64,000 nt of DNA from positions 186,001-250,000 of the forward strand of contig CAMFLR010000007.1 of the NCBI GenBank assembly GCA_945957605.1, read 5' to 3'. The stretch comes from an uncultured Isosphaeraceae bacterium. Lineage in GTDB: Bacteria > Planctomycetota > Planctomycetia > Isosphaerales > Isosphaeraceae. The notes beneath the pieces are model-generated. The model saw only the letters and a program-made list of their open reading frames with translations. It ran no database searches and was not told the DNA's origin. This document shows positions 1 to 64,000 of this stretch, one piece after another. Made by a program: the position numbers and the translations under genes. Position 1 is the first letter of the stretch. Each line of letters opens with the position of its first letter.

Positions 1-599
1 TCCCCACGCCCGGCTTGACCATCGGCCGAATGCTGACGGTATTCGGCTACGACGACGCCCCCCACGGCCACGCCGAGGTCGTGTTCGAGAACGTGCGCGT
101 ACCGGCGTCGAACCTGATTCTCGGCGAAGGGCGCGGTTTCGAGATCGCGCAGGGGCGGCTCGGGCCAGGACGGGTCCATCACTGTATGAGACTGATCGGC
201 CTGGCCGAGCGCTGCCTGGAGGCGATGTGCCGTCGCGTCCAGTCGCGTGTCGCCTTCGGCCGTCCGCTCGCAGATCAGGGGACGATCCGGGCGGATATCG
301 CGGAATCGCGGATCGAGATCGAGCAAGCGCGTCTGCTGGTCCTGAAGGCTGCACACCTGATGGACACCAACGGCAACCAGGCGGCCCGCGCCGAGATCGC
401 CATGATCAAAGTGGTGGCGCCGAATGTCGCCTTGCGCGTCATCGATCGCGCCATCCAAACGCACGGCGGCGCGGGGGTGAGCGGCGACTTCGGGTTAGCC
501 TACGCCTGGGCATTGTCGCGGACACTTCGGCTGGCTGACGGGCCCGACGAGGTCCATCGTGAGACCATCGCCAAGCTCGAACTGCGACGGTACGGTTGA
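1..599 (+). CDS. Acyl-CoA dehydrogenase, C-terminal part (5' end outside window)
   Basis: The reading frame is open from the first bases of the window, so the gene starts upstream and only about the last 199 residues are visible. They match the C-terminal half of the acyl-CoA dehydrogenase flavoprotein fold. The segment with FENVRVP and [18 protein letters not shown] is the usual end of the middle beta domain. It is followed by the all-alpha C-terminal domain, with RVAFGRPL, the flavin-contacting [10 protein letters not shown] stretch and a closing [15 protein letters not shown]. Acyl-CoA dehydrogenases use FAD to make the trans-2-enoyl-CoA in the first step of beta-oxidation. The [13 protein letters not shown] wording is typical of the ACAD10/11-like subgroup, which fits the phosphotransferase homologue three genes downstream. 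It heads a tightly spaced five-gene run on the same strand. Family assignment is firm; the substrate is unknown. Confidence 0.93.
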
Positions 600-612
600 T
601 GGAGGCGAAGGG

Positions 613-1389
613 ATGCAGTTGAAGGACCAGGTGGCCGTTGTGACGGGAGGCGGCGGCGGGATCGGTGCGGCCCTCTGTCGGCGCTTCGCCGCAGAGGGTG
701 CTCGCGGCGTGGAGGTGGCTGATCGTGATGCCGAAGCTGCCCATCGAGTGGCGGCGGAGTGCGGCGGTTTGGCGGTCGAAGGCGACGTGGCTGTCGAGGC
801 CGATATAGTCCACCTCGTGGAGCAGGCAACCGCGAAATTCGGCCCCATCGACCTGTTCTGTTCCAACGCTGGCATCTCCGCCACGGGAGGCGTCGAAGCC
901 GCCGACTCCGAGTGGCAACGGACCTGGGACGTGAATGTCATGGCCCATGTCCACGCCGCGCGGGCGGTCTTACCTGGCATGTTAGCTCGTGGCCGGGGCT
1001 ACCTTCTGCAAACAGCCTCGGCGGCAGGGCTTTTGACGCAGCTCGGTTCGGCTCCCTACGCTGTCACGAAGCACGCCGCTGTGGCATTGGCGGAGTGGCT
1101 GGCCGTGACACATCGCGCGGCAGGAATCAAGGTGTCGTGCCTTTGCCCGCTCGGCGTCGAGACCGACATGCTGCGCCAGGTTGAAGGCGGTATCGGGGCC
1201 ATGCTCCGGGCCGATGCGCTGACGCCCGAGGCCGTGGCCGAAGCCGTGATAGCAGGACTGGCGGAAGAGCGTTTTCTGATCTTGCCTCATCCACAAGTGG
1301 CTGAATATTTTTGCAACAAAGCAAATGACTACGAACGCTGGCTTCGTGGGATGCGCCGCCTCCAGGAGAAATTCGGAGGAGTACCGTGA
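613..1389 (+). CDS. SDR family NAD(P)-dependent oxidoreductase
   Basis: A 258-residue short-chain dehydrogenase/reductase of classical length. The N-terminal Rossmann motif TGGGGGIG lies near residue 10, the SNAG motif stabilising the fold near residue 90, and the catalytic YxxxK reads YAVTK near residue 155. The frame is open further upstream, but ATG 613 is preceded by GGAGGCGAAGG at 601-611 and gives the normal SDR N-terminus, so I chose it. The gene lies 13 bp after the acyl-CoA dehydrogenase, and its stop codon overlaps the GTG start of the next gene, indicating an operon with translational coupling. It probably oxidises a hydroxyacyl or alcohol intermediate of the same pathway, which is inference from context. 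The catalytic serine is not the most canonical match, so coenzyme and substrate cannot be assigned. Confidence 0.9.
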
Positions 1390-2102
1390 GCATCCTCGCG
1401 CTCGTGCGCCACGCCCAGGCGTCGTTTTTTTCTGACGATTACGACCAGCTCACGCCGGCCGGTGAAGCGCAGGCTCAACGGCTTGGGGACTATTGGGCTG
1501 CCCGCGGTGATGTCTTCACCGAGGTGTTCGTTGGGCCGAGACGGCGCCATCAGCAGACTGCGAACCTCGTCGGCGAAGCGTTCCGTCGCTCCGGGCTCCA
1601 GTGGCCGGAGCCGATCGTGCTGCGAGAGCTGGACGAGTACGACCTCGACGGCATTCTCACCCGCCTGGTCCCCGCCCTCGCTCTCGAGAACCCGGCTTTC
1701 GAGCGACTGGTGGCCTTGCACCGCCTCGGCGTCGGGGACATCGAGCGGACGCGAACGTTTCAGCGGATGTTCGAGGTTCTTCTGGCGCACTGGCAGACCG
1801 ACGCCAGGCTGGAGGGGTTGGAGTCTTGGACGGAGTTTCGCGAGCGCGTCGCACTCGGTTTGCAGCGGGTGACGGAAGTGGATGGTCGTGGACGTCGGGC
1901 GGTGGCCTTCACGTCGGGGGGGTACATCGGCACGGCAATAGCTCAAGTGCTCGGAGCACCCGACCGAACCGCGCTGGAGTTGAGCTGGCGCCTTCGAAAC
2001 ACGGCACTGACTCACCTCGTCTTCTCACCCGGCCGGCTAACGCTCGACGACTTCAACACAGTGCCTCATCTCGCTGACCCGGCTCATTGGACGTTCCGCT
2101 AG
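1386..2102 (+). CDS. Histidine phosphatase family protein (phosphoglycerate mutase-like)
   Basis: A 238-residue protein opening with [10 protein letters not shown], the phosphohistidine motif of the histidine phosphatase superfamily (RHG/RHA), followed by [13 protein letters not shown]. This is the standard N-terminus of small phosphatases in this family. The expected second core arginine is probably in [12 protein letters not shown] (about residues 50-60), and a late histidine lies in the C-terminal third. The start is GTG 1386 with GGAGGAGT at 1375-1382; it overlaps the stop codon of the SDR gene, so translation is likely coupled. Phosphatases of this type occur beside acyl-CoA dehydrogenase and aminoglycoside-phosphotransferase-like genes in several bacteria, and the partner phosphotransferase follows 22 bp downstream. 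A kinase/phosphatase pair acting on one hydroxy-acyl substrate would be consistent, but that is inference. Confidence 0.88.
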
Positions 2103-2124
2103 CCCGCGCGGCCCGGAGACCACC

Positions 2125-3192
2125 ATGGACGAACGATCCGACGACTCGATACCAGTTCGATCCGGCGAAGAATTGCCCGTCTCAGGTCTCGAGGACTACT
2201 TCACGCGCCACCTGCCGGGCACCTCGGGGCCACTCACCGTCCGCCAGTTCGCTGGCGGGCATTCGAACCTCACCTACCTGCTCCGCCTGGGCGAAGCCGA
2301 CTTCGTGCTGCGTCGAGCACCATTCGGCAACGTTGTGAAATCGGCACATGACATGGCACGCGAGTATCGCGTGTTGTCGAAGCTCTGGCCGGTCTACTCG
2401 CCCGCTCCTCGGCCTCTTCTGTTCTGCGATGATCCCACGGTCATGGACGTCCCGTTTTACGTGATGGAACGCCGGCAGGGGATCATCTTACGAAGGCCGA
2501 TAGCTCCTGACATCTCAATCGACCCACCGACGGCCAGACGCTTGAGTACCTCGCTCGTTGATGCCCTGGCGGATCTGCATGGTCTCGACTATAACGCGGC
2601 CGGCCTGGGAGACCTCGGCAAGCCTAATGGTTATGTTGCGCGCCAGGTCGGCGGATGGATTGAGCGCTACGCAAAAGCGCAGACGAGCGAACTCCCCGAA
2701 ATGGAACGCACCGCCCGCTGGCTCGCCGATCACCTACCCCCCGATTCTGCCCCCGCTCTGATCCACAATGATTTCAAGTATGACAATTTGGTGCTCGATC
2801 CCCACGACATCACGCGCGTCGCGGCGGTGCTCGACTGGGAGATGGCCACAGTCGGCGACCCGCTCATGGACCTCGGCACGACGCTCGGCTATTGGGTGGA
2901 GGCAGGCGATCCCCCGGCGCTGCGTCTTTCGGCGACCGGACCGACCGATCTGGATGGAAATTTGACCCGGCGCGAACTGGCCGATCGCTACGCCGAACGG
3001 ACGGGTCGCGACGTTAAGGGTATCCGCTTTTTCTACGTCTTCGGCCTCTACAAAATCGCGGTGATTGTCCAGCAGATCTACGCCCGATATGTCCGCGGGC
3101 ACACGCGCGACCCGCGGTTCGCCCGCCTCGACGGACTGGTGAAGGTTCTGGCGGAGCAGGCCGACGGGACCATCGGCACGGGCCGCTTGTGA
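2125..3192 (+). CDS. Phosphotransferase family protein (APH / ACAD10-11 N-domain type)
   Basis: A 355-residue protein of the aminoglycoside phosphotransferase-like kinase fold. The motifs read in order: SNLTYLL (glycine loop region, near residue 48), FVLRRAP (lysine-to-arginine type ATP-binding strand), the catalytic loop HNDFKYDN near residue 213 and the metal-binding [10 protein letters not shown] near residue 236. The ATG at 2125 has GGAG about 7 bases upstream and sits 22 bp after the phosphatase gene. Proteins of this subgroup correspond to the N-terminal kinase domain of eukaryotic ACAD10/ACAD11. There an acyl-CoA dehydrogenase acts with a kinase domain to process 4-hydroxy acids through a phosphorylated intermediate. 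Here the two activities are encoded by separate genes in one operon. An antibiotic-modifying role is unlikely in this context. Confidence 0.9.
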
Positions 3193-3211
3193 TGAGAAAG
3201 GGGATTTCCAG

Positions 3212-3973
3212 ATGGGCGCGACAATTTCCTTGCAAGGCAAGGTAGCTCTCGTGACTGGTGGAGGCCGCGGCATTGGCAAGGCGATCACACGGCGATTCGC
3301 CGAGGCCGGCGCGTCGGTGATTATCGCCAGTCGAAAGCGCGAGAATCTCGAGGCCACCGCCGCCGAACTGGCCGACCTGCCAGGCCGAGTGCTGCCAGTT
3401 TGCTGTCACGTCGGCCGCGACGAAGAACTCGCGGCCTTGGTTCGCACCGCGGAAGATCAGGTTGGGCCGATCGACGTGCTCGTGAACAACAGTGCCACCA
3501 ACATTGGCCAGGGGCCGGCGCTCGACGTGACCGACGCGATGTTCGACAAGATTGTCGAGATCAACGTGAAATCAGCCCTGCGTCTGGTTCGGCTCACAGT
3601 GCCCCGGATGATCGAACGCGGCGGCGGCTCGGTGATTAACATCACGTCGATCTCGGGCCTGATGCCCCAGCCAGGCGGCTTGCTCTACAGTTTCACCAAG
3701 GCGGGATTGATCATGCTCACCCGAGGCTGGGCTCGCGAGTTCGGTCCGCATGGCGTGCGCGTGAACGCCATCGCGCCAGGGCTGGTTCAGACTGATTTCA
3801 GCAGCTACCTTTGGGACGACCCCGGTCGCAGCGCCGCACTCATCGGCCAGCAAGCGCTCCCCAGGCTCGGTCAGCCTGAGGAGATCGGTTACCTGGCGCT
3901 TTACCTTGCCTCGTCGGAAGCCTCGTTCGTCACCGGCCAGGTGTTCGCCGTCGATGGAGGCGCCACCGCTTAG
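3212..3973 (+). CDS. SDR family oxidoreductase
   Basis: A 253-residue classical SDR. The coenzyme-binding motif TGGGRGIG lies near residue 15. An NNSATN motif replaces the common NNAG near residue 93. The catalytic serine lies in ITSISG near residue 145, and YSFTK (Tyr/Lys pair) near residue 160. The C-terminus [13 protein letters not shown] is the standard ending of this family. The start ATG 3212 is preceded by AAAGGGGAT, and the gene follows the phosphotransferase by 19 bp. It is the last gene of the rightward operon; the next gene is convergent. It resembles dehydrogenases that act on 3-hydroxyacyl or related alcohols. The two SDRs of the operon are clearly different proteins, not a recent duplication. 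No specific substrate can be read from the sequence. Confidence 0.92.
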
Positions 3974-4020
3974 CGCTGAAATCGGGATTCGGTCGCTCGG
4001 AGGAGTTCGGCGCCGTGCCG

Positions 4021-5124
4021 CTACTCGCGGGGTTTGTCCGACTTTTGCCAAAACGCTCGCCCGGCGTCCGTCTCGGTTTCGGCCATTAACCACAGCACTC
4101 GCGCGATGGCCGCGTTCGAGATCATGTCAGCAGGCGGTTTCACTTTCCAGCGCTCGTAAAAAGCATCCACGTTCTTCTTCGCACGCTTGAGCAAATACTC
4201 CTCTTTGGTCGTGCGATACAACTCCAAATCGGCCTCGACCATGAAATGTGCGTACCGGACGGCATCGCGATAGACCCCCGTTTTCTCATCGAGAAACCAG
4301 TCCGCCGCCTTGCCAATCCGACGGGCTTTCTCAAGATGCTCCTTCTTGCCGGTGGTCCGATATAGACCCAGCAGTGCCCGAAGCATCAGTGCGGAGTTGT
4401 AAGTGAGTTTGCCACGTTTGACCTCGCCGGTCGCCACGACTCTGCGATCATCAAAGAGGCCATCCTCCGCCTGCAACGCACCGATGGTCCAGGCGACGAT
4501 CTGTTCAGCCCGATCAACCAGCGCCCTGGCCTCGCTTTCGCGGAACCTCGCCAATCGGAGACAGCCGACCGCTGCCGGGCCGTTGGAACAGGCGTTCTTG
4601 GTGCCATCCTTGTGTCCTTGATGCCACCAGATTCCTCCGCCACTCGCATCGTCCCAGCCGCTTAATACGAATTTCATCGTCTCGTCTGCACGAGTCAGGT
4701 AGCGCGGGTCGCGATCGGATTCGTAGGCTTCGAGAAAGCTAATCGCCAGCCATTCGTTATCGTCATAGTACTTATCGTCGCCATTGCCGCGAGTAGGCGC
4801 AGCTTCGTAGCCAGGAATCTTGACTTTCGCATCCCAGTACGCGTCGAGCGCGATAAAGTACTTCTTCAACAGCGGGCCATAAGTCTCCGGATCGGACCTC
4901 GCAGCCGCGACGAGATTCGAAAACATAACGCTTTGAAGCCAGACGTAATCGGGCTTCCGTATGGTCGTCGACTTGAAGTAGACGCCGCTTTTTGCGTCGA
5001 AAAACTCCTTCTGGATATGCTCGGTCACTTCGCGTCCCTGCCGCGCGTAGAGATTCGGATCCGCAGCCCACGTTGAGCCGGCAATACAGAGAACCAACAC
5101 AGCCGCCGACGCTACTTTGGTCAT
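4021..5124 (-). CDS. Secreted glycoside hydrolase family 76-like protein (alpha-mannanase type)
   Basis: A 367-residue protein with a typical signal peptide ending in AGSTWAAD near residue 20, so it is exported. The remainder reads as an (alpha/alpha)6 barrel enzyme. Aromatic-rich helices include DYVWLQSVMFSNL, and a paired acidic motif YYDDNEWLAI near residue 120 resembles the catalytic Asp-Asp of GH76 alpha-1,6-mannanases. A glycine/tryptophan loop SGGGIWWHQG and a late LTYNSALMLRALLGLYRTTG segment also fit. The open frame begins at 5202, but ATG 5124 has GGAGAAG just upstream and gives the signal peptide, so I chose it. It is the second gene of a leftward pair with the secreted hydrolase at 5206-6168. 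Together they suggest breakdown of an acylated polysaccharide. Family call is good at fold level; substrate is inferred. Confidence 0.82.
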   Translation of the reverse strand: MTKVASAAVLVLCIAGSTWAADPNLYARQGREVTEHIQKEFFDAKSGVYFKSTTIRKPDYVWLQSVMFSNLVAAARSDPETYGPLLKKYFIALDAYWDAKVKIPGYEAAPTRGNGDDKYYDDNEWLAISFLEAYESDRDPRYLTRADETMKFVLSGWDDASGGGIWWHQGHKDGTKNACSNGPAAVGCLRLARFRESEARALVDRAEQIVAWTIGALQAEDGLFDDRRVVATGEVKRGKLTYNSALMLRALLGLYRTTGKKEHLEKARRIGKAADWFLDEKTGVYRDAVRYAHFMVEADLELYRTTKEEYLLKRAKKNVDAFYERWKVKPPADMISNAAIARVLWLMAETETDAGRAFWQKSDKPRE

Positions 5125-5205
5125 TGCCGAACTTCTCCGATTTCTGTCGAACAACCCACTCTGTTGACGCACGCGCATTCCTGCGTACGCACACCCGCTC
5201 ATCGT

Positions 5206-6168
5206 TCAATTCTTGTCGGCTGGCGTCATGAAACCGAGGTCTTTTGCCCACTCGATGCAGCGGACGTGCCACGTTCCGAAGGGGATGCCTTTTCGCGGAC
5301 TGATACCGCCACCGTGGCCGCCGTGACTGTAGATGTGAAGCTCCACAGGCACTTTCGCCTTGAAGTACGCGTCATAAAACTCGACCGTTTGCCGAGCATG
5401 AAATGCGTCGTCGAGGCCGGCGCTGACCAGAAATGCCGGCGGCGCGTTCTTTGGCACGTTGCTCAGGTCCATGCTGCGCCAGCCTGCATAGACGAGGACG
5501 GTAAAGTCCGGCCGACAACTGAATCGCTCGATCGGATCGGTTGCGTCTGCCTTTCCTTCGTCGAACTTGAGTGCCACAAGCGCCGCTTGTTCTCCGCCCG
5601 CCGAGAAACCCATGATTCCCACTCGTTTGGGATCGACTCCCCATTCCTTGGCGTTCGCGCGAATGACACGAAAGCAGCGTTGCGTATCGGCCAATGCGTC
5701 AGTCAACGAGTTGTAAGGGCGAAGACGGTAACGTTCGATGAATGCATGAATACCCAATCCATTGAGCCACTCGGCGATCGCGGTGCCTTCGGGACCGACG
5801 TTGCAGGTTGCATTCCCGCCGCCGGCTGCGACGATGACCGCCATGCCGTTTGCCTTTTCCGGTGGCGCGAGGTGAACCTCAATCGACGGGTTGTGGATAT
5901 TCACCACCGACTCGACCCGGCCGGACTTCCCCTTGCTCACGTTGAAGACTTCAGGCTTGTCCCACCCTGCGAGCGCCTTGAGCATCGGCGATCCGGCGGG
6001 CCACAGCGTAACCACCTTCGCACCCGGATTCAGAGGCTTAGGTTCGAGCAATTTGAGCGGCTGTGCCGGAACTGAAGATGGGGCCTGGCCAGCCGCCCAG
6101 GTGGTGAAACTGCCGATCAACGCTGTCACTGCGAAACGCGCGAAGATGATGTGCCGGTGAGATGTCAT
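5206..6168 (-). CDS. Secreted alpha/beta hydrolase (acetyl-xylan-esterase/DLH-like)
   Basis: A 320-residue protein with an N-terminal signal sequence (hydrophobic run FAVTALIGSFTTWAAG). It has the alpha/beta hydrolase catalytic set: the oxyanion region VIVAAGGGNATCN, the nucleophile elbow GFSAGG near residue 190, an acidic residue in SAGLDDAFH near residue 255 and a histidine in SHGGHGGG near residue 285. The ATG at 6168 is the first start in frame. The gene ends 81 bp before the GH76-like gene on the same strand, so the two are probably co-transcribed, with the esterase first. This family contains carbohydrate esterases that remove acetyl or other acyl groups from plant or microbial polysaccharides. 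A general lipase/esterase role cannot be excluded. Confidence 0.85.
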   Translation of the reverse strand: MTSHRHIIFARFAVTALIGSFTTWAAGQAPSSVPAQPLKLLEPKPLNPGAKVVTLWPAGSPMLKALAGWDKPEVFNVSKGKSGRVESVVNIHNPSIEVHLAPPEKANGMAVIVAAGGGNATCNVGPEGTAIAEWLNGLGIHAFIERYRLRPYNSLTDALADTQRCFRVIRANAKEWGVDPKRVGIMGFSAGGEQAALVALKFDEGKADATDPIERFSCRPDFTVLVYAGWRSMDLSNVPKNAPPAFLVSAGLDDAFHARQTVEFYDAYFKAKVPVELHIYSHGGHGGGISPRKGIPFGTWHVRCIEWAKDLGFMTPADKN

Positions 6169-6406
6169 CGCGTCCCTTGACGTTAGTTATGAGAGTATGG
6201 AGTAAGAATCCGCGCGAAGCGATTGGGGTTATGTCGATGTCAACTTGAGGGCGACGCGATCGGAGATTCGATCGCATGCTGGCGCATCCCAGTTTTTAGT
6301 CATCGCACGATGCTAATCGGTTGCGATAATAACCGACGCCATCGCCACGTCCTAGCCTTTGCGAGGGATCGGCGCGGCAGAGCGATATCAGGCGATCGAT
6401 AAGAAC
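6169..6406. other. Intergenic region upstream of the hydrolase operon
   Basis: This stretch of 238 bases holds no supported gene. It must contain the promoter for the leftward hydrolase/GH76 pair, but I cannot point to convincing -35 and -10 elements. It ends at the terminal repeat of the IS relic that begins at about 6407. Confidence 0.5.
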
Positions 6407-6665
6407 GCTGACAAAACGACTTTGGTATGACGATTATGCTATGACTCGGTGGATTCCTTCTGCAAAGGATCACCCTTCAAGTCCAATACTCGCTTGCCAG
6501 TGCATTCGTCGACGCGCTCGTTCATCACTTCGCATGCGACCGGCCCGTCGGTTCGCAATGCGATCGACCGCAGATCGGACGTCGCATCGTGACGCTCGCA
6601 ATCAGATTTGTCCTGATTGCGGATTACAGAGGCGAGGATGTTCCAACTCGAGTCGGTCGGCGGCG
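6407..6665 (+). mobile_element. Relic of an IS5-type element (5' end and transposase N-terminus)
   Basis: The stretch starts with CGCTGACAAAACGACTTTGG, which matches the terminal repeat of the IS at 21864-22779 when that end is read inwards. The similarity continues for about 250 bases. Both have GGTATGA, then a CTCGGTGGAT / CTCAGTAGAT pair, TCGTTCATCAC, and a late GAGGATGTTC followed by ACTCGG. In the full IS this region encodes the transposase N-terminus. In the relic the frame is broken by indels, though a fragment (RFVLIADYRGEDV) still resembles WFVLVTGNRWEDV of the better copy. Similarity fades after about 6665, so the catalytic part is gone. This is the oldest or most decayed of the three copies. 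Boundaries are by eye and approximate. Confidence 0.72.
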
Positions 6666-7038
6666 GATCGACTCAAAACCAGATATGCCTTGTCGGATCC
6701 TTGAGCGAGCAAGGTCAGTTTTTAACCGCGAAAAACATCTCGCCTGTCGGTCTCACGAATTCAGATGTCGTTCGCTTTAAAGGCCCGGCAGTGATCGAAG
6801 ACTCGTTGACCGGCAATCAACTTTCGGTCATCGCCGCTTCTGCCATGTCTCCCATCACCGAAGCGGCGGGTGCCGATCTTACGTCTGGAGGAATTCGTTC
6901 AACCGTCGGCGGCAATCCAATTACGAACTAGACCAAGCTGTCTGCATTCCGAGAAAATGGTCAGTGCGTTATGCACGCGGCAGCGTAACTCGTCGAGCAG
7001 GTTATTAAACCTCAACGCGCAGCGACTTCGGCTCCTGT
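6666..7038. other. Gene-poor stretch beside the IS relic
   Basis: No supported gene. A rightward frame at 6617-6931 could encode 104 residues but begins inside the IS relic, lacks a convincing ribosome binding site and shows no family resemblance. I treat it as chance or a gene remnant. The PEP-CTERM gene ends at 7039 from the other side. Confidence 0.4.
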
Positions 7039-7827
7039 CTATCGACGAACGTGATACCTCATCAATTGTCGATTCAACCCTCGTGCGGCAACCACGATCC
7101 CGCCCAGAACACCCATCCAAATGGTTGCGGGCTCGGGCGTGCTCATCGTCTGGCTGCTCGTGACGAGCACCGTCGCCAGGGTAGCGCCGTTGGTTCCTGG
7201 CGACGATACAGCCGCGGCTCCGCCCATTCCGTCGCCGAAAGCTGTGTTGCTGCCGGAGAGGTTGAGCGTGATGTCGAAGAGGTCACCATTTGCATTGGTT
7301 GTATACTGGGGCGAGAACGCTACGACAAGGTCGGCTAGCAGTACGGTCGTGCCCGGGGTAAGCGTGACATAACCATTTGGATCGGAGCCGTCGTAAATGT
7401 CCGAGCCGGCGATGTGCGTGTTGTAACCGATGTTTCCCGGGTCGGCGACAGTGCCGAATGCCTGTCCGGTATCGGTTTTGAAGCTGGCGTCGCCGCTGAA
7501 ATTGGCGTTGCTTGCGCTGTAGATATAAGCAGAGTTGGAAAGAGTCGGATCGTTGGCCGCATTGGGCGCGATGAACTCGAGCGACGCCACCGGAGCCGTC
7601 GTGTTGCCTGAATCGGCCTTGATATCGAAGGCAATGTTGAATTGGCCGATGTTGTCACTCGAATCGCTGGTCGCGTAAACCGAAACGTCGGTCGAACCGC
7701 CGACTGAAATGCTGCTTTGGGTCGCAACCGCAGTGATCGTCAACCCTGCCTGAGCATAGACCGGCGCGAGAAGAAGCACTGTAGTTGCGAGCAGGAAAAA
7801 GCGGGAGAAGCGAACGACAAACTTCAT
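7039..7827 (-). CDS. PEP-CTERM sorting domain-containing protein
   Basis: A 262-residue exported protein. The N-terminus has a basic start and hydrophobic run (FFLLATTVLLLAPVYAQA), a signal peptide cleaved near residue 28. The middle is a beta-rich domain with an ISVGGSTDVSVYA opening, resembling cohesin-like or other secreted beta-sandwich domains. The C-terminus carries the PEP-CTERM sorting signal: STPEPATIWMG, a hydrophobic helix and a basic tail with several arginines. PEP-CTERM proteins are recognised by exosortase in the envelope; no exosortase gene is in the window. An in-frame TTG lies at 7839, but ATG 7827 has GAGGC upstream and gives the better signal peptide. The 111-bp gap after the large surface-protein gene on the same strand suggests possible co-transcription. 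Confidence 0.88.
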   Translation of the reverse strand: MKFVVRFSRFFLLATTVLLLAPVYAQAGLTITAVATQSSISVGGSTDVSVYATSDSSDNIGQFNIAFDIKADSGNTTAPVASLEFIAPNAANDPTLSNSAYIYSASNANFSGDASFKTDTGQAFGTVADPGNIGYNTHIAGSDIYDGSDPNGYVTLTPGTTVLLADLVVAFSPQYTTNANGDLFDITLNLSGSNTAFGDGMGGAAAVSSPGTNGATLATVLVTSSQTMSTPEPATIWMGVLGGIVVAARGLNRQLMRYHVRR

Positions 7828-7938
7828 GATTTGCCTCAAACGCGGTTAAGCGATGATCGGAGCGGAATTGCCATATCGCGAAAGTCTTCGATATGATTCG
7901 TCACGTGAACCGAAGCGGATCTCTTAACTTGTGTTGAA

Positions 7939-10900
7939 TCATTGAAACGGATTTGCGCCGAGCGAGCGTCCCTTCGACTTGCCGACGAGATACGTATCAG
8001 TCGAGTCGACGCCGCCGTCGCCATTGAGATCGCCGGTCACAGCAAGTCCCGATTGCCCTTGTTGTTGCGCGACGAGGCTCATGTCGGTCTGGTCGACAGT
8101 GCCGTCGCCGTTAGTATCACCGAGCAGGCGCTCGAACGAGCTGTGTGGGCTTGTGGTGCTAAACTGCCCCGAACTCGTCAAGTCGAGGTACACGCCGTAC
8201 CAGCCATCGGCGGCAGTCATTGCTTTCCAGTAACTCGCAAGCGTAGCGCTACCACGTGCCACTCCGCCGAGGCCGAGCGCACCGAAGTCGAGTTCGATCA
8301 GGTCGTGCGCGCTGTCGAGTGCGAGCTTCACTCCATTCAAGGAGACGGTTTGATTCGTCGTCGTGCCATAGGCGCGTTCGAGCAGTTGCAACGACAGGCT
8401 CGGGCTCGCGACAAGCGCGTTGTAAAAGTTCGTGAGGGCCGCGCCTCCTTCGTTGAAATCGAGGTCGACAAACTCGACGAACGACCGCTCAGCCGAGCTG
8501 TGCTGGATGGTAACTCCGGTGAAGGCGAGTGCCGCCTGTTGGAATGTGTGCGTCACCGTCACGTCGGCTGCGGCGTGAGTCGCTTCTACGCGACCAGCCG
8601 TATCAGTCGCGACGCTGGAAAACGAGTATGTGTGCGTGAGACCGTCGGCGTTGCCCTGGTAAACGAAGCTCGACTGGTAAACGCCGCTGTTAGGAACTCC
8701 GGCGACGAGTGTTTGGACGAGGATGGGAGTGCCGCCGTCGACCGAGAGGTAAACTGCAAAACTCGCGATCCCCGGGCCATACGCGTCGGTTCCCGTGACC
8801 GTCACGGCGAATGTCGCGTTCGAGGGGGCGGAGCCATCGTTGGGAGTCGCCGACTGAACGTGACTGGTCGGAGCCGGTATCGCGACATAGGTCGCTGCAT
8901 CGACTGTGGTCTTCGTTTCGACGTTACCCGCGGCGTCGGTTGCAATGCTGCGGAAGTAATAGTGGTGCCCGGGAGTCGCCTGGTAGGTGAAGTTCAAATT
9001 CGTCGGTGAAAGAGTGGCGATTGGCATTGCTGCGAACGACCCACCATCGATGGCGACATACACCGCAACCGATGCAATCCCTGGGGCGCTGGGGCCTGTT
9101 TGCGAGGCGGTGACAGATCCGGAAACGAGACCACTTGGTGAGGTGGTGAGCGGAGAGTTCACCTGACTCACGGGGGCGCCGTAGACGTCGACTCCGCTCG
9201 TTCCTTGCGACGGTTGATCGTTCGAATCACCGCGGTACACTGCTTCGATCGAGTGCGACCCTACGGGGAGCAGTACGTTGGGAATCACGGCCACGCCGCC
9301 GACGAGCGTCGCACCGCCTAAATCGGTGCCGTTGTCGAAGAATTCGACTGTGCCGGTCGCGGTGGAAGGACTCACGGTCGCGTTGACGGTAACGGGATGC
9401 CCCGAGAGGATCGCTCCGGATGGGCTGATGCTGACCGCCGTCGACGTGGTGGCTGCTGCTGACACGAGGCTGCCGCCTGACTCAATATTCAGCGACCCAT
9501 GATTGACGAAAGTCGAGCCGACTTCGTTGATGATTTTCCCTGCAAGGCCGACAACTCCGCTGGGATCGATAGTGATGTTCCCAAAATTATCCAGCAACGA
9601 ACCATTGGCCAGCTCGGCGGAGCCGTCGATCGTGAGCAGCCCTCCTGCTGTGATGGCGCAGGCCGTCTGACTGTTGAAAGTCGCGCCGGATTCGATGGTA
9701 ACCGTTCCTTCGTCTGTCAACTGACCGTTGGCGCCTTCCTCGAAGGAGCCGCTGATATCCAGTATTGCGCCAGGTTCCACCGTGATCGAATCGGTGTCGG
9801 ACAGCGTGAACATGAATGCTCTTCCGTGATTGTCGAACGCGGCGCCTGCGCCGATTGTCAGTGCGCCGGGCCCGCCAATGACATCACTTGCACCCACGTA
9901 CAACTGTGCGTCCTTACCGACGACGTTCAGCGTGCCGTTGATGTTCAGTTGGTTGTAGGGAGAGCTGTAGGCGGTCTGCGCCTGGATGACGCCGGCGCTG
10001 GTAGCATTGCCGCCGACGGTGAGTATGCCGCCATTTTTCAGGGTGACGCTCGAGTTTGCTTCGACATTCCATGCGCCGTTGTTGGTGAATTCGCCGTAGA
10101 CGCCCAAACTGCTGCCAGACGTATTCTTCCAGGCAGCTCCAGCGTCACCGGTTACCTGGGCACCATGTTGCACGGCGAGCGAACCGCTAACCGTAGTGGT
10201 TGCTCCGCTTGCGTCGGTCATGACCGATTGACCGTTCATCTGCCAGTTTCCTCCGCTGGCCACGGTCAACGAACCCGAGTTTGAAACCGAGCTACCATCA
10301 GCTTGCGTCGTTGTCGAATTTACCCCCGCAGTCAGGCTTCCACCAGAAGCAATACTCACCGTGCCGTTGATGTTGGTCTGGCTGTTAGCACCTTCGGTGC
10401 ACTGGGCGTTCGTCTGGATAATCAGAGCGCCGGCGGTTGCCACGTTCAGGGTGGCATCCGCATTGCAGGAGCCACCGCTCTCCAGGTCCATCTGTCCGTT
10501 CAGGTTCAGATAACCCAGGATATCAATATCACCCGCGATGAACGCGCTGGTGCCACTTTCGATGGTAGCATCACCGCCCGCTTCGACTTCGACCGAGCCA
10601 TCCTTCGTGACGGTGGCGTTCGCATTCAGGTCGAGGTTGCCCAGGACGGACAACTTCCCATTCTGGAGATTAAGGCCGTCGTTGAGCGTATCACCGGTCC
10701 CCACCGTCAAATCGGCGCCGTCGTCGATGTTCGTATCGCCCGCGACGGTCGCCGAAGTGTCGAGCTCGGGCGAGCCTCCATCGAACGAAAAGTCGCCACT
10801 AACGTTGATGGGATCTCCTGAGAACGCGTAACTGCCAGCGACCGAGATCGATTTAAAGGTGTATCCCAGGTCATTGTTATTGCTGAGCTGCTGGGCTCCG

Positions 10901-12060
10901 GCTGGGAAAACCAACGGATCGTCGGCCTGGGGAACGGCATCGTCTAACCAGTTCGCAGGGTTGCTCCAAAGATTGTTTGCCCCCGTTCCGGTCCATTGTT
11001 CGATCCATGGAAGCGCGACAATCTTGCTCGGATCGGCCGGCGTGACCACGTTGGCAACGTCGGCGACGGCGAGCAAATACTTCGCGCCCTGGGGCCGGCT
11101 CGTGAAGTAGGACGACGGGAAGGTGTAGTTGATGGATTCCTGATTTGTGCCTGTCGCAAACTCGATGATCGGTCCGCCGATCGCAGTATCGGGAGTCGTT
11201 CCGGAAGCCCAGTAGAGATCAATCGGCGCAGCGACCGGGAGGTCGGCATTAGCGATGGTATAGCCCAAGTCTACCGCCCCCGGCGACACTGTGTCATAAG
11301 CGAGGGACGGAGTGACGGACGGCGCATACAGGTCGAGTTCCCAATTGAGATTGCCGGCCATTTCCGTGTCCGCACTTCCCGCTTCGCCGGGGCCAAACTC
11401 GAGACCGTAGTCGGCGTTGTAGTAGAACGAATACTGAACCCCGGCCACGATCGGCATGGTGTAAGTGTCTGCGCCGGCGCCTTGCTGGATTATCGTCTGT
11501 TGAAGAGGGAGACCGTCTGGGCCGCCCTGGGTGGACACGGTGATGCTCACCGCGTAGAAGCTGCGACCGTTGATCGTGGTCGGGATGCCCTTGGAGGCAA
11601 GAACGTACTGGAGGCTGAACAGACCGTTGTCCGGTGCTGTGAACTCCATACCCCAGCTCGTACTTTCATCGGTACCGACAAGATCGTTGCCGTCGGGTGC
11701 ATTACCGCGTGAACTGGCAGATTGGATATCGTCGAAAGTAACGATCCCTGTTTGAACACCCCCAGCCGTTTCGGGATTGACGCTTGCGGTCTGTGAGACC
11801 GAGAAGCTATCCGAGCCATCTTCAGCGCCACCCCCGTGCGCGAACGAGGCGGAGAAGGGTTTCGGCGTCGTTACCTGGCTCTGCTGGCTGATGCTCTTGA
11901 ATTCCTTCGGCAACGAGTAGTCGGATGCCGTCACTTCATTGTCGAAGGCGGTAAAGACGGTGAGCAACTGTCGTGACTCGAGCAGTTCGAGCGGGAGCGC
12001 TCTGCCGTGTCGGAGCCTTCTCTTGCGCTTGGCCGTCTCTACCTTCACGCTTCGCAACAT
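7939..12060 (-). CDS. Large LEPR-XLL surface protein with beta-strand repeats, Ig-like domain and dockerin-like C-terminus
   Basis: A 1373-residue secreted protein. Residues 15-35 carry a basic stretch and the planctomycete motif ELLESRQLLT (LEPR-XLL class). The first 400 residues are beta-rich, with FDDIQSASSRGNAPDG. Residues about 400-880 are a long array of short strands of the form GSLTVASGGNW and GTVTIESGATF, resembling autotransporter-associated beta-strand repeats and probably forming a beta-helix. An Ig-like segment follows at about 890-980 (TGTVEFFDNGTDLGG), then two similar sandwich repeats. The last 60 residues hold two EF-hand-like calcium loops, GDTNGDGTVDQTD and GDLNGDGGVDSTD, as in type I dockerins. 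ATG 12060 has AAGGATC upstream. It is divergent from the LuxR-type gene by about 150 bp, so they may share regulation. The role is presumably adhesion or matrix; no enzyme motif seen. Confidence 0.88.
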   Translation of the reverse strand: MLRSVKVETAKRKRRLRHGRALPLELLESRQLLTVFTAFDNEVTASDYSLPKEFKSISQQSQVTTPKPFSASFAHGGGAEDGSDSFSVSQTASVNPETAGGVQTGIVTFDDIQSASSRGNAPDGNDLVGTDESTSWGMEFTAPDNGLFSLQYVLASKGIPTTINGRSFYAVSITVSTQGGPDGLPLQQTIIQQGAGADTYTMPIVAGVQYSFYYNADYGLEFGPGEAGSADTEMAGNLNWELDLYAPSVTPSLAYDTVSPGAVDLGYTIANADLPVAAPIDLYWASGTTPDTAIGGPIIEFATGTNQESINYTFPSSYFTSRPQGAKYLLAVADVANVVTPADPSKIVALPWIEQWTGTGANNLWSNPANWLDDAVPQADDPLVFPAGAQQLSNNNDLGYTFKSISVAGSYAFSGDPINVSGDFSFDGGSPELDTSATVAGDTNIDDGADLTVGTGDTLNDGLNLQNGKLSVLGNLDLNANATVTKDGSVEVEAGGDATIESGTSAFIAGDIDILGYLNLNGQMDLESGGSCNADATLNVATAGALIIQTNAQCTEGANSQTNINGTVSIASGGSLTAGVNSTTTQADGSSVSNSGSLTVASGGNWQMNGQSVMTDASGATTTVSGSLAVQHGAQVTGDAGAAWKNTSGSSLGVYGEFTNNGAWNVEANSSVTLKNGGILTVGGNATSAGVIQAQTAYSSPYNQLNINGTLNVVGKDAQLYVGASDVIGGPGALTIGAGAAFDNHGRAFMFTLSDTDSITVEPGAILDISGSFEEGANGQLTDEGTVTIESGATFNSQTACAITAGGLLTIDGSAELANGSLLDNFGNITIDPSGVVGLAGKIINEVGSTFVNHGSLNIESGGSLVSAAATTSTAVSISPSGAILSGHPVTVNATVSPSTATGTVEFFDNGTDLGGATLVGGVAVIPNVLLPVGSHSIEAVYRGDSNDQPSQGTSGVDVYGAPVSQVNSPLTTSPSGLVSGSVTASQTGPSAPGIASVAVYVAIDGGSFAAMPIATLSPTNLNFTYQATPGHHYYFRSIATDAAGNVETKTTVDAATYVAIPAPTSHVQSATPNDGSAPSNATFAVTVTGTDAYGPGIASFAVYLSVDGGTPILVQTLVAGVPNSGVYQSSFVYQGNADGLTHTYSFSSVATDTAGRVEATHAAADVTVTHTFQQAALAFTGVTIQHSSAERSFVEFVDLDFNEGGAALTNFYNALVASPSLSLQLLERAYGTTTNQTVSLNGVKLALDSAHDLIELDFGALGLGGVARGSATLASYWKAMTAADGWYGVYLDLTSSGQFSTTSPHSSFERLLGDTNGDGTVDQTDMSLVAQQQGQSGLAVTGDLNGDGGVDSTDTYLVGKSKGRSLGANPFQ

Positions 12061-12209
12061 GGATGATCCTTCAAGGGGGGCTCTTTATGCGGACCGCTTC
12101 ATCCGAAGTTGGGGATAAACGCGTGCTGTCGCGTTACAGAGGTTAGTCCTCGACAGAACCGGCTCGATATCCCTAAAATCAGTGACCCCCCGGCGCTTTT
12201 TGAAGATTC

Positions 12210-13043
12210 ATGTGGGGCAATATGTCCAAGTCGGGACAACTTCGGTCGCGTGACGTGCGCGACTTGTTTCAGGTCGTCGGCGAATGCCGTGAATTGGGCG
12301 ATGACCGTGCCGCTTGGCGGTCGCATCTGATCGGGCGACTCGCCACCCTGACAGGTGCGGATGCTGGTCTCAAAGGCGAGATGGCCGACTGCCGTTCAGG
12401 GAAGAACACCGACCTGGGTGTCATCATCTGGGCGCCCGAGGGCTTTAAGCCGCCAGCCTACTGGTCGGAACATCTGGCACGATTTCGGGAAAATCCAGGT
12501 TATTCGCCAGCGCTCTCAACGTATCATCACTTAACGCGTACTGACCCTGGACGAGCCTTGTCGCGGGAAGACTTCATTGCCGATCGCGATTGGTACGGTT
12601 CGCACGACTTCTTGAAGATCAACGAGCCGCTTGGTGTCGACGCGATTATTTGGTGCTTCCGGCCGATCCTTTCTACAGCGGCCGACGAGAATACCGGGGT
12701 CATCCTCGCTCGCAACAAAGGACGGCGCGACTTTTCGAAGAGGGATCGGGCGATTGTACGCGAAGCTCATGCCGTGATTTCAACTCTTGTGGGAGGCGCG
12801 CTGGCGCGGTTTGCCGAGCCATCTCCCACAGATCTTTCGCCTCGCGCCCGACAGGTGCTCGCGTGCATACTCGAAGGGGACGGCGACAAGCAGATCGCTA
12901 CACGGCTCGGCCTCAGCACCAACACCGTGAACCATTATGCGAAGGCAATTTTCCGACATTTTGGAGTTCAAAGCCGACCCGAGTTGCTCGCTCGCTGGAT
13001 CAGGCGAGGCTGGTGCAAGAGCTTCCCCTGGGCTCATCAATAG
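12210..13043 (+). CDS. LuxR-family helix-turn-helix transcriptional regulator
   Basis: A 277-residue regulator. The last 65 residues are a LuxR-type DNA-binding domain: LSPRARQVLACILEGDGDKQ leads into IATRLGLSTNTVNHYAKAIF, with the typical recognition helix and a following FGVQSRPELLARW. Residues 1-200 form an uncharacterised sensor-like region with GAF-like features, including DWYGSHDFLKIN and ARNKGRRDFSKRDRAIVREA, which occur in other regulators of this architecture. ATG 12222 is an alternative start; neither has a strong ribosome binding site. The gene is divergent from the large surface protein gene and 168 bp upstream of the giant kinase gene on the same strand, so it could control either or both. 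Ligand unknown. Confidence 0.85.
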   Translation: MWGNMSKSGQLRSRDVRDLFQVVGECRELGDDRAAWRSHLIGRLATLTGADAGLKGEMADCRSGKNTDLGVIIWAPEGFKPPAYWSEHLARFRENPGYSPALSTYHHLTRTDPGRALSREDFIADRDWYGSHDFLKINEPLGVDAIIWCFRPILSTAADENTGVILARNKGRRDFSKRDRAIVREAHAVISTLVGGALARFAEPSPTDLSPRARQVLACILEGDGDKQIATRLGLSTNTVNHYAKAIFRHFGVQSRPELLARWIRRGWCKSFPWAHQ

Positions 13044-13211
13044 GCACCGACAAGACCGAGCTGGCTGCCGATTTTACCTGGTTCTGCGAGTGGTTTTTCC
13101 GAGGGCTCCAAAGAGTACCAGTCGTCATTCTTGTGGTTACAATAAACGACCAGAGCGCGATTTTGCTTGCGTTCGATTTATTCAAGAGCATTCGCGAGCG
13201 AGTGTATTCTC

Positions 13212-16200
13212 ATGACTTGGACAGCGGCCGACCGCGATCAGTTGCTCTGCTTGCTCGCTCTCAAGAATGGCTTGATCGATCACAAGGTTCTGGCGACGTC
13301 GATGTTTGATTCTGGGTCGCTCGATGGTGAGTCGCTGCTCGACGCGGTTGTGAGGCGGAGCGGTTTGAGTCGGGACGTGTTCACGACGTTAAGTTTTATC
13401 GCAGAATCGATCGTCTCGGAGTATCCCGACTCGCCACGTGAATATCTCGCGGCACTCGCCGACTCGATCGAGGGAACCCGGCAGCCTGACGCGACAGGGT
13501 CGTTCCGGCCTCAGGCGGAAAATCATGGCGACGATTTCGCCACCCGCGTTCCTTCGCCTGCAGACTTCGCGGAAACGCAAAATCGCGGCGAAGACGCACA
13601 AGGCACCGACGGAGAAATAGAGGTTCACTGGCGTGAGCATCGATTTACGCGATTGCGTCCGCATGCCAAGGGAGGGCTAGGAGAGGTTTTCGTGGCGATG
13701 GATCGCGAGCTCGATCGCGAGGTGGCGCTCAAGGAAATTCAGGACCATCACGCCGATCGATCAGATAGCCGCGCACGATTCTTTCAAGAGGCGAAAGTCA
13801 CCGGAGCGCTCGAACATCCTGGAATTGTTCCGGTTTATGGTCTCGGCCACTATGCGGACGGCCGGCCCTACTACGCGATGCGCTTCATCCGTGGCAAGAG
13901 TCTTAAAGAATCGATCCAGGAGTACCATACCGAACCGAATTTGAGGAGTTCAACCGCCGATCGGCTGATGCTCCAGCAACTGTTGCGGCGGTTCCTCGAC
14001 GTCTGCAACGCAATTTCTTTTGCACACAGCAAGGGTGTTTTACATCGCGACTTGAAGCCGGCGAACGTGATGCTCGGCCAGTTTGGCGAGACCCTGGTCG
14101 TCGATTGGGGCCTGGCGAAAGTGAAGGGCGTTGCGGACCAGACGGATGAGGCGAGTCGAGATGGCGGAGGTGCTGGCCGAATTAGCGGATCGCTGTCGGG
14201 CAGCTCGGCTGAGACATTGCCGGGATCGGCCATGGGAACGCCGCAATTCATGAGCCCCGAGCAAGCCCAGGGCGATCTCGACAGCCTTGGGGCGGCGAGC
14301 GACGTCTATAGCCTGGGCGCGACTCTCTACACGGTTATCACCGGCCACGCACCGTTTGAAGACAAGACGATTGCGGAGGTGCTTGACAAGGTATCCCGAG
14401 GAGAGTTTCCTCGTCCTCGCCAGATATCACGAAAAATCCATCCAGGGCTCGACGCGATTTGCTGCAAGGCAATGGCACTTCATCCCGCAGACCGATATGA
14501 GAGTGTTCAACTGCTGGCGCAAGATATTGAGCATTGGTTGGCCGACGAGCCCGTACTCGCGCAGCGCGAAACATGGTTCAGCCAATCGCACCGCTGGCTA
14601 CGGCGGCACAGAACTTGGGCGCAGGCGATTGCCTCGGCACTCATTCTTGTGACGATCGTCTCGGTCTTCGCCACAATCTTCGTGGGCAAGGAACGCGACG
14701 CGGCCGACGGAGCTCGGGTGCGGGCGATGGAGAATCTCGTCAAGGCCGACCGATCACGCCTTGCGGCAGTGGAAGCCACCAACCAGGCCAAGGCTTCGCA
14801 AAAACAGGCTGAGACCGCGCAAGTCGAAGCGAGCCAGCAAAAGGAAAAGGCGCTTTCACAGCTCTACTTGGCAAGTATGGGGCTGGCTCAGCAAGAGTGG
14901 AACGTCGGCAACGTGGGGCGGGCGGAACAGTTGCTGGATAGTTGCCCTGAGCGGTTTTGGGGTTGGGAACGGCGGTATCTCAAGGCGTTGTGCCATTCGG
15001 ACAGCATGACCTATTCAGGCCAGTCTTCCGTCGCGCGACTGATCGCATTCAGCCCTGATGGCAAGCGAGTCATTTCGGTTGATGCGGCTGGAATACTCAA
15101 AACATGGGACACCGAGACGGGGCGATCACTCTCGTCAAGGATGACGGACAGTCTGGGGCTGGCTTTTGATTCCTCGCGAACCCGCATGGTCGGGATTACG
15201 AACGACCCTAAGGAATACCTTATTTGGGATCTCACAAAAGAGACTTCGCCGACACGGATTGTCATGAATGGTACCCGAGGTGTGGCGGCGGCCTTCCGGC
15301 CTGACGGAAAGCAACTGGCGCTCGTCAAAGATGCAAGCCTTATTCAACTTTGGGATCTGGAAAAAGGGGTGGAATCGTCGATTCTCTCGGGCCGCGCAGA
15401 TCCGCTTGTTTATTTCACATATAGCCCGGATGGAAAGCTTATTGCGGTGGCGCGGCGTTTCGGTTGGATCGAAATCTGGGATCTGGAAACAGGCAAGAGA
15501 CGCCACGAATTTCGAGGGCATCCCGGAGAGGGGATCGAAGTCCAGCGAGTGGAGTTTCGTCCCGATAGTAAGGCGTTGGTTTCGGTCGGGCTCGATGGCG
15601 GCAGAGTTTGGGATGTTGCCGACGCGCACCAGATCGGCAGCCTTCAGGCGAATAGCTCGTTTCTTTATTGTGGGTCGTTCAGTCCCGATGGCAAACGTAT
15701 CGCAACCTCGGGCGCAGACCGCACCGTGCGAGTATGGGACACGACGACATTCCGCGAATTGGCGAATTTTCGAGGCCACACTCATGAGGTCACGCTGGTT
15801 ACCTGGAGTCCAGATGGCACGAAGTTACTTTCATCATCAAATGACACCACGCTGAGGACCTGGGATGTCGGTAATGAGGCAATAACTTCGCCACCATCGG
15901 CGACCGCAGCTTCTTCAAACGCGGGCTCATCAACCGAGCCACGCGTGGCTCCCTTGCGCACGCTGGGCGGGCACACCGGTGCTGTTTCCGCCTTTTCATT
16001 CAGCCCCGATAGCAAGCGGATGGCCACGGTCAGTTGGGATGGATACTTGATCACTCACGACCTGGCGACGGGCGGCATCCTTAAGAAGATTCAGGTCACG
16101 ACGCAGAATGCGCTTTCCAATCAGATTCGCATGCTTCGCGGGGGTACGGCATTTTCAACGAGCGTCGGCGCGGTGGCGTTCAGTCCCGATGGAAAACGCA

Positions 16201-18734
16201 TTGCGACGGGAACGGAAAGCTCGATTTCACCCGCGATCGGCTTTGTTCGCATATTCGATAGCGATACGGGAGAAAATCTCAAAACTTTCAAAGACGATAT
16301 GAGAGGCCCCATTGCTTGCCTGGTATACAGTCCCGACGGTAAGCGGCTGCTCGTTGGAACGGGAGGAGTTCATCCCAGGTTTCGTGGCATCAAGCAGACT
16401 TGTGCAGTCATTGATGCGGAGGATGGCAAGGTCATCGCCAGTTATGATGGGCACAGTCAATCGCTCTTTGATGGCTGCTTGAGTCCGGATGGTAAGCTCG
16501 CCGCGACTGTTGCGTTCGATGGCGGAGTGCATGTTTGGGATACAACCACGGGCGCCAAGAAGATGATACTGCGCCCAGCGGATGAGGCAGATACCGTCTT
16601 TCGCGGGGTTGCATGGAGTCTCGATGGCAAGACGATTGCCGCCACTGGCCTCGACCAGAGTGTTTGGCTTTTCGACGTATCAACGCAAAAAGAAACTCGC
16701 AAACTCAAGGGGCACGCGGGTGAGGTTTATCGCGCCGCGTTTACTCCCGATGGCCAACGTCTGGCGACAACCGGCCGCGATGCAACGGTTAAGCTCTGGA
16801 ACGTCGCTACGGGAGACGAAGTGCTCAGTTTTCGCGAGCACACGAGTGAAATTTACGACTTGGCGTTCAGTCCTGATGGGCAGACCCTCGCCTCTGCGGG
16901 ATTCGATCAAAAAACGATACTGCGATCGATCAATTTTCCCGATTATCCCAAAACCGATGGATGGGACGTGGTTTTGTCCGACGATTTTGAACGCCAAGAC
17001 TTGGGTGATCGCTGGGATGTTGTCTGCGGCGACTGGTCGATCGAGAAGGGGGCTGCAAAAGGGGCGATGCACGTGTCACGTCGCGACCGTCATCCCTTTG
17101 ACTGGGCGACGCTCGTTCCCAAGGGACTCTATCTGCCCTCGCAAGCCGAAGTTCGCTGTGAAGTTTGGTCGCCCGACGCGATTAACGTCGAATTGAAGTT
17201 GCATGAAAGCTCCAGTCTGTTGGCGACTGAGGGACTGCTTGGAATTCTCAGTGGAAGTGCAAAACAACGGTACGAGAGCGACCGTGGCTCGACGCTTCTT
17301 ATTGAAGCATCGAATGCGTATCGCAACGTGCTGACGAACCCGCGATTTGTGCTTGAACCTGGAGTTCACCGCAAAGTACGTATGCTCCGCGAGCGGCGCC
17401 GATTTACTGTTTGGATCGACGGCGAGGAGGCGTTATCGGTACCCATCCCAGATCTCATTGTTCCGGTTTTGCATCTGCAAGCGGGATACGGCAAGCCAGG
17501 GGATGTGGTCTATCTCGACAACGTCGAAATACGCCGACCACGTGAAGCGGCACGAGAGCAAAACGCCCTGAAACGTCTGGCGGAACTGACGAACAGCGAG
17601 CCGCTTCTCGCCGATGCTCTGGCGAAGCTTAAAACCGACACGTCGATCGATGGAGCTACGAAAGAACTGGCGCTCGCGATTGGCTCTCGACAGGAGCAGA
17701 GCCCCAATCAGTTGATCAACTTGACGTATCCTGTCGTGATCAAGTCCGGATGCATGCCTGAGGAGTACCAGCTCGCGCTCAAGCGACTGGAGTCGCTCAT
17801 CGCGAAATCGCCCGACTATCGTCAAGCTCGCGAGCAAGAGGGTGCGGCCTTGTACCGGCTCGGTCGATACGACGAGGCCCTCAAAGCTCTTACCGCTGCG
17901 AACGAGCTTCGCATGAAACAGGGGCTGCACCTCGCTCCGGCGCAACCGCTTGTTTTTCGGGCAATGTCTGAGTTTCGCCTTGGGCATCGGCCTGAAGCCG
18001 CGGCATTGCTCGACGAGCTGGGCCTATCATTGGCCGGCCAACCTGGCGTTGCGAGTGCGGTCGTGCTTCGCGACGAGGCAGAAGCGCTGATCGGCTCGAA
18101 AGCCGCGACGGAGCGACAACTGCTTTGCGAGAACATCACGAAAATCGCCCAGGCGATGCACGCCTATCACGAGAAGGAACTCAGATTTCCCAGCTCTGCC
18201 ATATCGAGCACAGAAAATAGGCCACTACTGAGCTGGCGGGTTGCGCTTTTGCCCTATCTCGGTGAGGAAGCCTTGTACAGTCGTTTCAAGCTTGATGAGC
18301 CCTGGGATAGCCCAAGCAATCAGCCGCTGATCAAGGAAATGCCTGCTGTTTATTCGCGGGCAGTCGCTCAACCGAATGCAGGCGGTCTGACTCCATTCCG
18401 CGTTTTCAGCGGTGCCAACACGCTATTCGACGACAAGACTGCGATGAATTTGGCCAAAATTACTGATGGGACGATCAACACGATTCTGGCCGTCGAGTCG
18501 AGCGAAAGCGTGCCCTGGACCAAGCCGGATGAATTGCTCGTGCCCAAGGATGGAAGTCTTCCGAAACTCGGCACAGCAGACGGAAAACGCGCAACGATTG
18601 TACTCGCAAGCGGCACCGTGATCGTTCTTGAATATACCGCGGAAACCGATCGCATTCTTCGACGGATGATCACTCCCAGCGGCGGTGAGAACGTCGATAG
18701 TGCTCCGTTGACGAAATGGCTAAATCATAAGTGA
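13212..18734 (+). CDS. Ser/Thr protein kinase - TM - WD40 - lectin-like - TPR - DUF1559 fusion
   Basis: An 1840-residue multidomain protein. Kinase domain at about 144-450: glycine loop GGLGEVFVA, VALKE lysine, catalytic loop HRDLKPAN near 278, and DWG in place of DFG near 298, a variant seen in planctomycete kinases. A transmembrane helix lies at about 470-490 (AIASALILVTIVSVFATIFV), then a coiled coil rich in Ala, Gln and Lys. About 596-1236 hold 14 WD40-type repeats by my count (recurrent FSPDGKR and VWD), enough for two seven-bladed propellers. About 1250-1440 is a concanavalin-like jelly roll (DDFERQDLGDRWDV, then DNVEIRRP). About 1450-1630 is TPR-like helical. The C-terminus (about 1633-1836) is a DUF1559 domain without its usual prepilin leader (LLSWRVALLPYLGEEALY, DEPWDSPSN). 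The frame is open from 13167 (TTG), but ATG 13212 is the better start. The kinase would be cytoplasmic and the rest exported. Confidence 0.88.
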   Translation: MTWTAADRDQLLCLLALKNGLIDHKVLATSMFDSGSLDGESLLDAVVRRSGLSRDVFTTLSFIAESIVSEYPDSPREYLAALADSIEGTRQPDATGSFRPQAENHGDDFATRVPSPADFAETQNRGEDAQGTDGEIEVHWREHRFTRLRPHAKGGLGEVFVAMDRELDREVALKEIQDHHADRSDSRARFFQEAKVTGALEHPGIVPVYGLGHYADGRPYYAMRFIRGKSLKESIQEYHTEPNLRSSTADRLMLQQLLRRFLDVCNAISFAHSKGVLHRDLKPANVMLGQFGETLVVDWGLAKVKGVADQTDEASRDGGGAGRISGSLSGSSAETLPGSAMGTPQFMSPEQAQGDLDSLGAASDVYSLGATLYTVITGHAPFEDKTIAEVLDKVSRGEFPRPRQISRKIHPGLDAICCKAMALHPADRYESVQLLAQDIEHWLADEPVLAQRETWFSQSHRWLRRHRTWAQAIASALILVTIVSVFATIFVGKERDAADGARVRAMENLVKADRSRLAAVEATNQAKASQKQAETAQVEASQQKEKALSQLYLASMGLAQQEWNVGNVGRAEQLLDSCPERFWGWERRYLKALCHSDSMTYSGQSSVARLIAFSPDGKRVISVDAAGILKTWDTETGRSLSSRMTDSLGLAFDSSRTRMVGITNDPKEYLIWDLTKETSPTRIVMNGTRGVAAAFRPDGKQLALVKDASLIQLWDLEKGVESSILSGRADPLVYFTYSPDGKLIAVARRFGWIEIWDLETGKRRHEFRGHPGEGIEVQRVEFRPDSKALVSVGLDGGRVWDVADAHQIGSLQANSSFLYCGSFSPDGKRIATSGADRTVRVWDTTTFRELANFRGHTHEVTLVTWSPDGTKLLSSSNDTTLRTWDVGNEAITSPPSATAASSNAGSSTEPRVAPLRTLGGHTGAVSAFSFSPDSKRMATVSWDGYLITHDLATGGILKKIQVTTQNALSNQIRMLRGGTAFSTSVGAVAFSPDGKRIATGTESSISPAIGFVRIFDSDTGENLKTFKDDMRGPIACLVYSPDGKRLLVGTGGVHPRFRGIKQTCAVIDAEDGKVIASYDGHSQSLFDGCLSPDGKLAATVAFDGGVHVWDTTTGAKKMILRPADEADTVFRGVAWSLDGKTIAATGLDQSVWLFDVSTQKETRKLKGHAGEVYRAAFTPDGQRLATTGRDATVKLWNVATGDEVLSFREHTSEIYDLAFSPDGQTLASAGFDQKTILRSINFPDYPKTDGWDVVLSDDFERQDLGDRWDVVCGDWSIEKGAAKGAMHVSRRDRHPFDWATLVPKGLYLPSQAEVRCEVWSPDAINVELKLHESSSLLATEGLLGILSGSAKQRYESDRGSTLLIEASNAYRNVLTNPRFVLEPGVHRKVRMLRERRRFTVWIDGEEALSVPIPDLIVPVLHLQAGYGKPGDVVYLDNVEIRRPREAAREQNALKRLAELTNSEPLLADALAKLKTDTSIDGATKELALAIGSRQEQSPNQLINLTYPVVIKSGCMPEEYQLALKRLESLIAKSPDYRQAREQEGAALYRLGRYDEALKALTAANELRMKQGLHLAPAQPLVFRAMSEFRLGHRPEAAALLDELGLSLAGQPGVASAVVLRDEAEALIGSKAATERQLLCENITKIAQAMHAYHEKELRFPSSAISSTENRPLLSWRVALLPYLGEEALYSRFKLDEPWDSPSNQPLIKEMPAVYSRAVAQPNAGGLTPFRVFSGANTLFDDKTAMNLAKITDGTINTILAVESSESVPWTKPDELLVPKDGSLPKLGTADGKRATIVLASGTVIVLEYTAETDRILRRMITPSGGENVDSAPLTKWLNHK

Positions 18735-18759
18735 ATGAGATGAAAGTTAGATGTGGAAG

Positions 18760-19291
18760 GTGATCATGATATAGCATTAAGAAGTGAATGGCGCTCGCCG
18801 CAATTGTCGCCGAAGCATCCATCACTATGCCGACGCGATCAAAGTGTGCTCGTCATCGACTTAACCGCTTCGGCAAACGATGTCGTTCTCTCGACTGTCC
18901 AGTGAGTCTTGCACAGTCCACTCGCGTTGCGTGTTTGAGGCTTGGTGATAGATTGATCGATTGCCAGCCATCGCAGTACCGCTCTTATTGTTCGCTGTCG
19001 TACGCTCGATCAGCATAGACAGTGTCAAGTATCTCTTTGGGACGACTGAGTTATCCAACAACCTTGGGAAACTCGACGACCATCGGGAGGATAAGACGAA
19101 GTGGACTGGCGACTGCGTTGGTGGTGCGAATCGCCAGCTCCCCTCCATAATTGTCGACTATAACCATGTGGTTCGCGCCCAATTTACGGCGGCCCTCCGG
19201 GCTCGGCTCCGTAGTCTCCTTACCGTCAAAGGCTCGTACGGTCATGTCCATCGACGACATAGGGGCAATATCGTTGAAACTCGACAATTGC
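18760..19291 (-). mobile_element. Relic of an IS5-type element (transposase C-terminal part)
   Basis: The stretch aligns along its length with positions about 21895-22420 of the more complete IS. Shared blocks include GCATCCAT, GTCGTTCTCTCGACT / ATCGTCCTCTCGACT, CCCAGCCATCGCAG / GCCAGCCATCGCAG, TTCGCTGTCGTA and CTTGGGAAACTCGA. Read leftwards, a fragment still encodes TVRAFDGKETTEPSPEGRRK, matching TVRAFGGGEATGPSPVDRRK of the better copy, so the first DDE aspartate region is recognisable. Frames are broken elsewhere. The N-terminal part of the transposase and that terminal repeat are missing. The relic lies in the same orientation as the IS at 21864-22779 and stops exactly where the truncated metalloprotease ends. 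The left boundary is approximate. Confidence 0.78.
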
Positions 19292-21863
19292 TTACATCAT
19301 TTCGTCTCTTCGACGTAAAGTTGGCGACCAGTTTCTCTTCGCGCGATTCGGTCCGAATCGACCGTTTTGGAGTAGGCGGTCCACTGCTAAAAACGCGGCG
19401 ATGGAGCAGCCAATCACCCCAATTCGGCCAGGCTCGGTCACCGACTCGCCTTGCTCGCCCTCGGTTGGGAGATCAGCGGGGGAGCACATCAAATTCGCAT
19501 CGACATTGGGGGCAGTCGAGGCTTGAGAATCTGCGCTCGCGACACTCATCGAATCGAAGAGATCCGCGAGCGCCTGATCGGTTGCTACGAGAGATAGATC
19601 AGCCAACTCAACTGCCGTCAGACGGAGGTCGAGCGAAGTGGGAACATTGGACTGAAGTTGGATCTCTGCTCGGTGACCTAGGTGTGTCCATCGACGCCGA
19701 ACACCGTCCAGGCTCTCGGACGTCAAGGGAATATCGGCAACCTGCTGACGGCCAACAGGGAGGTAGCCGGACGGTGTCGTGAGGACCGGTCTGCGTCCTG
19801 CGATAGTGGCCTTGGTGCTCGCCCGTCCTTGAGTCAATTCGAGTGAACTGGTGAAAGTGGAAACGACATTAAGAACGTGGCTGGAAGTCGCTGTGCTTGG
19901 AAGTGTTAAAAGCCTGTCATCGTCCCGGGCGATTACGGATAAGGGCATAGGTTGTGCGACTGTCGGGCGCGGAGGATTGCTCGCGAAATCCGCCGCCATC
20001 AGCGGTTCCAAACCCTCGGGAGTTTCAGGGATGTTGAGGTCTGCAACCGCCATGATCCGATGCGTCGTTCCTGCGGCCAGAGTTGCACTCATGGGCGAGT
20101 CCGCGTTGCTCGAGTAGCCAAGGCCCAGGGCATGGCCAATTTCATGCATAACCGTCGTTTCAAAATCGTGCTGATCTGCATCGACTCCGGCCGCGTCGCC
20201 GCCGGTGTACCAGTTCCAACCCTGAAGAATTGTGATCCGGACTGGATTGGAACGAGGGTCATAGCTACCCAGGACTCCATCGCTGGCCCCGCCGCTGGCG
20301 CTGGTCGTCGCAGTGTCGAGAACAAGCGTCGCTAGAGATGGATCGTCGACCTCCGTGATCTTCACACTGTAGGAGACGAGCAGTGTGTTGATGGAGCCAA
20401 TGGCATCTTGGATCCGATCGAGCATGTCTGGGCCGAAGCTGCCATCCGAATTGTCGATGTAGACCGAGAGGTCGCCAGCGAGAAGCGTCGAGGCGATTTC
20501 GCCTGCGTCAAAAGCGCCTTCGCTGCCTGCTGCCATCTGGGTGAGAATGACATTGCCACTGATATTCAGGCTGTTAACCACCAGCGCATCGTCGAGATGA
20601 CCGTTCCCGCTCATCGTGAGCATGGCGTTGGCGGCGTAGATAACACCATCAACGTCGACTATGGCATTGCCGCTGATACTGATTGCCCGGGTGTTGAGCC
20701 GTGACTGATAGATCAGAATATCGTCGTATGGGCCGCTTGTTGGCGGGCTGAGATCGAAACGCCCATTGCCGCTTAGCGAGATGCCGCCGAAGTTGCCGGA
20801 ATCAGTTGTACCGTTGTAGCCGCTACCAGCGTTGAAAATCGTCACCCCGGACCCACTCACTCCCGCGTTGCCAGAGACCGTGAAGCCTCCGCCACGGATG
20901 ATATAGAGACCCGGAGACATGGTTACGACTGCATTCCCTGAGAGTTGGATCGAGGAATAAACACCCGGGAACAGCGTCTTGGTTGTATTGCCCGAGACGC
21001 TGACGGCGCCGTAGTTCGTGCCCGTGAGTTGCGGAGAGACGAGCGAGGCAAGCGGGTCTGAGATCGACGCGGGGGTGCCGGTTTTGGTGACATTCGCATT
21101 ACCGCTCTTGCTGATGCCGCCCATCACCTGGACAGTGCCACCGACGTTGATCCGAGCATTCCCGCTGGCGAGGATCGCACTTGGCGAGTTCGAATCTACG
21201 AAGAGCCCTCCCGGGAGTGTGATCGAGGCATTTCCCGTGGCCGTGACCGCGCCGCTCATCGTCGGGTTAAGGATATAAGCGCTGCCGGCGGCGAGAGTGA
21301 TGTGATTGTCAATTCGGTCGTGGACTGTGCCGCTGGCAGTGTTGTAGTTGCCAGTGATGTCAGTGAAGGTCCAGGGATCGGTCGAATAGTCACCCACACT
21401 CGTATGAATGGTTCCATTCAACGAGAGGCCTGACAGTACCTCGCCCTGCACACCTCGGGCTATGCCCGTCGCTGTGTGGGGCAACCCGTCGTAGGTAACG
21501 TCATAGGGCGTAACCGAGATCACGGCGTTGGTTCTGGCGATGCTTACGGTCGCGGCGTCGGACTGATCGGTGTAATTGGTGCCGCCGTGGAATACCCAGT
21601 GGGCAGTTCCGCCGGGTGCGTTCGTGAACAGTTCGCCGAGGTCCAATCCGGCTCGGAGATCCATTCCACCGGCGCCGGTGGCTGTACCGGTCAATCCGTG
21701 CGAAGCACCATCAAAAGTGCCTGTGTAGCCAGTGATCACAACCGCCGCGATCGCCTTGCTGATGGTGATGGTGGCTGTGGCGAAACTCCCGAAGTGATTT
21801 GCGTCGCCTGCGAACGTGGCTATGACCGAGTAGTCGCCGGCGTTGACCTGGTCGCCGGAGTAG
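19292..21863 (-). pseudogene. 5'-truncated surface metalloprotease with MBG-type repeats
   Basis: About 857 residues are readable, beginning inside a beta-sandwich repeat (NAGDYSVIATFAGDANHFG, the MBG-type pattern) directly at the end of an IS. The native N-terminus, where a signal and LEPR-XLL motif would be expected, is missing. Next come further MBG-like units, then a glycine/serine-rich array of short repeats such as ISLSGNGRFD and FTVSGNAGVSG (about residues 200-440). A zinc-protease segment at about 560-610 has HEIGHALGLGYSSN and a later SPMS that may be a Met-turn. Metzincins use HExxHxxGxxH; here the third ligand position is tyrosine, a one-base change from histidine. A Met or TTG start in the IS end is fortuitous. 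Truncation plus the changed zinc ligand argue for a dead gene. The upstream half is not found on the far side of the IS. Confidence 0.75.
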
Positions 21864-22779
21864 CTAAGAAGCTCTGACAAAACCGTCGTTTTTAGATCGG
21901 CTCATTATTTAATATCCGAAAGCAGACAATGCTTGCGGCCAACGTCGCCCAGGCATCCATGATGACGCCAAGACGATCATAACGTACTCGCAATCGACGT
22001 AGCCCCGTCAGCCAGGATATCGTCCTCTCGACTACCCACCGAATCTTGCCCAGGCCACTGCCGTGTGGTGTCCGTCGCTTGGCAATGTGTGGCTCGATTC
22101 CCAGCCATCGCAGCAGCCCTCTCAAAGGTTCGCTGTCGTAACCTCGATCAGCGTAGACCTCATCAGGCAACTCTTTGGGTCGACCGGGTTTTCCGCCGAC
22201 CTTGGGAAACTCGAGGATCACCGGGAGAATTTGACGGTGATCACTGTCGTTTGCACCCACGCTGCGAATCACGAGCGGAACCCCGTTCTTGTCGACCATG
22301 ACGGTGTGTTTCGTACCGGGTTTACGGCGGTCGACGGGACTTGGCCCCGTCGCCTCGCCACCGCCGAAGGCACGCACAGTGACGCCATCGATGATCACGG
22401 TATCAAGGTCAAGCTTGCCTTCTCGCTTCAACGCCGCGAGCAGATCGGCATGCAATCGATCCTAAATTCCCGCCTCCTCCCACGCTCGAAGCCTGCGATG
22501 AGCGGTCCGTCCAGAGCAGCCGAGTTCTTGTCGAACATCCTCCCAACGGTTGCCAGTGACCAGCACAAACCAGATCACCCGCATGACGATCCGGTGTCCA
22601 ATCCGTGGCCGGCCACCTTGTAAACCAACATGTTGCTCAGGCGGAAGGTGATGAACGAGGGTGTCGAAGAATTCGTCCGGCATGCGGGCACTGGCCATAA
22701 CAGTAGTCCTTTTTCAAAAGGTATCTACTGAGCCATGGCGCAAACCTCATACCAAAGCGGTTTAGTCAGAGCTTTTTAG
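21864..22779 (-). mobile_element. IS5-type insertion sequence, about 0.9 kb, with matching terminal repeats
   Basis: Terminal inverted repeats are visible: CTAAGAAGCTCTGACAAAACCG-type sequence at 21864-21885, and its inverted partner at 22758-22779, which match at 20 of 22 positions. The interior encodes one leftward IS5-family transposase split by a stop codon. The ends may be a few bases further in, because the outer CTAA / TTAG could be a target site rather than part of the repeat. No perfect target-site duplication is seen, consistent with an adjacent deletion. The left side is a truncated metalloprotease, the right side an unrelated TPR gene. Relics of the same family lie at 6407-6665 and 18760-19291. 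Confidence 0.85.
21892..22698 (-). pseudogene. IS5-family transposase interrupted by an in-frame amber codon
   Basis: Two open stretches in the same frame, 22462-22698 and 21892-22455, form one IS5-family transposase of about 268 residues. The N-terminal part is a helix-turn-helix segment (WEDVRQELGCSGRTAHRRLR). The C-terminal part carries the DDE residues in VIIDGVTVRAF, YADRGYDSEP and WVVERTISWLTGLRRLRVRY. They are separated only by a TAG at 22462-22464, in AGI-stop-DRLHADLL, where related transposases usually have tryptophan (TGG). This is therefore a point mutation, not the frameshift arrangement some IS5 members use. Unless the stop is suppressed the element cannot move itself. Confidence 0.85.
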
Positions 22780-22793
22780 TGAATCGCCGCTCG

Positions 22794-23589
22794 TTATTGC
22801 GAATCTCGGCGTGTTCTTTCCAGCATTAAAGCTCCCCGACGACGGTAGCCTTCGACTAGAAGCTTCTCACTTTTGTCCAGGCTCATAGTGCCTGCCTGAT
22901 GCAATACATCTATCGCGGCCGCCGGCTCATGCATTTCCAATAGAAGTCTCGCATATGTAATCATGGAAATTGGTGAGCGATGAAGTTCGATTGCCTTCGC
23001 AAATACAAGTTTTTGCATCGGCAAATTGTTTCGCGATAAGTAATGCATGGGCAAGCATGCCCCACGAATTGGCGATGTCAGGGTTCAGAGAAGCAGAAAT
23101 TCTGAATTCTCTCACAGCATCGATCGGTTGTTCTGCTGCAAGCAAGCACTGGCCAAAGCAGGAATGCGTGGCATAATCGTCTGGCGCGAATTCTGCAGCC
23201 GATCGAGCAAACTTGAGGGCGATCTCCAGCCTTCCAAGCAAGAGATTTGTTAGCGATAAATGAATATGTACTACCGCATTTTTTGGATCAATAGCGAGTG
23301 CGTCTTGAAAATCTTGCAAACCCGAATCGTGGTCAGAAAGTCGATCTGAGGATAGTAGGCCTCTAGCAGTCAAATACTTACTAAGTCGCTCGGCTTGTAT
23401 AGCACGCGTATAATCGCTTTTGGCAAGCCCGAATTCCCCGATTTCTTCGAATCGCCAACCTCGCTCGAAATACAATACTGCGGTTGGAGCGAGTGCAATG
23501 ACGTCCGTAAGTGTTTTAATCGACAGTTCGATATTGCCTTCCGCATCCAGGCGACGGCATTCTTGCAACGCATTTCTTTGATCGAGCAT
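22794..23589 (-). pseudogene. TPR-repeat protein with a frameshift
   Basis: A leftward gene of about 265 codons. The ATG at 23589 has a strong AGGAGGG at 23598-23604. The first 190 or so residues are tetratricopeptide repeats (LYFERGWRFEEIGEFGLAKSD, then FQDALAIDPKNAVVHIHLSL and WGMLAHALLIAKQFADAK). After that the frame runs into unlike sequence and stops at 22927. The neighbouring frame continues the TPR pattern (FAKAIELHRSPISM, then YARLLLEMHEPAAAIDVLHQ) to 22794. The switch falls at a run of five A residues (on the coding strand) near 23007-23015. A real indel, a sequencing error or a programmed slip are all possible. It sits between two broken surface-protein genes and next to an IS, and ends 15 bp from the IS. 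Confidence 0.72.
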
Positions 23590-23734
23590 GCACCGGCCCT
23601 CCTAGGCAAGGGAAGAGTGACAATCAACACGCCAACGTTGCGGTTCAGGGAGGTTTCAAAGTACCCCATTTGGATTGATGTCGCGAGCCTTCTTCTTTGA
23701 ACGATGGGTTGACCTCCCGCAGTGATTCACCTAT

Positions 23735-23799
23735 GAGGCGCTGACAAAACTATTGGCGAAGCCTGGCAAAATGGGAGCCGCCTAAGTTTTGTCAGCCTC
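23735..23799. repeat. 65-bp palindromic remnant made of two transposon ends
   Basis: GAGGCGCTGACAAAACT at 23735-23751 faces AGTTTTGTCAGCCTC at 23785-23799; apart from a 2-base insertion they are perfect inverted repeats separated by about 33 bases. The core GCTGACAAAAC matches the IS end at 6407 and is close to GCTCTGACAAAACC of the IS at 21864. It looks like a collapsed or miniature derivative of the same IS family. The right arm forms the last codons of the truncated ELWxxDGT reading frame. Confidence 0.65.
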
Positions 23800-24742
23800 T
23801 CTTAAGTACGCGGGATTCGAGCTAGCGGCCCCGGTATTGATGTCCTTGACCTGAATCGTACCTGCGGCGGTTCCGTCGTTCTTCCACAGCTCGTAATCAT
23901 TGACATTATTGATGGCGTTAAAGTAGAGCGTCGATCCGATTACTGTGAGATACGTGGGAAACGATCCGCCTGTGGGGGCAATGTCCTTGAGCAGGGCCGT
24001 TCCAGCAGTGGTTCCGTCACTCCTCCACAGCTCGTTATCGAAAGGCTGGGCGATCGACGCGGAGAAGTAGAGTGTCGAGCCCATCGCCGTCAATTCGTGG
24101 GCGTTCGAGCCCTGAAAACCGGGAAGCATATCTTTGACCAGAACGGTGCCGGCGGCGGTACCATCGCTCTTCCACAGCTCCGAGCCGGTGACGCCGTTGT
24201 CCGCGAAGAATTAAAGCGTGGACCCGAGCGCCGTCAACTCATAAGGATTCGAACCGGAAGTGCCCGGGTAGATGTCCTTGACCATGACGGTGCCGGCATC
24301 TGTCCCGTCGCTTATCCACAACTCCGTGCCGTAGGCCGCCGTGGTGGCAACGAAGAAGAGTGTCGAATCGACCATCGTCAGCGACTGGGGGTTTGCACTG
24401 AGCGTCGCCGCATAGATATTCGATACAAGCGAGGTTCCGGCAGTGGTTCCGTCACTCTTCCAGACCTCTCGACCTTCGCTGGCTGTCGTGGCGGCGAAAC
24501 AGAGAGTCGAGCCCACAACTGTCAAGTTTATCGGGCTCGAAAAGCTAGTCCCGGGGTTGATGTCCTTGATCAGAACAGTGCCGCCGGTGGTTCCATTGCT
24601 CTTCCAAAACTCTCGACCTTCGTTAGCGGTCGTGGCGGCGAAGTAAAGGGTCGAGCCCGTTACTATCATGTTGGTCGGGCTCGAGTTGCCAGTGCCGGGA
24701 TTGATATCCCTGACCAGTATGGTCCCGGCAGTAGTTCCGTCA
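23782..24742 (-). pseudogene. ELWxxDGT-repeat surface protein, 3' part of broken gene
   Basis: This is the distal part of the gene whose beginning lies at 25630-26759. It encodes about six repeats of the planctomycete type built around ELWKSDGTTAGTxLVKDI, each followed by a short strand pair ending GSTLYFAA. Two defects are visible besides the IS. A TAA at 24211-24213 replaces the tyrosine codon of a GSTLYF motif, and the frame then continues correctly to 23782. The 3' end stops in the transposon-end palindrome (AYLREADKT), so any C-terminal domain is lost. After removing the 887-bp IS and one 3-bp target copy, the frame joins exactly with the upstream part, giving an ancestral reading frame of at least 696 codons. 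Confidence 0.85.
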
Positions 24743-25629
24743 GAGTCTGTCCCATAATAGGGATCAAGCAGATTTCCTGTATGCAAAATCGGTATCAGCT
24801 TCATTGCGGTGCAGTCGATGGAGCATCAACTGGATCATCGCCAGTTTGACGAACGATTCCGACGACAAGACGCTCCTTTCCCTATCCTTGCTCAGACGTC
24901 TGCATCGACCCAGCCATGCGAACGTCCGTTCTACCGTCCAACGGATGGGCAGTTTCACCCAGCCTTCGGATCCCTTAGGACGTCTGACGATCGTGAGATC
25001 CCAATGCGCGTTGTCCTTCACCCACTGATATAGCTGCATATTGTGGTACTTCTGGTCTCCGTACATCTGGACAACCTTGCCCATCGGCTGCCCCTTGAGT
25101 TTGCTGAACAGTTCAGTCGCCGCCGTAGCGTCGTCGACATTGGCGGCGGTTACTAGCACGGCCAGCAGTAAGCCCATGCTGTCGACGACGATATGGCGTT
25201 TCCGCCCATCGACGTTTTTGGCATTGTCGCGGCCTCGCTCCTCGCCGCCAGACGTGGTGTCGACCGACTGACTGTCGACACTTGCGGAGGTTCGAGGATG
25301 GCCTGGTTTCTCGGCCGTTCGAACCTTTCTGCGGAGCATATCGTGAATGGTGTCGAGCGTGCCGTTACTCCGCCAATCGTCGAAGTAACGCCAGACCGTG
25401 CTTTTGGGTGGGAAATCGATCGGCAGATAACGCCACTGGCAGCCGGTTCGGAGGATGTAGAAGACAGCGTTGACGACATCTCGAAGGTGGGTCTTACGAG
25501 GTCGTCCGACGGTGGAAACTGGAACATGCGGCTCGATCAGAGCCCACTGTGCATCGGTGATGTCGCTAGGGTAATGGTGCGTTCTCATGCACCATTTTAC
25601 CTACGTAGACAACCTTATGGGACAGACTC
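24743..25629 (-). mobile_element. IS5-type insertion sequence (887 bp) with 3-bp target duplication
   Basis: Ends are perfect 15-bp inverted repeats: GAGTCTGTCCCATAA at 24743-24757 and TTATGGGACAGACTC at 25615-25629. The trinucleotide TCA lies immediately outside both ends (24740-24742 and 25630-25632). It is a TNA-type duplication, as reported for the IS1031 group of IS5. Removing the element and one TCA restores GTTCCGTCACTCTTCCA, matching the sequence at other repeats of the interrupted gene. It encodes one intact transposase. It is a different family member from the IS at 21864-22779. The exact restoration indicates a recent simple insertion. Confidence 0.93.
24764..25588 (-). CDS. IS5-family transposase
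   Basis: An intact 274-residue transposase filling the IS at 24743-25629. The N-terminus (DITDAQWALIEPHVP) and the GCQWRYLPIDFPPKSTVWRY block are diagnostic of IS5-type DUF4096 transposases. The DDE residues lie in SASVDSQSVDTT (about residue 103), VQMYGDQKYHN (about 175) and RWTVERTFAWLGRCRRLSKD (about 220). This is the only undamaged transposase in the window, so this element may still be mobile. Its orientation is the same as the gene it disrupts. Confidence 0.95.
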   Translation of the reverse strand: MRTHHYPSDITDAQWALIEPHVPVSTVGRPRKTHLRDVVNAVFYILRTGCQWRYLPIDFPPKSTVWRYFDDWRSNGTLDTIHDMLRRKVRTAEKPGHPRTSASVDSQSVDTTSGGEERGRDNAKNVDGRKRHIVVDSMGLLLAVLVTAANVDDATAATELFSKLKGQPMGKVVQMYGDQKYHNMQLYQWVKDNAHWDLTIVRRPKGSEGWVKLPIRWTVERTFAWLGRCRRLSKDRERSVLSSESFVKLAMIQLMLHRLHRNEADTDFAYRKSA

Positions 25630-26759
25630 TCACTCTTCCAAAGCTCTCGACCTTCGTTGGCGGTCGTGGCGGCGAAGTAGAGCGTTGAGCCCACGGCGGT
25701 CAAGTTCGTTGGGCTCGAACTGGACGTCGCGGGGTAGATGTCCTTGACCATGACGGTGCCGCCTGATGTTCCGTCGCTCTTCCACAACTCAGCGCCGTTG
25801 GCGTCCGTGGCGGAGAAAAAGAGGGTCGAGCCTACTGCTGCCAGTTCCGAAGGACTCGAGGTGCCCGTCCCGACGACGATGTCCTTGACGAGCACGGTTC
25901 CCGTCGAAGATCCGTCGCTCTTCCAGAGCTCGGTCCCGTTTGCGGTAGTCGTGGCGGTAAGGTACAGGGGCGAGCCCACGGCCGTCAGGTTTCTGGGGTA
26001 CGAGCCTGTCGCCCCTGGCTCGATGTTTTTTACGAGCAACGTCCCGGTGGCGGTCCCGTTAGTCTTCCACAGTTCGTAACCATTGCTGCTGTCGTAAGCG
26101 TAGAAGTAGAGAAGTGAACCCGCGATAGTGAGCGATGCGGGGGACGAGCTGCCACCTGATTCGATGTCCTTGAGTAGAGTCGTCCCGGCGGCGGTTCCGT
26201 CGCTCTTCCACAGCTCGTAGCCGTTGACTCCGTCATTGGCGGAGAAATACAGTGCCAAGTTGTAGGATGTCAGACCTGTAGGGCTCGAAGGAGAAACGCC
26301 AGGAAAGATGTCCTTGACGACGACGGTGCCTGCGGCGGTTCCATTGCTCTTCCAGAGCTCAACGCCGTTGACTCCATCGTCCGCGGTGAAATAAAGGGTC
26401 GACCCCACCACCGTGAGCGACGAAGGGCCAGAACTGGTCGCCCCAGGATTGATGTCCTTGACCAGCGTGGTTCCGGCGGCGGTTCCATCGGTCCTCCAGA
26501 GCTCGCGGCCGAGCAGGTTTGTCGCCGCTGAGAAGTACGTGAAGCCGCCCATCTGGACGAATTCGGCGGGCGACGAGTCACCGCTGGCCGCGTTGACGTC
26601 GGCGAGTAGCTCAATGTCAGATGCCAGGAGCGTGCGGGATTCCAGCGCCTCCAGATTGGCCAGACGGCGATGCCCCAGCCGACTTCGGCGCTTGTTGCCC
26701 AGCCGGGCGGATGCGTGACGGGTTTTTGCCGGGGTGCTGAACGAGGTGCCGCGCATCAT
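25630..26759 (-). pseudogene. ELWxxDGT-repeat LEPR-XLL surface protein, 5' part of broken gene
   Basis: The N-terminal part has a basic, arginine-rich start and the motif LEALESRTLLA near residues 40-50, the LEPR-XLL class found on planctomycete secreted proteins. About seven ELWxxDGT repeats of 45-50 residues follow, starting GRELWRTDGTAAGTTLVKDI. Each repeat ends in GSTLYF or a close variant and probably makes a propeller blade. The reading frame is interrupted at RELWKSE by the IS. The start ATG at 26759 is the first in frame. Unlike the distal part, no internal damage is seen, so a truncated secreted protein could still be made. Function is unknown; the family is presumed structural or adhesive. 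Confidence 0.87.
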
Positions 26760-27137
26760 ACCGGTGTCCTGTCAAGAAACTGAGAATCGCGCTTAACTCG
26801 GGAGATGCTTTCGCCGACGGGTCGACGTCGGGGTAAGCTCGGGGCATCGAGCGAGGAATGCGTCGTCGTGATCGAGCTTTCGGTCATCGAAGGGAATTGA
26901 TCAGCCCGGCCGCGCTCGGGTAGGGGACGCATAAAAGTACCCTTCCCTGATGCCAAGGACTTCTCTCCCGCGAACAGGGCGGGAAAAGCCCGATCGCCGA
27001 TGGCTAACCTTGCAGCGTGGTGGAATTGGTTACACTTAAGCTTTGAAAAAAAGTAGACTTTCTTGCGCGTCGTGTTACTGACCAGGGGTAGTAACGTTTT
27101 CAAGCGTCCTGCAGGATTGGTTTTGGAGGAGAGCTTA
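26760..27137. other. Divergent intergenic region between ELWxxDGT gene and ECF sigma operon
   Basis: No supported gene in 378 bases. It must hold promoters for both divergent transcription units. The segment 27010-27065 is A/T-richer than its surroundings (CACTTAAGCTTTGAAAAAAAGTAG) and is the likeliest promoter area for the sigma factor, but no element can be named. Confidence 0.4.
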
Positions 27138-27761
27138 GTGGCGACGAATGATCCCGAGATTGACGCCCTACTTCAGGCGGCCGCCCGGGGTAATGATTCG
27201 GCGTTGCGCGACCTCCTGGCCCGGCATCGACTTCGGCTCCGTCGAATGGTCGCCGTGCGACTCGATAATCGGCTCAGCGCGCGGGTCGATCCCTCGGACA
27301 TCGTTCAGGAGGCGCTCGTCGACGCCGGACGTAAGCTCGTCGACTACGCGAGGGACCAGCCACTCCCTTTCTACTCGTGGCTTCGCCAGATCGCGCAGGA
27401 ACGGATCATCCAAACCCATCGGTATCACCTTCAATCGAAGCGGCGAGAAGTTGGTCGCGAGGTAGCGGTTTCATGCAGGCCGGCTGATGGCTCGACTTAT
27501 CATCTGGCCGATCGCCTGGCAGCTAGCGGGACTAGCCCAAGCGGAAAAGTGATCCGGGACGAGCGGCGAGCGCTGGTGATCGATACGCTGGAGCAAATGG
27601 TCGAGGCAGACCGCGAGGTTCTGGTGATGCGTTATCTCGAAGGAATGTCGTTTGGCGAAATCGCCGAGGTGACAGACGCTACCGAAGGAGCCGTGAAGGT
27701 TCGCCACTTCCGGGCTCTTGGACGGATTCGCGTGATTCTGAGCGATGAATCTCTGGGGTGA
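27138..27761 (+). CDS. ECF RNA polymerase sigma factor (kinase-associated type)
   Basis: A 207-residue ECF sigma factor. Region 2 is seen as ARRGNDSALRDLLARHRLRLR followed by the core-binding DPSDIVQEAL and YSWLRQIAQERIIQTHRYHL. A linker leads to region 4 (DREVLVMRYLEGMSFGEIAE, VTDATEGAVKVRHFRALGRI). The frame is open to TTG 27063, but GTG 27138 has GGAGGAG at 27125-27131 and matches the normal N-terminus, so I chose it. Its stop overlaps the GTG that could start the kinase gene, so the two are co-transcribed. This is one of two sigma/kinase pairs in the window, a pairing known in Planctomycetes as ECF-STK. The kinase is presumed to control the sigma factor in place of a classical membrane anti-sigma factor. 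Confidence 0.92.
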   Translation: MATNDPEIDALLQAAARGNDSALRDLLARHRLRLRRMVAVRLDNRLSARVDPSDIVQEALVDAGRKLVDYARDQPLPFYSWLRQIAQERIIQTHRYHLQSKRREVGREVAVSCRPADGSTYHLADRLAASGTSPSGKVIRDERRALVIDTLEQMVEADREVLVMRYLEGMSFGEIAEVTDATEGAVKVRHFRALGRIRVILSDESLG

Positions 27762-27766
27762 AGACG

Positions 27767-30700
27767 ATGCAGTCGAACGAGGCCGAGGGGCAAGTACCGG
27801 ACGACGACGATCCGATCCTCGTTGAATGGGCCGCGGAGATCGCTGACCGGATCCAGTCTGGCGAGTCGGTCGACCTCTCGGCGTATGCACGCCTCCACCC
27901 GCAACGGGCGGCCGCGCTTCGCGGCATGATCCCGGCGATCGAGATGCTCGCTGGTCTTGGCGTTTCACCCGATCGGAAAGATCGTCCATCCACTCCCGCG
28001 GAGCCGTGCGAAGAGTTGGGCCATCTCGGCGATTTCCGACTCATCCGCCAGGTCGGGCGGGGCGGAATGGGAATCGTCTACGAAGCGGAGCAAGTCTCAC
28101 TTCGTCGTCGCGTCGCGCTGAAGGTCTTGCCGTTCGCGGCCACACTCGATCCCAGGCAGCTTCAGAGGTTTCAACTCGAAGCGCACGCCGCGGCCTGCCT
28201 CCACCACACTCATATCGTTCCGATTCACGCCGTCGGAACCGAGCGCGGTGTGCCGTTTTATGCGATGCAATTCATCGACGGGCAGAGTCTCGCCGAGTTG
28301 ATCGACGATCTGCGACGCCTCGAAGGCCGAGAACCAGTCTTGGCATCAACCCAGGATGCGGCCGAAGGGAAGCCCGCGAGTAGCACCACGTCTGGCGCAA
28401 CGCGGAAGGTGGAAATCGGGTCGGGCTCGGTGACTCGTGGCCGCGCCCACGTCCGCAATGCAGCAAGGCTTGCCCTGGAAACCGCTGAGGCACTCGATCA
28501 TGCCCATACGCGCGGCATCCTCCACCGCGACATCAAGCCCGGCAACTTGCTAATCGACACCCAGGGGAGTTTGTGGGTCGCCGATTTCGGGCTGGCGCAG
28601 GTGCAGGGTGACCACGGGCTGACCCTTACTGGCGACATCATGGGCACGCTCCGCTACATGAGCCCCGAGCAGGCTCTTGCCCGCCGAACCGTGATCGATG
28701 CCCGAACTGACATCTACTCGCTCGGCGTGACACTCTATGAACTCCTGACGCTCCGGAACGCCTTCGACGGAAAGGACCGCGCTGAGATCTTACGGAAGAT
28801 CGCCCAGGACGAACCTACGCCGCTTCGTGCGCTCAACCCCTCAGTTCCAGTCGACCTGGAAACGATTGTCACGAAGGCAATATCCAAGGCGCCGGCCGAT
28901 CGTTACTCGACCGCGAACGATTTCGCCGAAGACCTCCGGCGGTTCCTCGACTCGCGACCGATCGTTGCTCGGCGTCCCAGCTTGCTGGACCGGGCGACGA
29001 AGTGGGCGGTCCGTCACCGTACAGCTACCGTCGGCGCCGCCGTGGTGGTTGCGACAATCCTGCTCGTCACGACAACGGCTGCCGTGATTGTGGCCTCCAA
29101 GGAGCACGAACGCGGGCAGGCGGCCGTCGCGGTCGGGGACCTTCAGACGCGGTTGCGCCTTCAGGCCGAAGAACAAGCAGAGCAGGGGAGGCATCGCCAG
29201 GCCCGGCTCAACGTAGATCAAGGCGTCCGCTTGATGGAGGACGGTGATCTGCCCGGAGCACATCGCCACTTTGTCGAGGCGCTTCGGCTCGACGAAGGAG
29301 ACGCGGAAAAGGTCGCCGATCATCGGCTACGGCTTGGGATGCTCCTTTCTCAGTGCGCGAAACCGACATGGATATGGTTCCAGGACCAACCGATCGACGC
29401 CGTTGCACTTCGACCCGATGGCCGCGCCGCGGCCGTGGCGCTTCGCGACGGCACCATTACGGTCTACGACGCAATCAGCGGGCGGCCCCTTGGTCCCTCC
29501 TTCGTCCAGCAGGCTCCGATTGGCACCATCGAATTTAGCCCCGACGGAAAGCGGATTGCCGTGGCTCGCGGCGATCAAGAAGTCCGGGTTCTCGACGTGG
29601 CAAGCGGCCGGGAAAGTTTCCCTCCGCTCGTCCACTCTGAGCGGGTGTATGAGCTCGATTTCAGCCCCGACGGAAAGCTCCTGCTCACCACACTCCGAAC
29701 CCGACGCCCTGACTACCCAACGTGGCGCGTCTGGGACGCCGAGACGGGCCTTCCCGTCACCGATTGGATGACGTCCGATTTTGCCGTGTCTGCACATTTT
29801 AGCCCCGACAGTAAGTTGGTAGCCGTCCCCAACGGCCACAATTTGCTGATCTACGACGCGCGGAGTGGACGCCAGGTCGCACCGCCGATGCCGCACGGCT
29901 CGACGCCGACGCTCACGACCTACAACAGCTTCAGCCCCGACTCGCGACGGGTCGTGACTGGCTGCGTCGACAATGTTGCACGCGTATGGGACGTGGCCAC
30001 AGGGCAGTTAACCGCCTCGATGCAGCACAAACAATGGGTTCAAGCGTCATTCAGCCCCGACGGCCGCCGCGTGCTTACTTCATGCACAGATGGCACTGCT
30101 CGGGCCTGGGACTCGAAAACGGGCGCGGCAACCTGCGACCCATTGCACCATCCTGGGGTGGTCAAGAACGCCGTCTCCAGTCCCGACGGCACGCTTGTGG
30201 CGACGATCTGCGACGACCATGCAGTTCGCGTCTGGGACGCCGCCACGGGCCGCGCCGTGCTGCCGCCACTCCGGCATCTCGGCACACTTCTCGCAACCCA
30301 GTTCACCGCCGACGGCCGCTACTTGTTCACCGCGAGCGCCGATCGCACAATTCGCTTTTGGGATCTCGCCGCAGCGAGCCCTGCAGGCCCTCGGCTGCTG
30401 GTGCCGGGCCGCGACTTTCGGGCCGCATTCGGCTCGGGAGGCAAGGTCTTGATCACACACGGCGCGGGTGGCACTGCACGAGTCTGGGACGTGGTCAGCG
30501 GCAGGGCTCTCGGTTCGCCGGTCTCCTTCGACGCTCAGTGGCTTCCCCTCGGCCGGGTGAGCCCGGACGGCCGCTCATATGCGATTGTCGGTGGCCAGTC
30601 CGATCATCGATACGCGGCTTGGGTCTGGAACATTGAGACCCGGCAAACAGAGATCGGTCCCCTCGTCGTTGATTTCAAGAAGTCGGCGGGTGACACGAAC

Positions 30701-32431
30701 CGATCTCTGATCGCCTGGAGTTCGGACGGCCGACGGGTCGCCGTCGCGGCCGGGTCGGACGAATTCTTCTCGCCGGCAAACACCGTGGTCCGCATTTGGG
30801 ACGCAAAGACCGGCAGCCCGGTGACCCCCGAACTCAACTACAACGGCGTGGTTTACACCCTCGACTTTAGCCCCGACGTCCGCTCGCTCGTAACAGCTAG
30901 CCGCATGAGCACCGGCAACGACGAGGTCGGAGAGGTCGTGATCGTCGACGTCGAGACCGGCGCGCGCAAAGGTAGTCCAATCCGTACCTCGACCGCATGC
31001 ACGATCGCTCGGTTCAGCCCCGACGGCCAACGGCTACTCGTCGTGAGTGAAGGAGTGCGCGACGTCAACGGAAGCGATATTCGCATCCTGGACGCCGTCT
31101 CCGGCCGACCGCTTACGCCGTCAATTCACCACGAAGCCGTCATCGGAAATGCATTCTTTACACGGGATGGCGGACGGGTCGTGACCACCAGCGATGCCGT
31201 CCGCGTTTGGGACGCGGAGACGGGAACCCAGTTGGGCTCTCCGATCGAGTTTTCTCTCCCGATCGGACACGCTTCGCTCGATGCCGAAGGTCGGCGGCTT
31301 TTGGTCACTTGCGGCTGGCCAGGCTCTTACGCGATCGACCCCGGTTTCGTGAAAGTGGTGGACCTGGAGACAGGCAACCCTCTCACTCCGCCCCTTTGGC
31401 GCGAGCGATTCGTCCAAGGTGCGGCGTTCAGCCCAGATGGGCGGCGCATAGTCACCACCTGCCTGGAAGGCGGCATCTTGTTTTGGGACCTTTCCCCTGA
31501 TGCCCGCCTGCTTGAGAGCCTGGTCCAAACGGCGGAAGTTCTCTCGGGAACTCGAGTCGACGGCTCGGGCGCTAGCATCCCCATCACGACGGACGAGCTT
31601 CGCGAAGCCTACAACACCCTACGAATCAAAGACCCGAATGCGTTCTCCGCTAGCGATGAGCAGGTCATTGGCTGGCATCACGAGCGGCTACAAGCATGCG
31701 AAGCCGCGCGATCGTACAGCGCCGCGTTGGTGCACATCGACGCCCTCCTGGCAACGGGACAATCGAGCGATTCACTCATAGGTCGCCGGGCGAGAACTCT
31801 CGCTGAGTTGGGGCGGTGGAAGGAGGCGGTTGAGGGGTTCGCGTCGGTGGTTCACTCAGATCCGCGTCGAGCCGTCGATTGGTATTCGCTTGCCTTGGCC
31901 CATCTGGGAGCGGGCGACCGCGATGGCTATCGCGCCACATGCGTGAAAATGCTCGACACCTTCGGTTCGGCCGACCCATCGAGCGACGACATCCTGTACA
32001 CGTTGAAGGCTTGCACGCTGGCAAAGGAGGCGCCCGCCGCCTCGACGATCGCCGCAGACTTTGCCAAACGTGTCAGGATTGCCCGCCCAAATGATCAAGC
32101 TTCCCTCCTCGTGGCTCTAGGTATTCTTCATTACCGCGCAGGGGCCTTTGAAAAGGCTGCCGAGACATTGTCCGAAGCCGATCGACAGGCGGGGACGCTT
32201 AAGTCCGCATCCGTCGACACTTGGTATATCCTCGCGATGGCACACCATCACCTCCGTCACCCCGAAGAATCGAAGAAATGGGCCGACCGGGCTTTGGCGG
32301 CGACAAAGCCAATACTCGATGACGTCGGCCAACTCGGTGGCGACCAGACTGACTGGCGGCGCGGTCTGACGCTACAACTCCTTCGACATGAGCTTGAGTC
32401 CCTGCGAGCTTCCGACACTTCGCGTCACTGA
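27767..32431 (+). CDS. Ser/Thr protein kinase with TM segment, WD40 propellers and TPR-like tail
   Basis: A 1554-residue protein. A short acidic N-terminus of about 85 residues (with YARLHPQRAAALRGMIPAIE) is typical of these kinases. The kinase domain has all core motifs: GRGGMGIVYEA, VALKVLP, HRDIKPGNLL near residue 252, VADFGLA near 272 and SPEQA near 300. A transmembrane helix lies near 420-440 (VGAAVVVATILLVTTTAAVI), then a short Gln/Glu-rich coiled coil. About 540-1245 contain some 16 WD40-like repeats by my count (FSPDGRR, VWDAATG). The last 280 residues are helical and TPR-like. GTG 27758 overlaps the sigma-factor stop; ATG 27767, six bases after GGGGTGA, is the better start. It is the partner of the ECF sigma factor upstream and probably couples an envelope signal, sensed by the propellers, to transcription. 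Confidence 0.92.
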   Translation: MQSNEAEGQVPDDDDPILVEWAAEIADRIQSGESVDLSAYARLHPQRAAALRGMIPAIEMLAGLGVSPDRKDRPSTPAEPCEELGHLGDFRLIRQVGRGGMGIVYEAEQVSLRRRVALKVLPFAATLDPRQLQRFQLEAHAAACLHHTHIVPIHAVGTERGVPFYAMQFIDGQSLAELIDDLRRLEGREPVLASTQDAAEGKPASSTTSGATRKVEIGSGSVTRGRAHVRNAARLALETAEALDHAHTRGILHRDIKPGNLLIDTQGSLWVADFGLAQVQGDHGLTLTGDIMGTLRYMSPEQALARRTVIDARTDIYSLGVTLYELLTLRNAFDGKDRAEILRKIAQDEPTPLRALNPSVPVDLETIVTKAISKAPADRYSTANDFAEDLRRFLDSRPIVARRPSLLDRATKWAVRHRTATVGAAVVVATILLVTTTAAVIVASKEHERGQAAVAVGDLQTRLRLQAEEQAEQGRHRQARLNVDQGVRLMEDGDLPGAHRHFVEALRLDEGDAEKVADHRLRLGMLLSQCAKPTWIWFQDQPIDAVALRPDGRAAAVALRDGTITVYDAISGRPLGPSFVQQAPIGTIEFSPDGKRIAVARGDQEVRVLDVASGRESFPPLVHSERVYELDFSPDGKLLLTTLRTRRPDYPTWRVWDAETGLPVTDWMTSDFAVSAHFSPDSKLVAVPNGHNLLIYDARSGRQVAPPMPHGSTPTLTTYNSFSPDSRRVVTGCVDNVARVWDVATGQLTASMQHKQWVQASFSPDGRRVLTSCTDGTARAWDSKTGAATCDPLHHPGVVKNAVSSPDGTLVATICDDHAVRVWDAATGRAVLPPLRHLGTLLATQFTADGRYLFTASADRTIRFWDLAAASPAGPRLLVPGRDFRAAFGSGGKVLITHGAGGTARVWDVVSGRALGSPVSFDAQWLPLGRVSPDGRSYAIVGGQSDHRYAAWVWNIETRQTEIGPLVVDFKKSAGDTNRSLIAWSSDGRRVAVAAGSDEFFSPANTVVRIWDAKTGSPVTPELNYNGVVYTLDFSPDVRSLVTASRMSTGNDEVGEVVIVDVETGARKGSPIRTSTACTIARFSPDGQRLLVVSEGVRDVNGSDIRILDAVSGRPLTPSIHHEAVIGNAFFTRDGGRVVTTSDAVRVWDAETGTQLGSPIEFSLPIGHASLDAEGRRLLVTCGWPGSYAIDPGFVKVVDLETGNPLTPPLWRERFVQGAAFSPDGRRIVTTCLEGGILFWDLSPDARLLESLVQTAEVLSGTRVDGSGASIPITTDELREAYNTLRIKDPNAFSASDEQVIGWHHERLQACEAARSYSAALVHIDALLATGQSSDSLIGRRARTLAELGRWKEAVEGFASVVHSDPRRAVDWYSLALAHLGAGDRDGYRATCVKMLDTFGSADPSSDDILYTLKACTLAKEAPAASTIAADFAKRVRIARPNDQASLLVALGILHYRAGAFEKAAETLSEADRQAGTLKSASVDTWYILAMAHHHLRHPEESKKWADRALAATKPILDDVGQLGGDQTDWRRGLTLQLLRHELESLRASDTSRH

Positions 32432-32640
32432 TCGATCACGCCTGCGAATTGGATGCTTCGGCAGTCCAAATCGTTGATAAAAGACATACTCGAGTGGTTG
32501 TGACTTGCTCTCAATACGCAGATCCATCAGTCCTGAAGGACAAGCGCAAATGTCGCAAAAAGACGCGTCGCGAGTTTAACGCATCGCAGTCACAGCAGGA
32601 TGCAAAGTGCAATACGAACCAGGCAAACGCCCCAAATGTA

Positions 32641-32671
32641 CCAAGCAGTCTCAGCACAGCTTGGACTTTTT
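32641..32671 (+). terminator. Possible intrinsic terminator
   Basis: CCAAGC and GCTTGG can form a 6-bp stem around a 12-base loop, followed by ACTTTTTAA. It lies about 210 bp after the kinase stop codon on the same strand. The stem is short, so this is a weak call. Confidence 0.3.
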
Positions 32672-32686
32672 AACGTAACTCGTTAG

Positions 32687-32769
32687 TACCGAAGGTGGGA
32701 CTTGAACCCACACCCTGTTGCCAGGACCGGATTTTGAGTCCGGCGCGTCTGCCATTCCGCCACTTCGGC
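32687..32769 (-). tRNA. tRNA-Leu (anticodon CAA)
   Basis: Read leftwards the sequence begins GCCGAAGTGGCGGAATGGCA, folds with a 7-bp acceptor stem (GCCGAAG / CTTCGGT), and has anticodon stem CCGGA / TCCGG around loop CTCAAAA with anticodon CAA. A short variable arm and a T arm with GGGTTCAAGTCCCA follow. The discriminator is A and no CCA is encoded. Total 83 bases. The sequence strongly resembles bacterial tRNA-Leu genes that start GCCGAAGTGGCG. A partial copy of its 5' end occurs at 35334-35362. Confidence 0.95.
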
Positions 32770-32912
32770 AAATCAGTCGGCTGTCTTTTCAGACCAGCGC
32801 CGACGTCCTCAGGATTATGCAACCACCGAGGTCGGTTTGCAAGCCGAGTTCAATCATGGTCGCACCAAACTCGGTACCGGGACGCCACTTATTCGTTACG
32901 ACAGTCTGAACT

Positions 32913-34487
32913 CTAACGACGTTCGCGCGTGCCTGCTGCGATTTGAGCGGCCGGCTTCCGTTTAGCTTCCCGGCCGTAATCGAAGGGAAACGGCTGGGTC
33001 TGGTGTTTGCAGCGATAGAAGTAGGCTGTGCGAATCAGCTTACCTTCGCGGATGATCGGCACCTGGCCGGCGAGCTCGATGTCTGAAAAATAGCGGCGGT
33101 ACGCGACAGATTCGACGTCCGTGTCGTGAAATGAAACGAGAATGCCGTCGCGACCGAGCCACTCCTTGGGGTTGCTCCAGAAGGCGAAACCACGGGCATC
33201 GTTGGGGCTGTAGCAGGCGACCGGAACGCCGGAATCTCGCGTCGAATAGCCGAGATGGCCGCTGTGATACCAAAGGCTTGTGAACAGAAAACTGCGATCT
33301 GCATCGAGCAAGCCATCGCTCTTAAGTGCCTGTGCGACCTGATCCCAGCCGTAAAGTTCGGCGGTCGGGTCAGCTCGGACTGCGTCAGACTGCTTTTTAA
33401 CAAAGCGGTTAATTGGAATTACGCCGGTATGATATTGCACGATCATGAAGGCGGCAACAACGACTGGGACCGCAGCCATGAACCGCAGGCGCCTCGACCA
33501 CTTGGCCGGCGATTCTTCGAGCCGGGCCGACCAGTACCGGCCGACGAGTGGGTAGATCGAGAGAAAGCCGACAAGTGTCCAGTGCGGCAAAATGGGTCGA
33601 ATGCATGCGACCGCGGAGAAAAGCCCGAGCGGCACGAGCGAGACGCAGAAGAGAAATCGCTCGGGAGAATCGGTTTGCCGCTGGAATCGCGTTCTGAATG
33701 AGTCGTAGATCGCCACGATCATCGCGAGCCAAATCCACGGCAATAAATAAGCAATCTGCCCACCAATCGCACCAAGCAGCGACAACGGGTTGAAGCCCGG
33801 CTTGGCGACGGCTCGACCTCCCTGAAAAAGGAACGAAGCCCAGCCGTGCTTGGCGTTCCAGTAGAGCACCGGCGTGAAGCAAAGGACGCCAATAATTGTC
33901 GCAACGTAGGGACCAGGCTTGAGTAATAGCTTGCGACGCCCTGGAGTCAGGACGATGTACGCGAGCAATCCCGCCGGCAAGAGCACAGCGTGATACTTGC
34001 TCAAAAGTGCTCCGCCCCAGGCGAGTCCGACGGCGACCCACGGAGCGAGGGGGCGGTCGGATCGCAACGCGACATCGATCCGATCGAGTGTGAGCAGCCA
34101 AAAAAAGAGCAGGGGGCCATCGGGAAGCGCGAAAGCGCCGACCGCCGCCGTGTGATACGCAGAAATATTGAGTGCGAGCGCGGCCAGTAGACCCGCTTTT
34201 GGCCCGAACGATCGCTCGGTCAGACGAAACATGAGCCAGGTCGAGCCGGCGAACAGCAGGATAAAGCCAAACCGCAGCGACCAGGCGGCTGTCGATCCGA
34301 AAATCGTGGGGCCAATCGCTTCGACCCACGCGAGGAGCGGCGGGTGATCGAAGTAGCTCCAGTCCTGGTGAACCGTGAAGAGATAGTGATACGCTTCGTC
34401 GTGCCCCAGAGGCATCGTAGCAGCCCAGACGAGGCGAATCGCGGCGGAGCAAGCGAGCAGGATCAGCAAGCCGCGTTTTGCGGTCAT
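32913..34487 (-). CDS. Membrane glycosyltransferase, GT39/PMT-like (ArnT type)
   Basis: A 524-residue polytopic membrane protein of the GT-C fold. After the first membrane helix (LLILLACSAAIRLVW) the first extracytoplasmic loop carries the conserved acidic motif PLGHDEAYHYLF, used by lipid-phosphate-sugar-dependent transferases. Then comes WSYFDHPPLLAW and about ten further hydrophobic helices. The soluble C-terminal part includes RDSGVPVACYSPNDARGF. The frame is open to 34550, but ATG 34487 has GAGGTCAAGGG upstream. Enzymes of this group move a sugar from a polyprenyl phosphate donor to protein, lipid A or other envelope acceptor; which acceptor applies here is unknown. It is divergent from the phosphatase gene at 34700. 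Confidence 0.88.
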   Translation of the reverse strand: MTAKRGLLILLACSAAIRLVWAATMPLGHDEAYHYLFTVHQDWSYFDHPPLLAWVEAIGPTIFGSTAAWSLRFGFILLFAGSTWLMFRLTERSFGPKAGLLAALALNISAYHTAAVGAFALPDGPLLFFWLLTLDRIDVALRSDRPLAPWVAVGLAWGGALLSKYHAVLLPAGLLAYIVLTPGRRKLLLKPGPYVATIIGVLCFTPVLYWNAKHGWASFLFQGGRAVAKPGFNPLSLLGAIGGQIAYLLPWIWLAMIVAIYDSFRTRFQRQTDSPERFLFCVSLVPLGLFSAVACIRPILPHWTLVGFLSIYPLVGRYWSARLEESPAKWSRRLRFMAAVPVVVAAFMIVQYHTGVIPINRFVKKQSDAVRADPTAELYGWDQVAQALKSDGLLDADRSFLFTSLWYHSGHLGYSTRDSGVPVACYSPNDARGFAFWSNPKEWLGRDGILVSFHDTDVESVAYRRYFSDIELAGQVPIIREGKLIRTAYFYRCKHQTQPFPFDYGREAKRKPAAQIAAGTRERR

Positions 34488-34699
34488 CCCTTGACCTCGT
34501 AAGCGTTTAGGCAAAATCGATCGCGACTTTTTCAGGCATCCGTGCGGCAATAGTGTAACGACTGCCAGATTTCTGACGATGTCAATGTGACCACCGGTTC
34601 TGCGCCATTGCCTCAGTTTTAGCTTCGGCTTGTCGGTTTCGCACGCTGGTGCTAAAACGCTCGCGCCTGGTTTTCGGCCTCGTTCGGAGCTTTGTCCTC

Positions 34700-35332
34700 A
34701 TGCCCAAGTCACGCCGCTGGTTGCGAATCGGATTGATCGTCGGAGTCATTGGTCTAGCATGCCAACAAGCATGGCGACATGGGCATGATTATGTTTTCAT
34801 GGATCAATTTGCCGAGGTCGAGCCGGGGAAGATTTATCGAGGCGCCTGGCAAAAAGAGTGGCCGATGCGTCGGCTTGTGAAGAACAATCAGATCAAGACG
34901 GTGGTTGCGCTTGCGCACCCGCCCGACGATCCGTTGTCGATTCACGAGAAGGGGTTATGTGACGAACTCGGCGTTCGCTGGGTGCATATTCCAATCGTCG
35001 ACGAGCGTCGCACTGGCGATCCTAAAGCGATTTTCGAGCCGATCGAGCGAGCGGCGGCAGAGCTGGCGAAGTCTGAGAACCAGCCGGTCTATTTTCATTG
35101 CCATCACGGCGTGAACCGGGCGTCGATGGTACAAATCGCCTACCGTACGCTCTATTGCGGCTGGACGCTCGATCAAGCGACCGACGAGATCTCGCGAACC
35201 TTCGGCTTGCGGGAAGTGAATCACGGTCCCGATTACCGCTGGATGGCGATTTTCTACGAAGAGCGCGTGCTGCCCAGGCGCGCCGAATTGGCCAAGAAAG
35301 TGGACGAGCAATCCGACGTTAAGACGCGGTAA
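34700..35332 (+). CDS. Membrane-anchored dual-specificity/tyrosine-type phosphatase
   Basis: A 210-residue protein starting with an N-terminal membrane segment (LRIGLIVGVIGLACQQAW), so it is anchored with its catalytic domain probably outside. The domain carries the cysteine phosphatase signature HCHHGVNRAS (Cys-x5-Arg) near residue 135. The general acid could be the aspartate in IPIVDERRTGDP about 30 residues earlier. The opening FAEVEPGKIYRGA is common in bacterial phosphatases of this class. The open frame starts at 34649 (GTG), but ATG 34700 gives the natural start before the membrane segment. It lies between a glycosyltransferase (divergent) and a small Ser/Thr kinase (153 bp downstream), so a kinase/phosphatase relation is possible. 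Confidence 0.86.
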   Translation: MPKSRRWLRIGLIVGVIGLACQQAWRHGHDYVFMDQFAEVEPGKIYRGAWQKEWPMRRLVKNNQIKTVVALAHPPDDPLSIHEKGLCDELGVRWVHIPIVDERRTGDPKAIFEPIERAAAELAKSENQPVYFHCHHGVNRASMVQIAYRTLYCGWTLDQATDEISRTFGLREVNHGPDYRWMAIFYEERVLPRRAELAKKVDEQSDVKTR

Positions 35333-35333
35333 G

Positions 35334-35362
35334 ACTTGCCACTCTGCCACTTCGGACAAATC
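35334..35362 (-). repeat. Partial duplicate of the tRNA-Leu 5' end and its flank
   Basis: Read leftwards the stretch is TGATTTGTCCGAAGTGGCAG followed by AGTGGCAAG. It matches TGATTTGCCGAAGTGGCGGA and AATGGCAGA at the 5' end of the tRNA-Leu gene (32687-32769), apart from a few substitutions and one inserted base. The match includes about seven bases upstream of the tRNA. It cannot be a functional tRNA because the remainder lies in the phosphatase reading frame and does not fold. It begins one base after the phosphatase stop codon. Confidence 0.6.
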
Positions 35363-35485
35363 ATCGCGGATCAGTGGATTTCATTCGTCACAGAAGTGAA
35401 CTTCTACGTACTATAGACATTTGGCGAGGAAACTGCGCAACGCGGCGGTGAACCAAAGCCGGTTGAAACAAGCGAGGATTCCCCT

Positions 35486-36412
35486 ATGCTTGGGTCACTC
35501 AAAGAAATATTCAAGGCGAAGCCGACCGGCCCTGCACTTGGGGCGCGAATCGACCTCGAGAAGCGGTACTTGCTGGCGGACAAGACGTCGCAAGGATCGA
35601 TGTCCAAGGTCTATCGCGCCCTCGATATCGCCACCGGCAAGACGATCTGCGTCAAAGTTCAACTTCGCGATAAAAACGAAGCCGCCGCCGAACGTTGCAG
35701 TAAAGATAAGCCGAATGAAGGTGAGATCGGCTATCTGATCCGGCATCCGAACGTCGTTGCGACCTATGATTGGGGATACACCTATCACGACGAGATTTTC
35801 GTCGCGATGGAATACATCGACGGCGTCAGCCTCGAGTACGTCGAGAACTCGATCAACCTCGGTACGCGCGGCAAGATGAAGGTCCTGGCTCAGGCGGCCG
35901 AGGGACTGGCGGCGATTCACGCGGCGGGTTTTCTGCATCACGACATCAATCCGCGCAATATTCTCATCAACAAAGAAAATCGCGTTAAACTGATTGATTT
36001 TGGGTTGAGCGTTCCCGACACCGCGAAGTTCCATAAGCCGGGAAATCGCACTGGTGCGCTCGCATACATGGCTCCCGAACTGCTTCGACGAGAAGCGACC
36101 GATTGTCGCATTGATGTTTACTCGTTTGGTGCAGTCGCCTACGAATTCCTGACCGGCCGGCCGGTGTATGATGCGCCGAATGGAAACACGATGGCGAGCA
36201 TGCTTCAACGGATCAATACCGATCCGGTCGATCCATCGGTCGCCAATCCGAAACTATCAGACGAGTTGTGCGCGGTCTTGAGAAAGTCGATTTCGAGACA
36301 CAAGGAAGACCGCTTTTCGACAATGGCGGAATTCGCCCGCGCACTTGCGACGGTTCCACCGAAGCGAAGCAAGAGCGATCCCGAGACGCTCGACCCGCCG
36401 CATATCGCTTGA
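35486..36412 (+). CDS. Small Ser/Thr protein kinase with unusual active-site motifs
   Basis: A 308-residue protein made of a single kinase domain with no membrane segment. Recognisable features are the ATP-binding lysine in ICVKVQL (near residue 57), DFG in KLIDFGLSVP (near 173), APE-like MAPELL and a C-terminal arginine-rich lobe. Two motifs deviate. The glycine loop reads SQGSMSKVY, where the first and third glycines are replaced. The catalytic loop reads HHDINPRNIL in place of HRDLKPEN, so the arginine and lysine are changed but the catalytic aspartate and asparagine remain. It may be a slow, specialised or atypical kinase. ATG 35486 is preceded by GCGAGG. It follows the phosphatase by 153 bp on the same strand. 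Confidence 0.88.
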   Translation: MLGSLKEIFKAKPTGPALGARIDLEKRYLLADKTSQGSMSKVYRALDIATGKTICVKVQLRDKNEAAAERCSKDKPNEGEIGYLIRHPNVVATYDWGYTYHDEIFVAMEYIDGVSLEYVENSINLGTRGKMKVLAQAAEGLAAIHAAGFLHHDINPRNILINKENRVKLIDFGLSVPDTAKFHKPGNRTGALAYMAPELLRREATDCRIDVYSFGAVAYEFLTGRPVYDAPNGNTMASMLQRINTDPVDPSVANPKLSDELCAVLRKSISRHKEDRFSTMAEFARALATVPPKRSKSDPETLDPPHIA

Positions 36413-36675
36413 ATTCTTGGATCAACTGAGATTGGGAATCTGCGCGAATAGCCTCGGTTGCAGCCGACGGAGATTTGCGAAGTTTGGTTCACTTTCGCGC
36501 ATTGCTACGATCGTAATCCCATAATCGAGATTCATCAGGCGATGAAGCCTCTGATTGGGCCAGTAGGCGCGACCTGACCGCGTTCGATCGCGGTAGGATA
36601 GTCCACGCGCGTGGCGACTTTGCGTTTTCCATGCCATCAGGTCTGCAATGATGTCGACGAGCAGCAGGTGGCTTC
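36413..36675. other. Intergenic region between kinase and glycosyltransferase
   Basis: 263 bases without a supported gene. Short leftward frames exist but have no family resemblance or ribosome binding sites. No clear terminator hairpin was found after the kinase gene. Confidence 0.4.
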
Positions 36676-38469
36676 ATGAAGTCGCGTCAGAGTTTCTCCA
36701 AGTATTCATCTTCATTTGAAGGAGTGGGAATACTTGCGATCGTGCTTGTTTTGCATTTTGCGTTTCTGGCTTGCTACTTCGCACCCGCGATTTCGACGCC
36801 GGATGCTAACGGATATCTCGCCCAGGCACGATTGATCGCTGAAGAAGGGCGTAGCGACATCGTCGTTGAGTCACCCGCTCAATATGTGGGCGATCACTGG
36901 ATGCGCGTGAGCGAAGGCCGATATTTCGGCCAGTATCCACCCGGATTGCCGCTCATTCTTGCGGTCGTCTATCGGGCTCTGGGGGCATACGCGAGTTTGT
37001 GGATCATCCCGATCATGGGCACGCTTACGCTCGCCGCCGTTTTTCTCGTCACGCGCGCATGGCTGGGGTCCGACTGGGCTTTGCTCGCGACGATTCTCAT
37101 GGCGGTCAATCCGTTCGCAAATGCTCATGCTCTCGGCGCAGATTCGCACACCGCGGTTTGCTTCTTCCTGATGTGGGGCCTCTTTGGACTCGTCATGTGG
37201 GAGCAACATCGGCGTTGGTGGTGGGCGGTTCTTTGCGGATTTTGCCTCGGCGTAATTCCGTCGATTCGATATGCCGAAGCTATCTTTCTCGTCGCGGTTG
37301 CCGTGTATGTCTTGAGCATATGGAAACGCCAAGATGGATATGGATCACTTCTCGCTGGCGCGATCGCAGCGCTCGTGCCGCTATCAGCGCTGGCGATCAG
37401 GAATCAACATGCATTTGGTGCGTTTTGGAAGACGGGATATAGCATCTCTGGTGAACAGACTGGCTTCGGCATTGGTTACTTTTTGCGTTACAGTATTCCA
37501 TATCTCGCCCTCGTCCTGGGCATCGGGTCATTTGTCCTCTTGCCTCTGGGAATTCGAGGCATGATGACATTGTGGCGACGACCAGAAACCAGGCGTCGAG
37601 CTCAGTTGCTTGCCGGGCTGATGTTGCCAATCACTGTCTTGTACATGTCATACTACTGGCCGCCGGGCCATAACTCGATGCGTTTCCTTTTGCCGACCTT
37701 TTATCTTTATGCAATCGCGAGCGTCTGGTTTCTCGCGCTCCGAACTGAGCAAGCCTCAGCGTCCGGACGCAAATTGACCGTGATTGTTGCGGTCCTGGTC
37801 GTACTATGGGGCATCCCGCTCACGGTATTCGAACTGCGGCGATTGAAGCACGAAAATGCAACGCTGGCGATGATCACCAACGAGTTACAATCTCGCGTCG
37901 AACCGGGGAGTATCCTGATCGCACAAAACGGACTGCAACAACATCTCGATTTTGTTGGCGGTTGGAAACTCGCCCCCGAGGAGGCATTCGATCGAGCACC
38001 TCGACCCGAGCGTCCAATGGGGCCAGGCGGTTTCGAGCCAGCGGATTTCGCAGATGTTGGTGATGAATTGACACCATTGGAGCGATCTCAGCAATTTCGC
38101 GAGGCGATAGCCAAATGGTCACGCGGCCGCAAAGTCTACTGGCTTACTGGCGAAGCAAAACTGCAAGAAGTAGCCGAGCGCCTTGGTAATGATGATGAGT
38201 TCAAGGTGATCGATGAAATTGAAATCGGCGGACGATTCAATGTTCCGCCATTCGAGGCGGAAGGTCCGCCCGAAGGTTTTGAAGACCGTCGGGGACCTCC
38301 GCAAGGCCGCCCGCGCGGTTCGTTTGGCTTTGGCGGACAGCCACCTCCGCGCCCTCCTCGCGACGGTCTTCGTGGGCCTGGTGGTCCCGGCGGGCATGGG
38401 CCTCCGCGATTTCATCCACCTGCGGGAGGCAAATTCCTACTCGTCGAGTGGCAACCCGTCATTCAATGA
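36676..38469 (+). CDS. Membrane glycosyltransferase-like protein with Pro/Gly-rich tail
   Basis: A 597-residue polytopic protein. The first helix (ILAIVLVLHFAFLACYF) is followed by an extracytoplasmic loop with TPDANGYLAQARLIAEEG and RYFGQYPPGLPLILA, which is the layout of GT39/GT-C transferases. About ten more helices follow, ending near residue 370, then a soluble domain. The last 90 residues are an unusual tail rich in proline, glycine and arginine (PPPRPPRDGLRGPGGPGGHG, between 530 and 585), which probably extends outside the membrane. ATG 36676 is the natural start. It could transfer a sugar from a polyprenyl phosphate donor; donor and acceptor are unknown. The tail is not part of the usual enzyme and resembles low-complexity extensions seen in other planctomycete proteins. 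Confidence 0.82.
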   Translation: MKSRQSFSKYSSSFEGVGILAIVLVLHFAFLACYFAPAISTPDANGYLAQARLIAEEGRSDIVVESPAQYVGDHWMRVSEGRYFGQYPPGLPLILAVVYRALGAYASLWIIPIMGTLTLAAVFLVTRAWLGSDWALLATILMAVNPFANAHALGADSHTAVCFFLMWGLFGLVMWEQHRRWWWAVLCGFCLGVIPSIRYAEAIFLVAVAVYVLSIWKRQDGYGSLLAGAIAALVPLSALAIRNQHAFGAFWKTGYSISGEQTGFGIGYFLRYSIPYLALVLGIGSFVLLPLGIRGMMTLWRRPETRRRAQLLAGLMLPITVLYMSYYWPPGHNSMRFLLPTFYLYAIASVWFLALRTEQASASGRKLTVIVAVLVVLWGIPLTVFELRRLKHENATLAMITNELQSRVEPGSILIAQNGLQQHLDFVGGWKLAPEEAFDRAPRPERPMGPGGFEPADFADVGDELTPLERSQQFREAIAKWSRGRKVYWLTGEAKLQEVAERLGNDDEFKVIDEIEIGGRFNVPPFEAEGPPEGFEDRRGPPQGRPRGSFGFGGQPPPRPPRDGLRGPGGPGGHGPPRFHPPAGGKFLLVEWQPVIQ

Positions 38470-38610
38470 GATGGGTCTGCCTGCAGCAAGTGACTATGGT
38501 CTGCGGCCGCAGCGGAGTCTTCCACGCGAGCGCGCTCCGTTTAGGCCACGACTCCCGCTCCATCACCAGTGCTGATCGGAAGGCGTTTGCCCCACCGGAC
38601 CAAGCGCGTT

Positions 38611-40440
38611 TTACGTTGCTCCGGGCGCATGCGGGGCGCTAGGCGTCGTTCCGCGGCCGAGTAACCGCTCGCGATGATCTTCCTCTTCGATCAACCGTTG
38701 GCGTGACTTGAGTAGGTCGTTGAGAGTGACGAGCCCGATCAAACGACTCGGCGCATCTGGGGCGACGACAAGCAATTGCTTGACACCCGACCGCGCCATT
38801 CGCTCAGCCGCGTCGCGACAGGTTGCCGCAGGCGAGATCACCACCGGTTCGCGATCGATCAGGTCATAGGTGATGATCGGCGCGACTCTGAAAGGATCGC
38901 CGTCGCCGGCTCCATTGAGCAAGCCCGAGAACCAGTGTTCGAGCAGATTGGAGCGTGTGACAAGTCCGACGAGACTGCCCGATTTGGCAACAACCGGGTA
39001 GGCAGGGTGTTGGCGGTCACCACCGCAGAAAAAGTACTCCCGCATTAGCGCCGGCACTGGCAACTCGGCAGGCGCCGTCACAAGTTCGGTCGTCATCACG
39101 TCGCCAACGCGAAGCCGCTCGAGCGGATCGACGCTGTATTCGCGCGTGATGTGATAACCGCGGCGTGCGACCTTCTCGGTCAGGATCGACCGACGCATTA
39201 ACAGGACGGTAAATCCATAAGCGACAACCGACCCAACCAGCAATGCAGGCAGGGCGTTGATGTCGTGGGTCAGTTCGAGCGCAAAGACGACCGCCGTGAG
39301 GGGTGATCGCATCGTGCCGCCGAGCGCCGCCGCCATGCTGACCAGCGGCCAAAGCGCGCGATCACCCCCTGGCAGCCACGGTGATGCCAGAGCCCCAAGT
39401 GCTCCTCCCATCATGAGCAAAGGAGCAAGCACGCCCCCAGACGTCCCCGACCCCAGCGCCAACGCCCAGATCACACCTTTGACGACGATCAGCCCCAGTA
39501 GCAGGTGCGGGACGTAATCACCTCGAAGTAGATTGGCAATGATCTCGTAGCCAACGCCAAGAGCTTCCGGCCGGATCATTCCTCCCAGTCCGACGGCCAG
39601 TCCACCCAGCGCGGGCCACCACATCCAGTGGATTGGCAACCGGTGGAACGCATCTTCAGCGGAGTAAACGGCGGCTGTAAGGAGCATCGCCAGCAAGCCC
39701 GCCAGCAGCCCGAGCACCGCCGCGGCGAGCAAATACGACGATGGCAAAACGCCGTGAGGATGCGGGACGCCAAAGATCGGTCCGGGTCCCAACAAATAAG
39801 GCCGCAACAGCCCAGCCACTGCTGAAGCGAGTGCGACCGGAATGAAGCTCCGCGGCTTCCATTCGAAGAGCAGCAACTCGACGGCCAGGAGTACCGCTGC
39901 CATCGGTGTGGCAAATGTCGCCGCCATGCCACCCGCGGCGCCCGCGACTAACAACGTCTTGCGCTCGGCAGCCGTTAGCTTGAAGATCTGGCCGATGATC
40001 GAGCCGATTGAGCCGCCCGTCATGATGATCGGCCCCTCGGCGCCGAACGGCCCTCCAGAACCAATCGAGATGGCGGAAGAAAGGGGCTTCAAGATAGCCA
40101 CTTTCGGCGACATCCGGCTGCCGCCGATCAAAATTGCTTCGAGCGCCTCGGGGATGCCATGCCCCCGGATTCGCTCCGATCCGTAGCGAGCCATCACTCC
40201 AATGATCAACCCGCCGACGACCGGCACAAGCACCGAAAGCCACCCCAGAGTGTGACCGCCGGGCGGGCGTTCGTGGAAAGAAATTGTCTGGAAATAGAAG
40301 AGATTTGTGAACAGGGCGATCATCTTCAGGAGCACGTAGGCGACCACCGCACAAATCGCCCCGACGGCAACGGCAATCGCAGCGATTTCGACCAATCTGA
40401 CACTTGCCGTAAAATCCCCGACCTCGCGCTCGTGCACCAC
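38611..40440 (-). CDS. ClC-family chloride channel/transporter with CBS domains
   Basis: A 609-residue membrane protein with about twelve hydrophobic helices and two C-terminal CBS domains (DPLERLRVGDVMTTELVTAP; CRDAAERMARSGVKQLLVVA). The ClC selectivity motifs are present: GSGGP (serine of the pore), GAEGP (the gating glutamate retained, second position alanine instead of arginine or lysine) and GVLAP. The retained glutamate favours a proton-coupled exchanger over a passive channel. The open frame reaches TTG 40548, but GTG 40440 (or 40437) lies five to eight bases after GGAGGA and begins immediately before the first helix, so I chose it. The gene stands alone on this strand. CBS domains probably bind adenine nucleotides and regulate activity. 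Confidence 0.92.
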   Translation of the reverse strand: MVHEREVGDFTASVRLVEIAAIAVAVGAICAVVAYVLLKMIALFTNLFYFQTISFHERPPGGHTLGWLSVLVPVVGGLIIGVMARYGSERIRGHGIPEALEAILIGGSRMSPKVAILKPLSSAISIGSGGPFGAEGPIIMTGGSIGSIIGQIFKLTAAERKTLLVAGAAGGMAATFATPMAAVLLAVELLLFEWKPRSFIPVALASAVAGLLRPYLLGPGPIFGVPHPHGVLPSSYLLAAAVLGLLAGLLAMLLTAAVYSAEDAFHRLPIHWMWWPALGGLAVGLGGMIRPEALGVGYEIIANLLRGDYVPHLLLGLIVVKGVIWALALGSGTSGGVLAPLLMMGGALGALASPWLPGGDRALWPLVSMAAALGGTMRSPLTAVVFALELTHDINALPALLVGSVVAYGFTVLLMRRSILTEKVARRGYHITREYSVDPLERLRVGDVMTTELVTAPAELPVPALMREYFFCGGDRQHPAYPVVAKSGSLVGLVTRSNLLEHWFSGLLNGAGDGDPFRVAPIITYDLIDREPVVISPAATCRDAAERMARSGVKQLLVVAPDAPSRLIGLVTLNDLLKSRQRLIEEEDHRERLLGRGTTPSAPHAPGAT

Positions 40441-41169
40441 AGGATCCTCCTCCGTGTCATCGCCCTGCCGGCAACCACCGCGGACATTCCGTGCGCTACG
40501 GCCTGGCATCCAGAGCGAGACACACTTCGATTCTTGATTACGTTGCAAGCATAGCGGTCCTCGGCGCGCAAGGGAAGGGGAGCCGGAGGCGTACCTCGCG
40601 TTCGTACGCCAGATAGTTGGGCTGATTTTCGGAAGTACGAGAGAATAGCGGTGCTACTCCTATCTCGTACGTTTGCGTTCGAGTTTGCTGAGACTCAGCG
40701 TGTGGAAGCGTTGTTTGATATCCGAATGCCCCTGGGTGACTGAATCTTGATAATCTCACTGAGGTTGATCGGCATGTGATGCTCGCCTATGGCCTACGTC
40801 GAACTTCAAGTGTGGGCACGCAAGAGAAGTTTCGAGTCGCTGTCACATCGGCATGGTCTCAGGAGCTTAGGAGCAGCGAATCCGCCGAACTCTTGGCGAA
40901 GCGAGCCGCACGCTTGGCGTGGCGTACGAATGGGGCAGCTTCGGATCGTAACTGACGCCTTCATGTCAGCTTTGGCGATCGAACTGATCTAAGCCCGTCG
41001 GAAAATCCCAGTCAAATAATGAATTGTTGCCGGAATGCGTCATTGGATTGGACACACCTTTCGCACGTTTCGTAGTGTTGGTAATGTCTCAAGAATTCGC
41101 CTGGTCGTGGCGATGAGCGCGGACTGCGCGAAAGCCTTCAAAGCATGAGCACCGGGAGTTGCTGCTGTG
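40441..41169. other. Long intergenic region with one hairpin
   Basis: About 730 bases with no supported gene; short frames on both strands show no resemblance to known families. A hairpin with stem GTACGAGA / TCTCGTAC lies at 40635-40670 with 20 intervening bases, containing further complementary ATAG / CTAT. Its role is unknown. The region separates a leftward gene from a rightward one, so it must contain promoters for both. Confidence 0.45.
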
Positions 41170-42807
41170 ATGATCAATCCGTTGTGGACCTCCGCCATTG
41201 TTAAGCGATCAACACGTGCACCTCGCCTCCATCGGTGGGCTTTTCGGCCCGGCGTATCGGTTATGGAGGATCGTTGCCTGCTTTCGACTCTGACGGTCAC
41301 CAGCAACTCCGACGATCCGTCCGACAAGCATTCGTTGCGCTACGCTGTGGCAAATGCCCAGAACGGCGACACAATTCAGTTGACCGCCGCCGTTAAGAGT
41401 GCCATCGTGCTGACGCACGGCGAATTGATCCTCAACCATGACGTGACGATTCAGAGCGTACCTTCGCGCACGCCCACAATCAGCGGCAACGGCCAGTCGC
41501 GCGTGTTCGAGATCGCGCCGACAGCCCATGTCAGCCTCGTCGGGCTGAATATCACCAGCGGCAATGGCCTAGCCGGCAACGCGTCCGGCGACATCGGTCA
41601 AGATGGAAACGGCGGGGCGATTCTCAACCTCGGTACTTTGACTGTGAATGGCTGCTCGCTGACCGGCAACTCGGCCATCGCGACAAGCGCCAATAGCGGC
41701 TATGCATTTGGCGGTGCGATTTTCAACCTCAACGGCACGCTGACCGTCGCCAATAGTACGCTGTCAGGCAACTCCGCTACAAACGGCGGCGGCATCGCAG
41801 ATTTCGGCACAATCTCCGTGACCGGCAGCACATTCACCAACGACACTGCGAGCGATGTCGGCGGCGGAATTTCCTTTGCAGGTAATGCGACAATCACCGG
41901 CAGCACGTTCGCCGGCGATTCGTCCACCAACTTCGGTGGCGGCGTCTTCTTCTTCTCTGGCTCTCTCTTGCTGAGTTCGAGCACGTTCTCGGGCAACAAC
42001 TCCACGCAAGGCGGCGGCCTGGCGACTCAGTTCGGCACGATGACCTCGACCGGCAACACATTCAAGACAAACAACGCCACGCTCTCGGGCGGTGGTATTT
42101 TCACGTTCGATACCAGCCACTCGACGTTCACCGGCAACACATTCACTTCAAACACCGCCGGCTCATTTGGCGGCGGGATCTCGAACGCCGGTTCCATCCA
42201 GGTTAGCGGCAGCAAATTCTCGGGGAACACATCGAACTACAACGGCGGTGGCATTGACTCGATCGGCGTGGTGCTCGTCGACACAAGTACGTTCACGAAC
42301 AACATCGCGAGTAATGTGGGCGGCGCGATTTCCAGCGCCGGCCAGGTGTACGTCACAAGCAGTGCCTTCACAAACAACTCCGCAACCTTCTTCGGCGGCA
42401 CGATCGCCAACTTCTCTTATTTCTCGGTCGCCGGCAGCACGATCACCGGCGGGTCGTCGATCAACGGTGGCGGCATTGCCAACTTCGGCGTATTTGACCT
42501 TTCCAACACGACGCTCTCCAACAATAACGGCTACTTTGGAGGCGCCATTTGGAATGCGGATATCATGACCGTGGCGAACTGCACGCTAAACCAAAACACC
42601 GGTAATCAGGGCGGGGCCGTCTGGACGAACGCCTATCTCCTGATTTACGGCAGTACCATTTCCAACAACACCGGCGTTACCGGCGGCGGCGTCGATAACG
42701 CAGGCGGAACGCTCCTTATCCAGTTGAGCAACTTCGGCGGCAACGTTCCGCAAGACGTTGCTGGCGGATACATCGACCTCGGCGGGAACGGTCCAATCAC
42801 CCAGTGA
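41170..42807 (+). CDS. Secreted parallel beta-helix LEPR-XLL protein (Pmp-like repeats)
   Basis: A 545-residue secreted protein. The N-terminus is basic and carries VMEDRCLLSTLTV near residues 30-40, a variant of the LEPR-XLL motif. The next segment SLRYAVANAQNGDTIQL is found at the start of many beta-helix proteins. From about residue 130 there is a continuous array of short repeats such as STFSGNNSTQGGGLA and GGAIFNLNGTLTVANSTLSG, in the GGGI/FxGN style of polymorphic outer-membrane proteins, so a right-handed parallel beta-helix is expected. No membrane anchor or dockerin is seen at the end. GTG 41167 precedes ATG 41170; I used the ATG. A surface or adhesion role is likely. Confidence 0.86.
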   Translation: MINPLWTSAIVKRSTRAPRLHRWAFRPGVSVMEDRCLLSTLTVTSNSDDPSDKHSLRYAVANAQNGDTIQLTAAVKSAIVLTHGELILNHDVTIQSVPSRTPTISGNGQSRVFEIAPTAHVSLVGLNITSGNGLAGNASGDIGQDGNGGAILNLGTLTVNGCSLTGNSAIATSANSGYAFGGAIFNLNGTLTVANSTLSGNSATNGGGIADFGTISVTGSTFTNDTASDVGGGISFAGNATITGSTFAGDSSTNFGGGVFFFSGSLLLSSSTFSGNNSTQGGGLATQFGTMTSTGNTFKTNNATLSGGGIFTFDTSHSTFTGNTFTSNTAGSFGGGISNAGSIQVSGSKFSGNTSNYNGGGIDSIGVVLVDTSTFTNNIASNVGGAISSAGQVYVTSSAFTNNSATFFGGTIANFSYFSVAGSTITGGSSINGGGIANFGVFDLSNTTLSNNNGYFGGAIWNADIMTVANCTLNQNTGNQGGAVWTNAYLLIYGSTISNNTGVTGGGVDNAGGTLLIQLSNFGGNVPQDVAGGYIDLGGNGPITQ

Positions 42808-43002
42808 GTATTGTGGCTTCTGCATCATTCCGCATTGCAGAAGCAGAAATCGGGTTCTTATACCGGCTCGCGGTGCCATTTGCCGAACAGTGGCATCGCG
42901 ATCCGTTCGAAGTCTGCGCTTTTCAAATTGTCGACCAGCACTCACGATAAGGCCAATCGATCGAAAACAAGTGACGACAGACAATCACCCATCTTGACGA
43001 TA

Positions 43003-43038
43003 ACAGCGGGCGATATGTTCGTACGTCTCGCCCGCCGT
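43003..43038. terminator. Bidirectional terminator-like hairpin between convergent genes
   Basis: GCGGGCGA at 43006-43013 pairs with TCGCCCGC at 43028-43035, and AAC / GTT extend the stem beyond one mismatch. It lies between the beta-helix gene (ending 42807) and the small secreted protein gene (ending 43064), which converge. There is no strong T tract. Confidence 0.5.
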
Positions 43039-43063
43039 TGAGCCCTCTAGCGATGATCGGCGA

Positions 43064-43465
43064 TTACTTGTCGCTCTTCTGCTTCTTGGCCGTGATATCC
43101 CATTCCTGGTTCTGGCCACCGAAGTCCGACGAGCCTTTTCCTTTGATCTGATCGCCATCGATCGTCAGCTTGTACTCAACCTTGATGGCGTCATCCATTC
43201 CCGGCAGTTTCCGCTCAGCCGAGAATGAGAGCGTGGCGTCCGTCAGTTTGAGATCGTTGAGCTTCGTGGCGTCCTGATTCGGCCAACTCATCGTGCCCGT
43301 GAGTTTGTCGCCATCTTTCTTGATCTTCAGCGTGGACGTCCGCTGCTGTCCGCCGATTTCATACTCGCAATTCCAGGTTCCAACCGGATCGACTTTCTTA
43401 TCGTCCGCGGCGCCCGTCAGGCCGCAAACCCCGAGGACCAACGCCATTGAGAGAATCGCCTTCAT
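43064..43465 (-). CDS. Small secreted beta-sheet protein
   Basis: A 133-residue protein with a signal peptide (ILSMALVLGVCGLTGAADDK). The mature part starts with VDPVGTWNCEY and continues with alternating strands such as RTSTLKIKKDGDKLTGTMSW, ending in a lysine-rich tail. The VGTW plus GDKLTGTM pattern is common in small secreted planctomycete proteins with a lipocalin-like or beta-barrel appearance, but I cannot name a family. The frame is open to 43507, but ATG 43465 has GGAGG upstream and starts the signal peptide. Its neighbours do not suggest a pathway. A binding or envelope role is the most that can be said. Confidence 0.82.
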   Translation of the reverse strand: MKAILSMALVLGVCGLTGAADDKKVDPVGTWNCEYEIGGQQRTSTLKIKKDGDKLTGTMSWPNQDATKLNDLKLTDATLSFSAERKLPGMDDAIKVEYKLTIDGDQIKGKGSSDFGGQNQEWDITAKKQKSDK

Positions 43466-43803
43466 GATCGCCTCCGAGACCGTGGTGCAGCAGAAGCAGT
43501 CCAACACAGACCACCGACCCGCCGCTGGCAGCGATTGTAGCGACGCCGCGACCAGTTGCCAGGGCTTGGAACGGAGAGCAATCGATCAAATCCATACTTG
43601 AATGGGAAGCTCTTGCCTTTCATTGACGGAAAATGAGATATCGATTTCCTACTCGTCTCATCACAACGCCTGCCGCTGGCTTGATTAACGTAGTTGTGAT
43701 ACTTTTTTACTAACGCCGAAACCCCGGCTCGCCGGATTTTGGAGCAGGGAGTTTCGACGACTTTTGAAGGCTCAATGCGCGGAACACTCGACTCTCGCGG
43801 TCG
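43466..43803. other. Divergent intergenic region
   Basis: 338 bases between two divergent genes, with no supported gene. The stretch 43680-43720 is A/T-rich (GTTGTGATACTTTTTTACTAA) and may contain the promoter of the kinase/cyclase gene. Confidence 0.4.
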
Positions 43804-46800
43804 GTGAAGTTGAAACTCAACTACTGCGAGGGATTGGAATTGCTGCCTGCGGACGAACCTCCCACAGACCGGCCATCAGGCAATATTGCCATTGATTCGG
43901 CTTCGACGGCCGCAAGCGGATCTCCCGCGAAGAGCGATGACGCTCAGGGCGTCGCGTGCGATCTCGATCGAACTCAAGACGTCACGGTAGACGTGAAGCC
44001 TTCAGCCTCGTCCGTTCCCGACACTTTATCACTCCCCAATGCGTTCGGCCGTTACGAGGTGCGCCGATTGCTGGGTGTCGGCGGATTTGGGGCGGTTTAT
44101 CTTGGCCACGACACGCAGCTCGATCGACCGGTTGCGATCAAAGTTCTGCGTGATGAGGCTGATGTGCGGCTCGGCCAGGCGGAGCAACTCCTGCATGAAG
44201 CTCGCCGGCTGGCGCGGCTGAATAACCGCGGCATCGTCACCGTCCACGACGTTGGTCGGGACGACGGGCAAATCTATATCGTATCCGAATTTCTTGAAGG
44301 GCCGAGCCTCTCGCAGTGGCTCAAAGGAAACCGCGCGAGTTGGGACGAAGTAGTTCGAATCGTGGCCGCAGTGGCCGACGCCCTCGCGCATGCGCACGCC
44401 AGACTGATCGTCCACAGAGACATCAAACCTGCGAACATTATTTTGACGGCCGATCGCGGACCTGTTGTTGTCGACTTCGGACTGGGCCTTGATGAAACGC
44501 GAGCGGGCGGAGGTGAAATTGGTGTCGTGTGCGGCACGATGGCGTACATGGCGCCTGAGCAGTTCGCAGGAAAGGCACATCGAATCGATGGTCGCACCGA
44601 TATTTATAGTTTGGGTGTGATTCTTTATGAGATGATTTGCGGATTGAAGCCATTTCGCGGAGTGGATTCCCAGGAGCTCTTGCGGCAGGTGCGCGACGAC
44701 GAGCCCCAGCCGCCACGTCAAATTCGGCTCGATATCCCTCCTGAACTCGAAAAGGCTTGTTTGAAAGCTCTCGCGAAGGAGATGCGAGACCGTCAGACCA
44801 CCGCCGCGGATTTTGCCGAGGAACTGCGGCGAATTGGCCTTCCTAATTCGCCGCGCACCACACATCAGAACTCACCGTCGCCGATCGTTCCGAAGCCGCC
44901 CGCGCCAGCGGTCTATCCGGCTCCTCGGACTTCAGACGGCCCATCCAGTCGATCGACATCGCCAAGCTCCCTGCCTCGCCGTGAAGCCGAGCGGCGACAG
45001 GTAACAATGCTCATTTGTGGTTGTGAGCTGTTCCGATCGGAAGAGTTTCTTGAAGGACTCGACCCTGAGGATCAAGCCCAGGTCTTGCGGAAATTTCAGC
45101 AGGCGTGCGATCAGGCGCTGCAACCATTCGAGGGTACGGTGGTCCAGTGCAATGAGGATGGCCTGCTGGCCTGCTTTGGTTATCCCGTGGCGCGCGAGGA
45201 CGCTGCTCGACGTGCAGCCCGTGCAGGGCTTGCCATCCTTGATCAAATGAAGACGTTTAGCTCGACATTGCTCCGTGAACGCAAGTTTGAATTGAACGCG
45301 TGGGTTTGCCTTCACATCGGGCCGGCCGTTGTCGAATCAGACGAGAGCAGAGTTACGTTAGTCGGCGAAGCTCGAAACGTGGCGGCGCGACTCGAGGAGT
45401 TTGCCCAGCCGGAAAGAATCGTCGTCACTTCGACCACGCATCGCTTGATCCGAAATGTGCTCAATTGCACAGCTCTTGGCCTTCGTAAGATCAAGGGGAT
45501 GGCGCGGCCGGTCGAACTCTTTGTGATCGAGGGCATCGGCGAGACTCGCAGCCCTGTCGACGTCGAGGCGGCAGCGCTGACGCCGCTTACGGGCCGCGAT
45601 CAGGAGGTCAACCTTCTCAAGGAGCGCTGGGAGCAGGCACGCGAGGGAATGGGGCAGATCGTTCTACTGATCGGCGAAGCCGGCCTGGGCAAGTCGCGTC
45701 TTGTGTACACGATGAAGGAGCACGTGCTGGGGCAGATGATCGAAGGCGAGGTCGACGCTCCGGTCATTGAGTGGCGTTGCGGACCGCACTTTCAGAACAC
45801 CGCGCTCTATCCAGCGATCGATTTCTACGGTCGCGCTCTCTCGTTCGGACCAGAAGAACCGCCGCTCGCCCGATTCGACCGCATGATGCACCGGCTCGAG
45901 GAATACGGCCTGGATCAGCCGGAAAACGTGCCGCTTTGGGCACCGTTGATGTCTCTGCCGATTCCGGAAGGCTATCCAAAACCCTCGCTATCGCCGATCC
46001 GGCAAAAAGAGGAAACGTTTCGGTTTATGATGGAGTGGTTGCGCACCCGCGCTGCGCGCAAGCCAATTCTTTTCGTGATCGAAGACTTGCACTGGGTCGA
46101 TGCGTCGACTCTCGAATTTCTCAGCCAATTTGTGGCAGAAGGGCTGCACGAGTCGATCCTGACGTTGCTGACATTCCGCCCAGAATTTCAGACCCCCTGG
46201 CCAGCGCTTGCGCATCAAACTAGCCTGGCGCTCACGCGGCTTTCACGCCGCCAGTCCGGCGAGTTGATTCAACAGAAGCTGGGCCGTAATGCGCCGCCAG
46301 AGCTAATCGACGAGATTTATAACAGGGCAGGGGGCGTGCCGCTCTTTGTCGAAGAGTTCTCGCGGATGCTGCAGGAAGCGGGCCTTTCCGACTCGTCTCA
46401 AATGGGTGGCAGCAAAAGTAGCAGTAGCAGTCCGCGGAAACTTGCTTCGCTTTCACGCGAAATTCCGAGCACGCTTCAGGACCTCGTGATGGCTCGCCTC
46501 GATCGGATGGAGGGTGAGCGCGATCTTGCACAACTTGCCGCCACGCTGGGGCGTGAGTTCAATTACGACGTTCTCGCGGCTGTTGCCGGTCTTGATGAAT
46601 CAACGCTTCGCGCCGACCTGACGAGGCTCGTCCAGGCCGATATCCTTCATCCCAAGGGCAAGCCGCCACGGTGTACTTATTTATTCAAGCATGCTTTGCT
46701 TGAGGACGCTCTTTACAGCACGATGATCAAGGTCAAGCGGCAGCAGTTTCACAAACGCATCGGCGAGGTGCTGGAAACGCGGTTCCCGCAGACGACACAG

Positions 46801-48132
46801 ACGCAACCGGAGCTAGTTGCCCATCACTTCACGCTCGCGGAGCAAACAGATAAGGCGGTTGGATACTGGTTGAAGGCGGGGTTGCGATCCCGAGCAAGAT
46901 CGGCGGAATTCGAGGCGATCGAGCAATTGACGCAAGGTCTAGACTTGCTCAAGAAGCTTGCCGAATCTCCCGAGCGAGATGGGACGGAGCTCGAATTGCT
47001 GAGCTCGCTCGGCACGGCTTACATCACCGCGCGAGGTTACGCGGCACCCGAGATCGGTCCAACCTTCGCGCGAGCGAGCGACCTCTGTAGAAGGCTCGGC
47101 GCAACCTCCGCGCTCGTGGGGATGACGTGGGGCACGTGGGTCTGGCATCTTGTTCGCGGCGATCTGAGAGAATGCGTTCCCCTTGCAAGCGACGCTCTGG
47201 CCTGGGCTCGAACGACCGAGGACACCGGGATCCGCCGCGAGTTGCTTCGGATGCCGTCGGTGACAGAACTCTATCGTGGCGAGTTCGCGCCCTCCCGCGC
47301 GCATTCTGAAGAGGCACTTGCGCTCGGTGAAAATCGGGAGCAATGCAGTTACTGGTCCAACTTCACCGGCGAAGATTCTACGATCACTCACCGCTGCTAT
47401 TTCTTCCTCGCCCTTTGGAACCTGGGCCAGGTGGATCAGGCCGTGAGATTGTCCGAGGAGACGATCGAACTCGCACGGACGATCAAGTTTTCGTTCAGCG
47501 TGGCGCATGCGCTGCACCACGCGTGCTGGCTCTACATCAATGCACGGCTCGGGAGCCATCTGAGTGCCGCGGCCGAAGCTCAGCTCGCGATTTCGGCCGA
47601 GCAGGGTTACGGCCTTTGGCACGCCACGGGAACGTTTTACAAGGGGGCAGGTTTGCTGCTGCAGGGCAAGCCGCAAGCAGCAATTCCTCTGATGCTCAAG
47701 GGTATCCAGGCGTTCCTCGCCACCGGGGCCGAACTTACGCTTACGTATCAATACGGAACTCTTGCAGAAGCTTACATGCGAGCCCATCAATATGCCGATG
47801 CCCAAAATGCCTTGAACGAAGCCCTCGCATTTGCGGAGAAAAACGACGAACACTGCCACGAAGCTGAGTTGCACCGTCAGCAAGGGGAACTTATCGTTTC
47901 CGAACGCCCCGCTGATGCGGAAGCATGTTTTCGTCGGGCGATCGAGCTCGCTCAGAGGCAACAAAGCTGTGCATGGGAACTACGGGCAACGCTAAGCCTC
48001 GCGAAGCTTTGTCGTAAACAAGGCCGCGGAATCGAAGCACAAGTGATGCTCGCCGATGTGCTGGCCCGCACGGTTATGGACAGCGCAACGCCCGACCTCA
48101 TCGAAGCCACAGCTCTGCTGAATGCTGAATAG
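43804..48132 (+). CDS. Ser/Thr kinase / class III cyclase-like / ATPase / TPR fusion protein
   Basis: A 1442-residue cytoplasmic protein with no membrane segment. Kinase domain at about 80-345: VGGFGAVYLG, VAIKVLRD, HRDIKPANIIL near 205, VVDFGLGL near 224. A Pro/Ser-rich linker leads to a class III nucleotidyl cyclase homology domain (about 398-575): RRQVTMLICGCELF, NEDGLLACFGYPVAREDAAR. The first metal-binding aspartate, usually in LFCDLVG, is absent, so activity is doubtful. Next is a STAND-type AAA ATPase starting LTGRDQEVNLLKERW with Walker A GEAGLGKS near 625 and IEDLHWVDASTLEFL. The last 430 residues are TPR-like. The order matches proteins called TOMM-system kinase/cyclase fusions; no TOMM precursor or modification genes are seen nearby. 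The start is GTG with a weak ribosome binding site. Confidence 0.9.
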   Translation: MKLKLNYCEGLELLPADEPPTDRPSGNIAIDSASTAASGSPAKSDDAQGVACDLDRTQDVTVDVKPSASSVPDTLSLPNAFGRYEVRRLLGVGGFGAVYLGHDTQLDRPVAIKVLRDEADVRLGQAEQLLHEARRLARLNNRGIVTVHDVGRDDGQIYIVSEFLEGPSLSQWLKGNRASWDEVVRIVAAVADALAHAHARLIVHRDIKPANIILTADRGPVVVDFGLGLDETRAGGGEIGVVCGTMAYMAPEQFAGKAHRIDGRTDIYSLGVILYEMICGLKPFRGVDSQELLRQVRDDEPQPPRQIRLDIPPELEKACLKALAKEMRDRQTTAADFAEELRRIGLPNSPRTTHQNSPSPIVPKPPAPAVYPAPRTSDGPSSRSTSPSSLPRREAERRQVTMLICGCELFRSEEFLEGLDPEDQAQVLRKFQQACDQALQPFEGTVVQCNEDGLLACFGYPVAREDAARRAARAGLAILDQMKTFSSTLLRERKFELNAWVCLHIGPAVVESDESRVTLVGEARNVAARLEEFAQPERIVVTSTTHRLIRNVLNCTALGLRKIKGMARPVELFVIEGIGETRSPVDVEAAALTPLTGRDQEVNLLKERWEQAREGMGQIVLLIGEAGLGKSRLVYTMKEHVLGQMIEGEVDAPVIEWRCGPHFQNTALYPAIDFYGRALSFGPEEPPLARFDRMMHRLEEYGLDQPENVPLWAPLMSLPIPEGYPKPSLSPIRQKEETFRFMMEWLRTRAARKPILFVIEDLHWVDASTLEFLSQFVAEGLHESILTLLTFRPEFQTPWPALAHQTSLALTRLSRRQSGELIQQKLGRNAPPELIDEIYNRAGGVPLFVEEFSRMLQEAGLSDSSQMGGSKSSSSSPRKLASLSREIPSTLQDLVMARLDRMEGERDLAQLAATLGREFNYDVLAAVAGLDESTLRADLTRLVQADILHPKGKPPRCTYLFKHALLEDALYSTMIKVKRQQFHKRIGEVLETRFPQTTQTQPELVAHHFTLAEQTDKAVGYWLKAGLRSRARSAEFEAIEQLTQGLDLLKKLAESPERDGTELELLSSLGTAYITARGYAAPEIGPTFARASDLCRRLGATSALVGMTWGTWVWHLVRGDLRECVPLASDALAWARTTEDTGIRRELLRMPSVTELYRGEFAPSRAHSEEALALGENREQCSYWSNFTGEDSTITHRCYFFLALWNLGQVDQAVRLSEETIELARTIKFSFSVAHALHHACWLYINARLGSHLSAAAEAQLAISAEQGYGLWHATGTFYKGAGLLLQGKPQAAIPLMLKGIQAFLATGAELTLTYQYGTLAEAYMRAHQYADAQNALNEALAFAEKNDEHCHEAELHRQQGELIVSERPADAEACFRRAIELAQRQQSCAWELRATLSLAKLCRKQGRGIEAQVMLADVLARTVMDSATPDLIEATALLNAE

Positions 48133-48166
48133 AAGTTGAAGTATCCCCGATCGCCATACCAAGCGG

Positions 48167-51100
48167 TCACTTCGAAATCTGGCCGCGCGCCTGAAGACGT
48201 CGTGACACAGGAAAGGCGTCCCAAAGGCGGACGGTGGAGTCGCCGCCACCCGAGACCAAGCTAGTCCCGTCGGGACTAAATGCCAACGAGTAGACATAGT
48301 TAGTGTGGCCCTGCAGTCGGGCGAGCTCGGCACCGTTGACGAGATCCCAGATACGGATGACACGGTCGCGACCGGCCGAAACAATTCGATTGCCATCGGG
48401 ATGGAACACCGCGGCGAACACCTCGTCGGTATGTCCTCGGAGGACGCGAACACATTCGCCTGTGGTGGCGTCCCAAAGCCGTACGGTGCTGTCATTGCCT
48501 GCCGAGACGAGACTCGCGCCGTCGGCGCTAAAGGCGACTCGATTCACTCGTTCATGATGTCCACTCAGCCGTATTTGTGTTTTGCCCGTTGCCGCGTCGA
48601 GGATGAACACATCGGAGCTATTGTCCACCACCGCCAGGCGGCGACCGTCCGGGCTGTACTGCAAGGCCCGTGCTGAATCACTCGGGAGAGTCCACGCGTC
48701 GAGCTCGCGTCCATCGGGGAGGGTCCAGAAACGCAGTTTATTCCCAGTGGGGCAGGCCACGCGGCTGCCGTCCGGTGATATGGCGATCTCATGGGGACAA
48801 TCCGCCAGACCCAGCCAAACGCCGGGAAGAACGGCCGTCGCCTTGCCGGTCTCAACGTTCCATATGCGAACAGTTCGATCGCCACTTCGCGATATCAGCC
48901 AGCGATTGTCGGGACTGAAGACCAGGCTGGCGATGTAATGCTCGTGGCCACGCAAGACTGCGCGAGTCTGGCCGGTCGAGGCATCTCGAAGGCGGATTTC
49001 GTGATTCCAGTCACCACTGGCGATGGTATGTCCGTCGGGGCTGTAGACTACCGGGTAGACACTCGCAGTGTGATCGCGCAACGCGTGCGGATCGCCAAGA
49101 CCCGGTCCGTCCCATACGCGGGCGTCCCAATTTTTACCGGAAGTATCGCGAGAGACCGACGCCACGCGATGGCCATCCGGGCTGAACGCCAGGCGATGCA
49201 CGGGGGCCGTATGACCATGCAGCACGGCAATGGCTTGACCTCCCGCAGCATTCCAGTAGCGAATCGTGCCGTCAGTTCCACCGGATGCGATCCAGCTGCC
49301 ATCCGGGCTATAGGCGACGGTATTCACCGGACCGACGTGGCCGTAGCGCTCGTCAATGACCTTTCCGCTTGCGAGGTCCCACTGGCGAAAGGTCTGGTCG
49401 ACCGAGCATGACAGCACGACCCGGCCGTCCGGTCGAAACGCGACCGAACTAATGAGATCTGTATGTCCCGCAAACGTTTGCAGAGGCTTGCCCCCGGCCG
49501 TGCCCCAAATGCGCACGTGGCGGTCATCGTTGCCGGTTACGAGACGCCGGCCATCGGGGCTGAACGCGACGCATCGGAACTCTTCGTTTACGGGGTCGAA
49601 CCTCGCAATCTGTTTGCCGTCGGCAAGGTCGAACACCGCGAATTCCTTGCTTCCGCGTTTTGTAATCCATGCGCAAGCCAGACGCGTGCCTGATGGGTCG
49701 AACGCCCAGGCGTGTATGTAGGTTGCACCGGGAAGCGTGATCTGCTGTCGGACATTGCCGTCTTCGCCCAGAACACGCAAAAATCCGGACTGATAATCGA
49801 CGACGAGCACGAGGCGGCCTTCGAGCGTCGTTGTCACGTTCAAGTCACGCGGGACATCGGAAGTGATCGGTGCACTCGGCGCGCCGTTGGCTGCGTTCCA
49901 GAGACGAACGCCCTGATCTGTAATCGAGGCGAAGCGATTACCGGCGGGGCATGGCACCAGAATCCTGCCCGCATCGCGGAGCACTGCCACGCTGTCGTCG
50001 AGCCGGGCGGAGGCATAATGCCACTCCCATCCGCGACGAGTGAAAGGAACCGCTTCCAGTTGGTCGGCCGCCTCACGAATATTGTGGTTTTCTAAAGCCG
50101 CGAGAGCCGCTGCTAAACGCGCCTGGTAGGCTTCGCGCAAGGCCTCACGCTGGGCCAATCCGGCCTCGCGGGCGCTGTTGTCTGCCAGACCTCGTAAGCG
50201 AGACTCGCGCAACGCAGTCAAACCCGTTGCTACCATCCCCGACGTCAACACGGCAACGACAACAGCGGCCGCAACGACAAGCGCCAGATGCCGTCGTACG
50301 AACTTCGCCGATCGATCGAGCGCCGACGGTGGTCGTGCGCGAATCGGTTCGCCAACCAGGAAGCGGTGGAGGTCCTCCGCGAGGCCGCTGGCGCTGGCGT
50401 AACGGCCGGCCGGAGTCTTCGCCAGGCACTTCAGGCAAATCGTTTCCAGGTCGCGAGGGATCCCGGCGCGATGGACACGCGTTGGTCTGGGATCGTCGTG
50501 CAAAACGCGGACGAGCACATCCAGCGGGGTGTCACCCGTGAAGAGCGGTTGGCCTGTCAGCAGCTCGTACAGAATGACACCCAAAGCGTACACATCGCAA
50601 GCCGGGCCGACAGGGTGCCTGCTCCCCGGCGAGGACCGGCTGAGTTGCTCGGGTGCCATGTACCGCGGCGTCCCGAGAACCTGACCGGATTCGGTTGTAG
50701 GCATTTCGGCGCCGGCATGTTCCTCGAAATTCTTCGCGAGTCCGAAATCCGCAATCTTCGGAGCGCCATCGACGGTCAGCAGCACATTGGCCGGCTTCAG
50801 ATCGCGGTGGACAACCCCGCGTTCGTGCGCGAACTGAACGGCCCGCGCAAGTCGCTCGCAGAGTTCAGCGGCCTGACGCGCTGGCATGGTTGTGCCATCG
50901 AGCTGCGCGGCCAGAGTTCCGCCCTCGACAAACTCCTGAGAGAAGTACGGCAGGCCTTCTGCCTCGCCGGTCTCAAAAATCTGCACGATATTGGGATGCT
51001 GGAGTCTGCCCACCGCTAGAGCTTCAGCGCGAAAGCGGTCCAGGCTCTTGGCTGTGGCGAAGGCGCCGCCAAGGATCATTTTTAGGGCAACGATCCGGTT

Positions 51101-51448
51101 CAGGCCGACCTGCCGGGCCCGATAAACGACGCCCATCCCGCCGCGTCCAAGTTCGCCGAGAATCTCGTAACCCGGCACGCTTGGCAGATGACGAGGGCCA
51201 CCGGTGGTGATGTCACGATCATCACAGATTTGGACAAGTGATTCGGCCACCGTTTTCAGTCGGTGCAACATTTCCGGCTCGAGCGCGGGGCCAGCCGTTG
51301 CGATCGGCTCCGATACGGTCAAGGCTTCCATCGCCTCGCGACACGGAACGCATCGAACCAGATGTTCGTCGAGCATTTCCTCTTCGGCGACCGTCAGTTC
51401 GTCGGCGAGGAGTCGCCGAAGGTGATTGACTGACGGACATGGGCTCAT
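48167..51448 (-). CDS. Zinc-finger Ser/Thr protein kinase with TM segment and WD40 propellers
   Basis: A 1093-residue protein. Residues 1-45 contain a zinc-finger-like segment with DEHLVRCVPCREAMEAL, the His-x3-Cys-x2-Cys pattern of zf-HC2 anti-sigma factor domains. The kinase domain (about 85-370) has GRGGMGVVYRA, VALKMIL, HRDLKPANVLL and IADFGLA. A transmembrane helix (LVVAAAVVVAVLTSGMVAT) lies near 395-415, then a coiled coil. About 480-1090 hold 14 WD40 repeats by my count (FSPDGRRLVTG, IWDLVNG), enough for two seven-bladed propellers. ATG 51448 overlaps the stop of the ECF sigma factor gene (ATGA), so translation is coupled. The zinc finger is what an anti-sigma factor would use to hold the sigma factor, so this kinase may itself be the regulator. 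Confidence 0.92.
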   Translation of the reverse strand: MSPCPSVNHLRRLLADELTVAEEEMLDEHLVRCVPCREAMEALTVSEPIATAGPALEPEMLHRLKTVAESLVQICDDRDITTGGPRHLPSVPGYEILGELGRGGMGVVYRARQVGLNRIVALKMILGGAFATAKSLDRFRAEALAVGRLQHPNIVQIFETGEAEGLPYFSQEFVEGGTLAAQLDGTTMPARQAAELCERLARAVQFAHERGVVHRDLKPANVLLTVDGAPKIADFGLAKNFEEHAGAEMPTTESGQVLGTPRYMAPEQLSRSSPGSRHPVGPACDVYALGVILYELLTGQPLFTGDTPLDVLVRVLHDDPRPTRVHRAGIPRDLETICLKCLAKTPAGRYASASGLAEDLHRFLVGEPIRARPPSALDRSAKFVRRHLALVVAAAVVVAVLTSGMVATGLTALRESRLRGLADNSAREAGLAQREALREAYQARLAAALAALENHNIREAADQLEAVPFTRRGWEWHYASARLDDSVAVLRDAGRILVPCPAGNRFASITDQGVRLWNAANGAPSAPITSDVPRDLNVTTTLEGRLVLVVDYQSGFLRVLGEDGNVRQQITLPGATYIHAWAFDPSGTRLACAWITKRGSKEFAVFDLADGKQIARFDPVNEEFRCVAFSPDGRRLVTGNDDRHVRIWGTAGGKPLQTFAGHTDLISSVAFRPDGRVVLSCSVDQTFRQWDLASGKVIDERYGHVGPVNTVAYSPDGSWIASGGTDGTIRYWNAAGGQAIAVLHGHTAPVHRLAFSPDGHRVASVSRDTSGKNWDARVWDGPGLGDPHALRDHTASVYPVVYSPDGHTIASGDWNHEIRLRDASTGQTRAVLRGHEHYIASLVFSPDNRWLISRSGDRTVRIWNVETGKATAVLPGVWLGLADCPHEIAISPDGSRVACPTGNKLRFWTLPDGRELDAWTLPSDSARALQYSPDGRRLAVVDNSSDVFILDAATGKTQIRLSGHHERVNRVAFSADGASLVSAGNDSTVRLWDATTGECVRVLRGHTDEVFAAVFHPDGNRIVSAGRDRVIRIWDLVNGAELARLQGHTNYVYSLAFSPDGTSLVSGGGDSTVRLWDAFPVSRRLQARGQISK

Positions 51449-52092
51449 AGCGAGGCTCCGAGGCACGGCGGCAGCGCTGCGCCGACCGGCGCGGTGCCTT
51501 GCTCCAGCCGCGCAACCTCGTCTCGCAAAAATTGAAGCACCCGACTCTTCGCCTTGAAGACCGCCGTCAGGCGCATTCCTAGCCTCTCGGCAACGGCATC
51601 TCCCGATAGCCCCTCATTGGCGGTCAACCGAAAGGCTTCCCACGTTTGCGGATCGACACGCAGCCGGACGCGGGCGACTGCCTCGCTCATGATTTCCTGA
51701 TCGAATTGCTCGTCGAGCCGGGCCAGCAGGTCCGCGCGGGCTGGGGCACTCTTGAGGACATCGAGTACGCCTGTATCGCCGCTCGCACGGACGCGCCTGG
51801 TCTGTTCGGCGAAGAAATCGCTGCACGCGTGTTCGGTGAGAGTGCGCAACCAGCCGCGGAAGCTGCGCGAAGGATCATAAGCGAAGTTTCGCAGCTTCCG
51901 AGCCAGGCATAGTAGCACTTCCTGCGTCACGTCCTCGGCGTCGGCTTCCTGAAGTTGCCATTGTCTGCACCAGGCATACATCATCGGGCCGTATTGCTGC
52001 ACAAACCGGTCCCACGCAGCCTGGTCGCCATGACCCAGACTTAGCCGGCCGAGCAAGGTTTCACTCGTGAGTGGGGAAGAGTCAAACGGCAT
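51445..52092 (-). CDS. ECF RNA polymerase sigma factor (kinase-associated type)
   Basis: A 215-residue ECF sigma factor. Region 2 is recognisable as HGDQAAWDRFVQQYGPMMYA with EADAEDVTQEVLLCLARKLR and FRGWLRTLTEHACSDFF. Region 4 is TWEAFRLTANEGLSGDAVAE followed by RLGMRLTAVFKAKSRVLQFL. It differs clearly from the factor at 27138-27761, so the pairs are not a recent duplication. The open frame starts at TTG 52098, but ATG 52092 is the first ATG. The stop overlaps the start of the zinc-finger kinase (ATGA). This kind of sigma factor with a dedicated kinase instead of a soluble anti-sigma factor is known from Planctomycetes. No promoter motif that it might recognise could be identified. Confidence 0.93.
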   Translation of the reverse strand: MPFDSSPLTSETLLGRLSLGHGDQAAWDRFVQQYGPMMYAWCRQWQLQEADAEDVTQEVLLCLARKLRNFAYDPSRSFRGWLRTLTEHACSDFFAEQTRRVRASGDTGVLDVLKSAPARADLLARLDEQFDQEIMSEAVARVRLRVDPQTWEAFRLTANEGLSGDAVAERLGMRLTAVFKAKSRVLQFLRDEVARLEQGTAPVGAALPPCLGASL

Positions 52093-52098
52093 GGGCAA

Positions 52099-52467
52099 CT
52101 ACCATCAGTGATCGATTCGGCCCCATTATCGAGCCCGCGGACGCGATCCCGCAAGGCGAGACACTGCAAGCACGCATCACAAGGATAGAATGATGATCAA
52201 AAGCGACCTATTTCGATTCTTGTGAAATTACCGTCGTCGCCGCACAACGCTGTGTTTCTTTTGGGCACTCTGGCGACGCCCAAAAAAAATCTGTCGATGC
52301 GAGTCAGGTTTTTCATCGGCTGGGGGTAAGAGGGGTAATCCGCTCCCTGGGGAGCAGGATGGCACGAATGAGGGAGGCAACGCAAGCCTCCCAGCAACTC
52401 CTCCGATTGGGACGCGACGACGGGGAAGGGCCCCTCTGCGCGCCTCGTTCACCACCAAGGTGCTTCC
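52099..52467. other. Divergent intergenic region between ECF operon and NHL giant
   Basis: 369 bases with no supported gene. Short frames on both strands lack any resemblance. Promoters for the leftward sigma/kinase operon and for the rightward NHL gene must lie here. AAGGTG at about 52459 serves as ribosome binding site for the NHL gene. Confidence 0.45.
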
Positions 52468-55400
52468 ATGAGAACGCAGCTCGATCCGTCTCGCCGCTCT
52501 TTGCGACTTGCGCCCGTGGACTCTGCATTGACCTGGTTTCGTGGTCGGCCGCGCGACCCGGGCCGTCTGGCCCGCCGCCGAGCCCTGGCGATTGAGTCGC
52601 TCGAGGGACGCGTCGTGTTGTCCTCATCTCCCACCATCAGCGGCCTGTCGGTTGGGCCTATTCTGGCAACTGGCGCATCGGTGAGCGCATCGGTCAATCC
52701 CAACGGCGACACCACCGCAGTTCGCTTTCAGTACTCCACCGATCCGTCGTTTTCGCTCACCACCCAAAAAACCCTTGGGTCTCAATTCGTCAACCCGAGC
52801 GCAGTGGCGGTCGACTCGGCGGGCGATGTTTTCGTAGCCGATCCAGGTCGTAACGGTGTTTTTGAAATCGGGACCGACGGCAGTGTTACCGCAATCATGG
52901 TTGGCTTGCCTCAACCGTCTGGCGTGGCCGTCGATTCCGCGGCCGGCTATGTCTACATCGCAGACGCCAGCCGCAATGCTGTGTATCGAGTCGATCGCTT
53001 TGGTGGCTCCATCACCTGGGGTTCCGGATTGAATCAGCCGAGCGGATTGGCTGTCGACAGTTCGGGCGACCTCTTCATCGCCGACACAGGCAACCACGCC
53101 ATCCAAGAAGTCTTCCCGACGGGTGCTGGTGCCATCATTAGCACGGTGTTCAACCGTCCTACCGGCGTCGCTGTGGACAATTCAGGTAACGTTTTTGTCG
53201 TCGACAGTGCTTATAACGTCGTCGGCGAATTCCGGCCGGGCTCGTCTCAGGTATTGGGGGTTGCGAGCGGTTTGAACAGTCCGAGGGGAATAACGATCGA
53301 CCCAGCCGGCAACCTGTATGTCGCTGACTCCGGCAACAATACGGTCAAGGAAGTTCGGCCCGATGGTTCTGTCACCACAGTTGGCTCTGGATTCAGTTCG
53401 CCACAGGGCGTGGCCTTCGATGCGAGCGGTAACGTCATCGTCGCCGACACGGGTAATAGTACCGTTGAGAAGGTGCGGCCCAACGGAACCGTCGCATTGC
53501 TTGGCTCGAAGTTCGCCGACCCGCATGGCGTGGCGATCGACGGATCGGGCAACCTGTATTTTGCCGAATCACAAAACAGCATCATCGACGGCCTCCTGGC
53601 GAACGGCGCGACGACCTTCCTCGGCTCGAACTTCTACAATCCGCGCGGGGTGGCGATCGACGCTGCTGGGAACGTTTTCGTTGCTGACGCCGGTGACAAT
53701 GCGGTCAAAGAGATTCTCACCGACGGTACGATCTTGACGATCGCCACCGGATTTTACGCACCATCTGGCGTTGCAGTGGATGCCGCTGGCAACGTGTTTG
53801 TTGCTGACACGGGAAACAACGCCGTCGACGAAATCCAGCCCGACGGTACGATCCTGACCATTGGCTCCGGATTTAACGCACCTTCCAGCGTAGCAGTGGA
53901 TGCCGCCGGCAATGTCTTCGTCGCTGACACCGGCAACAACGCCGTCGAGGAAATCCATCCTGATGGAACGATCACGACGATTGGATCAGGCTTTCTTCAG
54001 CCTGCCGGCGTAACGCTGGATCAACTTGGTGACGTATTCGTCGCCGACACCGGAAATAATGCCATCAAGGAAGTACAACCTGCTGGCGCGATTCTCACGC
54101 TAGGAACCGGATTCAATCAGCCGACTGGCGTTGCTGTGGACGGCTTCGGAAACCTGTTTGTCGCCGACAGCGGAAATGGTCGCGTTGTCGAGGTTTCGCC
54201 CACGACGCTGACCAACTCAGTCACTCTCACCGGATCGGCATCGACGACAACCCGCGCCACGCTCTTGGGGCTGGTTCCCGGCACGACCTATTACTATCGC
54301 GCCATCGCGTTCAACGATTCAGGCACGACCGTTGCGTCCACGGGCTCCTTCACCACTGCGGAGCCGCCGACGGTGACTTCTGCCGCGAACGGCTCGGTCA
54401 CGCAACATGGTGCGACTGTCAACGCCGTGGTGAACGCCAACGGCTCTCCCACCAACGTTCAATTCCAGTACTCAAGCAGCTACGCTGGTTTCATTCCGAG
54501 CGTGCAATCCACGCTTTTCTCCAACAACGCAATCAACGATCCCACCGCCGTGGCGGTGGACGGGGCAGGGAATCTCTACGTTGCAGACACCGCCGATAAT
54601 CTGATCATAAAGGTGCGACCCGACGGGAGCGTGTCGACCGTGGGCTCCGGCTTCAACGCACCATCCGGCGTGGCAATTGATGCGCTCGGTAATGTCTACG
54701 TGGCCGACACTGGCAACAATGCGATCAAGGAGGTTTTGACCAATGGCACAATCCTGACGATCGGCAGCGGCTTCAGCGCGCCGTCGGGAGTCGCAGTCGA
54801 CGCCATTGGCAATGTCTTTGTTGCTGACACTGGCAACAACGCTCTGGTGGAACTTCTGCCGGGTGGCCCGATGATAACTTTGGCGAATGGGTATCTCAGC
54901 CCGCTTGCCGTGGCGGTCGACAGTTCAGAGGACGTCTTTGTTGTCGACCGAAGCAAGAGTCCGGTCACAGAGTTTCTGCACGCAAAGGGCGTGCGCGTGC
55001 CCGTCGGCTACGGATTTGTTTCCCCCTCTGGAGTCGCGGTGGATAGTTCGGGCAACATCTTCGTCAGCGATGGTTTGAGCGGCGGGATCAAGGAGATCCG
55101 GTCCGATGGCTCGATCGTGGGCGTTGGCCCCGGTCAGAGTGGCTTGGCCGTGGACGCGGCGGGAAACCTCTTCGCCACCGACCCGGTTAGCAACGCCATA
55201 AGAGAGTATCAACCCAACGGGACAACCACGACGATTGGCGCCAGATTTAGTGGCGTTGCCGTGGATGGTCTTGGCAACATATTCGTTGCCGACTCGCTGA
55301 AAAACACCGTTCAGGAGATCCGGCCTGATGGTTCGACGATCACCATCGGATCGGGGTTCAACAACCCGAACGGTCTGGCGATAGACGGCGCCGGCGATCT

Positions 55401-56412
55401 TTACGTGGCTGACACCGGCAACAATGCCATCAAAGAGATCCTGCCCGACGGCACGATCTTGACCGTCGGTTCCGGGTTCCTTTCGCCATTCGGCGTGGCA
55501 GTCGACGCGAGCGGCAATGTCTTCGTTGCTGATACCTCCCACAGCGCCATCAAGGAGATTCTGACCAACGGAACGGTTCTCACTCTCAATGTTGAAGTCT
55601 CCGACCCGCTCGGTGTGGCGGTAGACGCCGTCGGAAACGTGTTCATCGCAGATACGGGCGATGGAGTCGTCAAGGAACTGCAAGTCGATGGAAGCATCAA
55701 GATTCTGAACGGCATGTTCCAGTACCCAGCCAACGTGGCTGTTGACGCATTTGGCGACGTCTTCGTCACAGACGGTGCGTTCAACTCGGTCCAGGAGATC
55801 ACTCCGAACGGTCTCGTCCAACCACTCGGTTCCGGTTTCAAGTCGCTCACCGGTGTGGCTGTTGACGCGGCCGGTAATGTTTTCCTCACCGACGCAGGCA
55901 ACAATAGCGTGGTCGAAATTGCGATCCCGTCGGCGAACGCCGCGTCTTCGATCGACGGGACGAACCCAACGAGTCTGCCGGGCACGCTGCAGAACCTGGA
56001 CGCCGGGCCTTCACTACGTGTTCCGCGCTGTTGCCACCAATGCGAATGGCACCACTGTTGGGCCGGTTGGCTCATTCGACACCACAGAAATCACCTTGCT
56101 GGAAGCGTTTGGCGTAGGCGTACCAATTTCGTATGGCGCCACCGACGTCGTCCTGGCTGGAATGGTGTACTCTCCGACGCGCCCACTGCTATTTTCCCCC
56201 GGTTGCCAGGTGACCATCACGATCAATGGCAACTCACAGGTCACCCAGGTCGACCCAATGGGGAATTTCTCTCTCGACTATACGTTCAGCTCCCCGCTTG
56301 GCGCAGGAGCGTCGCCTTACACAATCACTTACAGCTTCAACGACCCCACCGGACAATTGCCTTCGACCCCCGTCGTGACCCAAATGCTGGTTGTGAACCA
56401 GGCCTTGCCTAG
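52468..56412 (+). CDS. LEPR-XLL NHL-repeat surface protein, N-terminal part (frameshifted near 56006)
   Basis: The reading frame encodes about 1180 meaningful residues. After a basic start, IESLEGRVVLSS near residues 40-50 is a LEPR-XLL variant. Two long blocks of NHL-type repeats follow, about 52790-54190 and 54540-55930, each with roughly 12 copies of a 40-residue unit (VAVDAAGNVFVADTGNNAV) and a DNA period near 120 bp. They are separated by a fibronectin-like segment (YYYRAIAFNDSGTTVASTGS). Six NHL units normally make one propeller, so about four propellers are expected. At about 56006 the frame is lost: NLDAG continues as nonsense to the stop at 56412, while the next frame continues LHYVFRAVATNANGTTVG, as expected. 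One extra C in GGGCCTTC explains it. Frameshift or sequence error cannot be separated here. Confidence 0.85.
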   Translation: MRTQLDPSRRSLRLAPVDSALTWFRGRPRDPGRLARRRALAIESLEGRVVLSSSPTISGLSVGPILATGASVSASVNPNGDTTAVRFQYSTDPSFSLTTQKTLGSQFVNPSAVAVDSAGDVFVADPGRNGVFEIGTDGSVTAIMVGLPQPSGVAVDSAAGYVYIADASRNAVYRVDRFGGSITWGSGLNQPSGLAVDSSGDLFIADTGNHAIQEVFPTGAGAIISTVFNRPTGVAVDNSGNVFVVDSAYNVVGEFRPGSSQVLGVASGLNSPRGITIDPAGNLYVADSGNNTVKEVRPDGSVTTVGSGFSSPQGVAFDASGNVIVADTGNSTVEKVRPNGTVALLGSKFADPHGVAIDGSGNLYFAESQNSIIDGLLANGATTFLGSNFYNPRGVAIDAAGNVFVADAGDNAVKEILTDGTILTIATGFYAPSGVAVDAAGNVFVADTGNNAVDEIQPDGTILTIGSGFNAPSSVAVDAAGNVFVADTGNNAVEEIHPDGTITTIGSGFLQPAGVTLDQLGDVFVADTGNNAIKEVQPAGAILTLGTGFNQPTGVAVDGFGNLFVADSGNGRVVEVSPTTLTNSVTLTGSASTTTRATLLGLVPGTTYYYRAIAFNDSGTTVASTGSFTTAEPPTVTSAANGSVTQHGATVNAVVNANGSPTNVQFQYSSSYAGFIPSVQSTLFSNNAINDPTAVAVDGAGNLYVADTADNLIIKVRPDGSVSTVGSGFNAPSGVAIDALGNVYVADTGNNAIKEVLTNGTILTIGSGFSAPSGVAVDAIGNVFVADTGNNALVELLPGGPMITLANGYLSPLAVAVDSSEDVFVVDRSKSPVTEFLHAKGVRVPVGYGFVSPSGVAVDSSGNIFVSDGLSGGIKEIRSDGSIVGVGPGQSGLAVDAAGNLFATDPVSNAIREYQPNGTTTTIGARFSGVAVDGLGNIFVADSLKNTVQEIRPDGSTITIGSGFNNPNGLAIDGAGDLYVADTGNNAIKEILPDGTILTVGSGFLSPFGVAVDASGNVFVADTSHSAIKEILTNGTVLTLNVEVSDPLGVAVDAVGNVFIADTGDGVVKELQVDGSIKILNGMFQYPANVAVDAFGDVFVTDGAFNSVQEITPNGLVQPLGSGFKSLTGVAVDAAGNVFLTDAGNNSVVEIAIPSANAASSIDGTNPTSLPGTLQNLDAGPSLRVPRCCHQCEWHHCWAGWLIRHHRNHLAGSVWRRRTNFVWRHRRRPGWNGVLSDAPTAIFPRLPGDHHDQWQLTGHPGRPNGEFLSRLYVQLPAWRRSVALHNHLQLQRPHRTIAFDPRRDPNAGCEPGLA

Positions 56413-58447
56413 CGTGGCTGTCAACGGTCCCATCAACATAACCTACGGCACCCCCCTGACGAATAGTCTCCTCAGCGGTACTGCGTCGTGGACCGTCAAC
56501 GGCAGCAACGTGACTGTGCCGGGAACATTCTCGTTCACTAGCGCCATCGGAACTCTGCTGTCAGCCGGCAATGGACAATCTGTGTCGGTGACCTTCACTC
56601 CGACCGATTCGACCGACTTCGCGACGGTCGCCACGACTGTCACGGTCAATGTGGCCGCACTGCAGCCCACCGTCACAATTTCCGGGCCTTCTTCGAGCGT
56701 GTATGGCCAGTCGGTAGCATTCACCGTGGCAGTCAATCCGCCGAACGGAGGCATCGCCACAGGCTCGGTCGTATTCTTCGATGGCAGCAAGCAGATCGCC
56801 ACTGCGACTCTCAGCAACGGCATTGCATCGATCGCATCGAACACGCTGACGGTGGGCTCACATACCATCACCGCGCAATATTTGGGTGACAAAAACTTTG
56901 GTTCCGCGAGTTCGACGACGTCGATCCCGCTGACCGTCGCCCGCGACAGCACAAGTCTTGCTATCGTCAGCAGCGCCAGCCCGATGCCTCTCGGCCAGGC
57001 TGTAACCTTCACTGCCCAAGTCTCAGCGGCCGCCCCCGGTACGCTGATACCAGGAACCGGGACCGTACAGTTCCTCATTGATGGGAAAGCCGTAGGTTTT
57101 CCAGCCGTGGTGAACGGCGGTGTGGCCACCTTCACTACTAGTTCGCTGGGCTTCGGCACCCATTCCGTTTCGGCTACATACACCGACAACGCGAGTACCT
57201 ACCTCGGCAGCACGGGAGCACTCGCCGCGTTCCAGGTAATCTCATCGGCGCAGACCTCGACATCGTTGTCCGCGAACGCGAGCTCCGCCGTCTATTCGCA
57301 ATCAGTCAGGTTCACCGCGGGCGTCTCGGGCATCGGCTCGACTTCAACTCCAACCGGCTCGGTCCAGTTCTACGTCGACAATGCTCTGGCCGCGACGATT
57401 GCTCTCTCTAGCGGTACGGCGAGCTTCTCTACCAGCACCCTCGCGGTCGGAAGCTCGCCCCATGCGGTGTTTGCGAACTACGTTCCGAGCGGCACGTTCG
57501 TCAGTAGTACCTCGGCGGCTAAAGCGGTCGCGGTTGCTCAAGCCGCGACCACCACGACCGTCAGTTCCTCCGTCGCATCGGCCTCCCCAGGTCAGACGGT
57601 GACGATCACTGCGACCGTCGCCGCTAAATCGCCCGCAACGGCCGCGCCAACAAGTGGCACCGTGAACTTCTATCTCGACGGCGGGTCGACCGTCTGGCAA
57701 ACGGCCACGCTATCGTCCGGCAGTTTGGCTAGCGTGAGCGTCAGCACCCTGCCAGCAGGCTCGCACACGATCAGTGCGATGTACGCTGCGACCGCAAACT
57801 TTGCTACAAGCTCGGCCACGACGCCGGCCTCGATCACAATTAACCCCGCGGCAACGAGCATCACGCTCAGCCCAGTCACGAGCAAGACGACCTACGGCAC
57901 CGCCGTGACCCTGACGGCGAGTGTTACCAGCCCTGACAAGGCGATCGCCCTGACAGGCCAGGTTCAGTTCTTCGACAACGGCACAGCGCTCGGCGCAGCA
58001 GTCGCCGTCACTGGCGGCACGGCCACCTTGAACCTGAATTCCGTCGCGCTCGACGCCGGAAAACACGTGATCACAGCAACATTCCTCGGCAGCACCAATT
58101 TCCTCGCGAGCGGACCGACCGCGGCCCAGACAATCACAGTTAGTCCGGCAGCCACGAATGTGTCGGCCAGCAGCAAGAGCAACGGCTCGACCGTGACAAT
58201 CTCCGGCTCGGTGGCGGATGTCGCAGGGGCCCCTGCGAGTCAGTTCGCCCCCACGGGTGTCATCAAGATCATGAACGGCTCGGTCGTTCTGGCGACGATC
58301 ACCCTCGACGCGAGTGGTTCGTTCACGACCGCGCTGACACTTCCGAAAGGAAATAACAACATCACGATCCTCTACGTGCCCGACACCAACGTCCAGGGCC
58401 AGTCGAACTTCTCGAGCAGCTCAACGTCGCTCAAGATCAAGATCTGA
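56007..58447 (+). CDS. Ig-like repeat C-terminal part of the same NHL surface protein
   Basis: The frame shifted by one base carries the C-terminal 813 residues or so of the giant surface protein that starts at 52468. It begins with a fibronectin-like end (LHYVFRAVATNANGTTVG), then an MBG-like domain (NITYGTPLTNSLLSGTASW). At least six Ig-like domains of the Big_3/Ig_5 type follow, with the recurrent wording GTVQFLIDGKAVG, TLTVGSHTITAQYLGD and STTTVSSSV. The end is SSSSTSLKIKI without an anchor motif. The whole span 52468-58447 is 5980 bases, one more than a multiple of three, as expected for a single inserted base. There is no good ribosome binding site at the junction, so this part is not an independent gene. 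If the shift is real, the cell loses all Ig-like domains. Confidence 0.82.
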
Positions 58448-58511
58448 GGCGCGATAGTCGCGAGGGCATCACATCGATAATAACGCGGGCGGTTTTCATA
58501 CCCTCCGCAAG

Positions 58512-58553
58512 GCAGAGCCGCCAGGGCAAACCCAATGCCACTGGCGGCTCTGC
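58512..58553. terminator. Strong bidirectional terminator hairpin
   Basis: GCAGAGCCGCCAG at 58512-58524 pairs perfectly with CTGGCGGCTCTGC at 58541-58553, and GGCA / TGCC add an inner stem. It sits between the convergent NHL giant gene and the sugar dehydrogenase-like gene. There is no long T tract, but the 13-bp GC-rich stem is the strongest hairpin I found in the window. Confidence 0.7.
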
Positions 58554-58578
58554 ACAAATTTCGAGATCAACCCGCATT

Positions 58579-60561
58579 TCAATGGAAGAGATGATCTGCA
58601 CCGATCAATCGGTTTTTGAAACCGGGACCTGACCATGTGAGGTTAAGCGCGGCCACACCGGTGTTTGCGAATGCCTCGACCCGAATCGAATGGAATCCTG
58701 CCGCAAGTTTGATCGTTCTAGCACGCTTTTGCGGTGCGTGAATGCCGCCGTTGTTGATCACAAGAACGCCATCAATCCATAGTTTTGCACCATCTTTGGA
58801 GAGCAGCGAGAGTGTGTACCGACCATTCTTGGTGACCTGCAAGAATCCCGATTCGCGTACGGCGAAGGTATCAATGAAGCGCGAGTCGAGACCGGCCCAT
58901 GCGCCCCGAGTCGCCGGATAGTGGACAGCGAGATCGACGCGTGTCACGTCGGGAACCAGGTTTGTCAAATTCGGAAGTGACTTGAGCGGCGTGGTGAAAT
59001 CAAAGAACTCCGCCTTTAGTCCTGGCAAGATCGGCGGGGGTGTCTGATTGAACGCGAGCGCTGCCGCATTGCTCACCGTAGTTCCGGCTGCGTTCGAGAC
59101 GATGACGCGGTACTCACCTCCATCGGCAGACGTTGTCGCGGTGATGGTGAATGTTGCCGCATCGCTTCCCACATTGATCCAACTCATTCCGACAAGGTGT
59201 TGCCACTGATAGTGGAGCGCGGCACCGCTCGCCACCGTCAAAAACGCCACACCCTGGCCGATGTTAATCGTCTGAGATAAAGGTTGGCTTGTGATTTGTG
59301 GTGCGTTGAATGAGACTCTTTCAATTGCCCCGCTGCCGGTCACGTAATAGAGGCTACCCGACGAGTCGACGTCTAAATCGATCACGCCTCCCGCAATTCC
59401 CGAAGCAAACGCCGACGAGGTATCGGGATTTGCCGCCGTCCCCGGGTGTGACGGATCAAACACGCGAATCCAGCCGCTCAAGTCGGCATAAAAATACTTC
59501 CCAATATATGAAGTGGGGAACTGTGCATTGACGGGATTGTAGAATGCTCCGCCAACAATGGCCTCGCCACCGCCCGCGGGTCCCCCGTTGTGGTTATAGG
59601 CCAGGAGCGGATCGTGATAGACACCGGGGCCGGGCGGCGATGAGTGGTCAAAGCCATCGGTGTTGCCCCCGCTCCAGCCGTAATTTGCGCCCGCGACGCT
59701 TTGGTTGATTTCCTCCCACGTATTCTCACCGACGTCGTTGATATAGATCGTGCCAGTACCAGGCTGAACGGCGAATGTGTACGGATTTCGCAGCCCAAGA
59801 ACGTAGATCAGTTGATTGATGCCGGTCGCTGTTCCCACAAACGGATTGTCGGGCGGAATGAGGTGGCCGACCGTTGTGTCGTCCCGCGTTGCAATGCCTT
59901 GGTTGAATGCAGAGACATTGATTCGCAGCTGTTTACCAAGCAAGTTGGTAAGCGTTTGCGCGACTCTGTACGTGTTTCCGTTTTGAGTAAACGTCTGCAC
60001 GTTATCGCCAGCGTCGGCATAGAGCTTTCCATCTAGTCCGAAGTGAATCGCTCCGCCGTTGTGATTGGTCGCGCTTCCCAGGTTGTTCCAATCAAGGATC
60101 GGAGCTTCGTTCTTGAAGACCGGCGCGTTTGGATTCGAGTCGTCGACTGTAAATCGGCTCAGCTGATTGTGAACCCCCGTCGCCCACGCCGCATCGCCGG
60201 CGTTGGGATTTGTGTAGTAGAGGTAGACATAATGATTGGTTGAGTAATTGGGGTCGAATGCGATTCCGAGAAGTCCACGTTCACCCTGGGAGTCCACGTT
60301 GAGATGAAGCGCAGTCCATAGGGAACCGTCGCTGCGCACAAGTTCGACACTCCCCGTTTGTTCCAAAGCAAACAGACGACCATCGGGAGCAAACTCAATT
60401 GCGGTCGGGCGGGTCAATCCGCTCGTGACCATGGATTCGGAAAAGCCGTTCGGCAGTGTGGTGAGAACAAGACGCTCTTCAAGCGACTCCATCGAAGGAA
60501 CTGTGCTTCTGCGATGCGATCGATAATTGTGATTTTGCTTGATTGAAATCCACTTGCTCAT
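58579..60561 (-). CDS. Secreted PQQ-dependent sugar dehydrogenase-like protein with LEPR-XLL, Ig-like and PA14 domains
   Basis: A 660-residue secreted protein. MESLEERLVLTT near residue 25 is a LEPR-XLL variant. Residues about 35-420 form a six-bladed propeller of the glucose/sorbosone dehydrogenase family: TRPTAIEFAPDGRLFALEQT, SQGERGLLGIAFDP, NHNGGAIHFGLDGKLYADAG with the conserved His, YVLGLRNPYTFAVQP and ENTWEEINQ. An Ig-like domain (QPLSQTINIGQGVAFLTVAS) follows at about 425-510, then a PA14 domain at about 520-655 (GLKAEFFDF, SKDGAKLWIDGVLVIN, AGFHSIRVEAF), which typically binds sugars. ATG 60561 has GAGG upstream. It probably oxidises a sugar or serves as a carbohydrate-binding surface protein; which of the two is unclear without testing PQQ ligands. 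Confidence 0.92.
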   Translation of the reverse strand: MSKWISIKQNHNYRSHRRSTVPSMESLEERLVLTTLPNGFSESMVTSGLTRPTAIEFAPDGRLFALEQTGSVELVRSDGSLWTALHLNVDSQGERGLLGIAFDPNYSTNHYVYLYYTNPNAGDAAWATGVHNQLSRFTVDDSNPNAPVFKNEAPILDWNNLGSATNHNGGAIHFGLDGKLYADAGDNVQTFTQNGNTYRVAQTLTNLLGKQLRINVSAFNQGIATRDDTTVGHLIPPDNPFVGTATGINQLIYVLGLRNPYTFAVQPGTGTIYINDVGENTWEEINQSVAGANYGWSGGNTDGFDHSSPPGPGVYHDPLLAYNHNGGPAGGGEAIVGGAFYNPVNAQFPTSYIGKYFYADLSGWIRVFDPSHPGTAANPDTSSAFASGIAGGVIDLDVDSSGSLYYVTGSGAIERVSFNAPQITSQPLSQTINIGQGVAFLTVASGAALHYQWQHLVGMSWINVGSDAATFTITATTSADGGEYRVIVSNAAGTTVSNAAALAFNQTPPPILPGLKAEFFDFTTPLKSLPNLTNLVPDVTRVDLAVHYPATRGAWAGLDSRFIDTFAVRESGFLQVTKNGRYTLSLLSKDGAKLWIDGVLVINNGGIHAPQKRARTIKLAAGFHSIRVEAFANTGVAALNLTWSGPGFKNRLIGADHLFH

Positions 60562-60767
60562 GGGATTCGCCTCTTCGCCAGGGTGCGAGAGCCGTCAGGT
60601 GATTGGGAGCAACGGTTGAGACGTGTAAGCAGCGGAATTGATCGATGCGGCCAGTCTGGTTCGCAGCACGAACCGAGAAGCAAAGAGCAAAAGAGCCTCA
60701 GCTTCATCTTTGATTTGGCCCTTCAGGATTTGCAAATCAGGTGCCGCCTCACGGCGATTATGAAAGC

Positions 60768-61397
60768 TCAGCCCGGTTTCGACCCCATTGAAGGACGCGT
60801 CATCTGAAATAGGTGATCGACCTCGGCATAATCGCCCTGATATCCGCAGCGGGCGATTGTCCTTGCCAACGTCATATCGAACAGACCATCTCGAAGGCAG
60901 TTGAATGCCAGATGGACGCCGACAACCTGCCCAAGCACCAGGATGTTGGACGTTGCGTTTCCTTCGAGGTCGGTGATCGGAATGATGCGTATGACCTTGC
61001 ACTCGAGCGACGCGGGCGATTCGGCAACGCGTGGCGCGGAGACTACTCGACAAGGGACGGCCGTCAACCCAGCCATCGCCATCTCGTCGACACCATGAGG
61101 CACTGTCGCCGACGTGAGATTCATCGCCTCGGCGAGTGACTTGGTGGCAAGGTTCGCAACAAATTCGCCGGTCGCTTCCGCGTTGTTCAAGCTATCTTTG
61201 CGGCCATTGCTGCTGAAGCCGATGATCGGTGGCTCATCACAAAATGCGTTGAAGTAACTGTACGGCGCAAGATTAACTCGACCTTCTAAATCGCGCGTGG
61301 AGATCCACCCAATCGGCCGAGGCGCGACAATCGCCTTGAATGGATTATGACTGAGACCGTGTCCCTTTGAAGGTTCGTAAAAGTAGATTTCGCTCAT
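60768..61397 (-). CDS. Flavin reductase family protein (FMN-binding split barrel)
   Basis: A 209-residue cytoplasmic protein of the flavin reductase / DIM6 family. The N-terminus FYEPSKGHGLSHNPFKAIVAP and PRPIGWISTRD lead to NLAPYSYFNAFCDEPPIIGF, the FMN-binding signature. The SSNGRKDSLNNAEATGEFVAN block is also diagnostic of this family. The frame is open to 61457, but ATG 61397 has GGAAG about ten bases upstream and gives the usual N-terminus. It lies between surface protein genes and has no operon partner. The family reduces FMN with NAD(P)H or uses bound FMN as a cofactor in small oxidoreductases. Confidence 0.93.
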   Translation of the reverse strand: MSEIYFYEPSKGHGLSHNPFKAIVAPRPIGWISTRDLEGRVNLAPYSYFNAFCDEPPIIGFSSNGRKDSLNNAEATGEFVANLATKSLAEAMNLTSATVPHGVDEMAMAGLTAVPCRVVSAPRVAESPASLECKVIRIIPITDLEGNATSNILVLGQVVGVHLAFNCLRDGLFDMTLARTIARCGYQGDYAEVDHLFQMTRPSMGSKPG

Positions 61398-61767
61398 ATC
61401 GATGATGCTTCCTTTCTTGTCGTAGAGACTAACATACCGCCCTTTCACAGAATTCAAAACTTAATGGTGCGAATATCGAGCCGCACCCAAGATCGTCTGA
61501 GGCCAAATCGAATCGGCTGAAGTGAATAAGCGAATTTGAGATCGATAGCAATTGCGTTCTCAAGGTGTAAGGTGATGCGCCGCCAAAACTTCCGCGGTCA
61601 ATGCCGGTGATGACTAAAAAGTCCCAACCAAACTCTTGTCGCCGTGCACAACTTCTTAGATCGAGGCATTCGTGAGAGCTTGTGGGTCGAGCGCATGGCC
61701 GCGCCGCCGCAGTCTCGTTCGGGAGAACCTGGACAGCGAATCCTCGAAACGATCAGGAGGATCATTC
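61398..61767. other. Divergent intergenic region
   Basis: 370 bases between the flavin reductase gene and the LEPR-XLL gene. No supported gene was found. The only clear signal is CAGGAGG at 61754-61760, the ribosome binding site of the LEPR-XLL gene. Confidence 0.5.
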
Positions 61768-62781
61768 ATGTCGCGAAATCTCTTCGTCAAACGATTCGGC
61801 GACGCCCTTACTCGTTTCGTGAGCCGCACTTCACGCACGAAGTTGCGATCTCCCGCGACGCATTTCAACGGCCTGGAATACCTCGAAGGCCGCTCCCTGC
61901 TGACCACAATCAACGCCAGCGCGGTGATTTCCGCCGCCCCCACGGGTGCTGATTTCAACTATTCGATCAATCTCACCAACGCCAGCACAAGCGATACGGG
62001 TGTTGGTACGTTTTGGTTTGCGTGGGTTCCTGGCAAGAACTTTCTCGCCACTCGCCCGCTTTCCGTCACGCCGCCTGCCGGATGGACCGACACCATTACG
62101 CACCAGGGAGACGGCGATGGATTCGCGATTCAATTTGTCGCCACGAGTGCAGCGAATGGTATACAACCGGGCGGCTCGCTGAACTTCTCCTTCACTAGCG
62201 CAGACACGCCCGCGTCAATCGTCGGCAATTCTGCATTTGAATCCGGAACGCCCGCCGCAACTTCGTTCGTTTATCCAGGCGCACCGTTCAGTGATGCAGG
62301 ACATCAATTCGTTGCCACGCTCGCGTCATCGACGCCACCTCCGCCCGTCGTGACACCACTGGTTACGCTTACTGGTGTTACTGAAGTGAAGAACAAGAAG
62401 CATCTCGTCAACGAGCTTGTGATTGGCCTCAGTGGCTCGGTGAACGCCATTCAGGCTAGGAACGTTGCGGCATATCAGTTGACGGCAGCCAACGCACGCG
62501 GCTCGTTCAGCGCGAGGAACTCACCTGTAATCAAGCTCAGTTCGGCTCTTTACGATGCCGCGAACCATACGATCACACTCACGCTCAGGAAGCCGATTGC
62601 TTCCTCTAAACCAGCCGAGCTCATCGTCGACGGCAGTCCACCATCGGGGCTGCAGGACAGTTCCGGCCGACTGATCGACGGTGACCATGACGGAACCGCC
62701 GGTGGAAACGCTTTCGCCGTGATTCGCAACACAGGCGTAGTCTTAAACCCAGCGGCACCTCGTGCTCCAAACGGGAAGTGA
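61768..62781 (+). CDS. Secreted LEPR-XLL protein with beta-sandwich domain
   Basis: A 337-residue secreted protein. The basic N-terminus is followed by LEYLEGRSLLTT near residues 35-45, a clear LEPR-XLL variant. The next 150 residues form a beta-sandwich domain (TGADFNYSINLTNAS; VGTFWFAWVPGKNFL), then a Pro-rich linker near residue 195 and a second beta-rich domain with LTGVTEVKNKKHLVNELVI and SGSVNAIQARNVAAYQLT, an opening seen in C-terminal Ig-like domains of planctomycete proteins. The open frame starts earlier, but ATG 61768 has CAGGAGG seven bases upstream. No enzyme motif and no anchor are seen. It is probably a structural surface protein. Confidence 0.85.
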   Translation: MSRNLFVKRFGDALTRFVSRTSRTKLRSPATHFNGLEYLEGRSLLTTINASAVISAAPTGADFNYSINLTNASTSDTGVGTFWFAWVPGKNFLATRPLSVTPPAGWTDTITHQGDGDGFAIQFVATSAANGIQPGGSLNFSFTSADTPASIVGNSAFESGTPAATSFVYPGAPFSDAGHQFVATLASSTPPPPVVTPLVTLTGVTEVKNKKHLVNELVIGLSGSVNAIQARNVAAYQLTAANARGSFSARNSPVIKLSSALYDAANHTITLTLRKPIASSKPAELIVDGSPPSGLQDSSGRLIDGDHDGTAGGNAFAVIRNTGVVLNPAAPRAPNGK

Positions 62782-62929
62782 GCCAACACACGCACAAGGA
62801 ATTGTGCATGGCAATACGATTCATGATTGATCGCGCTAAAGTTCTTGTGGATTGTCAGTGAACGACATCTCGGAATTGCATTGGAACGAGAAGGGGGCTG
62901 TTTCTCCATCGTGTTCACCACATTGCTCA

Positions 62930-62959
62930 GCTCGGACCTGCTTGCACCCAGGTCCGAGC
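62930..62959. terminator. Terminator-like hairpin between convergent genes
   Basis: GCTCGGACCTG at 62930-62940 pairs perfectly with CAGGTCCGAGC at 62949-62959 around an 8-base loop. It lies between the convergent LEPR-XLL gene (ending 62781) and the PKD-like repeat gene (ending 62983). No T tract follows. Confidence 0.6.
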
Positions 62960-62982
62960 CGAGCATCAGTGACCAAACGCCG

Positions 62983-64000
62983 TTATGAAGTAACGGTCGC
63001 TGTACCGCTCGCCGTCACCTTGCGATTTTGATTATCGGTGACCTGAATATTGAACGTGTAAGTTCCGGCCGCGGTATACGTGTGCGTTCCCAAGACGTCG
63101 AACGTCCCAGAACCGGCGAGCGTTACGGTTGTGCTCGGTGTCGAGATTCCGTCGCCCCAGTCGATCGAGGCCGTGAAATCTGACGCGCTTATATTCGGGG
63201 CGGAGTCGGTAAACGTCGCCAGAACGGCGTCAACGAATGCCAGATTTACGACGGCACTCACGGGTTTGGTCGTCAAGTTTTGTGGCCCGCTGGCGGTGGA
63301 ACCCGAGACAGTCGCCGTCGTGCTGGAAGTTGCCTTTGTGTTGCCGGGACCAGTCACGTCGAGCGAAACATTAAGAGACCCGCCGTTCGCATAGGTGTGG
63401 CCTCCAAGGATCAGGTAATTTCCCGATCCGATCGAGGCGATCAAACCGTTGGATGTCGTGCCATCGCCCCAGCCAATTGTGGCGGCGAAATCGGAAAGGC
63501 TTACGTTCGGATCCGAATCGCTAAATGTTCCAATCGTTTGATTCGCAAACGCCTGGCCCGCCGTGGCGCTGAAAGGCTGCGCGACGAGGTTCTGCGGCCC
63601 GATATTACCGGAAGAGACCGTCGCCGTGCCACTAGCGGTCGCCTTTGTGTTTCCCGGACCAGTCACGTCAAGCGAAACAGGGTATGAGCCGCCCGACGTA
63701 TAAGTGTGACTTGCCAGAATGATGTAATTACCCGAACCGAGCGACGCGATGATGCCGTTCGACGTGCTGCCATCGCCCCAGCCGATTGTGGCTGCGAAAT
63801 CGCTGGGCTTCGCGTTGGGATCGGAGTCTGTGAAGGTGCCGACCGACTGATTGGAAAACGCCTGACCAGCCGTCGCGGTTATCGCCTGCACCACGAGATT
63901 TTGAGGTCCAATGTTGGGAGCCGTAACCGTCGCCGTATTGCTTCCCGTGGCCTTGGTGCCATGAGGATCTGTCGCCTGGACGGACACCGTGTACGACCCG
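62983..64000 (-). CDS. PKD-like repeat surface protein (5' end outside window)
   Basis: The frame runs from 62983 to the end of the window and continues beyond it, so only the C-terminal 339 residues or so are visible. They contain three copies of a roughly 90-residue beta-sandwich repeat. Each copy has GPQNLVVQAITATAGQAF or a variant, then FTDSDPNAKPSDFAATIGWG and a closing ASHTYTSGGSYPVSLDVTG. This resembles PKD and cadherin-like surface repeats. The last repeat is more diverged (AVVNLAFVDAVLATF). The protein ends in KVTASGTATVTS with no anchor. The N-terminus, where LEPR-XLL would be expected, is outside the window. A structural or adhesive surface role is likely. Confidence 0.88.
   Translation of the reverse strand, partial: GSYTVSVQATDPHGTKATGSNTATVTAPNIGPQNLVVQAITATAGQAFSNQSVGTFTDSDPNAKPSDFAATIGWGDGSTSNGIIASLGSGNYIILASHTYTSGGSYPVSLDVTGPGNTKATASGTATVSSGNIGPQNLVAQPFSATAGQAFANQTIGTFSDSDPNVSLSDFAATIGWGDGTTSNGLIASIGSGNYLILGGHTYANGGSLNVSLDVTGPGNTKATSSTTATVSGSTASGPQNLTTKPVSAVVNLAFVDAVLATFTDSAPNISASDFTASIDWGDGISTPSTTVTLAGSGTFDVLGTHTYTAAGTYTFNIQVTDNQNRKVTASGTATVTS

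Follow-up and report, generated by a model that had tools for sequence, protein, structure and literature searches.

A large Ser/Thr kinase of the planctomycete studied here ends in a DUF1559 (SBP_bac_10) module that has no prepilin leader, and leaderless modules of this kind recur at the C-terminal side of other kinases, sigma factors and M56 peptidases. The protein belongs to the already known planctomycete multidomain kinases, to whose plan it adds a jelly roll and a DUF1559 head. On balance we favor reading it as a receptor-type kinase that spans the membrane, with an external arm that would end in a pilin-like head unable to polymerize and probably serving as a binding module. Few paralogous families of Planctomycetes are as large as DUF1559; for Planctopirus limnophila, PMC10632474 gives 68 paralogues, two of them essential. 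Where it is joined to a kinase, sigma factor or protease, the module comes with a measurable output, and the ligand of the head could be traced via kinase activity or transcription. If the favored reading is true, a pilin-like domain is employed apart from the pilus.

Architecture of the 1840-residue kinase

The gene occupies positions 13212..18734 (plus strand) of the window, the whole 64-kb stretch of DNA that was analyzed. Its frame runs from an ATG at 13212, a start that agrees with the N-termini of paralogues, to a stop at 18734, and encodes 1840 aa without an internal stop. Third-position G+C is similar throughout (0.56-0.71 along the frame), with no break in composition at domain borders. 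In order, the frame encodes an N-terminal domain, a Ser/Thr kinase, a predicted transmembrane (TM) helix, a coiled coil, 14 WD40 units, a jelly-roll-like domain, a TPR region and the leaderless DUF1559 module, so that the original prediction of a single protein joining the parts from kinase to DUF1559 in this order holds. Scanning of the protein and its pieces against Pfam placed the kinase, WD40 and DUF1559 above the cut-offs and left the TPR region and the jelly roll, the latter with no Pfam match of its own, below them.

The N-terminal domain (aa 1-140; 13212..13631, plus strand) is similar in the paralogous kinases L003, L005, L007 and L008 and matches no Pfam family. The kinase domain follows at aa 153-435 (13668..14516, plus strand; PF00069, E 1.9e-30) and keeps the motifs VALK, HRDLKPAN, DWGLA and SPEQ; it has DWG where DFG is usual, and the Lys, HRD and DxG motifs by which PknB-like kinases are judged are all in place. 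C-terminal to the kinase lies the only strong hydrophobic helix found by hydropathy, a single predicted TM helix at aa 473-491 (14628..14684, plus strand) whose mean hydropathy of 2.65 is the highest in the protein. This strong hydropathy and the flanking charges fit an N-in/C-out orientation. The arm is placed outside because a kinase needs access to cytoplasmic ATP, and the available text of PMC11032199 likewise describes planctomycete Ser/Thr kinases (STKs) with the kinase predicted to be cytoplasmic and the WD40 or TPR part periplasmic. Intact motifs and one TM-like helix after the kinase thus agree with the membrane-anchored kinase first proposed, and by predicted topology its propellers would be exported. 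A predicted coiled coil, read from the sequence at about aa 500-555 (14709..14876, plus strand), comes after the helix, and the region is similar in L003, L211 and L230.

Two WD40 propellers of seven units each, assigned from Pfam WD40 families and WD motifs, extend over about aa 603-890 (15018..15881, plus strand) and aa 926-1243 (15987..16940, plus strand). Many Pfam WD40 models match above the cut-off across residues 652-1236; the units were counted by motif, 7 + 7, with a Ser/Ala-rich linker between the groups.

The jelly-roll (concanavalin/LamG-like) domain, at about aa 1250-1443 (16959..17540, plus strand), was delimited by homologues in L211, L212, L213, L214, L230, L231 and L234. Its own sequence matches no Pfam family, does not reach the cut-off of the Laminin-G or concanavalin-like profiles, and has no significant homologue among 45 genomes of the same family; nor is the protein among the 28 DUF1080 (PF06439) matches of its genome. 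A class-wide sample of 397 genomes yielded homologues in G348, G130 and G280 (E 1e-36 to 3e-16) and further ones in G437, G566 and G618, occupying the same place in proteins of other families. A profile of five members matched the PDB weakly (galectin-related, E 0.0016; laminin-G peptide LG3, 0.22), one homologue weakly matches Laminin_G_3 (E 0.017), and the AlphaFold2 model from one sequence has a pLDDT of 33. Judged by this conservation of sequence, the jelly roll is a genuine conserved domain, and a lectin-type fold is likely. The lectin domain of the original prediction is upheld in its conservation and weak profile matches, and not in a Pfam match of the sequence itself.

Between the jelly roll and the head lies a TPR region at about aa 1446-1613 (17547..18050, plus strand), with its clearest repeat match at 1518-1602. 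TPR_2 and TPR_16 score below the cut-off, the best match having an E of 4.8e-5, under the curated threshold. Kinases of the same bacterial family have a similar C-terminal region.

The DUF1559 head and the proteins that carry it

The leaderless, pilin-like DUF1559 module (aa 1614-1840; 18051..18731, plus strand) was defined by Pfam, by an AlphaFold2 model and by structure alignment. When the C-terminus was scanned alone, DUF1559/SBP_bac_10 (PF07596) scored 70.7 bits, the cut-off being 23.3, and there was no prepilin leader (GF[TS]LxE-type motif) near the module, in agreement with the claim of a C-terminal DUF1559 without leader. Nor was a hydrophobic first helix found in the head, where hydropathy of the helix region is below 1, insufficient for a membrane. 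All 12 columns that are invariant in an alignment of 74 compact modules are retained. The AlphaFold2 model made with this alignment (pLDDT 90.3, pTM 0.86) consists of a 43-residue helix (3-45) and then an alpha/beta head. Foldseek alone gave no pilin match to the model, and the sequence profile of the module no match in the PDB. VIA-align, applied to the Foldseek candidates (419 chains), found only four that reach Z 2, every one a pseudopilin or type IV pilin: GspG at 4.7, PulG at 3.7 and CofA at 3.1 and 2.9, scores so low that they can reflect mere common arrangement. The model and its alignments support a pilin-like fold, and as modeled the head resembles a pilin minus its assembly segment.

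DUF1559 gave 115 match rows in the genome, corresponding to about 100 loci. In most of these the match covers the complete model and the frame is about 300-450 aa long, in accord with the leader-bearing DUF1559 proteins described in the available text of PMC8567305 as N_methyl plus SBP_bac_10; about a dozen match it partly, and the majority of these are terminal parts of longer frames. A search of the contigs of the genome with the whole C-terminal 605 aa gave no match. The pilin-like proteins of PF07596 have the head in common with our protein, whereas here it lacks the leader and hydrophobic first helix, is of compact form and stands at the end of another protein. The partly matching loci have a compact form in common, marked by the signature SWRVxxLPY...LDEPWDSPHN.

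Kinase-DUF1559 proteins number five, the present one and four others: two adjacent genes of L105 (996-3578 and 3772-6594, in one Planctomycetia MAG), L176 and L183. All four have the kinase, the TM helix and the leaderless DUF1559 in common with it, confirmed by Pfam, but their frames of 804-951 aa contain no WD40, jelly roll or TPR by Pfam. The first L105 kinase ends in a carboxypeptidase-regulatory-like domain, slightly under the cut-off. A further 27 carriers comprise 17 non-redundant ECF sigma factors and 10 M56/BlaR1-type peptidases, assigned by similarity; since kinase, sigma and M56 sequences were part of the query alignment from the start, the sample is biased and the counts are not frequencies. 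Pfam gives the order ECF sigma, hydrophobic segment, DUF1559 for L043 (2-4837), L096 (288-2450), L116 (1916-3616) and L131 (3413-5473). A hydrophobic TM-like segment separates the cytoplasmic part from DUF1559 in 30 of the 32 kinase, sigma factor and M56 carriers (kinases 5/5, ECF sigma factors 15/17, M56 peptidases 10/10), and a prepilin leader was found in none of the 32. The leaderless form, at first regarded as exceptional, is instead a common Planctomycetes variant that recurs on these three classes, and many other proteins that end in DUF1559 have no recognized signaling part. The genome of our protein also encodes an M56/BlaR1 peptidase ending in DUF1559 (L011, 952-3849) and a frame in which a von Willebrand A/YfbK-like region comes after DUF1559 (L012, 1960-3999). 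Two tandem DUF1559 modules occur per frame in L155, L156, L030 and L090.

Relatives and origin of the fusion

Multidomain STKs of planctomycetes (PMC11032199; the Tuwongella kinases of PMC8567305) have, as far as the available text describes them, the same kinase, TM helix and long WD40/TPR arm predicted to lie outside, and the present protein adds the jelly roll and the leaderless DUF1559 head. In that text neither paper mentions a kinase-DUF1559 fusion, and the text available on DUF1559/SBP_bac_10 mentions none with a kinase or sigma factor. The order kinase-TM-WD40-TPR, with a comparable TPR end and no DUF1559, is frequent in the same family, and the protein is therefore best described as this common plan extended by a jelly roll and a DUF1559 head.

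The search for the same architecture in other genomes succeeded in part. L211 (G348), L230 (G437) and L231 (G566), from other planctomycete families of the class, are kinase-TM-WD40-jelly roll-TPR proteins that share the order up to the TPR, but theirs is without DUF1559, and other C-terminal domains, NTF2/PsbP-like by eye, stand in its place. L212 (G130, another family) has a coiled coil, WD40, jelly roll, TPR, an extra region and then DUF1559 in one frame; its contig is cut at both ends, starting before any kinase is visible and ending inside DUF1559. WD40, jelly roll, TPR and DUF1559 thus share a single frame in two assemblies. No second kinase-DUF1559 frame was among the matches listed for the 45 family genomes.

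The five modules linked to kinases stand apart from one another in a tree built from 151 modules, but a single clade was not rejected (AU p 0.82); we therefore do not claim independent fusions from this tree. In the kinase-domain tree, the DUF1559 label has to change three times or more on well-supported branches, losses counting as changes too. This kinase is closest to kinases from its own genome and genus that lack DUF1559. Its origin is most simply read as domain shuffling.

Proposed function and competing explanations

In the receptor reading, the kinase would lie in the cytoplasm, with one TM helix and the coiled coil leading outward to an external arm of ~1300 residues made up of two seven-bladed propellers, the lectin-type jelly roll, the TPR stretch and the DUF1559 head. 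The head would bind an external ligand, polymer or fibre, and external binding would alter dimerization via the coiled coil and hence kinase activity. Export of the arm, the binding role and the dimerization step are what we infer. Since the head is without prepilin leader and hydrophobic first helix, it should not be a normal pilus subunit; lacking what such a subunit requires, it would have binding as its likely role. In a bolder extension, possible but somewhat doubtful, the leaderless head would serve Planctomycetes generally as an external sensor, a pilin-like domain withdrawn from pilus assembly and fused time and again, across the membrane, to a kinase, an ECF sigma factor or an M56 protease; if this is true, one class of extracellular signal would feed three kinds of cytoplasmic output.

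DUF1559 need not be a sensor, because it also ends so many proteins without an obvious signaling part. The tail could be neutral or have a structural role: a mobile module of planctomycetes that was appended to an otherwise ordinary kinase-WD40-TPR protein and senses nothing specific; this is rather unlikely, though the commonness of DUF1559-free family kinases with a similar TPR end, the jelly-roll-bearing relatives L211, L230 and L231 without DUF1559, and the presence of the module on very many unrelated proteins all speak for it. Against it stand the retention in the head of 12 of 12 invariant columns and the repetition, with the same topology, of fusions to signaling proteins. That repetition also weighs on the idea, a sharper form of the original prediction, that the head docks onto DUF1559 pseudopili, capping or touching fibres of the ~100 other DUF1559 proteins while the kinase senses their state: the sigma-factor and M56 fusions would all need to sense the same fibres, and we regard such docking as improbable, even though the modeled fold of the head is pilin-like and the genome encodes, beside the ~100 DUF1559 loci, two prepilin-peptidase-type (A24) genes.

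The two remaining explanations concern the protein itself. Its topology is predicted, and the helix at 473-491 might be unused as a TM segment, leaving the whole protein cytoplasmic; given its strong hydropathy, flanking charges that fit N-in/C-out, and related kinases predicted to be membrane proteins in the available text of PMC11032199, this has very little probability. That assembly or annotation joined two or three genes into one frame would fit the failure to find a second kinase-DUF1559 frame among the matches listed for the family, but is hardly credible when other kinase-DUF1559 frames exist and composition runs on without a break. We rejected it because L212, in an independent genome of another family, carries WD40, jelly roll and TPR and then DUF1559 in one frame.

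Directly upstream of the kinase gene and on the same strand lies a LuxR-type HTH regulator (12210-13043; GerE, E 5.6e-13). The window encodes three further large Ser/Thr kinases, at 27758-32431 (kinase-WD40-TPR, 1557 aa), 43804-48132 (kinase-guanylate cyclase-AAA-TPR, 1442 aa) and 48167-51466 (kinase-WD40, 1099 aa), and an NHL-type propeller-repeat protein of 1314 aa at 52468-56412. The minus strand carries a protein of 1373 aa that combines Ig-like (Big_3_5) with dockerin domains (7939-12060) and an IS4/IS5-type transposase (24764-25588).

Follow-up and report, generated by a model that had tools for sequence, protein, structure and literature searches.

The gene at 43804..48132 of the window (the whole 64,000-nucleotide stretch analysed, from an uncultured Isosphaeraceae bacterium) encodes a protein of the known kinase/cyclase/ATPase type, here probably a variant in which the kinase provides the output and the cyclase is retained although probably dead. 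In the best reading, to which we give a probability of roughly 0.6, this protein is a signalling ATPase that acts through its kinase and retains a cyclase module that is probably dead. The reading is supported by a kinase with intact Lys, HRD and DFG motifs, by broken cyclase sites that track added effectors among relatives, and by a cyclase domain that is both folded and constrained. The gene and its domains are as follows.

43804..48132, + strand: whole gene (kinase, putative pseudo-cyclase, AAA_16 and TPR-like parts); single open frame, 1442 aa, GTG start
44053..44799, + strand: Ser/Thr kinase domain, residues 84-332; Pfam Pkinase 151 bits; K113, HRD 204-206, DFG 224-226
44980..45537, + strand: class III cyclase-fold domain, residues 393-578; PF00211; model pLDDT 95.3; 3r5g TM 0.91
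45586..46140, + strand: AAA_16 ATPase domain, residues 595-779; Walker A GEAGLGKS 624-631, Walker B ED 760-761
46501..48129, + strand: C-terminal TPR-like region; matches slightly below the Pfam cut-off

The kinase has the hallmarks of a Hanks-type Ser/Thr kinase (the VAIK Lys, the HRD Asp and the DFG Asp are all present), and the AAA_16 domain, with both Walker A and Walker B, has those of a STAND-type ATPase. The Pfam Guanylate_cyc match (PF00211) covers residues 400-576 with 38.7 bits against a cut-off of 21.9, and the tail scores 29.1 for TPR_12 (cut-off 30.1) and 26.7 for TPR_2 (cut-off 27). The gene seems to be solitary, because the gene-like ORFs that flank it on both sides lie on the opposite strand.

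Relatives were gathered by directed sampling, using an alignment of the window protein and three kinase-fused relatives as the main query, and TIGR03903 and a BTAD-fused protein as the others; the profile scan gave 77 loci, and whole-genome searches added more. Open frames were taken, their cyclase-to-TPR part was aligned, and the metal-1, metal-2, Asn and Arg positions (D-D-N-R when intact) were read off. Dropping near-identical and short rows retained 119 of 137, of which 8 have no readable cyclase. The counts leave out these 8 (rows that have no cyclase or are truncated where a contig stops) and the 18 near-identical or short rows, as well as L021 and L022 (no AAA anchor), L006 and L011 (duplicates of the window protein), L038 (the same as L012) and L106; L100-L101, L124-L133 and L163-L168 lie outside the scored set.

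The state of the cyclase site follows the presence of an added effector. Non-redundant kinase-fused rows, the window protein included, lack the full D-D-N-R set in 47 of 49 cases, and relatives fused to BTAD, a DNA-binding module, are broken in 11 of 11 with none intact (the BTAD call was made by phmmer for all 11, with Pfam also run on L113 and L087). Kinase-less cyclase-AAA-TPR proteins, such as L045 and the mycobacterial L060-L066, have a homologous cyclase, ATPase and tail but no added effector, that is, neither a kinase nor a BTAD match by phmmer (with a Pfam scan on part of the rows); here D-D-N-R is retained in 43 of 50 rows and broken in 7. Two kinase-fused rows outside the counts, L042 (NDHR) and L097 (DDNK), are broken too. 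Fisher's p for effector versus broken site is 9e-20, computed over rows that are related by descent and contain few independent cases: about six effector changes fall on the tree, an independent-pairs test yields 2 to 5 pairs, which is too few, and an AU test does not reject the hypothesis that the kinase fusion arose once (p 0.25). A Chloroflexi phylum search for kinase-fused members matched 2 of 400 genomes, both matches starting past the kinase part of the model, and a protein-only scan of genome contigs with the cyclase domain as query found nothing.

Three rows are exceptions to the pseudo-cyclase reading: D-D-N-R is retained in kinase-fused L041 and L043, the 2 intact rows of the 49, and in the CHAT-fused L017, the one row of its kind (1 intact, 0 broken).

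Within the cyclase domain of the window protein, the positions that matter are these.

45016..45021, + strand: C405-G406, a two-residue insert in or directly after beta-1; these columns are gapped in 38/38 intact relatives
45025..45027, + strand: E408, in the metal-1 column, which is Asp in 38/38 intact relatives
45145..45147, + strand: Q448, in the substrate-selecting Lys/Gln column; Gln is common among intact relatives
45157..45159, + strand: D452, the metal-2 Asp, retained by alignment; E451 replaces the Gly before it
45172..45174, + strand: C457; Cys in 40/41 clade members and 0/50 relatives without added effector
45301..45303, + strand: W500; Trp in 25/41 clade members, Arg in 47/50 relatives without added effector
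45376..45390, + strand: N525 and R529, transition-state residues, retained by alignment

The sequence-only reading had held that the first metal-binding Asp is missing, pointing to the string LICGCELF. That string is present and no Asp follows directly after LIC, but the metal-1 column is filled by Glu408, and another acidic residue in the metal site is what that reading had itself said would speak against it. Glu408 falls in this column, after the two-residue insert, in two MAFFT alignments with relatives, and again in a 50-sequence profile (the window protein plus relatives) aligned to the solved CyaB structure 3r5g. Across the 41 kinase-clade members the column holds E18 D16 N5 H1 W1; the ungapped alternative chosen earlier, column 406, holds G, N, a gap and others. 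As aligned, the metal-1 change is thus an Asp-to-Glu substitution and not a plain absence, because the insert precedes the site, Glu408 aligns there and column 406 is mixed. A single missing Asp as the sole evidence of a dead cyclase was rejected, since Glu408 occupies the position and neighbours are worse kept.

Set against the features of a class III cyclase, the window protein has the cyclase fold (PF00211) and both the transition-state Asn and Arg (N525 and R529), and in place of two metal Asp it has Glu at metal-1 and Asp at metal-2. With Glu408, D452, N525 and R529, it is among the better-kept copies of the kinase-fused group, and because it keeps these residues some residual cyclase activity of its own copy is possible. 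The alternative that follows this furthest is a working, perhaps slow, nucleotide cyclase, active as a homodimer, in which Glu408 and Asp452 would bind the metals and Asn525 and Arg529 would serve the transition state; Q448 and E522 fit it as well, matching states that are common among intact relatives. We regard it as unlikely, given the two-residue insert beside the site, the G451E and R500W changes, the Gln found at metal-2 in three close relatives (L023-L025), and a metal-1 Asp that is invariant in all 38 intact rows. In our judgement, the window copy has quite likely lost cyclase catalysis.

Across the kinase clade, catalytic positions drift and the fold core stays fixed; the window copy, a member of this clade, has Glu in the metal-1 column, the insert and the Arg500-to-Trp change. 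On the tree, metal-1 switches between intact and not intact 9 times in 41 kinase-clade rows versus 2 times in 50 rows without added effector, and metal-2 switches 5 times (16 residue changes) versus once in the same sets. Both metal Asp are retained in L041, L043 and L077, which belong to a basal side branch of the clade, and in L044 elsewhere, which suggests that fusion came first and decay later. Mean identity in the kinase clade exceeds that of the intact group for AAA (0.50 versus 0.38) and TPR (0.42 versus 0.36), and the order is reversed for the cyclase domain (0.37 versus 0.48). R398, G444, P461 and G521 are among the core residues invariant in the kinase clade and the intact group alike. 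The cyclase domain of kinase-fused relatives is under purifying selection: its omega (dN/dS) falls at 0.05-0.33 in 13 of the 19 pairs compared, and the remaining 6, among them the sole pair with the window protein, are saturated. The domain also gained new fixed features in the kinase lineage, namely Cys457 (also found in 5/5 Polyangia kinase fusions) and, in many members, a CxC pair and Trp500; these may point to a new site for a ligand, a metal or redox chemistry.

The predicted fold is intact. The AlphaFold model of the window cyclase domain has a pLDDT of 95.3, and that of the intact relative L045 a pLDDT of 91.0. The closest solved fold to the window model is CyaB 3r5g (TM 0.91, Z 26.7 over 184 residues), and GC-A is listed among its fold matches. 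In both AlphaFold models beta-1 spans residues 4-15, and later elements are offset by two; the insert may be absorbed by the turn after beta-1, leaving the spatial place of Glu408 ambiguous. Because 47 of 49 kinase-fused rows are broken, relatives are under purifying selection and the fold is intact, the cyclase is probably non-working but kept. The earlier suggestion that the cyclase part has turned into a regulatory or binding domain survives to this extent: the domain is probably dead and retained for another use, regulatory or structural, on the grounds of the family and not of the one residue that had been named.

Two other accounts of the retained domain have a slim chance each. The first makes it the C2-like half of a mixed pair, lending Asn525 and Arg529 in trans to a cyclase with intact metal sites. 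Retention in the clade has the expected bias (Asn 27/41 and Arg 33/41, versus 7/41 for the metal-2 Asp), and the genome encodes four or more cyclases whose metal motifs look intact, together with a double-cyclase ATPase of split arrangement; however, the Asn and Arg columns erode too, to T, G, H, N and Q in relatives, and no partner cyclase is encoded by the ORFs neighbouring the gene. The second holds that the domain is a functionless, decaying remnant heading for loss, on the model of verrucomicrobial relatives that consist of AAA and TPR only; six relatives nested in the kinase clade are without both kinase and cyclase, and no separate ORF for either was found at their loci. Purifying selection in relatives, near-invariant core residues and a confident full fold argue against such a remnant. 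Another kinase-cyclase fusion in the same genome, built on a different architecture, points the same way: when it is aligned to Ma1120, its metal positions hold Gln and Glu, and Thr stands in place of the Arg.

The window protein resembles the TOMM kinase/cyclase fusions, as the sequence-only reading had recognised: it shares with TIGR03903 the kinase, the cyclase-like domain, AAA_16 and the TPR-like tail, and its match spans 4-1266 of 1267, almost the whole model. The absence of TOMM genes also holds, there being no YcaO (PF02624) match in its own 8.8-Mb assembly, which is 95% complete. What finds no support is that the broken site departs from the TOMM fusions. TIGR03903 members above the cut-off, namely L102 (1012 bits), L118 (1094) and L119-L122, have broken cyclase sites too, so that this feature does not set the window protein apart. 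A YcaO gene stands about 2.1 kb away from L118 on the same contig; in the L102 genome, no match to YcaO was found. The 2010 paper on NHase-/Nif11-related TOMM precursors mentions that the Burkholderia TOMM precursors have a large Ser/Thr kinase as a neighbour (PMC2887384). That the window protein regulates a TOMM natural-product cluster is nonetheless very improbable, and a TOMM role was rejected, as its score of 613 bits (612.9 when the genome was searched) is under the curated cut-off of 705.75, its genome has no YcaO, and YcaO occurs in just 6 of the 40 genomes that encode kinase-fused relatives (6 of all 43 searched).

We propose that the window protein is soluble and works as a signalling ATPase, with its N-terminal Ser/Thr kinase as the output. 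The TPR tail would sense a ligand, and the AAA module would switch on ATP and assemble. The pseudo-cyclase, which has relatives that act as dimers and may perhaps still bind nucleotide, would relay this switch by making the kinase domains pair or by setting their position; for such a relay role the odds seem to us about even. Cyclase catalysis was probably lost once another output domain had taken over signalling. A general rule can be put forward tentatively, as a conjecture we would not yet favour: where a kinase or DNA-binding module is fused before a cyclase-ATPase-TPR sensor, catalysis decays and the domain is kept as the carrier of the switch from ATPase to output. A literature search, mostly without subscription journals, found no report of such a rule for kinase or BTAD fusions.

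A published precedent, in Mclx2/Mclx3, comes from the mycobacterial Mclx group (Rv0386/Rv1358/Rv2488c), in which a cyclase is followed by an AAA/NB-ARC domain and a LuxR HTH; two of the three are reported to be without cyclase residues, and a role as regulators binding or responding to ATP or cAMP has been proposed for them (PMC4452763). They share with the window protein a cyclase domain, an AAA-type ATPase and a further output domain, although, as described, they act through a LuxR DNA-binding domain at the C terminus, whereas the output of the window protein would be the N-terminal kinase.

Receptor guanylyl cyclases likewise join a kinase-fold domain and a class III cyclase domain in one chain, with one of the two inactive. 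Their kinase-like domain is inactive and their cyclase active; in the window protein the roles look reversed, the kinase appearing intact and the cyclase dead. If the output-replacement rule is true, the window protein and its kind would be an inverted counterpart of these receptors, and the rule merits a wider census of such proteins.

Proteins annotated as kinase/cyclase fusions would count as sources of cAMP. By their catalytic positions, nearly all of the fusions sampled here are probably not cAMP sources, and this includes members of TIGR03903, the family that gives them their name. Taken together, fused and unfused relatives offer a graded natural set of intact, partly broken and fully lost domains, which allows tests of how an enzyme domain becomes a regulatory part upon the gain of a new output.

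The kinase may have been exchanged within the kinase-fused clade. Between the relatives L023 and L024 the kinases are only 41% identical, while the cyclase (67%) and ATPase (76%) domains are close, and this disparity suggests that the kinase was swapped. Six verrucomicrobial relatives nested close to the window protein (L076, L083, L084, L091, L093 and L094) have only the AAA and TPR-like parts; a search of these six loci found neither a kinase ORF nor a cyclase ORF. The relative at L017, which carries a CHAT domain N-terminal to an intact cyclase–ATPase, is an exception to the broken-cyclase pattern of effector-fused relatives.

The following two cyclase proteins are encoded in the genome that holds the window. 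The first (L004:1393-3486, + strand) joins two cyclases and an AAA_16 domain; by eye, the metal Asp motifs are kept in its first cyclase and the Asn/Arg motif in its second, an arrangement that seems to resemble a split pair. The second (L169:1640-5326, − strand, G000:C4, outside the window) is 1228 aa long and combines two kinase stretches with a class III cyclase substituted at metal and Arg positions; it also matches DUF5939. Its first kinase stretch, as judged by eye, lacks a usual HRD/DFG.

The window itself carries three large kinase–WD40 proteins:
13167-18734, kinase–WD40 protein
27758-32431, kinase–WD40 protein
48167-51466, kinase–WD40 protein, adjoining a sigma-70 region 2 protein (51445-52098)

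The cyclase-fold domain of the window protein contains the following cysteines:
45016-45024 (+), CxC pair (Cys405 and Cys407), close to the metal site
45172-45174 (+), Cys457
Within the kinase-fused clade, Cys457 is present in 40 of 41 proteins, Cys407 in 26/41 and Cys405 in 24/41. Together, the CxC pair and Cys457 are a possible candidate for a metal or redox site.
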